IMG/VR virus record: IMGVR_UViG_3300046517_000920
Location: 1 to 25,472 of that record
Origin: a virus
Strand: one strand, 5' to 3'
DNA: 25,472 nucleotides
This document shows positions 1 to 25,472 of this stretch, piece after piece (positions within the stretch are counted from its first letter, which is position 1; every line of letters begins with the position of its first letter). The notes beneath the pieces were generated by a model. The model was not told the origin of the DNA. It saw nothing but the letters and a program-made list of their open reading frames with translations, and made no database searches. The translations under genes were made by a program, and so were the position numbers.

Positions 1-2
1 CC

Positions 3-647
3 CCCTCCGACTCCCCCTCCACTCCCCCCTCGATCGCCACCGACGATTGTAGCCTGGATGGGCCGATCGAGGATTGTAGCCTGGGAGATCTGGCCGGCGA
101 TCTCGAGCTGCCGTTCCTGCCCAGCTGGGTGACGTCACCAGCCAGCGCCGTAGGCGCGCCAGGACAGGCCGTGCCGCCTGACCCGGATAACCGCGGCGGC
201 GGTGGCCGATCGGGCGACAGCGCGCAAGCCAGTGCGCCCAGCGAGCAGCCGAAGGCGCCGCGGAAGAAACCGCCCGAGCGCGCGCTGCCGGACGAGGCGT
301 ACACGCTCGCTGCACAGCTCCTGGACTGGATCACCCGCAACCATCCGCGCGCCAAGGTGGCGCAGCTCGCGCCCGCGCAGCGCGACGCGACGATCGCGCG
401 CTGGGCGGACCCGCTGGACAAGCTCCACCGGATCGACGGGCAGAGCTGGGGCGAGATCAGCGCGATGATCGACTGGTCCGGGCGCAGCGACTTCTGGCAC
501 CGTGTGATCCTGAGCGGCGGCAACCTGCGCGAGCACTGGGACAAGATGGCGGCGCAACGTGGCGAGCGTAAGAGCACGACGCGTGCCACCGGCCGCGTGG
601 AACCGCGACGCCCGAACGAGTACGACGACGGAGAACAACACCTATGA
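3..647 (+). CDS. Replication initiator protein, C-terminal part (5' end outside window)
   Basis: The frame is open from the window edge, so the gene begins upstream; the GTG at 129 is only an internal codon. The visible 214 residues are a Ser/Pro-rich stretch, two 9-residue repeats starting DCSL (codons 45-98), a low-complexity linker, and a C-terminal domain at about 312-560. That domain carries the pattern W-D...L...RIDG...EI...I.W...FW...ILSG..LR..WD...Q. This is the C-terminal pattern I associate with phage replication initiators that partner a DnaC-type loader; such proteins bind the origin with a missing N-terminal winged helix. The stop overlaps the next start (ATGA), and the next gene is the expected loader, which supports the call. 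The DNA repeats at 45-84 could be origin iterons, as in lambda gene O. Confidence 0.65.
   Translation, partial: PSDSPSTPPSIATDDCSLDGPIEDCSLGDLAGDLELPFLPSWVTSPASAVGAPGQAVPPDPDNRGGGGRSGDSAQASAPSEQPKAPRKKPPERALPDEAYTLAAQLLDWITRNHPRAKVAQLAPAQRDATIARWADPLDKLHRIDGQSWGEISAMIDWSGRSDFWHRVILSGGNLREHWDKMAAQRGERKSTTRATGRVEPRRPNEYDDGEQHL
45..84 (+). repeat. Iteron-like direct repeats in the initiator gene
   Basis: GATTGTAGCCTGG occurs at 45-57 and 72-84, a period of 27 bases. A short inverted repeat GAGATC-N8-GATCTC follows at 85-104. Lambda and related phages carry origin iterons inside the initiator gene, so this may be the right edge of an origin; further copies would lie upstream of the window. Confidence 0.4.
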
Positions 648-1402
648 CCGACGACGACACCGACGATTTTCCCGCGCCGGCGCTACCGGCAGCACGACGC
701 AGCGATCTACACACCATTGGCAGCGCGATCGACAGCTTCATGTCCGAGCTGCAGGCGCGCGTGGCCGGCATCGACTGGGACGCGCGCGACGCCGAGGTGC
801 AGGCCGCGCGGGAGCGGGCGATCGCGCACTCCGAGCGCGTGCGCACGGGTCACCGCGCACGGGTGATGCGCGAGGCGGGGTTCCCCGAGCGCGCGATGCT
901 CGCCGCCGAGGCCGCCGACATGGCCGCGCCGGCACTCGAGGCGATGCGGGTGCGGTTCGGCGGCGACGATCGCACGATCGTGGTGCTTGCCGGCGCCGCC
1001 GGCATCGGCAAGACGGTGGCCGCCTGCTGGTGGACGCTGAACCGCAGCGAGCGCGCGCCGCGGTTCGTGCGCGCAACCACGTTCGCGGCGGCGAGCCGCT
1101 ACCAGCGAGCCGAGCGTGCGGACTGGCTGTCCGCCGGCGTGCTGGTGCTCGATGATCTCGGATCCGAGTACGCCGACGCGAAGGGCAGCCTGCTGACCGA
1201 CCTGGACGAGCTGGTGGACGCGTTCTACGGCGACCGCCGGCACCTGATCATCACCACGAACGTGCCGGGGCGCGAGTTCCCGGCGCGCTACGGCGAGCGG
1301 ATCGCGAGTCGCATCCGCGAGGCCGGACGGTGGATCGAGATGGCGGCGCCGTCGCGCCGTCCGCAACCGCGGCAACCGCCGCAGAACGGGAACGGCAAGT
1401 GA
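644..1402 (+). CDS. DnaC/IstB-like AAA+ helicase loader
   Basis: A 252-residue P-loop ATPase of the DnaC/IstB type, which loads the replicative helicase onto DNA opened by the initiator. Walker A is GAAGIGKT at residues 117-124. Walker B is VLVLDDL with Asp170-Asp171. A sensor-I-like IITTNVP follows with Asn206, and then an ERIASRI stretch that fits the arginine-finger region. Residues 1-100 are helical and charged and probably contact helicase or initiator. The ATG overlaps the stop of the initiator gene by 4 bases and the gene ends in a GTGA overlap with the methyltransferase, so all three are translationally coupled. No helicase gene is in the window, so it is probably the host DnaB or lies upstream. 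The family call is firm; the partner is inferred. Confidence 0.85.
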   Translation: MTDDDTDDFPAPALPAARRSDLHTIGSAIDSFMSELQARVAGIDWDARDAEVQAARERAIAHSERVRTGHRARVMREAGFPERAMLAAEAADMAAPALEAMRVRFGGDDRTIVVLAGAAGIGKTVAACWWTLNRSERAPRFVRATTFAAASRYQRAERADWLSAGVLVLDDLGSEYADAKGSLLTDLDELVDAFYGDRRHLIITTNVPGREFPARYGERIASRIREAGRWIEMAAPSRRPQPRQPPQNGNGK

Positions 1403-2124
1403 CGACAGCAAGCAAGACGGCGCGGCGCGGCCGCGCGAAGGCGCAGCACTCCAGCGCTAACGACGACTGGGGCACCGGGCGCTCGGTGATCGACATCGCG
1501 CGCGCGGTGCTGCGCTACATCAGCGTGGACCCGTTCTCGAGCGCGAAGTGGAACGCGGTGATCGGCGCCGAGCGGATCATCACCGAGAATCAGGACGGGT
1601 TCGCGACGCCGTGGGTGGATCACCCGGAGTGTCCGGCGCCCGGACAGGCGCTGTGGTCGCCCGGCGAGCGCGAGGCGCGCAAGCTCGAGGTGGATCGGTG
1701 GAGCATGCTGCCGCTGCAGGCGCCGCGCGATCTCGCGCCGCAGACCGCGCACGTGAACCCGCCCGGCGAGCGCACCGGCCGCAACGTCAAGGCCGCCTGG
1801 TACGCGCTCGATCAGTACCACCGCATGGGCTGGTTCGCCGGCGGCGCGATGTACGTCGGGTTCACGATGAACCAGCTGCAGATGCTGCAGAACGCCGCGA
1901 ACGGGATGCCCGACGAGGACGAGGCGCGCACGCCGCTGTCCAAGAAGTTCCTGCGCTGCGTGCCGGACTCGCGCATCGCGTACCAGATCGCGCCCGGCGT
2001 GGACGCGAAGGACCCGACGCACCCGAGCTGGTTCCTGCTGATGCCGGCGATCGAGCCGGCGCTCGCGCAGCACCAGCTCGCGCTGTTTGCGATGCTGTGT
2101 CGCCCGCTCGGAGACGTGTTCTGA
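1399..2124 (+). CDS. Phage Dam-like DNA N6-adenine methyltransferase
   Basis: The start is GTG at 1399, overlapping the loader stop, giving 241 residues. An ATG-like in-frame start at 1330 would put 69 bases inside the loader gene. The order of motifs fits the phage Dam family (PF05869 type): DDWGTGRSVIDIA, then ISVDPFSSAKWNAVI with a DP like that which holds the cofactor region, then ITENQDGFATPW, then VNPPGERTGRNVKAAW. The catalytic motif is NPPG at residues 120-123, where most N6-adenine enzymes have NPPY/F/W; that missing aromatic residue makes activity uncertain. The expected role is methylation of phage DNA, often at GATC, for protection or timing. GATC is very frequent in this DNA. The stop overlaps the next ATG by one base (TGATG). 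Confidence 0.65.
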   Translation: MTTASKTARRGRAKAQHSSANDDWGTGRSVIDIARAVLRYISVDPFSSAKWNAVIGAERIITENQDGFATPWVDHPECPAPGQALWSPGEREARKLEVDRWSMLPLQAPRDLAPQTAHVNPPGERTGRNVKAAWYALDQYHRMGWFAGGAMYVGFTMNQLQMLQNAANGMPDEDEARTPLSKKFLRCVPDSRIAYQIAPGVDAKDPTHPSWFLLMPAIEPALAQHQLALFAMLCRPLGDVF

Positions 2125-2378
2125 TGCCGGCGCCGCGTGTCACGTGCCCGGTGTGCGGCAAGCGTCAACCGCTGCCGCTGCCGGGGGCTGGTGGGCGGCG
2201 ATGGTGTTCGGCGACGTACTGCGATGGGAAGCTGGACGAGGCGCTGCACGGCGCGCTGATGCGCGAGATCCAGGATCAGGCCGTGCGGATCGGACTCGAT
2301 GCGGCGGCCGAGATGCTGAACAAGATGGTGCCGGTGATGCCGATGGCGAAGGTGCCGGCGACCAAGAAAGAGGGCTGA
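2124..2378 (+). CDS. Small zinc-ribbon-like protein (84 aa)
   Basis: Starts at the ATG overlapping the methyltransferase stop by one base. The N-terminus holds CPVCGK and then WCSATYC, a four-cysteine set that would bind one zinc. The rest is a helical tail that ends in a Lys-rich segment. The layout resembles the small DNA gyrase inhibitor/zinc-ribbon type of phage protein (CPxCGK...FCSxxC), but I cannot assign a function. It sits between the methyltransferase and the nuclease, separated from the latter by only 3 bases, so it belongs to the DNA-processing group. Confidence 0.7.
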   Translation: MPAPRVTCPVCGKRQPLPLPGAGGRRWCSATYCDGKLDEALHGALMREIQDQAVRIGLDAAAEMLNKMVPVMPMAKVPATKKEG

Positions 2379-2381
2379 TCG

Positions 2382-2756
2382 ATGGGGCACTGGGCGCGCA
2401 TGCGCGACAAGAACGAGCGGCCGATCATCGATGCGCTGGTGGCCGTCGGGGCGAGCGTCACGCAACTGAACGCGACCGGCGCGCCGGACCTGCTCGTGGG
2501 GTTCAGGATGCGCACGTTCCTGCTCGAGGTGAAGCTGCCCGAGCAGGAGATCAAGCGGCACGGCGGTGGTGGCGCGAGCCGCAAGGGCGCCGGCGGCGAC
2601 GGCACGCTGACCGAGTCGCAGGTGAAGTGGTGGGGCGCGTGGCAGGGCGAGCCGGCGCGCGTGGTGCGCAACGTGGACGATGCACTGCGCGCGATAGGCG
2701 TGTGCCTCGGCTGCCGCAAGCCGCATGTCGGACCGGCGTGCGAAATGGATTCCTAG
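2382..2756 (+). CDS. PD-(D/E)XK nuclease, VRR-NUC-like, with Cys/His tail
   Basis: 124 residues. The core fits a small VRR-NUC/Holliday-junction-resolvase-type nuclease: Glu12 in DKNERPI, Asp36 in GAPDLLVG, then Glu49 and Lys51 in FLLEVK, and a LTESQVKWW block with Gln80. These are the usual metal-binding and catalytic positions of the fold. Such enzymes in phages trim or resolve branched replication or packaging intermediates. The C-terminus adds CLGCRKPHVGPAC, a C-x2-C-x3-H-x4-C set close to a zinc knuckle, which is not part of the standard core and may bind nucleic acid. A 3-base gap separates it from the upstream gene. Family call good, exact substrate unknown. Confidence 0.75.
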   Translation: MGHWARMRDKNERPIIDALVAVGASVTQLNATGAPDLLVGFRMRTFLLEVKLPEQEIKRHGGGGASRKGAGGDGTLTESQVKWWGAWQGEPARVVRNVDDALRAIGVCLGCRKPHVGPACEMDS

Positions 2757-2778
2757 AACAAACAGGGAGCGAACGAAG

Positions 2779-3306
2779 ATGACGATCGGTGACGAGATCG
2801 CGAAGGCGAACCGCCGCGCGCTGGAAACGAGCATGACGCGCGAGGAGGCGATCGCGCAGCCGCACAAGAAGCTGGCGAACACGAACAAGTGGCCCTCGCG
2901 CCGGTTCCGTGTGGAGGGATCGCGCGCCGGCAACAGCTACCTGCTGACCAAGAAGCGCGCGGAGTCGATGCAGCGCCAGATGGGCGGCGTGGTGGTGGAG
3001 CTGATCCACGAGCGCCCGAAGGAGGCGAAGGCGCCGCGCGTCAGCAAGAACGAGGAGCGCGCGATCGGGATGCTGGCGTGCCCGCGCTGCAGCGCCGAGG
3101 CGGACAAGCCGTGTCGGTCCACCGGCGGCAGCGAGGCGCCGCGCACGATCGTCGCGCCGCACAAGGTGCGCGTGGTCGCGCATGAGGCGGTGAAGTCCGA
3201 GCGCAACCGCGCGCTGGCGGAATCGGTCTCGCGCGGACCCGCGCGCGCGAAGGACGAGGAGTCCGATCTCGCGTACTCCATGCGCATGAACGGAGGGATC
3301 GAGTAG
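2779..3306 (+). CDS. Phage zinc-finger protein (175 aa)
   Basis: I choose the ATG at 2779, which follows AGGGAGCGAACGAAG; an upstream in-frame start at 2725 would overlap the nuclease and lacks a clear ribosome site. The N-terminal half is basic. The C-terminal half has CPRCSAEADKPCRST followed by a His and Arg (PHKVRVVAHEA), the pattern of the DNA-binding phage zinc-finger domain (C-x2-C-x6-C-R...H..R) common in high-GC phages. Probably a nucleic-acid-binding accessory protein. It is the last gene before the first independent promoter of the window. Confidence 0.65.
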   Translation: MTIGDEIAKANRRALETSMTREEAIAQPHKKLANTNKWPSRRFRVEGSRAGNSYLLTKKRAESMQRQMGGVVVELIHERPKEAKAPRVSKNEERAIGMLACPRCSAEADKPCRSTGGSEAPRTIVAPHKVRVVAHEAVKSERNRALAESVSRGPARAKDEESDLAYSMRMNGGIE

Positions 3307-3314
3307 CAGACCTG

Positions 3315-3343
3315 TTGACAGTCGTTTGTTCCAGACGTACAAA
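3315..3343 (+). promoter_or_regulatory. Promoter P1 with overlapping palindromic operator
   Basis: TTGACA (3315-3320), a 17-base spacer and TACAAA (3338-3343) form a strong sigma70-type promoter. The palindrome TTGTTCCAGACGTACAA (3326-3342) overlaps spacer and -10, so a protein bound there would block RNA polymerase. Transcription should begin near 3350. An AGGAG (3350-3354) precedes the ATG at 3363. It lies in the 56-base gap in front of the double-HTH gene. Confidence 0.75.
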
Positions 3344-3362
3344 CGTGGCAGGAGCGGTGATC

Positions 3363-4352
3363 ATGAACCATGCAACGGCTGTTGCGATCCGGCGCCCGGC
3401 GTTCCACGAGGCGCTCGAGCGCCTGCGCGTGCGTCGCGGGTGGTCGTTCCGCGAGCTGGCCGAGCGCGTGGGCGTCAGCAAGGCCGAGGTGCACGCGTGG
3501 TGTACCGGCGAAGGCATCCCGATGCCGCCGCAGTTCTCGCGCCTGCGCAACGTGTGCTTTCGCGAGCTGGCGCCGTACCGCGAGCAGCTCGAGGTGCAGT
3601 GGGATCGCGCCGGCGGTGACGACTTCTCAGACGCGTTCACGGCCGGCGAACCGGACGCCGCGCAGATGGAGCGTGCCAAGCGCGAGCTGGACGCCGAGGT
3701 GGCACAGCCGGCGCCGCCGCTGCCCGAGCAGGCGCCGACGTTCGGCGAAGCGCTGCGGCGCGCGCGGGTGATCGAGGGGCTGTCGCAGCTCGAGCTGGGC
3801 GAGATGCTGCTGGTGACCAGCCAGGCGGTGGGGCAGTGGGAGCACGAGAACAACGCGCCGGTGCGCAAGCTGTACGATCAGTTGCTGGACCTGTTCCCGG
3901 TGCTGCGCCGCTGCCCGGCGCCGACCACGCTGGACATCCCGGTGCCTGACGGCGGCCGCGGTGACTCGCGCGCGGACAGCGGCGGCGGCGAGCAGCCGGC
4001 GCTGCATACGCAGGTGCCGCGCCTGGTGGTCGGATCGCGGGTGGATCTGCGGCCGCCGGGTGTGCCGCTGACGTTCAGCAAGCCGGCGTTCCCCGCGATG
4101 GAGCTGAAGAAGGATCCGACGCCGCTGGAATCGGCGGCGAGCGCGCACGCGGCGGCGCTGGTGGAGCTGGCGCGCGCCCGCGCGGCCGCGGCGCCGCTGC
4201 AGGACGCAGTGCAGGCCGCACTGGTGGCGCTCGATCAGGCAAAGGCGCGCGCCGTGGCGGCGTTCGAGGCGATCGCGATCGCCGAGGACAACGCGCACCA
4301 CGCGCTGACCGCGCTGCAGGACGCGGCGGCGAAGGAGGCGAGCAAGCCGTGA
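3363..4352 (+). CDS. Transcription regulator with two XRE/Cro-type HTH domains
   Basis: 329 residues from the ATG at 3363, with AGGAG 8 bases upstream. Two separate helix-turn-helix domains of the XRE (Cro/CI) class are visible. The first is at about 13-65 (FRELAERVGVSKAEVHAW). The second is at about 125-180 (LSQLELGEMLLVTSQAVGQW). A Gly/Pro-rich linker follows, then an Ala-rich helix at 255-329 likely to form a coiled coil and so a dimer. No CI-type autopeptidase is present. It is the only gene with a strong promoter and a leadered mRNA among the early genes, and its promoter carries the palindrome found at three other promoters here. I infer autoregulation and control of the later blocks; which domain reads the palindrome is unknown. 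The stop overlaps the next start (GTGA). Confidence 0.75.
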   Translation: MNHATAVAIRRPAFHEALERLRVRRGWSFRELAERVGVSKAEVHAWCTGEGIPMPPQFSRLRNVCFRELAPYREQLEVQWDRAGGDDFSDAFTAGEPDAAQMERAKRELDAEVAQPAPPLPEQAPTFGEALRRARVIEGLSQLELGEMLLVTSQAVGQWEHENNAPVRKLYDQLLDLFPVLRRCPAPTTLDIPVPDGGRGDSRADSGGGEQPALHTQVPRLVVGSRVDLRPPGVPLTFSKPAFPAMELKKDPTPLESAASAHAAALVELARARAAAAPLQDAVQAALVALDQAKARAVAAFEAIAIAEDNAHHALTALQDAAAKEASKP

Positions 4353-4750
4353 CGACGCGCGAGACCAGCATCGAGGCGTATCACCGCGCGTGCGCGGACG
4401 GCGCGCTGACCGGCGCGCGGCGCCAGGTGTACGGGTGGCTGACGCTGCTCGTGTGGAACGAGGACCCGACGAGCGCCGAGGTGCTGTTCCCGCACGTGGA
4501 CAACATCAACCTGTGGCGCGCGCGGTTCACCGAGCTGACGTTGATCGGCGCGATCAGCGCGACGGGGACGCGTAAGTGCAAGATCACCGGGCGGCTGGCG
4601 ACGACGTGGCGCGCGAACATGCACCCGTGGACGCCGCCTGAGCGCCGCGAGTCCGATCGCGAGCTGCTGCGCGAGGCGCTCGAGCACATGGACAGGGACG
4701 ACACGCTGCGCGACAAGGCGCGCGCGATTCGCGAAAGGATGCAGAAGTGA
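4349..4750 (+). CDS. Phage winged-helix protein
   Basis: 133 residues from a GTG overlapping the regulator stop. Helices at 15-60 (ARRQVYGWLTLLV; NLWRARFTELTLIGAI) and the following turn GTRKCKITGRLATTWRA form the layout of a small winged-helix domain found in many phage early regions: a helix pair that surveys the DNA, followed by a beta wing containing G-T-R-x-C-x-I/V-T-G-R. The C-terminus is a charged helix. Probably DNA-binding; may be a regulator or a replication accessory. Coupled by 4-base overlaps on both sides. Confidence 0.6.
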   Translation: MTTRETSIEAYHRACADGALTGARRQVYGWLTLLVWNEDPTSAEVLFPHVDNINLWRARFTELTLIGAISATGTRKCKITGRLATTWRANMHPWTPPERRESDRELLREALEHMDRDDTLRDKARAIRERMQK

Positions 4751-5295
4751 CGCAGATCGAGTCCGAGATCCGAACGATGCTGAAGGCGAGGCTGGAGATC
4801 GAGCCGGGCGACGTGCAGATCATCGAGATGATCGGCGGCGTGATCGAAGTGCGCGCGCGGCGCGGCGGCGCGCCGGTGACGTGCACGATCCAGCGCCGGC
4901 GCGGCCAGCAGAACCGCGTGATCGCCGAGATGGTGGCGAACCAACTCGCCGAGCTGCTGGGCGTGGTGCCGCGCGGCGAGGATAGCGGCGTGCGCGCTCT
5001 CGAGCGGCAGAACCTGGTGGCCGGCGCGGACGACGTGCAGGCGGCGGTGCTGCGTGACATCGTGCGGCTGCGCGCGCAGCGCGGTGGTGTCCCGACGAGC
5101 ACGATCGACGGGATGATCGATCTCATGAAGGGCGCCGGCGAGATCGGTGTGTCGCTCTCCGAGGGCGACGATGACGAGCGATACGAGGCGATCGTGCAGC
5201 TCGCCGAGCACCTGGTGTGCTGGGCCGAGCGGTTCCGCCGGACCGGCGAGCAGGGGCGCCGCTACGCCGGCGCGCTGGGCGAGGTTCTGACGTGA
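4747..5295 (+). CDS. Hypothetical phage protein (182 aa)
   Basis: Start GTG overlaps the previous stop. I do not recognise the family. Residues 1-75 look like a compact alpha/beta unit with alternating hydrophobic residues (VQIIEMIGGVIEVRARR and TCTIQRRRG). Residues 95-182 are mostly helical, with acidic runs near 145-150. No membrane segment, no cysteine cluster. Codon use matches the neighbours and the gene is coupled at both ends, so it is a real gene of the same operon. Confidence 0.6.
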   Translation: MTQIESEIRTMLKARLEIEPGDVQIIEMIGGVIEVRARRGGAPVTCTIQRRRGQQNRVIAEMVANQLAELLGVVPRGEDSGVRALERQNLVAGADDVQAAVLRDIVRLRAQRGGVPTSTIDGMIDLMKGAGEIGVSLSEGDDDERYEAIVQLAEHLVCWAERFRRTGEQGRRYAGALGEVLT

Positions 5296-5639
5296 CCACC
5301 GACGCCAAGACGTGCGGCGCATGCGGCACCACCAGCTCGCCGCAGTGGTGGCAGGCCGAACCGCGTCTGTGCGGACACGATACGCTGTGTCACGCGTGCC
5401 ACGCCGAGATCAAGCAGGCGCTGCTGGACCTGGTGGCGGCCGCGCGGCGGCTGCCCAAGCCGGTGTTGCTGGCGCTGGCGGGGACGACGCGCGGCGCCGC
5501 CGATCGCCACGACGCCAAGCAGGCCGCCGCTGCGCTCGGGCCGCCGCCGCCCGAGGTGATCGCGCGCCATGGCCGTCAGTGTGGGTGGCAGCTCGATCAC
5601 TGCCCGGACCGCGCCGAGCACACGAGGTGGTTTCCGTGA
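5292..5639 (+). CDS. Small protein with GATA-type-like zinc finger
   Basis: 115 residues from a GTG that overlaps the previous stop. The N-terminus holds Cys8-x2-Cys11-GTTSSPQWW...Leu-Cys33-x2-Cys36. This follows the GATA-factor finger closely: Cys-x-x-Cys, then GTT, two residues, Pro, one residue, Trp, and finally LC-x-AC. The spacer between the two cysteine pairs is 21 residues, a little longer than the classical 17-18. The middle is a helix plus an Ala/Pro-rich segment. The C-terminus has a second Cys/His group (QCGWQLDHC and a later His). A DNA-binding or Gam/TraR-like role is possible; none is proven. Confidence 0.6.
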   Translation: MTTDAKTCGACGTTSSPQWWQAEPRLCGHDTLCHACHAEIKQALLDLVAAARRLPKPVLLALAGTTRGAADRHDAKQAAAALGPPPPEVIARHGRQCGWQLDHCPDRAEHTRWFP

Positions 5640-5938
5640 TCGGCGTGTGGCGCCTGCTGCGCGATCGCCTGCGCGCTGCGCTCGCGTGGCCGCCGCTCGT
5701 GATCGCCGCGATGCTCGTGGGCGCGGTGCAGCGCCTGGACGACGAGGGGATCGCGACCGATCGCATCCGCCTGCAGCACAGCCCCGATCGCCGCGTGTGG
5801 CGGCTGCTCGTCGATCACGCCGAGGTGTTCACGGTGATGAACTATCAGAACGAGGTGCGCGGGTCCTGGCTGTACCCGCCCGAGGCCGCGCACGCGGCGA
5901 GCAGCTGGACGGAAGGAGCGAAGGATGGCGAAGCGTAG
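5636..5938 (+). CDS. Hypothetical small protein, one possible membrane helix
   Basis: 100 residues, GTG start overlapping the previous stop. The N-terminus is basic (WRLLRDRLRAAL) and followed by a hydrophobic stretch at about 16-31 (AWPPLVIAAMLVGAV) that could be a membrane helix. The rest looks like a small soluble domain with aromatic residues (VFTVMNYQNEVRGSWLYPP). Not recognised. The end overlaps the next gene by 14 bases, where GGAAGGAG serves as that gene's ribosome site. Confidence 0.5.
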   Translation: MIGVWRLLRDRLRAALAWPPLVIAAMLVGAVQRLDDEGIATDRIRLQHSPDRRVWRLLVDHAEVFTVMNYQNEVRGSWLYPPEAAHAASSWTEGAKDGEA

Positions 5939-6194
5939 GTATCGGCCGATGGCGAACCGCGCGCCGGCGCACTGCGGCGCCTGCGGATCGCTCGGCCACA
6001 TCGTGACGAGCTGCCCGGACGCGGTGCGCCGCGGGCTGTACCGCGCGCGCCAGCTCGAGGACTGGATGCGCCGCAACTCGGACGCGCACCTGATCGGCAG
6101 CTGGGCGCTGCGCGAGATGATCGAGGTGCGCGAGGGGCTGGAGTCCGCGCTCGAGCGGCTGCCGCGCGCACCGCTGGATCGGGTGGGTACGTGA
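5925..6194 (+). CDS. Small CCHC zinc-knuckle protein
   Basis: 89 residues. ATG at 5925 follows GGAAGGAG, a strong ribosome site inside the preceding gene. Cys17-x2-Cys20-x4-His25-x4-Cys30 is an exact CCHC knuckle, with Gly in the usual positions (C-GAC-GSLGH). Such knuckles bind single-stranded nucleic acid in retroviral nucleocapsid and many RNA-binding proteins, and are occasional in phage proteins. The remaining two thirds is helical and charged. A single-strand-binding or RNA-binding accessory role is inferred. Confidence 0.6.
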   Translation: MAKRRYRPMANRAPAHCGACGSLGHIVTSCPDAVRRGLYRARQLEDWMRRNSDAHLIGSWALREMIEVREGLESALERLPRAPLDRVGT

Positions 6195-6694
6195 CGATCG
6201 CGTGCTGCCCGCTGTACGGCGACTACGACGAACGCGCCGCGTTCTCATCGAAAGAGACGAGGCGCGCGGCGAAGGCGTACGTGTGCTGCGAATGCGAGGC
6301 GCCGATCCCGAAGGGCGAGCGGCACGAGCTGTACAGCGGCAAGTGGGATGGCAACTTCAGCGCGTTCCGCACGTGCCTGTCCTGCGTGGAGATCCGCGAT
6401 CACTTCGCGTGCAGCAGCGGGTGGACGTTCACGCAGGTGTGGGACGACATCAAAAGCAACTTCTTTCCGACGATGACGGCCGGCGGACCTTGCATGGAAG
6501 GGCTGTCGCCGCCGGCGAAGGCGCGCCTGTTCGAGCTGCGGCTGGCGTGGATCGAGGAGGTGGGCGCCGACGAGGCCGCTCGCCTGCGCAAGGTGCGCGA
6601 GCAGCTCGCCGAGCGCCGCCGCCAAGAGGCCGCGGACCGCCTGGCGCGACGCACCAGCACGCTGATGAACACCGACGGAAAGGAACCGAGCTGA
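6191..6694 (+). CDS. Conserved phage zinc-binding protein (167 aa)
   Basis: GTG start overlapping the previous stop. The core AYVCCECEAPIPKGERHELYSGKWDG...RTCLSCVEIRDHF is a phage protein pattern that I recognise as recurrent but without a known function. Two CxxC pairs (CECE region and CLSC) would hold a zinc in a treble-clef-like arrangement, with the SGKWDG loop between them. The C-terminal third (ARLRKVREQLAERRRQEAADRL) is a charged helix, possibly a coiled coil. The stop overlaps the next ATG by one base. Confidence 0.6.
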   Translation: MTIACCPLYGDYDERAAFSSKETRRAAKAYVCCECEAPIPKGERHELYSGKWDGNFSAFRTCLSCVEIRDHFACSSGWTFTQVWDDIKSNFFPTMTAGGPCMEGLSPPAKARLFELRLAWIEEVGADEAARLRKVREQLAERRRQEAADRLARRTSTLMNTDGKEPS

Positions 6695-7047
6695 TGAAGT
6701 TCTGCGACAAGCACTGGGGCGAGCTGCGCGAGGCGATCAAGGCGAACGGCCTGGCCGAGCGGGTGGCGGCGAGCGGCGCCGAGCTGAAGGAGCGCCTGCA
6801 GGCCGTGCCCGATCCGACCGACAGCGATCCGCTGTTCGGCACGTTCCTGATGATCGCCGCGCACGCCGTCGAGGTGTGCGGCGCCGAGGCGATGGTGAAC
6901 AACCCGGACGGCAGCGAGCGCTGCGTGCTCTGCTGGATCCCCAGCGTGTGCCCGTGCGGGAAGCCGGCGTGCTGCGACTGGTGGATCCCCGATGCGGCGC
7001 GCGCGATGGCGCAGCACGTGGCCGAGCGGGCGGCGGCTGCATCGTGA
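6694..7047 (+). CDS. Conserved phage Cys/His-rich protein (117 aa)
   Basis: Begins MKFCDKHWGELREAIKANGL, an opening that recurs in small phage proteins (Cys4 and His7 followed by a helix). The C-terminus has a second, denser cysteine group (CVLCWIPSVCPCGKPACCDWW), so Cys/His from both ends may form the metal site. No enzyme motif is visible. Coupled to both neighbours by overlaps of 1 and 4 bases. Confidence 0.55.
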   Translation: MKFCDKHWGELREAIKANGLAERVAASGAELKERLQAVPDPTDSDPLFGTFLMIAAHAVEVCGAEAMVNNPDGSERCVLCWIPSVCPCGKPACCDWWIPDAARAMAQHVAERAAAAS

Positions 7048-7301
7048 GCTGGCATGTGGAGCGCCCGCTGCGTGTCGTCCGGCGCCCCGGACGCCAGGAA
7101 CTGCTGCGCGTGATCGGAGAGCTGCAACAGCTCACCGGCGAGGCGAGGAGCGTTTACTCGAACGATCGTGATCCGAGCCGGGCTGACAAGCTGGACCCGC
7201 TGCTGGCGCGAGCGTTCGATCTCTGCGTCGAGGCGCTCGGATTCGATGGGCCGATGGCGCCAAAGGAAGGCGGCGCGCTGCGCCGAGGTGACAGCCGATG
7301 A
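7044..7301 (+). CDS. Hypothetical protein (85 aa)
   Basis: GTG start overlapping the previous stop. A basic N-terminus (WHVERPLRVVRRPGRQ) is followed by helices (LLRVIGELQQLTGEAR; LDPLLARAFDLCVEALGF). Not recognised. Its stop overlaps the ATG of the HNH endonuclease gene. Confidence 0.5.
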   Translation: MSWHVERPLRVVRRPGRQELLRVIGELQQLTGEARSVYSNDRDPSRADKLDPLLARAFDLCVEALGFDGPMAPKEGGALRRGDSR

Positions 7302-7888
7302 TCGGACCCGTGACGCTGCTCGAGGGCGCGGACCTGCCGCGCCGGCGCTCGTTCGGTCCGCTGGCGACGCTCGAGGCGAGCGGCGTGCGCATCGCGACGG
7401 TGAGCGGTGCGCCGGGGTACTTCGTCACCGACAGCGGCGAGGTGTGGAGCACGCGCGATTTTCACGGGCGCACGCGCGCGGTGCCGCATCGGCTGCGGCC
7501 AAGCGCTGATCAGGATGGCTATCTGAGCGTCAGCCTGTGCCTGCGCGGGAAGCGGCGCGCGCGCAAGGTGGCAGCGCTGGTGCTCGAGGCGTTCGTGGGC
7601 CCGGCGCCGGCGGGGACCGAGTCATGTCACCACCCCGATCCGTCGCCGACGAACAACCGGCTGGACAACCTGCGGTGGGCGACGCACCAGGGCAACATCG
7701 ACGACAAGGTGGCGCTGGGACGCCAGGCGCGCGGGGTTGGCCATGGCTCGGCGAAGCTGACCGAGGACGAGGTGCGCGAGGTGCGCATCACCGCCGGCAC
7801 GCTGCAAGAGATCGCTGATCGCTACGGCGTGAGCACGTTCTGCGTGTGGGCGATCCGCACCGGCAAGACGTGGAAGCACCTGCGCTGA
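7298..7888 (+). CDS. HNH homing-type endonuclease with NUMOD4-like and HTH domains
   Basis: 196 residues in three parts. Residues 38-65 (YFVTDSGEVWS) resemble the NUMOD4 beta unit. Residues 75-135 form the HNH core: GYLSVSL, the AALVLEAFVGPAP block, His111-His112, Asn119-Asn120 and NLRWATHQGN. Residues 150-196 (KLTEDEVREVR...LQEIADRYGVSTFCVWAIRTG) are a DNA-binding HTH. Freestanding enzymes of this kind cut phage DNA and spread themselves by repair. The usual first His of the family (VHRLV) is Lys here (RKVAALV), so cleavage activity may be altered. It begins in an ATGA overlap and ends 35 bases before the next gene. Confidence 0.8.
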   Translation: MIGPVTLLEGADLPRRRSFGPLATLEASGVRIATVSGAPGYFVTDSGEVWSTRDFHGRTRAVPHRLRPSADQDGYLSVSLCLRGKRRARKVAALVLEAFVGPAPAGTESCHHPDPSPTNNRLDNLRWATHQGNIDDKVALGRQARGVGHGSAKLTEDEVREVRITAGTLQEIADRYGVSTFCVWAIRTGKTWKHLR

Positions 7889-7889
7889 A

Positions 7890-7905
7890 CGTTGCACGTG
7901 AAACA
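7890..7905. promoter_or_regulatory. parS-like partition site
   Basis: CGTTGCACGTGAAACA differs from the bacterial parS consensus TGTTNCACGTGAAACA only at the first base. It is the only such site I found in the window. It lies in the 35-base non-coding gap between the HNH gene and the next gene, followed by CAGGAGCGGTGAAC, a ribosome site nearly identical to that of the double-HTH gene. No parA or parB gene is visible here. Binding by a ParB protein, from the host or from elsewhere in the phage, is inference. Confidence 0.4.
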
Positions 7906-7923
7906 ATTCCAGGAGCGGTGAAC

Positions 7924-8214
7924 ATGGGAGTGAACGGATTCAATGGTTTGAACCTGGCGCTGGTCTGCAGGCACGGCTGGCCGCGCCCCGATCGTGATAG
8001 CCCGGTGCCCCCGTGCAAGGTGTGCGTGGCGTACGGACGCGCATACATCGAGCCCGAGCCGGACCCGACGGCGCCGAGCGCGGTGTGGTCGCCCTACCCG
8101 ATCGGCAAGATCGACGCGGTGGCGGCGACGCGCGGCGCCCCCGGGCGACCGATGACCGCCGAGGAGTGGAACAGCCTTCCCGACACGCGCAGCGCGGTTC
8201 CGAGGCCCAGGTGA
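7924..8214 (+). CDS. Small Cys/His protein (96 aa)
   Basis: I choose the ATG at 7924 because CAGGAGCGG stands 5-12 bases upstream; the open frame extends to 7846 but that part lies in the HNH gene. CRHGWPRPDRDSPVPPCKVC gives a C-x2-H...C-x2-C metal-site pattern common in short phage proteins. The C-terminal half is Pro/Ala-rich and looks flexible. Function unknown. Confidence 0.55.
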   Translation: MGVNGFNGLNLALVCRHGWPRPDRDSPVPPCKVCVAYGRAYIEPEPDPTAPSAVWSPYPIGKIDAVAATRGAPGRPMTAEEWNSLPDTRSAVPRPR

Positions 8215-8453
8215 GCCCGCCGCAGCTCGAGGCGCTGCGCCTGCTGTCGGACGGCAACGGCCACCACACCGCCAAGAGCACCCGCGGGGTCCACGTCGGC
8301 GGCGGCACCGCGCTGGCGCTCGAGCGCCGCGGGTGGGCGAAGGCTACTGGGTTCACGTTCACCATCACGGACGCCGGGCGCGCGGCGCTCGCCGCCGAGG
8401 AGGCTGGACGCGTCGCCGAGCTGGCCGGCGCGCTGTCGAGGGCGAAGTGCTGA
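8211..8453 (+). CDS. Small winged-helix protein (80 aa)
   Basis: GTG start overlapping the previous stop. The order LEALRLLSDGNGH, VHVGGGTALALERRGWA, FTFTITDAGRAAL corresponds to helix 1, recognition helix and wing of a minimal MarR/PadR-like winged helix. The ending 'ITDAGRAAL' (T-x-A-G) is typical of such domains. Probably a DNA-binding regulator of phage genes; no dimerisation region beyond the final helix. Overlaps the next gene by 7 bases. Confidence 0.6.
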   Translation: MSPPQLEALRLLSDGNGHHTAKSTRGVHVGGGTALALERRGWAKATGFTFTITDAGRAALAAEEAGRVAELAGALSRAKC

Positions 8454-8869
8454 CCGCCAAGGAACGCGATCTCATGGAGCACGCGCTGGGGCGCGACTAC
8501 CCGCACAAGGCCAAGGATTACCGTAACTACTACGCCGCATCGCGCGAGGGAGCGGATTTCAAGGCGTGGATGTCGCTGGTGGACCGCGGGCTGGCGACGA
8601 AGCGAACGGACGTGGCGTGGACCCCGTGCGTGTACTTCGGGGTTACCGACGCCGGCAAGGCCGAGCTGGACGGCGTGATCGCCGCGCCGGCGCCGCCGGC
8701 GGTGGAGCCCAGCGCGCTCGCCCCGCTGATCGCCGAGGTGGCCGCCGAGGTGTTTGCGGTCAGCCCGATCGGCGTTGTCGGTCCGCTGATGCAGGCCGCG
8801 CTGCAGGAGGCGGCCGAGGTGAAGCGCGAGCGCGAGCAGTTGGACCTGTGGGGGCCGCCCGATGGGTGA
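8447..8869 (+). CDS. Conserved phage winged-helix-like protein (140 aa)
   Basis: Start GTG at 8447 within the end of the previous gene. The opening LTAKERDLMEHALG, then YRNYYAA, then W..LVDRGLATKR, then VYFGVTDAGKAEL, is a recurring pattern of phage proteins with a small winged-helix fold. Residues 75-140 are an Ala/Pro linker and a charged helix. It resembles its upstream neighbour in the VTDAG/ITDAG wing ending, so the pair may derive from a duplication of the fold. Function unknown. Confidence 0.6.
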   Translation: MLTAKERDLMEHALGRDYPHKAKDYRNYYAASREGADFKAWMSLVDRGLATKRTDVAWTPCVYFGVTDAGKAELDGVIAAPAPPAVEPSALAPLIAEVAAEVFAVSPIGVVGPLMQAALQEAAEVKREREQLDLWGPPDG

Positions 8870-9086
8870 CCTGGTACGCGTGGAACTGGACGGCAGCGAG
8901 CTGCTCGAGGCGCTGGACACGCTCCTGGTGCGCTGCTGCTGGTACCGCAAGCGACACCACCGCATCCCGGACCGGCCGCTGGCGCTCGCGCTGAAGCTGT
9001 GCCTGGCACTCGAGGCGATCGGGCAGCTCGAGCCCGAGTGGAAGCACGACGTGATGGCATGCGTGGAGTACAATCGCAAGCGGTGA
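8862..9086 (+). CDS. Hypothetical protein (74 aa)
   Basis: ATG start overlapping the previous gene by 8 bases. Helical and leucine-rich with an internal CCWYRKRHHRIPD segment. No family recognised. Its last codons (EYNRK) contain the first copy of the 13-base repeat GAGTACAATCGCA, whose second copy overlaps the start of the next gene. Confidence 0.5.
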   Translation: MGDLVRVELDGSELLEALDTLLVRCCWYRKRHHRIPDRPLALALKLCLALEAIGQLEPEWKHDVMACVEYNRKR

Positions 9087-9130
9087 CGCTTGTGACGTCA
9101 CTCGTCAGAACCTACCAGAGTACAATCGCA
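9066..9130. repeat. Direct repeat GAGTACAATCGCA, 52 bases apart, with palindrome GTGACGTCAC between
   Basis: Two exact 13-base copies occur at 9066-9078 and 9118-9130. The second contains TACAAT, a near-perfect -10 box at 9121-9126, only 3 bases before the ATG at 9130. Between them lies the 10-base palindrome GTGACGTCAC (9092-9101), which occurs once more at 129-138. I see no good -35 box and no Shine-Dalgarno sequence for the downstream gene. Confidence 0.6.
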
Positions 9131-9756
9131 TGACCACTGGCAAGGGCAAGGCAAAACGGACCCGCAAGGGAGGCGGCACCAAGGCGAAACCATGGCGCAA
9201 TCGTGGCCGCCTGGCGCTGCTGGATCTCGAGCCGCAGGTGGAGCTGATGATGCTCGCCGCGACCCCGGACCCGACGATTGTAGCCTGGTGCGTGGCGCGC
9301 GGGGCCAGCGACAACCAAGCGACCGGGCTGATCCGAGGCATCCGCGGGCGGTGGCTCGAGGTGCGCGACGACGCGGTGACCGTCGCCCAGCGCAAGGCCG
9401 AGTTCCGGCGCCGCCTGGACTGGGCGTGGAACCTGGCGACGCACGAGCCGATCCTGGACGCGTTCGGGCAGCTGCGCACCACCGACGACGGCAACATCGC
9501 GGTGCGCGCGAACCTGTCCGCGGTGCCCAAGCTGCTGAAGCTGCAGATGGACCTGGACGGCCTGGCCGCGCCCACCAAGTCGATCAACGTGAACATGAAC
9601 ATGTCCCCGGCGGCGCTGTCCCCGGCCGAGCGGCGGACCGAGATCGATCGCCTGCTCGAGCGGCGTCAGCAGCACCTGCTCGCCGCCGGCAGCGCTCCCG
9701 CGCGCGAGCAACCCGTGCTCGATGTTCCTGCTGTGGTCGCTGCGCTCGCCACTTGA
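9130..9756 (+). CDS. terS: Putative terminase small subunit
   Basis: 208 residues. A basic N-terminal tail (GKGKAKRTRKGGG) is followed by a helix-turn-helix-like segment (PTIVAWCVARGASDNQ), a helical block (AQRKAEFRRRLDWAWNLA) and NLSAVPKLLKLQMDLDGLAAP, which resembles the central helices of small terminases. TerS recognises phage DNA and feeds it to the large subunit. The call rests on general resemblance, and the gene is 5 kb away from terL, which is unusual, so a different DNA-binding role is possible. Codons near 9272-9288 contain a 17-base sequence also found in the replication-initiator gene. No ribosome site precedes the ATG. Confidence 0.45.
   Translation: MTTGKGKAKRTRKGGGTKAKPWRNRGRLALLDLEPQVELMMLAATPDPTIVAWCVARGASDNQATGLIRGIRGRWLEVRDDAVTVAQRKAEFRRRLDWAWNLATHEPILDAFGQLRTTDDGNIAVRANLSAVPKLLKLQMDLDGLAAPTKSINVNMNMSPAALSPAERRTEIDRLLERRQQHLLAAGSAPAREQPVLDVPAVVAALAT
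9272..9288 (+). repeat. 17-base exact copy of a sequence in the initiator gene
   Basis: CGACGATTGTAGCCTGG is identical to 41-57. The two are read in different frames (DDCSL in the initiator, TIVAW here), so protein homology does not explain the match. Confidence 0.6.
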
Positions 9757-9781
9757 CGCGCGATTGTACCAGGCGTACAAC
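9753..9781 (+). promoter_or_regulatory. Promoter P2: stop-embedded -35, operator, leaderless start
   Basis: TTGACG (9753-9758) contains the TGA stop (9754-9756) of the upstream gene. After a 17-base spacer comes TACAAC (9776-9781). The palindrome TTGTACCAGGCGTACAA (9764-9780) overlaps the -10. The ATG at 9789 is 7 bases past the -10, at the expected transcription start, and no Shine-Dalgarno is present, so a leaderless mRNA is predicted. Confidence 0.75.
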
Positions 9782-9788
9782 CATCGTC

Positions 9789-10454
9789 ATGACGACGAAC
9801 GACGACACGAGCCCGAGGGCGAAGGCTGCGCGCGAGCTGCGCGAGGCGTGCGAGAACATGCGGCGCGAGGCATTCGCGATCGAGCGGGTGGCCGAGGCCG
9901 CTCTGAGCCTGATCCCGAACGACGTTCCCGAGACGGCGGTGGAGCTGAAGTTGGCCGAGATCAACCGCCTGGTGCGCTCGATGCAGACCAGCACGTACGT
10001 CAGCGGCGTCTCGATCTTCGATCCGACGCCGGACGTGCTCGAGTGGGCGCGCGCCGGCGGCAAGTGGGCCGCATACTCGGTGGACAGCGAGCGCGGCGTG
10101 CTGCGGTGCTACTTCGACGACACCGAGTTTACGATCCACGGCGTCAACCGCGAGCTGCAGCTCGAGACCGAGGACCAGGCGGTGGCGCGGCGCGCGGCGG
10201 CGACCGCGGCCGCGCAGGAGGCAAGCGCCGCGGACTGCACGTGCGCGCCGGACGGCCACGTGCTGCTGGTGGCGGTGGCCGCGTGCCCGCTGCACGGCGC
10301 GGCCGAGCCTGATCCCGGCGCGGGTGTCACGCTGGCCGATCTCGAGGCGATCGAGTCCGACGGCGTGGGCCAGTTCGAGTCCGCCGCCGAGGCGCCCGAG
10401 CAGGTGGACGTGCCCAGCTCGTTCGCGGCCGAGTTCAAGGGCGAGCTGCTGTGA
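9789..10454 (+). CDS. Hypothetical protein (221 aa) driven by P2
   Basis: I choose the ATG at 9789; the frame is open far upstream but that part overlaps the terS-like gene and the promoter. The N-terminal half is helical and charged. The middle (YVSGVSIFDPTPDVLEWARAG; KWAAYSVDSERGVLRCYF) looks like a small alpha/beta domain. Near the end is CTCAPDGH...CPLH, a possible metal site. The C-terminus is acidic. Not recognised. First gene of a block predicted to be expressed from the P2 promoter; stop overlaps the next GTG. Confidence 0.6.
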   Translation: MTTNDDTSPRAKAARELREACENMRREAFAIERVAEAALSLIPNDVPETAVELKLAEINRLVRSMQTSTYVSGVSIFDPTPDVLEWARAGGKWAAYSVDSERGVLRCYFDDTEFTIHGVNRELQLETEDQAVARRAAATAAAQEASAADCTCAPDGHVLLVAVAACPLHGAAEPDPGAGVTLADLEAIESDGVGQFESAAEAPEQVDVPSSFAAEFKGELL

Positions 10455-10666
10455 CCAGCGACGGCGGCAACTGGGACCCGTGGTGGATCCGCCTGATCGG
10501 CGTGGTCGCGCTGGTGCTGGTGGTGCTGATCGCCGGCATCGCGATCGATCAGCTGGTGCACGGCGACCGCGAGGCGCGCGTGTGCGGCACCGCGGCGCTG
10601 TACTGGGCGCTCGATCGCGCGGCGGTGCTGCTGGGGCGCGGTGGCGTGGTCCGGGGGCGCAGGTGA
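10451..10666 (+). CDS. Small single-span membrane protein (71 aa)
   Basis: GTG start overlapping the previous stop. A clear hydrophobic helix at about 14-35 (IGVVALVLVVLIAGIAI) flanked by Trp/Arg before and His/Asp/Arg after indicates an inner-membrane protein. The C-terminus is short and basic. Such proteins in phages can be holins, superinfection-exclusion or spanin-like factors; position here, away from the endolysin, does not decide. Confidence 0.55.
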   Translation: MTSDGGNWDPWWIRLIGVVALVLVVLIAGIAIDQLVHGDREARVCGTAALYWALDRAAVLLGRGGVVRGRR

Positions 10667-11112
10667 GCTACCTGATCACGATCCCCGATCCGGTTCCCGA
10701 TCGGTTCGGGGTGGGCGCGTTCAAGATCAGCACGCACAGCATCAGGGAATTCTTCTGGACGTACTACGCGGGGCCGATCTCGCACGCCGAGGTGTGCAGG
10801 CTGCACGGCACCACTCCGCTGCACGGGCCGAACAGCGGCGCCGTGTGGGAGCGTGACTGGCGGTGTGACGAACGGATCGCAGCGCTCGGCGGCGGCAACG
10901 AGCAGGAGTTCCGCTGCACCGGGCGCGCTACCACCGAGTCGATGCGGCGGTGGCTGACCGAGAACGCCGGCGCGCTGTACGCCACCATGCACGAGGCGCT
11001 CGAGGCACTGGTTTCGATCGAGCGCATCCGCGTCGCCGGCGCCGCGCACGATCTGGCATCGGCGCGGCAGTGGCTGGTCGAGGCCGAGGCGCTGCTAAAG
11101 GTGACCACGTGA
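10663..11112 (+). CDS. Hypothetical protein (149 aa)
   Basis: GTG start overlapping the membrane-protein stop. Aromatic-rich N-terminal half (SIREFFWTYYAGP; HAEVCRLHG) and a helical C-terminal half with repeated Ala/Leu heptad-like spacing (ALYATMHEALEALVSIERI). Not recognised. Ends in a GTGA overlap with the next gene. Confidence 0.5.
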   Translation: MSYLITIPDPVPDRFGVGAFKISTHSIREFFWTYYAGPISHAEVCRLHGTTPLHGPNSGAVWERDWRCDERIAALGGGNEQEFRCTGRATTESMRRWLTENAGALYATMHEALEALVSIERIRVAGAAHDLASARQWLVEAEALLKVTT

Positions 11113-11324
11113 CGCTGCAGCAGCGCATCAACTCCGCGCTGCGCGAGGCGGCGCTGGACGCGTTCGAGGGCGCGACCGCGAAGGATGGGACCGACGACTG
11201 GCGCAAGAACCGGATCGGCATGGCGCGAGGACTGCGCGACGCGATCAACGTCGTATCGCGCGCGATCAGGGATGACCGCAACGCGCGGCGCTCGAGGCGC
11301 CGCAAGGGGGCGCGCCGTGGCTGA
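11109..11324 (+). CDS. Small basic helical protein (71 aa)
   Basis: GTG start in the overlap. Helical, with a strongly basic C-terminus (RDDRNARRSRRRKGARR) that suggests nucleic-acid contact. Not recognised. Overlaps the next gene by 8 bases. Confidence 0.45.
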   Translation: MTLQQRINSALREAALDAFEGATAKDGTDDWRKNRIGMARGLRDAINVVSRAIRDDRNARRSRRRKGARRG

Positions 11325-11775
11325 CCAGCACCATAGCGGTGGCGGTGACTCGAGCGGCAAGCCGCCGGGGCCGCCGCCTGGCGTGACCCCGCTGCACGCC
11401 CCGGTCAAGATCCCGGTGTACGAGAACCTGGACCAGATGCGCGATCACCTGCGCACGCAGGGGCTGCTGCACCGCCCCGAGGACGTGCTGGTGATCGTCG
11501 CGCCCGACATCGCGGCCGAGCTGTACACGTGGGCGTGGTACGTGGAGCACCCGCGGTGCTGCGCGTGGCCGCCGAGCCGCGCCGTGATCGCCACCGACGG
11601 CACCCGGCTGCCGTTCGAGCTGGTGGACCTGATCGGGAAGATCGACGAGTACCCCGTGATCGTGCGCGGGTACCTGGACCCTGGACACATGGGCATGCTG
11701 CCGTACAGCATGCTGGCCGACAACGATCGCACCATGGACGCGATCGCCGAGGCGAAGGCGAGGAGGCCGAAGTGA
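11317..11775 (+). CDS. Hypothetical protein (152 aa)
   Basis: GTG start at 11317 inside the end of the previous gene. A Gly/Pro-rich N-terminal tail is followed by an alpha/beta domain with hydrophobic strands (DVLVIVAPDIAAEL; EYPVIVRGYL) and a DGTRLPFELVDLIG segment. The spacing of strands and helices would suit a small Rossmann-like fold but no catalytic motif is seen. Function unknown; coupled to the next gene by GTGA. Confidence 0.5.
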   Translation: MADQHHSGGGDSSGKPPGPPPGVTPLHAPVKIPVYENLDQMRDHLRTQGLLHRPEDVLVIVAPDIAAELYTWAWYVEHPRCCAWPPSRAVIATDGTRLPFELVDLIGKIDEYPVIVRGYLDPGHMGMLPYSMLADNDRTMDAIAEAKARRPK

Positions 11776-12629
11776 ACGAGCAGGAGCGATGTGATCGGTG
11801 CGGCGCGCCGCACACGGGCGAGTGCAGCAACCCGATGGCCGACGAGGATCGCGCCCCGGTGGCGCCGAGCGCGTTCGATCCGATCGAGGCACCGGCGGCG
11901 GCGCTCGGTCCGTATCAGGCCGCCTACCTGGACGCCAGCGCGCTGACCGCCGCCGAGGTGTCGCTCGAGCCCGGCGTGGACGCGGCGGCGGCGCTGTCCG
12001 ATGGCTGGGCGAAGGTGACCGAGGCGGCGCTGGACGAGGCCGAGGCGATCGGCGCGTCACCGCTGAAGCTGGGCGATCGCCCGGCGGACGAGGTGGCGGT
12101 GGACGCCCCCGGCGTGGTCGCGAAGCCGGCGCCAACGAAAGCCGACATCCACGAGATGCTGCGGCGCGCCGCCGATCCGCTGTCCAAGACGGCCGAGCAG
12201 ATCGCGCGGCCGCGCCTGGACCTGTTCCCGCTGGCGAGCTGGAACGTGCGCATCTGGCTGAAGCCGCATCGCACCGGCACGTACCTGCTGATCCATGCCC
12301 GCCTGCAGGCGCTGCTGCCCGCCAAGGCCGGCGAGGACCCGGACGGCGTGACCGAGGAGGCGCACGCGCGCATGGCCTGGGAGACGCTCGCGAGCGAGCG
12401 CGGCGGCGAGCTGCTCGCGGCGGCGGCGCTCGAGCTGGCCGGCGCGGTGATCGGCCGGACGGTGACCCGCCTGATCGATGGGGGCGTCAAGCCGCGCGAA
12501 TTCCCGTCCGGCGGCGACGGCAAGACGTGCACCAAGTGCGGCGCCGTCAACCCCATGCCGATGGCGATCCGGTGGAACTGCGCGCTGTGCGGCGAGGTGA
12601 ACCTGGGACCGATCGGGGCGGCGCGGTGA
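11772..12629 (+). CDS. Hypothetical protein with N- and C-terminal Cys clusters (285 aa)
   Basis: GTG start overlapping the previous stop. The N-terminus has CDRCGAPHTGEC (C-x2-C-x3-H-x3-C, one possible zinc site). A long Ala/Asp/Glu-rich region follows, then helices with LKPHRTGTYLLIHARL, and finally CTKCGAVNP...CALCGEV, a standard four-cysteine zinc ribbon. Two metal sites at opposite ends of one phage protein is uncommon and could let it bridge nucleic acid or subunits. No family recognised. Confidence 0.55.
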   Translation: MNEQERCDRCGAPHTGECSNPMADEDRAPVAPSAFDPIEAPAAALGPYQAAYLDASALTAAEVSLEPGVDAAAALSDGWAKVTEAALDEAEAIGASPLKLGDRPADEVAVDAPGVVAKPAPTKADIHEMLRRAADPLSKTAEQIARPRLDLFPLASWNVRIWLKPHRTGTYLLIHARLQALLPAKAGEDPDGVTEEAHARMAWETLASERGGELLAAAALELAGAVIGRTVTRLIDGGVKPREFPSGGDGKTCTKCGAVNPMPMAIRWNCALCGEVNLGPIGAAR

Positions 12630-12874
12630 TCAAGCCGTGGGCGTGGACGCTGTCCCGAACCGGCACGTGGGAGTTGAAGAACGGGCAGGGCGACACCCGC
12701 GCCAGCATCTGGCTGACCGGGTCCGGCGAGTACACGTGGCACACATGGAACGAGAACGGCACCGGCGGCGAGAACGACGGCGCGCTGACGCTGAACCAGG
12801 CCAAGGACGAGTGCGTGGCCGCGATCGTGCGCCAGGGCTGGGCACCCGGCGGGTGGACGGTGTCATGGGGCTAG
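12626..12874 (+). CDS. Hypothetical protein (82 aa), Trp/Gly-rich
   Basis: GTG start overlapping the previous stop. Probable small beta sheet (WAWTLSRTGTWELKNG; YTWHTWNENG) followed by a helix and a WTVSWG ending. Such short Trp-rich proteins are frequent in phage early regions. Function unknown. Overlaps the next gene by 10 bases. Confidence 0.5.
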   Translation: MIKPWAWTLSRTGTWELKNGQGDTRASIWLTGSGEYTWHTWNENGTGGENDGALTLNQAKDECVAAIVRQGWAPGGWTVSWG

Positions 12875-13041
12875 GCGTGTGCATGCTGCTGGGCATGGCG
12901 ATCGTGCTGCCGTTCACCCCGGCGGTGCTGGACGGCGCGTACCGCATCGAGCTAGCGGTGGGGCACTGGCTGGGACGCCGGCGCCGGCGCCGAGCGCTCG
13001 CTCGAGCGATGCCGCGCGCCACCGTCGTACAGCGCCGCTAG
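12865..13041 (+). CDS. Tiny membrane protein with Arg-rich tail (58 aa)
   Basis: I choose the ATG at 12865 within the end of the previous gene. Hydrophobic residues 3-22 (LGVCMLLGMAIVLPFTPAVL) form one membrane helix. A second, weaker helix (AYRIELAVGHWLG) is followed by a run of six Arg. A membrane helix plus a cationic tail is the general layout of many small holins, but this is only a possibility. Confidence 0.45.
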   Translation: MGLGVCMLLGMAIVLPFTPAVLDGAYRIELAVGHWLGRRRRRRALARAMPRATVVQRR

Positions 13042-13047
13042 CATCGG

Positions 13048-13284
13048 GTGGTGAGCAAGAGCAAGGCGCGCGACCGCCGCAAGCGTCGCACCGATCGCCA
13101 GGTGCTCGCGCACGGCCATGACGCAAAGCGCTCGCATCGGCGCGTGGCCGGGCGGACCGGCGCGATCCGCTCCAAGCAGGAGCCCAGCAAGAAGCCGGGC
13201 GGCCGCGTCACCACCGAGCGCGAGCGGACAGCGCCGAGCGCGCGGGCGTTCGCTGACCCGAGCCTGGGGCGCCGCCCGTGGTGA
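13048..13284 (+). CDS. Very basic small protein (77-78 aa)
   Basis: Two adjacent GTG codons (13048, 13051) could start it. TAGCAT, a -10-like box at 13039-13044, lies 6 bases before the second GTG, and no Shine-Dalgarno is seen, so this could be another leaderless start. The protein is full of Lys, Arg and His (SKSKARDRRKRRTDRQVL) with Ser and Pro and is probably disordered and nucleic-acid-binding. Stop overlaps the next start. Confidence 0.45.
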   Translation: MVSKSKARDRRKRRTDRQVLAHGHDAKRSHRRVAGRTGAIRSKQEPSKKPGGRVTTERERTAPSARAFADPSLGRRPW

Positions 13285-13370
13285 AGCGCGCGCTGCAGCT
13301 CGCCGGCGCCGCGGCGATCGCGGTGTTCCTGATCCGCTGGATGTTCTCGGATCCCTGGCACCGGCGTTGA
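13281..13370 (+). CDS. Microprotein with one membrane helix (29 aa)
   Basis: GTG at 13281 overlaps the preceding stop (GTGA), the same coupling used across this genome. The product is a basic start (VKRALQ), a hydrophobic run at about residues 7-22 (LAGAAAIAVFLIRWMF) and a short charged end. Coupled start, membrane-protein composition and a stop that forms part of the P3 -35 box support a real gene. Role unknown. Confidence 0.4.
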   Translation: MKRALQLAGAAAIAVFLIRWMFSDPWHRR

Positions 13371-13395
13371 CGCTCGATTGTACTTCACGTACAAC
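13367..13395 (+). promoter_or_regulatory. Promoter P3: stop-embedded -35, operator, leaderless start
   Basis: TTGACG (13367-13372) contains the TGA stop of the microprotein (13368-13370). A 17-base spacer leads to TACAAC (13390-13395). The palindrome TTGTACTTCACGTACAA (13378-13394) overlaps the -10. The ATG at 13402 is 6 bases beyond, without a Shine-Dalgarno, which predicts a leaderless mRNA. Confidence 0.75.
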
Positions 13396-13401
13396 CGTGG
13401 C

Positions 13402-13653
13402 ATGACGGGCGACGGGCGACGGTTCTACCTGTTCATCGAGGACGGCGATCATCACATCCACGTGGTGGCGCGCAACATGGGCCGAGCGTGCGAGCTGGTG
13501 GGCGCGCTGGACCTGGGAGACAGCATCCATCTGGTGGCGCGCGAGCTGGAGGACGACGAGGCGCGCGCGATCCCGGTCAAGGCGGACGACACCTGCCCGG
13601 CCGCGTGCTTGTTCGAGGCGCCGCTGGACAGCATCTACAGCGTGGAGGTGTAG
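13402..13653 (+). CDS. Hypothetical protein (83 aa) driven by P3
   Basis: I take the ATG at 13402; an upstream TTG at 13378 would lie inside the operator. The protein (FYLFIEDGDHHIHVVARNMG; LGDSIHLVARELEDDEA) looks like a small beta-rich domain with an acidic surface and no known motif. First gene of the P3 block. Confidence 0.55.
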   Translation: MTGDGRRFYLFIEDGDHHIHVVARNMGRACELVGALDLGDSIHLVARELEDDEARAIPVKADDTCPAACLFEAPLDSIYSVEV

Positions 13654-13654
13654 C

Positions 13655-13915
13655 GTGCGCGTTCGCGAGTTGCGCGCCGCGCTGGTGGGCGTGGACGACG
13701 ATATGGAGGTGATCCTGCGGACCGCCGACGAGCCCGATTGCGGCGAGTGGTCCCTGATCGTGTGCGGCGTGGAGCACGCGGGGCCGGACGCCGGCTGCAC
13801 CGAGCGCGAGGCGTTCGTGCTCGATGGCAACACCGGCGTGGTGCAGGAGTACCCGAACGACGAGGAGGACGAGGCCCCGGCGCCGGCGGTAATCGTCGGA
13901 ACGGTGGAGGTGTAG
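13655..13915 (+). CDS. Conserved small phage/plasmid-type protein (86 aa)
   Basis: GTG start one base after the previous stop, with GGAGGTG upstream as ribosome site. The opening RVRELRAALVGVDDDMEVIL matches a recurring small protein pattern (x-ELxxxLxxxDDDxEVxI) of phages and plasmids, with a beta strand pair and an acidic tail. The central CGVEHAGPDAGC contains two Cys. No function is known for such proteins. Confidence 0.55.
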   Translation: MRVRELRAALVGVDDDMEVILRTADEPDCGEWSLIVCGVEHAGPDAGCTEREAFVLDGNTGVVQEYPNDEEDEAPAPAVIVGTVEV

Positions 13916-13917
13916 CC

Positions 13918-14775
13918 GTGGCCGATGCCATCGATGACGAGCTGATCGCGAGGGCGCGCGAGATCATCGCGGCGGCGAGCCCGGCGCCGTACCACCTGGG
14001 CACGTTCGGGCGCGGCCAGGAGGCGCGCGACAAGATCGCAGCCTTCCACGTCAAGGCCGAGGTGACGGCGGACGGCGCCGAGCGCGATACGCTGTTCGTG
14101 TGGGTGGAGGATCCCGAACCGCCGCCGGACGAAGATCCGAGCGAGCCCAGCTCGCTGGTGGTCGCGCTGACCGGGAACGGACCGCGCAGCGAGGCGAACG
14201 CGCGGTACATCCTGCACAGCCACGATCCGATCGGTGGCTGGGGCGCGTGCCTGAACGAGATCGAGCGGCTGCGCAACACGATCGGCGCCCGCGCGCTGCT
14301 GGGGGTGACGCAGGAGCGCGATGCGCAGATCGCCGCGAAGGATGCCGGGCTGGCACACCGAGATCGCGAGTTCGCTCGTCTGGCCTCGGTGATGAACAGG
14401 CCGACAACGGACGCCGCCAGCACCCTGGTGGACCTGGCGATCGCGCTGCGCGACGAGCGCGATCGCCTGCTCGCCGCGCTGACCCGCATCGACTCCATGA
14501 CGAGGCACCGCAGCTACAGTCCAAACGGTGTGATGTCCGCGGGCTGGCACGAGCACCCCGCGCAGATCGCCGCCGAGGCGATCGGCCAGCCGCGCGCTGT
14601 CCCGACGGCCGAGCGCGTGATCATGCAGTTGCAGCAGCAGATCCGCGACCTGCAGGACGAGCCCGATCAGGGCGAGCTGCTGACCAGGCTCGAGGCGCTG
14701 GCGCTGAAGTGCGGACGGCTCGAGGGCGAGCTGGAGATGCTGAAGCGAACCCACAGCGACAGCGCCACCGAGTAA
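13918..14775 (+). CDS. Ea22/Ead-like phage protein
   Basis: GTG at 13918 follows GGAGGTGTAGCC. 285 residues. The segment LTGNGPRSEANARYILHS followed by an E-I-E-R-L-R helix is the hallmark (GNGP..EANA.YI) I associate with Ead/Ea22-like proteins of tailed phages. The N-terminus is a small alpha/beta unit. Residues 165-285 are long charged helices (coiled coil) with an insert. Ea22 proteins are early, non-essential genes; in lambda they are linked to lysogeny choice, with no enzymatic activity known. Its TAA stop forms part of a TAAGAT -10-like box 9 bases before the large terminase ATG. Confidence 0.6.
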   Translation: MADAIDDELIARAREIIAAASPAPYHLGTFGRGQEARDKIAAFHVKAEVTADGAERDTLFVWVEDPEPPPDEDPSEPSSLVVALTGNGPRSEANARYILHSHDPIGGWGACLNEIERLRNTIGARALLGVTQERDAQIAAKDAGLAHRDREFARLASVMNRPTTDAASTLVDLAIALRDERDRLLAALTRIDSMTRHRSYSPNGVMSAGWHEHPAQIAAEAIGQPRAVPTAERVIMQLQQQIRDLQDEPDQGELLTRLEALALKCGRLEGELEMLKRTHSDSATE

Positions 14776-14787
14776 GATCGCCGGCGC

Positions 14788-16272
14788 ATGGAGCAAGCGG
14801 CGCCTGTCACCTGGACGGCCGATGACGAGTCACGCCTGGCCGAGTTGCTCGCGGCCGAATTCGACGGCGAGGGACTGGCCGACTACATCCGCCGCGTGAA
14901 CCCGCGGATGCCGCCGCCGCCGCACGTGCTGCCGGTGATCGAGGCGCTCGAGGAGGCGCGCGAGGGCAGCGCGGACCCGCACGGACCGCTGCGGATCATC
15001 GTGGTGGAGATGCCGCCGCGGCACGCCAAGACCACCACCGTGCTGCACGCGCTGGCCTGGCGGATCTTCCGAGATCCGGCCGTCACGAACGCGTACATCA
15101 CGTACGGCGACGATCTGAGCGCCAGCAAGAGCCGCATGGTGCGCAACCTGGCGATCGCCAGCGGCGTGCAGCTCGCCGCCGACATGGCGAACCTGTCCGA
15201 GTGGCGGACGGTGCACGGCGGTGGCCTGCTCGCCGGCGGGATCATGGGCCCCCTGACCGGCAAGGGGATCGACGGCGTGCTCGTGGTGGACGATCCGATC
15301 AAGAACCGCGAGGAGGCGGAATCGCAGACGTACCGCGACAAGGTGTGGGACCAGTTCACGGACGTGGTGTTCACCCGCCTTGAGGGCGCGGCGTGCGTGG
15401 TCGTGATGATGACCCGCTGGCACCCGGACGACCTGATCGGGCGCATCCTGGACAAGCAGGCCGAGCTGACCGAGGAGCTGGGCCGGAACGTGATCATCCG
15501 CCGCATCCAGCTGCAGGCGATCGCCGAGGCGGACGATCCGCTGGGCCGCCCGATCGGCACCGCGCTGTGGGCTGTCCGGTTCAACGAGGCGCGCCTGAAC
15601 CTGATCCGCAAGGTGGTGGGCGAATACACGTGGGCAAGCATGTTCCAGCAGGAACCGCGCGCCCGCGGTGCGGTGCTGTTCGCATCGGACAACGGGCTGC
15701 CGTCGCGGTTCGCTGTCGGCACGTGGGTGCCGAACGGCCACCGGATGCTGATCGCGTGCGACCCCGCGGCAACGGCCAAGACGAAAAGCAACTACAGCGC
15801 CGCGTATGTGCTCGCCGCGACCGGGTGGGGCGCGACGATGGAAATGTGGGTGGTGGACGGGTTCCGCCGGCAGATCACGATCCCCGAGCTGGTGCGCAAC
15901 CTCCAGGCGCTGCGCGAACGGTGGTACGGGATCGCGATCGCTGTCGAGGCGGTGGCGGCGTTCAAGAGCGTGCCCGACATGCTGCGCGAGGTGGACCCGA
16001 CGCTGCCGATCATCGAGGTGACGCCGCGCGGGGACAAGTACGTGCGCGCGCAGCCGGTGGCCGCCGCGTGGAACCAGGGCCGCGTGTGGGTGCCGGCGGA
16101 TGCCGACTGGGCGGCGAAGATGATCCACGTCTGCAGCGTGTTCACGGGCCGCGACGATCCCGAGGACGACGACGTGGACGCGCTCGCGCACGGCTGGAAC
16201 GAGCTGTTTGATGCGATCGCGAACGAGCCCGAGCGCGGACCGACGCCGGCGCCGTTCCTGCCGTTCGGTTGA
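14788..16272 (+). CDS. terL: Terminase large subunit
   Basis: 494 residues, an ATPase plus nuclease that packages DNA into the prohead through the portal. ATPase: PPRHAKTTT at 76-84 (a non-canonical Walker A lacking the first Gly), VLVVDDP at 164-170 (Walker B, Asp168/Asp169), and MMTRWHPDDLIGR at 207-219, a conserved block of this terminase class. Nuclease: Asp325 in IACDPAA, Glu387 in IAVEAV, and the acidic cluster at 460-464. Length is usual for the family. The 5-kb distance to the candidate small subunit is odd. No Shine-Dalgarno; TAAGAT at 14773-14778 could be a -10 box. Confidence 0.9.
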   Translation: MEQAAPVTWTADDESRLAELLAAEFDGEGLADYIRRVNPRMPPPPHVLPVIEALEEAREGSADPHGPLRIIVVEMPPRHAKTTTVLHALAWRIFRDPAVTNAYITYGDDLSASKSRMVRNLAIASGVQLAADMANLSEWRTVHGGGLLAGGIMGPLTGKGIDGVLVVDDPIKNREEAESQTYRDKVWDQFTDVVFTRLEGAACVVVMMTRWHPDDLIGRILDKQAELTEELGRNVIIRRIQLQAIAEADDPLGRPIGTALWAVRFNEARLNLIRKVVGEYTWASMFQQEPRARGAVLFASDNGLPSRFAVGTWVPNGHRMLIACDPAATAKTKSNYSAAYVLAATGWGATMEMWVVDGFRRQITIPELVRNLQALRERWYGIAIAVEAVAAFKSVPDMLREVDPTLPIIEVTPRGDKYVRAQPVAAAWNQGRVWVPADADWAAKMIHVCSVFTGRDDPEDDDVDALAHGWNELFDAIANEPERGPTPAPFLPFG

Positions 16273-16297
16273 CCGTGCGGTGTATCCGCGATACAAA
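16269..16297 (+). promoter_or_regulatory. Promoter P4: stop-embedded -35, operator, leaderless start
   Basis: TTGACC (16269-16274) contains the terL TGA stop (16270-16272). A 17-base spacer leads to TACAAA (16292-16297). The perfect inverted repeat TGTATC-CGC-GATACA (16281-16295) overlaps the -10 in the same register as the other three operators. The ATG at 16304 lies 6 bases beyond, with no Shine-Dalgarno. Confidence 0.7.
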
Positions 16298-16303
16298 CAG
16301 CGG

Positions 16304-16615
16304 ATGACGATTCAAGAGAAACAGATCCTGTATCACCAGCTCTGCCACGCGGTGCAGACCGGCGTGGCGATGATGCTCGAGCGCCGTCCGAACGGCGACA
16401 CGACGCCGAAGCATCTGCGCGTGGGCGTCAACATCGCGATGTGCGAGGCCGCCGGGATGTCACGCCTGCTCGTGCGCAAGGGCGTGATCACGGAGGACGA
16501 GTACTGGGACGCGATGATCGAGGTGATGCGCGAGGAGGTGGCGCGCTACAAGGCCGAGGTGAACGAGGCGGTGGGTGCTCGGCCGGGCCTCGAGATCAAG
16601 CTGGACGGGTTCTGA
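16304..16615 (+). CDS. Conserved phage protein (103 aa) driven by P4
   Basis: ATG at 16304. The pattern HLRVGVNIAMCEAAGMSRLLVRKGVITEDEYWDAMIEVMREEVARY is one I recognise from small phage proteins near terminase genes (L..GIN.A......L..LL..KGVIT.EEY..A...GM..EV..Y). All-helical. Function unknown; position suggests a role in packaging or early head assembly, but this is inference. Confidence 0.6.
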   Translation: MTIQEKQILYHQLCHAVQTGVAMMLERRPNGDTTPKHLRVGVNIAMCEAAGMSRLLVRKGVITEDEYWDAMIEVMREEVARYKAEVNEAVGARPGLEIKLDGF

Positions 16616-16630
16616 TGGTACGGTCCGCGG

Positions 16631-17197
16631 ATGTGGATCCTTCCCCTGCTCGCGTACCTGCAGCTGCTTTCGCACCGCCCCGAGTACCTGGCCGCCGCGA
16701 TCGCCGCCGAGCAGCCGATGCATGCCGGGCCGGCGGTGGAGAACGCCGAGGCCGCGATCGCCGCCGAGCGCGCGCCGGTGTCCGCCGAGCTGCTGCTGGC
16801 GATCGCCTGGCGTGAATCGCGGTACCAGGAGGCGGCGGGGCCGATGTGCGGCGTGCTGCAGGCGGACGCGCAGGACCGGCGCGACTGGTACGGGCGGCCG
16901 GCGCGGTGCGCCGAGCTGCTCGCGGACGGCCTGGACGCGCAGTACGGCGCCGGCGAGCGCGCGCTCGAGCGCTGGCTGCGTGCCTGCGGCCGGATGCGGC
17001 GCGCGCGGGGCGTGACGCTGCTGCGCTGCGCGCTGAACGGGTACGCCGAGGGCACGGCGGCCGCGCGGCGCGGCTGGGGCGTGCGCGGATGCCGTGGAAC
17101 CTCGAGGTGTGACCGGGCGGCCGGGCCGCTGGCGCGCGCAGCACGGATCGGCGCCACTTGGCGCGCGCGGTGGCGGATGCAGATCCCCGCGTCCTGA
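16631..17197 (+). CDS. Lytic-transglycosylase-type endolysin (SLT-like lysozyme)
   Basis: 188 residues. A hydrophobic N-terminus (WILPLLAYLQLLS) could be a signal-arrest segment. The core ELLLAIAWRESRYQEAAGPMCGVLQ carries the catalytic Glu62 (ES motif) of goose-type/SLT lytic transglycosylases, followed by the GVLQ motif (residues 74-77, normally G-LMQ/GLLQ) and later ALNGYAEGTAAA (the usual YN.G region). It would cut peptidoglycan at the end of infection. Last 40 residues are basic. TACGGT lies 6 bases before the ATG, and no ribosome site is visible. Family call good. Confidence 0.7.
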   Translation: MWILPLLAYLQLLSHRPEYLAAAIAAEQPMHAGPAVENAEAAIAAERAPVSAELLLAIAWRESRYQEAAGPMCGVLQADAQDRRDWYGRPARCAELLADGLDAQYGAGERALERWLRACGRMRRARGVTLLRCALNGYAEGTAAARRGWGVRGCRGTSRCDRAAGPLARAARIGATWRARWRMQIPAS

Positions 17198-17225
17198 TGT
17201 CACAGGTGGTTTGTAGTGTAGCTAT

Positions 17226-17582
17226 GTGGTCGATCTCGAGCAGCTGATGCACGGGCTGGATCTGCTTGGGGTATCCCGAGCGGACATCGAGCGCGTTCGC
17301 GGCGCCGCCCGGGTCAGCGAGGCGATCGACGCTCTGCGCGAACTGCAGGAGCGCGTGCGCGCAGGCTCGCGCAGGCTCGCGCGCGACCTGCACCCCGATC
17401 TGCACGGCGCCGGCAACGAGGCCGACCTGCGCGCGGTGCTGCTCGCCGCCGACTGGGTGCGCGCGCTCGAGGTGCCGCGCTACCTGCAGGCGCGCGACGG
17501 CGTGCGCGTGCGCAGCACCGGCATGGGCGTGCGCGTGGAGATGAGCTACGCGGCGCGCGCGGCGGCGGGATCTGACAGCTGA
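17226..17582 (+). CDS. J-domain-like protein
   Basis: GTG at 17226; a -10-like TAGTGT is 6 bases upstream. Residues 30-80 resemble a J domain: a basic helix II (ELQERVRAGSRRLARDL), the HPD motif at 56-58, and a helix III (EADLRAVLLAADWVRALEV). J proteins stimulate host Hsp70 (DnaK) through HPD. Phages sometimes use such proteins to recruit DnaK for replication or head assembly. The N-terminal helix I is less clear, so it may be a degenerate domain. A 10-base tandem repeat (GCAGGCTCGC twice, 17361-17380) lies in helix II. Confidence 0.5.
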   Translation: MVDLEQLMHGLDLLGVSRADIERVRGAARVSEAIDALRELQERVRAGSRRLARDLHPDLHGAGNEADLRAVLLAADWVRALEVPRYLQARDGVRVRSTGMGVRVEMSYAARAAAGSDS

Positions 17583-17600
17583 CCGTGATACTGGGAACGC

Positions 17601-17903
17601 ATGGACACCACCGACAAGCCCGAGGTGAAGATCGAGCAGCCGTCGCGCGGCGTGCGGTTCCATTGCAGCAAGTGCCGGCACGAACAGCGGCTGTACACGC
17701 CGGGGCACAGCGGCCGCGAGGCCGAGCTGCTGCGTCTGCTGATGACCGGATCGCCGCTCGTGTACCCGCACGCGCCCGGCGCTGACTCCCCGATCGGCAA
17801 GTCCGAGTGCTGCCGCGCGCAGCTCGAGGGCGAGCTGTTCGGGTACGGCCTGATCGTGATCGACAGCGAGCGCGGGATCGTGGAGATCGAGGCCGCGCCG
17901 TGA
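17601..17903 (+). CDS. Small zinc-binding-like protein (100 aa)
   Basis: ATG at 17601, 18 bases after the previous stop. GVRFHCSKCRHEQRLYTPG plus a later SECCRAQLEGELFGYG gives a C-x2-C...C-C metal-site pattern, with a beta-rich end (LIVIDSERGIVEIE). No family named. The stop overlaps the next GTG. Confidence 0.55.
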   Translation: MDTTDKPEVKIEQPSRGVRFHCSKCRHEQRLYTPGHSGREAELLRLLMTGSPLVYPHAPGADSPIGKSECCRAQLEGELFGYGLIVIDSERGIVEIEAAP

Positions 17904-18025
17904 CGCGCGGCGTGATCTGCAAGTGTGGTGCTTCGGTGCTCGTGATCAACGGACTGATCGCGCCGCATCCGTACGGCGGCGCGCGGCGCGCGGCGCAGTG
18001 CGATCAATCGGGGAGGCGCCGGTGA
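17900..18025 (+). CDS. Tiny Cys/His protein (41 aa)
   Basis: GTG start overlapping the previous stop and stop overlapping the next start, so coupling on both sides supports a real gene despite its length. The product has CKCGASVLVINGLIAPH and a final Cys, like other tiny phage zinc proteins with C.C...G.I.PH...C. Function unknown. Confidence 0.45.
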   Translation: MTRGVICKCGASVLVINGLIAPHPYGGARRAAQCDQSGRRR

Positions 18026-18408
18026 CGCTCGCGCTCACGCTCGCCGCGGTGCTGATCGCGTACACGATCGCCTGGCTGCACGCGATCGAGCCGGTGATGG
18101 TGTACGGCCCGAGCGGAACGGCGCGGCTGGTGCCGCGGTACGTCGCCGAGCGCCTGGCCGCCCAGGGCAAGCTCGAGGAGGCGACGACGCCGGCGGCCGC
18201 GCGCGAGGCGATGGGGCTGCCGAGCGTGCACATCGACAGCGATCCGAGCGGGTTCGCCGGCATCGATCGCAGCGTGCACGACGGGCCGAGCTGGCGCGAT
18301 CAGGTGACCGATCCCGAGCGGACGATCGCCGATGCGCTGGCGTTCGCTGACCTGGACCCCTACGCTCGGTCCGAGCGCGACACGTTCGACCTGACCACCG
18401 AGGAGTAA
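18022..18408 (+). CDS. Membrane-anchored phage protein (128 aa)
   Basis: GTG start at 18022 after GGGAGGCGCCG. A hydrophobic helix at residues 2-19 (LALTLAAVLIAYTIAWL) anchors it, followed by a soluble part with YVAERLAAQGKLEE, a glycine-poor linker and an acidic end. It stands just 3 bases before the portal gene. Could be a lysis or exclusion factor; no specific match. Confidence 0.5.
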   Translation: MTLALTLAAVLIAYTIAWLHAIEPVMVYGPSGTARLVPRYVAERLAAQGKLEEATTPAAAREAMGLPSVHIDSDPSGFAGIDRSVHDGPSWRDQVTDPERTIADALAFADLDPYARSERDTFDLTTEE

Positions 18409-18411
18409 TCC

Positions 18412-20289
18412 ATGCCCGGCTACACGCCCCCCACGGGACCCCTGCAGACGCTGATCGACACCGAGCTGTCCAACACGCGCGGGGACCTGGTGGCATCGTA
18501 CGCCGCGCGCCAGGTGGCCGCCGGCGCCGAGGTGCCCCCGGGCACGCTCGAGCCGACGAGCGCTGACGACGCCGGCGCCCGCAGCATGATGCTGCGCGAC
18601 CTGTGCGAGCGGCACCCCGAGTACATGGGCGACTACTGGGAGCGGTGCGAGGCGCTGTACAAGGGCGGCCCGTGGCTGCTCGAGAACGCCGCTCTGATGC
18701 AGCGCGTGTTTCCCAAGCACAACGCCGAGCTGCCCCAGGTGTACGCGGACCGCCTGGCGCGCGCGTTTTACATCAACTACGCCGGCACGATCGTGGACGG
18801 CCTGGTGGCTGGCCTCGAGTCCGATCCGCTGCGCCTGGCCGTCGCCGGCAGCACCACCGACGATCCCAAGCCGCTGCCGGATTGGTGGTCGGAGTGGGGC
18901 GACTGCGTGACCGCGCCGGGCGCCGATCTCGAGCACACCTACAGCCTGCACGGCATCGTGTGCGAGGCGCTGCGCCGGATGCTCGTCAAGCAGAGCGTGT
19001 GGATCCTGGCCGACCTGCCCCGCGTGGACGACAACCCGGCGAGCCCGGTGCCCATCCCCACCACGCTGGCCGAGCAGGAGGCCGCCAAGCTGCGCGATCC
19101 GTACCTGTGCGTCTGCGATGCGGACAGCGTGATCGACTGGGACACGGACGATGACGGCACGCTCCTGTGGGCAATGATGTGGGAAACCGAGCGGCGCCGC
19201 ACCGATCCCACCAAGGGTCGCGGGCTGATCCGCCACACCTGGACCCTGTGGACAGCTGAAGGCTGGGAGCGGTGGCAACTCGATGTGGACCCGGCGCGCC
19301 CGCCGCGCCCGGACAGCTACGTGCAGCAGGTGGACAAGGGGCCGCACCCGTTCGGCTGCGTGCCGCTGGTGCGCGCCAAGCTGCCCGACGGCCTGTGGGC
19401 GATGGGCAAGCTCGAGTCCCTGGCGCGCGAGCACCTGAACAAGCGCGCGGCGGTGAGCTGGGCCGAGTACAAGAGCCTGTTTCCGATCCTGTACGAGTTC
19501 ATGGGCGCCGAGAACCCGGCCGCGAAGGTGATCGCAGTCGCCCAGAAGGACCCCGGGCGCGCGACGAACCAGACGCGCGGCCAGGGCTGGACGCAGCGGC
19601 GCGGCGCCGACGATCGCGCCGAGTTCGTGGGGCCGCCCACGGCGCCGTTCACCGAGGCGCGCGCGAGCTGTTCCGAGCTGATGCAGGAAATGCATCGCGT
19701 CACCAAGACGATGGCGGCGAGCGCCAACATGGACAGCAAGGCGCTGCAGCGCTCTGGCGACAGCAAGGAGGCCGACAACCACGACACGATGGTCGTGCTC
19801 GAGGCGCTCGGCATGCGCGGCCGCGCGATCGCGAAGGCGCTGCAGCAGCTCGTGGCCGCCGGGCGCTCGGACAAGGCGGACCTGACGCCGCAGGGGATGC
19901 AGTCGTTCGACCTGCAGAGCGTGACCGACAAGATCAACGAGGCGGTGCAGCTGTTCGCCGGCGTGCCGATCCTGTCCCCCACGTTCAAGCGCCTGTACCT
20001 GCAGATCCTCTATCAGCTCGTGCTGTCCGACCACGCGGACCAGGACGTGATCGAGGAAATCCGCGAGGAGCTGCAGACCGCGATCGAGGCCGAGGGGATG
20101 ATGCTCGGCATGGGACCGGGCGGCGCACCGCTGCCCCCGGGTGTCGAGCCGGACGGCGACGAGGATCCGAACGCGGATCCCGAGGCCGCCGACGATGACG
20201 GCGACGAGCCCGCGGCCAAGCCGGTGAAGCGCGCCGCCGGCGGTGGCGGTGGTCGGATGTTTGGTACTGGCCCGTTCGCCAAGAAGTAG
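18412..20289 (+). CDS. Portal protein
   Basis: 625 residues at the start of the head module. The ATG follows GAGGAGTAATCC. The region RAFYINYAGTIVDGLVAGL and the later PFGCVPLVRAKLPDGL, LESLAREHLNKRAAVSWAEYKSLFPILYEF, and KADNHDTMVVLEALGMRGRAIAKALQQL-like stretch (read in order as KEADNHDTMV, then ALGMRGRAIAKAL) have the order and the N-terminal YINYAGTIVD-type signature I associate with DUF4055/SPP1-like portals. The C-terminus is acidic and then basic. Portals form a 12-subunit ring at one vertex for DNA packaging. Position between terL and the MuF gene confirms the role. Confidence 0.8.
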   Translation: MPGYTPPTGPLQTLIDTELSNTRGDLVASYAARQVAAGAEVPPGTLEPTSADDAGARSMMLRDLCERHPEYMGDYWERCEALYKGGPWLLENAALMQRVFPKHNAELPQVYADRLARAFYINYAGTIVDGLVAGLESDPLRLAVAGSTTDDPKPLPDWWSEWGDCVTAPGADLEHTYSLHGIVCEALRRMLVKQSVWILADLPRVDDNPASPVPIPTTLAEQEAAKLRDPYLCVCDADSVIDWDTDDDGTLLWAMMWETERRRTDPTKGRGLIRHTWTLWTAEGWERWQLDVDPARPPRPDSYVQQVDKGPHPFGCVPLVRAKLPDGLWAMGKLESLAREHLNKRAAVSWAEYKSLFPILYEFMGAENPAAKVIAVAQKDPGRATNQTRGQGWTQRRGADDRAEFVGPPTAPFTEARASCSELMQEMHRVTKTMAASANMDSKALQRSGDSKEADNHDTMVVLEALGMRGRAIAKALQQLVAAGRSDKADLTPQGMQSFDLQSVTDKINEAVQLFAGVPILSPTFKRLYLQILYQLVLSDHADQDVIEEIREELQTAIEAEGMMLGMGPGGAPLPPGVEPDGDEDPNADPEAADDDGDEPAAKPVKRAAGGGGGRMFGTGPFAKK

Positions 20290-20298
20290 CACCTGATC

Positions 20299-22317
20299 AT
20301 GGTCGCGCCGATCGCACCACGTCCGCCCGGCGCGCTGGCGCCGCGCCGCCCGCGCAAGCAGGCGATGGCCGAGGTGCAGATCGTCATCGAGCAGCAGGCG
20401 CAGCTGATCGACGCGCTCGATCGCGACGCGATGCGCGCGCTGGTGCCGGTGCTGGTGCAGGCGCGCGACGAGCTGCGCAAGGGGCTGCAGGAGTGGCTCG
20501 ACGCGAACCAGGACAACGGCCTGCGGTTCACGGCGCAGGCGTACCGCAAGGCGATGCTGAATCTCGAGATCGCGCTGGACCGCGTGGCGCAGCTCGATGC
20601 GGACGTGAAGGCGATCCTCGATCAGGGGCGCCACGCCGCCGGCGAGCTGTCCGCCACGAACCTGGCCGAGCAGGTGGCGCGGTTCGGCGAGATTTTCGGC
20701 GAGTCGATCACGCCGACATCGATCGACACCGCGGCGGTGATCGCGAAGGGCGACCGGCTGCTGATCAAGCAGCACCGCACGAGCGCCGCGCGATACGCCG
20801 GCGCGGTGGGCAACGACATCCGCCACCAGCTCGCGGTGGGCGTGGCGATGAACGAAACGTTCGGCCAGCTGAAGGCGCGCCTGGTGAAGCTCGGTGGACC
20901 GACCGGCATGGTTGCGCTGCGCGGCGTGCTTGGTGAGCCTGGCGCGCTCGCCGAGCACATCAGCGAGGGATTGTTCCGTCGATACAGGTACTGGGCCGAG
21001 CGCGTTGTGCGCACGGAGATGATCCAGGCGTACAACATCCAGCACCAGGAGGGGATCAAGCTCCTGAACGACACCCGCCCCGATGGTGTGGAGGCGTACG
21101 TGCAGCGGTGGGACTCCACGCTGGACGGTCGCGCCTGCCCGGTGTGCCGCGGGCTGGACACCAAGACGGCGCCGATCGGCGGCACGTTCCCGGGCGGCTA
21201 CGACGCGCCGCCGGCGCACCCGAATTGCAGGTGCTGCGTGGTCGCGTGGCATCGCGAGTGGGGCGACATGGCCGGCGAGGTGCAGGCCGCGAACGAGAAC
21301 GCCGCGCCCGCGGCGCCGCCGACCCCAGCGCCCGAAGGACTGCCCCCGGCCGCGGCGCCGCCGCGCCGCGAACCCGAGGAACCGCCGCCCGCACCCGCAC
21401 CGCCGCCGGCGCCACCCGCGCCGATCGCCGCCGCCCCGCCGGCGTTCACCCCGTCCGTGGGCGACCCCGAGCCGGCGCTCGAGCGCATGGCCGCCGGGAA
21501 GTGGAAGGCCGCGCGCGCTGCGCTGGAGTCCGACATCGAGGCCACCGAGGGGTACGGCAAGGCGCAGCGCCTGCGCGCGATGACGCCCAGCCAGAACGTG
21601 CGGGTGCGCAAGCTGCGGTCGGGCGTGCTCGGGCTGTACGACGGGCGCGACGGCGAGATCTCGATCACCCGGCGCGAGGCTGGGCTGGCGCAGGAGTTCG
21701 GCGAGCGCGCGCGCCACGCCGCCGCCGACCTGCGCGCGAACCTTGAGATCGCGAACGAGCTGGCGCGCGAGCGTGACGCCGGCAAGCGCGCGGCGCGGAT
21801 GGCCGAGCTGGGTAGCGCGCGCGTCAGTGAGGTGCGCGAGGATGTGCGCCGCATGAAAGGCGCCCACACGCTGGTGCACGAGGTGATGCACGGCTACGGG
21901 CCGATCGCGGCGCTGGGCACCGCCTACGGCGGCGCGGCTGCGGTGGTCGAGGAGGTGACGAACGAGGTAGCCGCGCGCCGATGGATGCGGCTGCGCGTGG
22001 GCGTTGCGCGCGACGTGTACGAGGGGACGCTGTCCGCCGACGGGTTCCGCACCGGCGCGTACAATGGCTGGATCGACGGCGCCCGCGGCGCGATCCAGTT
22101 GATCTACGGCGTGGACGAGGAGCGCGCGGCGGCGATGCTCGAGGCCGCGTCCGATCGCTACAAGCTGCGGCGCATCGGATCGATCACGGACGCGAACGAC
22201 GCGATCAAAGCGCTCGCCGAGGACATCAGCAAGCAGGCGCGCAAGGCCAGCAAGGACGTGGGCAAGCGCGCCGCTCTCGAGCAGGAGCTGCGCGCCGCAG
22301 CAAGGGCAAGGCCATGA
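20299..22317 (+). CDS. MuF-like head protein fused to a putative HExxH metallopeptidase domain
   Basis: 672 residues, much longer than a plain MuF/SPP1 gp7 protein (about 300). Residues 1-320 are the head domain: the RYWAERVVRTEMIQAYN helix, and a Cys/His site with CPVCRG (Cys280, Cys283) and HPNCRCC (His307, Cys310-Cys313). Residues about 335-395 are a Pro/Ala-rich linker. Residues 395-672 carry LVHEVMHG with His527-Glu528-x2-His531 and, 20-25 residues on, an EEV..NE segment (Glu551, Glu552, Glu556) that could supply the third zinc ligand, as in gluzincins. MuF proteins with variable C-terminal effector domains are known in phages. Whether this domain is a maturation protease or an injected effector is open. 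Confidence 0.75.
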   Translation: MVAPIAPRPPGALAPRRPRKQAMAEVQIVIEQQAQLIDALDRDAMRALVPVLVQARDELRKGLQEWLDANQDNGLRFTAQAYRKAMLNLEIALDRVAQLDADVKAILDQGRHAAGELSATNLAEQVARFGEIFGESITPTSIDTAAVIAKGDRLLIKQHRTSAARYAGAVGNDIRHQLAVGVAMNETFGQLKARLVKLGGPTGMVALRGVLGEPGALAEHISEGLFRRYRYWAERVVRTEMIQAYNIQHQEGIKLLNDTRPDGVEAYVQRWDSTLDGRACPVCRGLDTKTAPIGGTFPGGYDAPPAHPNCRCCVVAWHREWGDMAGEVQAANENAAPAAPPTPAPEGLPPAAAPPRREPEEPPPAPAPPPAPPAPIAAAPPAFTPSVGDPEPALERMAAGKWKAARAALESDIEATEGYGKAQRLRAMTPSQNVRVRKLRSGVLGLYDGRDGEISITRREAGLAQEFGERARHAAADLRANLEIANELARERDAGKRAARMAELGSARVSEVREDVRRMKGAHTLVHEVMHGYGPIAALGTAYGGAAAVVEEVTNEVAARRWMRLRVGVARDVYEGTLSADGFRTGAYNGWIDGARGAIQLIYGVDEERAAAMLEAASDRYKLRRIGSITDANDAIKALAEDISKQARKASKDVGKRAALEQELRAAARARP

Positions 22318-22499
22318 CCGACGACAACATCAGCCTGGTGGACATCCCGCGCAACGACGTGAAGGCGTGCGAGCGCTACTACCGCGCGCACGGCGAGCGG
22401 ATCAGCGGCGCCGAGTGGCGCGTGATGTGGCACCTGCAGGACAACCCCAAGGCGTTCGAGCGCGCGAGCATCAGCTGGCGCGTGGTAGATTCCAACTGA
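22314..22499 (+). CDS. Hypothetical protein (61 aa)
   Basis: ATG overlapping the MuF stop by 4 bases. Mostly helical with ERYYRAHGERISGAEWRVMWHL. Not recognised. Placed immediately behind a MuF fusion with a peptidase domain, it could be a regulator or immunity-type partner of that domain, but this is only a suggestion from position. Confidence 0.45.
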   Translation: MTDDNISLVDIPRNDVKACERYYRAHGERISGAEWRVMWHLQDNPKAFERASISWRVVDSN

Positions 22500-22520
22500 C
22501 CACACAGGAGCACAGGGACC

Positions 22521-23318
22521 ATGGCAAAGATCAAGAATCCGCCCGCGGGCGGCGCACCGAGCGGGGACGATGACGACGACGACGGCGACATCAGCCCGAA
22601 GCACCGCGAGCTGATCATCAGCACGGTGAACGCGGCGGTGAGCACCCACCTGGGGCGCAAGCTCACGGGCGCGATCGCCGAGGCGATCGGACCGGCGCTC
22701 GAGCCGATCACCGCGCAGCTCGCCGAGCTGGGCAAGCTGAAGGGCGGCCAGCAGCAGGGCGCGGCCGGCGGCGGCGCGGCCGCTGGTGCGGGCGGCGGCG
22801 GCACCACCGATCCTGCGGTGGCCGCGATGCAGAGCGAGTTGACGAAGCTGCAGGCGCAGCTCAAGGCGCGCGACGACGAGGCCGCGAAGTCCAAGATCGC
22901 CACGGCGGCGGCGCAGCGCGACGGCAAGCTGACCGAGCTGCTGACCGCGGGTGGCGTGGACAAGCTGCGATTGCGCGGCGCGGCGGCGGTGGTGCGCGAT
23001 TCGCTCGTGCAGGACAAGGACGGATCGTGGAAGTACCGCGCCCAGCGCGACGGCTACCACGAGGACCTCGAGGTGGGCGCCGGCATCAAGGAGTTCCTCG
23101 AGACCGACGAGGGGAAGGCGTACCTGCCCGCGACCGCCGGCGCGAACGGCGGCAGCGGCGCGCGCCCGAAGGGGAACCAGGCCGGCGCTCGCCAGGTCAA
23201 CGCCAAGGACCCGAAGGCGGCGAAGGCCGAGCGCCAGGGCAAGGCGCTGGACACGCTGATGTCCATGGTGCAGCAGAGCACCGACGGGGACGGCGTGGTG
23301 CAGCTCGGCGACGACTAG
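22521..23318 (+). CDS. Head scaffolding protein
   Basis: 265 residues; CAGGAGCAC precedes the ATG at 22521. Acidic N-terminus (GDDDDDDGD), a helical core with long runs of Leu, Lys, Glu and Gln (SELTKLQAQLKARDDEAAKS) likely to be coiled coil, a Gly/Ala-rich linker and a Lys/Gln-rich tail. This composition and its place directly before the capsid gene identify a scaffolding protein that shapes the prohead and is then removed. No protease motif is visible inside it. Confidence 0.75.
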   Translation: MAKIKNPPAGGAPSGDDDDDDGDISPKHRELIISTVNAAVSTHLGRKLTGAIAEAIGPALEPITAQLAELGKLKGGQQQGAAGGGAAAGAGGGGTTDPAVAAMQSELTKLQAQLKARDDEAAKSKIATAAAQRDGKLTELLTAGGVDKLRLRGAAAVVRDSLVQDKDGSWKYRAQRDGYHEDLEVGAGIKEFLETDEGKAYLPATAGANGGSGARPKGNQAGARQVNAKDPKAAKAERQGKALDTLMSMVQQSTDGDGVVQLGDD

Positions 23319-23342
23319 CCGAGCAGATCCCGGTGGTGTGAA

Positions 23343-23437
23343 CCGACATTGACAGGTGCGCCGCACTGGCGCAGTGTCGGGAGCACGGCCACTCCCGCGA
23401 CAGCGCGAGGGTGGGATGAACGACCTGGTGAACCAGG
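23343..23437 (+). promoter_or_regulatory. Structured leader with hairpins before the capsid gene
   Basis: The 179-base gap before the capsid gene holds TTGACA (23349-23354) but no clear -10. Inverted repeats: CCGACATTG (23343-23351) with CAGTGTCGG (23372-23380), one mismatch; CACTG-GCG-CAGTG (23364-23376), which competes with it; CGGGAG-N8-CTCCCG (23378-23397); and the exact palindrome CCTGGTGAACCAGG (23424-23437). AGGAG (23484-23488) is the ribosome site for the ATG at 23498. Confidence 0.5.
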
Positions 23438-23497
23438 GACGCACGCCAGCGCCGGCGAAGGGCGCGCGACAAGTCCCGTTTCCAGGAGTCCACCACC

Positions 23498-24547
23498 ATG
23501 GGTGCCGTCAATCTTTCCGCGATCGCGACCGCGCTCGGCCAGATCTTCGAGGACCAGATCGTCTCGCAGATCAACCGCGCCACCGTCCTGCTGCAGGTGC
23601 TTCCCACGGGGTACGGCACCAGCGGCAACATCAAGTGGGTTGCCCGTATGGGCACCGCCGTGGGCAAGACGATCGCGGATGGCGACGACGTGCCGGACGG
23701 CGACCTGACCCCGGACTCGCGCGTGCCCGCCACGCTCGATTACGGCACCTACCACGAGCCGTTCGCCGTCACCGGCAAGGCGCTCGCGGCGGCGGCCGCG
23801 ACCGGCAACCCGAGCGACCTGCGCAACCTGTTCGCCGAGGAGCTGGGCGACGCGATCGAGCGTCTCACCAAGAAGCTGTCCCAGGATCTCTACACCGGCG
23901 CCGGCACCAGCGAGGCGATGCTGGGGCTGTACGCGACCGCGGGCGCCCTGCGCGCCACCGGCCAGTACGCCGCGATCGACCGCAGCACGTACCCGCAGTG
24001 GGCGGCCACCGAGATGCTGAACGGTGGCGTGGCGCGCGCGCTGACGATCGACCTGATGCGCGAGATGCGCCGCCGGATCTACATCGCGTCCGGCAAGAAG
24101 CCGGACCTGATCGTGGGCGAGCCCATCCTGCACGAGAAGTACGGCAAGCTGATCGGTCAGCAGCGCCGGTACGTGCAGGAGGTGACGATCCGCGGCCAGA
24201 AGATCGTCCTGGACGGCGGCTACCAGATGCTCGAGTTCGACGGCATCCCGTTTCTCGAGGACGTGGACGCGCCGAGCGGCAAGCTCGGGTTCCTGAACAC
24301 GCGGTTCACCCGCGTGCTGCAGCTCCCCGATGGCGTCAGCGCGGTGAACCAGTCGATGGCGATGGTGGGCATCACCGGCACCGACGAGGAGCAGCTTGGC
24401 ATGCCGCAGGCCAAGCTGACCGCGCGCATCAACCCGCTCGGTCGCAAGGGCGACAAGTACGAGTTCCAGCTGATCCTGTACCCGCAGCTGCAGAACAAGC
24501 GGCCGAACGCGGGCGGCTGGATCGGCGACCTGAACGGCGCGCTGTAG
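23498..24547 (+). CDS. Major capsid protein, HK97-fold
   Basis: 349 residues; AGGAG stands 9 bases before the ATG. An amphipathic N-terminal helix (SAIATALGQIFEDQIVSQI) is followed by a region with the usual order of an HK97-fold shell protein: long beta segment with VGKTIADGDDV, the helix FAEELGDAIERLTKKLSQDLYTG (spine helix) and the LIVGEPILHEKYGKL strand-helix block, then a C-terminal beta part. It follows the scaffold gene, as expected. It has a dedicated structured leader, suggesting high and controlled expression. It is the most clearly placed gene of the head module after terL. Confidence 0.8.
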   Translation: MGAVNLSAIATALGQIFEDQIVSQINRATVLLQVLPTGYGTSGNIKWVARMGTAVGKTIADGDDVPDGDLTPDSRVPATLDYGTYHEPFAVTGKALAAAAATGNPSDLRNLFAEELGDAIERLTKKLSQDLYTGAGTSEAMLGLYATAGALRATGQYAAIDRSTYPQWAATEMLNGGVARALTIDLMREMRRRIYIASGKKPDLIVGEPILHEKYGKLIGQQRRYVQEVTIRGQKIVLDGGYQMLEFDGIPFLEDVDAPSGKLGFLNTRFTRVLQLPDGVSAVNQSMAMVGITGTDEEQLGMPQAKLTARINPLGRKGDKYEFQLILYPQLQNKRPNAGGWIGDLNGAL

Positions 24548-24558
24548 CGCGCTCGGGC

Positions 24559-24615
24559 TGCTGCGCCCGCACACGCAGCACGATGGGCGCCGGACGTGCG
24601 GCGCGGCGCCCATCG
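24559..24615 (+). terminator. Two tandem hairpins after the capsid gene
   Basis: Hairpin 1 is TGCTGCG-N8-CGCAGCA (24559-24580). Hairpin 2 is CGATGGGCGCC-N13-GGCGCCCATCG (24581-24615), an 11-base perfect stem. There is no U-tract after either, so this may be a weak terminator or an mRNA stabiliser that sets capsid-to-downstream ratios in this GC-rich genome. Confidence 0.55.
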
Positions 24616-24649
24616 CCCCGACCGCCGCGCAGCACAGGAGCCCAGTTCG

Positions 24650-25171
24650 ATGACGCAGCAGCAGATCCCCACGTTCGATCCGGCGCGCAATCGCCAGGTG
24701 GTGCCTACCAACCTGGTGGTGGTCGTGAACGCGATCGACATCCGCGTTTCGTTCGATGTCGGGGGTGTCCCCGGCCAGCGCGAGACGCGGTTCAAGCTCG
24801 AGCCCGGCGATCAGGCGATGCTGCCCGCCAGCTACGCGCACCCGATCCCCGGCGCGGGGCGCGAGGCGCGCGAGTCGATCCTGGCGATGCTGACCAGCGT
24901 GGAAGCGTACCCGGGTGGGCCGCGCATCCAGGCGGTGGTGCCGCAGGACCAGGCCGAGGCGACCGCGCGCGCGTGGCACGAGGCCAAGATGAACCGGCCG
25001 ACGATCGCCACCGTCATGCTGCAGGACCAGGCCGGCAACCCCGTGTCCGTGGGCGTGCCGCTCGCGCACACGGCGCACGCCCGCCCGACGCCCGCCCCGC
25101 AGCCGCAGGAGGCGCCGCCGCCCGCCGCTGTCGCCACCGTCACCGCCCCGACCGGCAAGGGCAAGGGCTAG
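24650..25171 (+). CDS. Head-associated protein, possibly a decoration/accessory protein (173 aa)
   Basis: I choose the ATG at 24650 with CAGGAG 9 bases upstream; an in-frame start at 24596 falls within the hairpin stem. The core (VVPTNLVVVVNAIDIRVSFDVGG; RETRFKLEPGDQAMLP) is a beta-rich domain, and the C-terminus is a Pro/Ala/Lys-rich tail. Position directly after the capsid protein suggests a minor head or decoration role. Not recognised as a family. Confidence 0.5.
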   Translation: MTQQQIPTFDPARNRQVVPTNLVVVVNAIDIRVSFDVGGVPGQRETRFKLEPGDQAMLPASYAHPIPGAGREARESILAMLTSVEAYPGGPRIQAVVPQDQAEATARAWHEAKMNRPTIATVMLQDQAGNPVSVGVPLAHTAHARPTPAPQPQEAPPPAAVATVTAPTGKGKG

Positions 25172-25177
25172 CCACCG

Positions 25178-25472
25178 ATGGCTGCGTTCACGGCCGACGA
25201 GCGCGCGCAGGTCCGCATGTACCTCGGGTACAGCGGGCGCTTTCTCCAGACGGACAACGAGCTGGACCGCGCCCTGGACGCCACCGATAACAAGGCGGCG
25301 GATCAGACGATCGTGCGCGCGCAGCTCGCCGAATGCATCCGCATCGACGCCGCGCTGACCGCCGCCGAGGGGCGGCTGAAGGCGTCCAAGGCCGGGCCGA
25401 TCGAGCTGAACGGCGCCGAGATCGAGCAGCTGCGCGACCGCGGGCGCCAGGCCGTCGCGCGCCTCGCACGTC
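25178..25472 (+). CDS. Hypothetical head-tail connector-like protein, partial
   Basis: ATG at 25178 six bases after the previous stop; the frame is still open at the window end (98 codons visible). Helical (ADERAQVRMYLGYS; ECIRIDAALTAAEGRL), with a YLGYSGRF stretch near the start, and ends mid-helix. Helical proteins at this position in the head operon are commonly head-tail adaptors, but a match cannot be confirmed because the end is missing. Confidence 0.5.
   Translation, partial: MAAFTADERAQVRMYLGYSGRFLQTDNELDRALDATDNKAADQTIVRAQLAECIRIDAALTAAEGRLKASKAGPIELNGAEIEQLRDRGRQAVARLAR

Follow-up and report, generated by a model that had tools for sequence, protein, structure and literature searches.

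The PRM promoter of lambda makes a leaderless cI mRNA. In high-GC bacteria, leaderless genes are marked by TANNNT about 12 bp upstream (PMC3160421, PMC12340547). XRE regulators are typically autoregulatory dimers that act on palindromes (PMC12565409). The closest precedent for the locus described here is the DdrO/RDRM system of Deinococcus, one of whose targets is leaderless. In D. deserti this target is Deide_18350, with an RDRM that runs from -35 and a transcription start site at +1 (PMC5552922).

The window, that is the whole stretch of 25,472 nucleotides of viral DNA that was analysed, contains four copies of a promoter, P1 to P4, which are a real and non-random set. They are best read as host sigma70-type promoters, three of them leaderless. 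The arrangement is probably that of four sigma70-type phage promoters with a built-in operator, controlled by a phage XRE regulator, in which P2-P4 give leaderless transcripts and the fusion of an upstream stop codon with the -35 box is a by-product.

Four promoter copies and their dyad

The four promoters are as follows.

3315..3342, + strand: P1, TTGACA, 17 bp, TACAAA, then a Shine-Dalgarno leader; the upstream stop is TAG at 3304-3306, and the -35 TGA (3316) lies four codons on in the same frame
9753..9791, + strand: P2, TTGACG, 17 bp, TACAAC, 7 nt, ATG; TGA 9754-9756 is the stop of gene 9130-9756
13367..13404, + strand: P3, TTGACG, 17 bp, TACAAC, 6 nt, ATG; TGA 13368-13370 is the stop of ORF 13278-13370
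16269..16306, + strand: P4, TTGACC, 17 bp, TACAAA, 6 nt, ATG; TGA 16270-16272 is the stop of terL

An earlier sequence-only reading had noticed P2, P3 and P4 and missed both P1 and the dyad described below. Its letters for the three TGA stops, each within a TTGAC -35 box, are as reported. All four sites have the sigma70-type form TTGAC(G/C/A), 17 bp, TACAA(C/A), and they are absent from a strict consensus scan because the sixth base of their -10 differs from T. The pattern TTGAC-N18-TACAA is found at four sites on the + strand, while the mean over 2000 first-order Markov sequences was 0.0005 per strand and the maximum 1. P1-P4 account for 4 of the 6 TTGAC words on this strand. From -35 to -10, P2 and P3 are identical in 25 of 30 bases.

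Every copy contains a 17-bp dyad, TTGTAC-N5-GTACAA, at one fixed centre, where it fills the spacer and overlaps the -10.

3326..3342, + strand: operator-like dyad TTGTTCcagacGTACAA within P1, 5/6 arm pairs
9764..9780, + strand: operator-like dyad TTGTACcaggcGTACAA within P2, overlapping the P2 -10, 6/6 arm pairs
13378..13394, + strand: operator-like dyad TTGTACttcacGTACAA within P3, 6/6 arm pairs
16280..16296, + strand: operator-like dyad GTGTATccgcgATACAA within P4, 5/6 arm pairs, with a paired C-to-T / G-to-A change

A dyad scan across the four copies found 22 of 24 arm pairs at a single standout centre (the next best centre has 11). The left arm is no element of the promoter. The P4 dyad is GTGTAT-N5-ATACAA, in which the inner C-G pair has become T-A through a change on both sides that keeps the symmetry, as expected for a site read by a symmetric protein. 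A palindrome that overlaps the promoter, as in XRE-type operator-promoters, is thus present in all four copies.

Two other functions can be proposed for the palindrome. It could form an RNA hairpin, either a processing site or a weak terminator, that ends the upstream transcripts, and a 6-bp stem over the dyad is possible in P2 and P3. However, folding is barely or not better than that of shuffles (z 0 to -1.4), P4 has a better fold than the dyad hairpin, and a U run is lacking. The hairpin is exceedingly improbable and was rejected, as were Rfam readings. A second possibility is a bidirectional promoter, in which the palindrome supplies a -10 element to each strand. The minus strand of P2 offers ATGACG-16-TACAAT, and bidirectional promoters are common in prokaryotes (PMC12825309, PMC10268837). 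Yet P2 alone passed the minus-strand scan; on that strand P4 has lost the -10, and neither P3 nor P4 conserves a -35. The symmetry spans both 6-bp arms, and all genes examined read rightwards. We regard a bidirectional promoter as very unlikely.

The exact operator-promoter was found in viral contigs twice with an ATG at the leaderless distance and 14 times without that demand. Some of these contexts recur among related contigs, and we judge the number of exact matches to be little above chance. In one unrelated phage contig (L019), TTGTAC-N5-GTACAA is present twice in tandem and adjoins an HTH_3/Peptidase_S24 gene, i.e. a CI/LexA-like repressor.

A candidate regulator behind P1

P1 is followed by the gene of an XRE/HTH_3 protein, which is the candidate dyad binder.

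3350..3365, + strand: Shine-Dalgarno AGGAG and ATG of the regulator gene
3363..4352, + strand: XRE-type regulator, 329 aa, with an HTH at residues 18-65 and a second HTH-like match near 120-166

The protein matches HTH_31 (2.6e-11) and HTH_3 (3.3e-11), both above the cut-off. It has no match to S24, the C-terminal peptidase domain of CI/LexA-like repressors, and no homologue was found among the viral contigs searched. Its predicted structure is of low confidence (mean pLDDT 52) except for the end of a long C-terminal helix.

Autoregulatory XRE systems usually take this form, with a palindrome inside the promoter of the XRE gene itself. We infer that this two-HTH regulator binds the dyads of P1-P4. 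It would shut off its own promoter P1, and it would control the genes that start at 9789, 13402 and 16304 by blocking RNA polymerase. Alternatively, a host regulator, for example one of LexA type, might bind the dyad and tie the phage to host physiology in place of a switch of its own. Operators of this type are generic, and unrelated phages have the same dyad. We hold a host protein to be unlikely, since one dyad lies in the promoter of a phage gene for an HTH regulator, which usually points to autoregulation.

Leaderless starts and overlapping stop codons

The genes that flank P2, P3 and P4 are listed below.

9130..9756, + strand: gene whose end lies in the P2 -35 box; its position alone suggests a small terminase, and it matches no family
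9789..10454, + strand: 221-aa gene, predicted leaderless, behind P2
13278..13370, + strand: 30-aa ORF with a hydrophobic stretch, ending in the P3 -35 box
13402..13653, + strand: 83-aa gene, predicted leaderless, behind P3
14788..16272, + strand: terminase large subunit (terL), PHROG 38, E 6.9e-79
16304..16615, + strand: 103-aa gene, predicted leaderless, behind P4

The 30-aa ORF has a codon-position GC of 0.68/0.52/0.90, like the neighbouring genes. At P2, P3 and P4 the ATG lies 7, 6 and 6 nt after the -10, and none of the three starts (9789, 13402, 16304) has a Shine-Dalgarno sequence, which agrees with what had been noticed before. TA is present at -12 or -13 before all three; the sixth base of the -10 is C or A, not T, and we counted these boxes as TANNNT-like. 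From the exact spacing, transcription from P2-P4 would begin at or next to the A of the ATG and yield leaderless mRNAs. The P1 transcript would carry a short Shine-Dalgarno leader.

Boxes of this type are also found before other genes.

13039..13053, + strand: -10-like box, TAGCAT, then GTG at 13048 or 13051; TAG is the stop of the upstream gene
16619..16633, + strand: leaderless-type start without dyad, TACGGT, 6 nt, ATG (16631)
17214..17228, + strand: leaderless-type start without dyad, TAGTGT, 6 nt, GTG (17226)
17589..17603, + strand: leaderless-type start, TACTGG, 6 nt, ATG (17601)
20287..20301, + strand: leaderless-type start, TAGCAC, 6 nt, ATG (20299); TAG is the stop of the portal gene

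Of the 16 starts that follow a gap of 9 nt or more, 7 have TA at precisely -12, where the background per position is 0.84% (P about 3e-11 for this position). This count may be inflated because the starts were picked by hand, antisense ORFs being longer in the window; it falls to 6 without the start at 13051, which could be 13048. The six genes with AGGAG or GGAG (2779, 3363, 7924, 22521, 23498 and 24650) all have no TA at -12. At three places a stop codon lies inside the -10-like box itself: TAAGAT at 14773, TAGCAT at 13039 and TAGCAC at 20287. The first of these precedes terL, and its TAA is the stop of gene 13918-14775. The leaderless starts that had been predicted at P2-P4 are well supported by the exact distance from -10 to ATG, the lack of a Shine-Dalgarno sequence and the TA at -12 elsewhere in the region. 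Judged by their sequence, leaderless starts look general in the part of the genome that holds P2-P4.

The sequence-only reading had gone further and proposed a compact cassette that behaves like a reusable module. On this view the cassette would be mobile, and the fused stop, the -35 box and the leaderless start would be one selected unit. Several observations favour it. The three junctions that it noticed are alike behind unrelated upstream genes, with near-equal stop-to-start gaps of 32, 31 and 31 nt, P2 and P3 resemble each other closely from -35 to -10, and the -35 TGA of P1 likewise shares the frame of the gene before it. It had added that the final sense codon of each upstream gene ends in T, which is true and no separate fact, since TTGAC dictates it. 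P1 argues against the cassette: its promoter and dyad are kept, but the upstream stop lies apart from the -35 and a Shine-Dalgarno leader follows. Not every copy therefore has a fused stop and a leaderless start, and the shared unit is promoter plus operator, from which fusion and leaderlessness are separable. What had been called a reusable module holds as a repeated promoter unit and fails as a conserved cassette of stop, -35 and leaderless start, since P1 has neither feature.

The frequency of the fusion was examined in viral sequences. A sample of 80 viral loci that hold TTGACA-N17-TATAAT-N6-ATG was drawn from the matches listed, and 55 promoter matches among those listed open an ORF of useful length, 47 of them with a same-strand upstream ORF. 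Among the matches listed, 6 of these 47 upstream ORFs end exactly in the -35 TGA, and the six contigs with such fused, leaderless-type promoters have no DNA similarity to one another. For unique TTGACA-N16-18-TATAAT sites in the loci of the matches listed, 23 of 160 (14%) are fused; no other offset exceeds 7. In these loci the fusion shows no preference for leaderless geometry (11/96 fused, against 12/67 for the rest); that leadered promoters are fused as often as leaderless ones speaks against a cassette. In the window, 3 of 4 promoters are fused, for which the chance is about 0.01 to 0.11 at a per-site rate of 0.14 to 1/3, a mild excess at most.

TTGAC always contains TGA, and an upstream frame that enters the promoter in that phase ends there. 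The fusion is hence what compact genomes should give, and we suggest that it is a by-product of tight packing. With a base rate of about 14% for a stop inside the -35 of consensus phage promoters (among the matches listed), such fusions need no special explanation. No description of the stop/-35 fusion as a design was found in literature searches. The fusion itself is not unusual: it is frequent in unrelated phages, leaderless or not.

Relatives of the phage are few. A near-identical contig (L002) repeats P4, and no other close relative was found; remote TerL relatives use other promoter sequences, without the motif. A search for relatives of the P2-driven gene found none, and that for the portal found only L002. 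TerL relatives in GTDB genomes number 51 loci, the best at 43% in a Phenylobacterium MAG, and these 51 loci have no neighbouring genes in common with the phage and indicate no clear host. The closest TerL relative (L003, 43% identity) carries TANNNT at -12 before 4 ORFs; at -11 and -13 the count is zero. It has a repeated motif of its own, GGCGCCTAAT, before gene starts, including the one after terL. There its gap of 29 nt is similar to that of the P4 junction, but the promoter is different and there is no fusion, which also counts against the cassette. Taken with P1 and the base rate, this makes the cassette rather improbable.

The overlap of stop and promoter might still act as a switch, in which ribosomes that end at the -35 of P2-P4, or RNA polymerase that passes it, alter the access of polymerase or of the XRE protein. 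Were this true, expression of the upstream gene, terL included, would tune the leaderless gene downstream. We give this idea very little weight. Overlap of stop codon and promoter is common among phage promoters, and P1-P4 form a fairly ordinary phage control circuit.

Comparison with known systems

P1-P4 make up a candidate phage regulon of a high-GC host, with four sites and one candidate regulator, and it is testable. They are also predicted to be a clean case of an operator controlling leaderless genes in a phage.

Lambdoid and other phage repressor circuits, with their CI/Cro operators, share with this phage an HTH protein, repeated palindromic operators over promoters and, as predicted here, leaderless phage mRNA. 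In contrast to those circuits, the operators here are single and spread over 13 kb, genes of the terminase region among them, and the predicted leaderless genes are not the regulator. The tandem sites of L019 have the same dyad, and one copy is in the same register to a TTGAC box. Nevertheless, L019 is an unrelated phage (GC 39%) with an S24-type repressor, and the ATG after that copy opens a 21-codon ORF only. The TA-led leaderless genes of high-GC bacteria are alike in the TA at -12, the lack of a Shine-Dalgarno sequence and a GC content of about 71% (PMC3160421, PMC12340547). P2-P4 add a good -35 and an operator, whereas most Deinococcus genes with the -10 motif have no -35. The Deinococcus RDR regulon, with its XRE repressor DdrO and the RDRM, matches the arrangement proposed here: its XRE-family protein is autoregulated, a palindrome of 17 bp covers the promoter, and one target or more is leaderless. 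The phage differs from it in that no IrrE protease or radiation link was seen in the phage, and in having another operator sequence and two HTH regions in its regulator.

Stop codons in -10-like boxes and the capsid-gene site

At three sites (13039, 14773 and 20287) the first bases of a TANNNN -10-like box are the TAA or TAG stop of the upstream gene. This overlap is the -10 counterpart of the fused stop/-35 arrangement of promoters P2 to P4, in which the upstream TGA lies inside the TTGAC box. The capsid gene (23498) is preceded by a different arrangement, in which a long leader with a Shine-Dalgarno follows a promoter-like sequence:

23349-23377, promoter-like TTGACA-N17-CAGTGT, upstream of the capsid gene

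The palindrome at this site (CACTG-GCG-CAGTG) differs from the operator-like TTGTAC-N5-GTACAA dyad of P1 to P4 and is similarly placed.

Repeats resembling promoter or dyad parts

Three copies of GATTGTAGCCTGG (45, 71 and 9276), all within coding sequence, are similar to the left arm of the dyad, a likeness that is probably due to chance. GAGTACAATCGCA occurs twice, at 9067 and 9119 (spaced 52 bp), and the TACAAT of the second copy ends just 3 nt upstream of the ATG of gene 9130.

Promoter motifs in other viral contigs

The TerL-related phage contig L003 has its own recurring promoter-like motif ahead of gene starts:

2471, 4353, 8915 and 11615 (L003), copies of GGCGCCTAAT

The phage contig L018 (100,840 bases, 46% GC) carries five TTGAC-N17-TATAAT/TACAAT-N6-ATG starts within about 10 kb, a rich example of consensus leaderless-type promoters. 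Sites of the TTGACA-N5-TTGTACGTAGTGTACAATCAC type are common to several contigs (L025, L027, L029 and L031) and form a recurrent operator-like promoter family with no relation to the window.

A parS-like site

One intergenic sequence, between a gene end at 7888 and a gene start at 7924, resembles a partition site:

7890-7905, parS-like CGTTGCACGTGAAACA

It differs at one position from TGTTNCACGTGAAACA, the parS consensus of bacterial chromosomes, and such a candidate host-type ParB site would be a point of interest on phage DNA.
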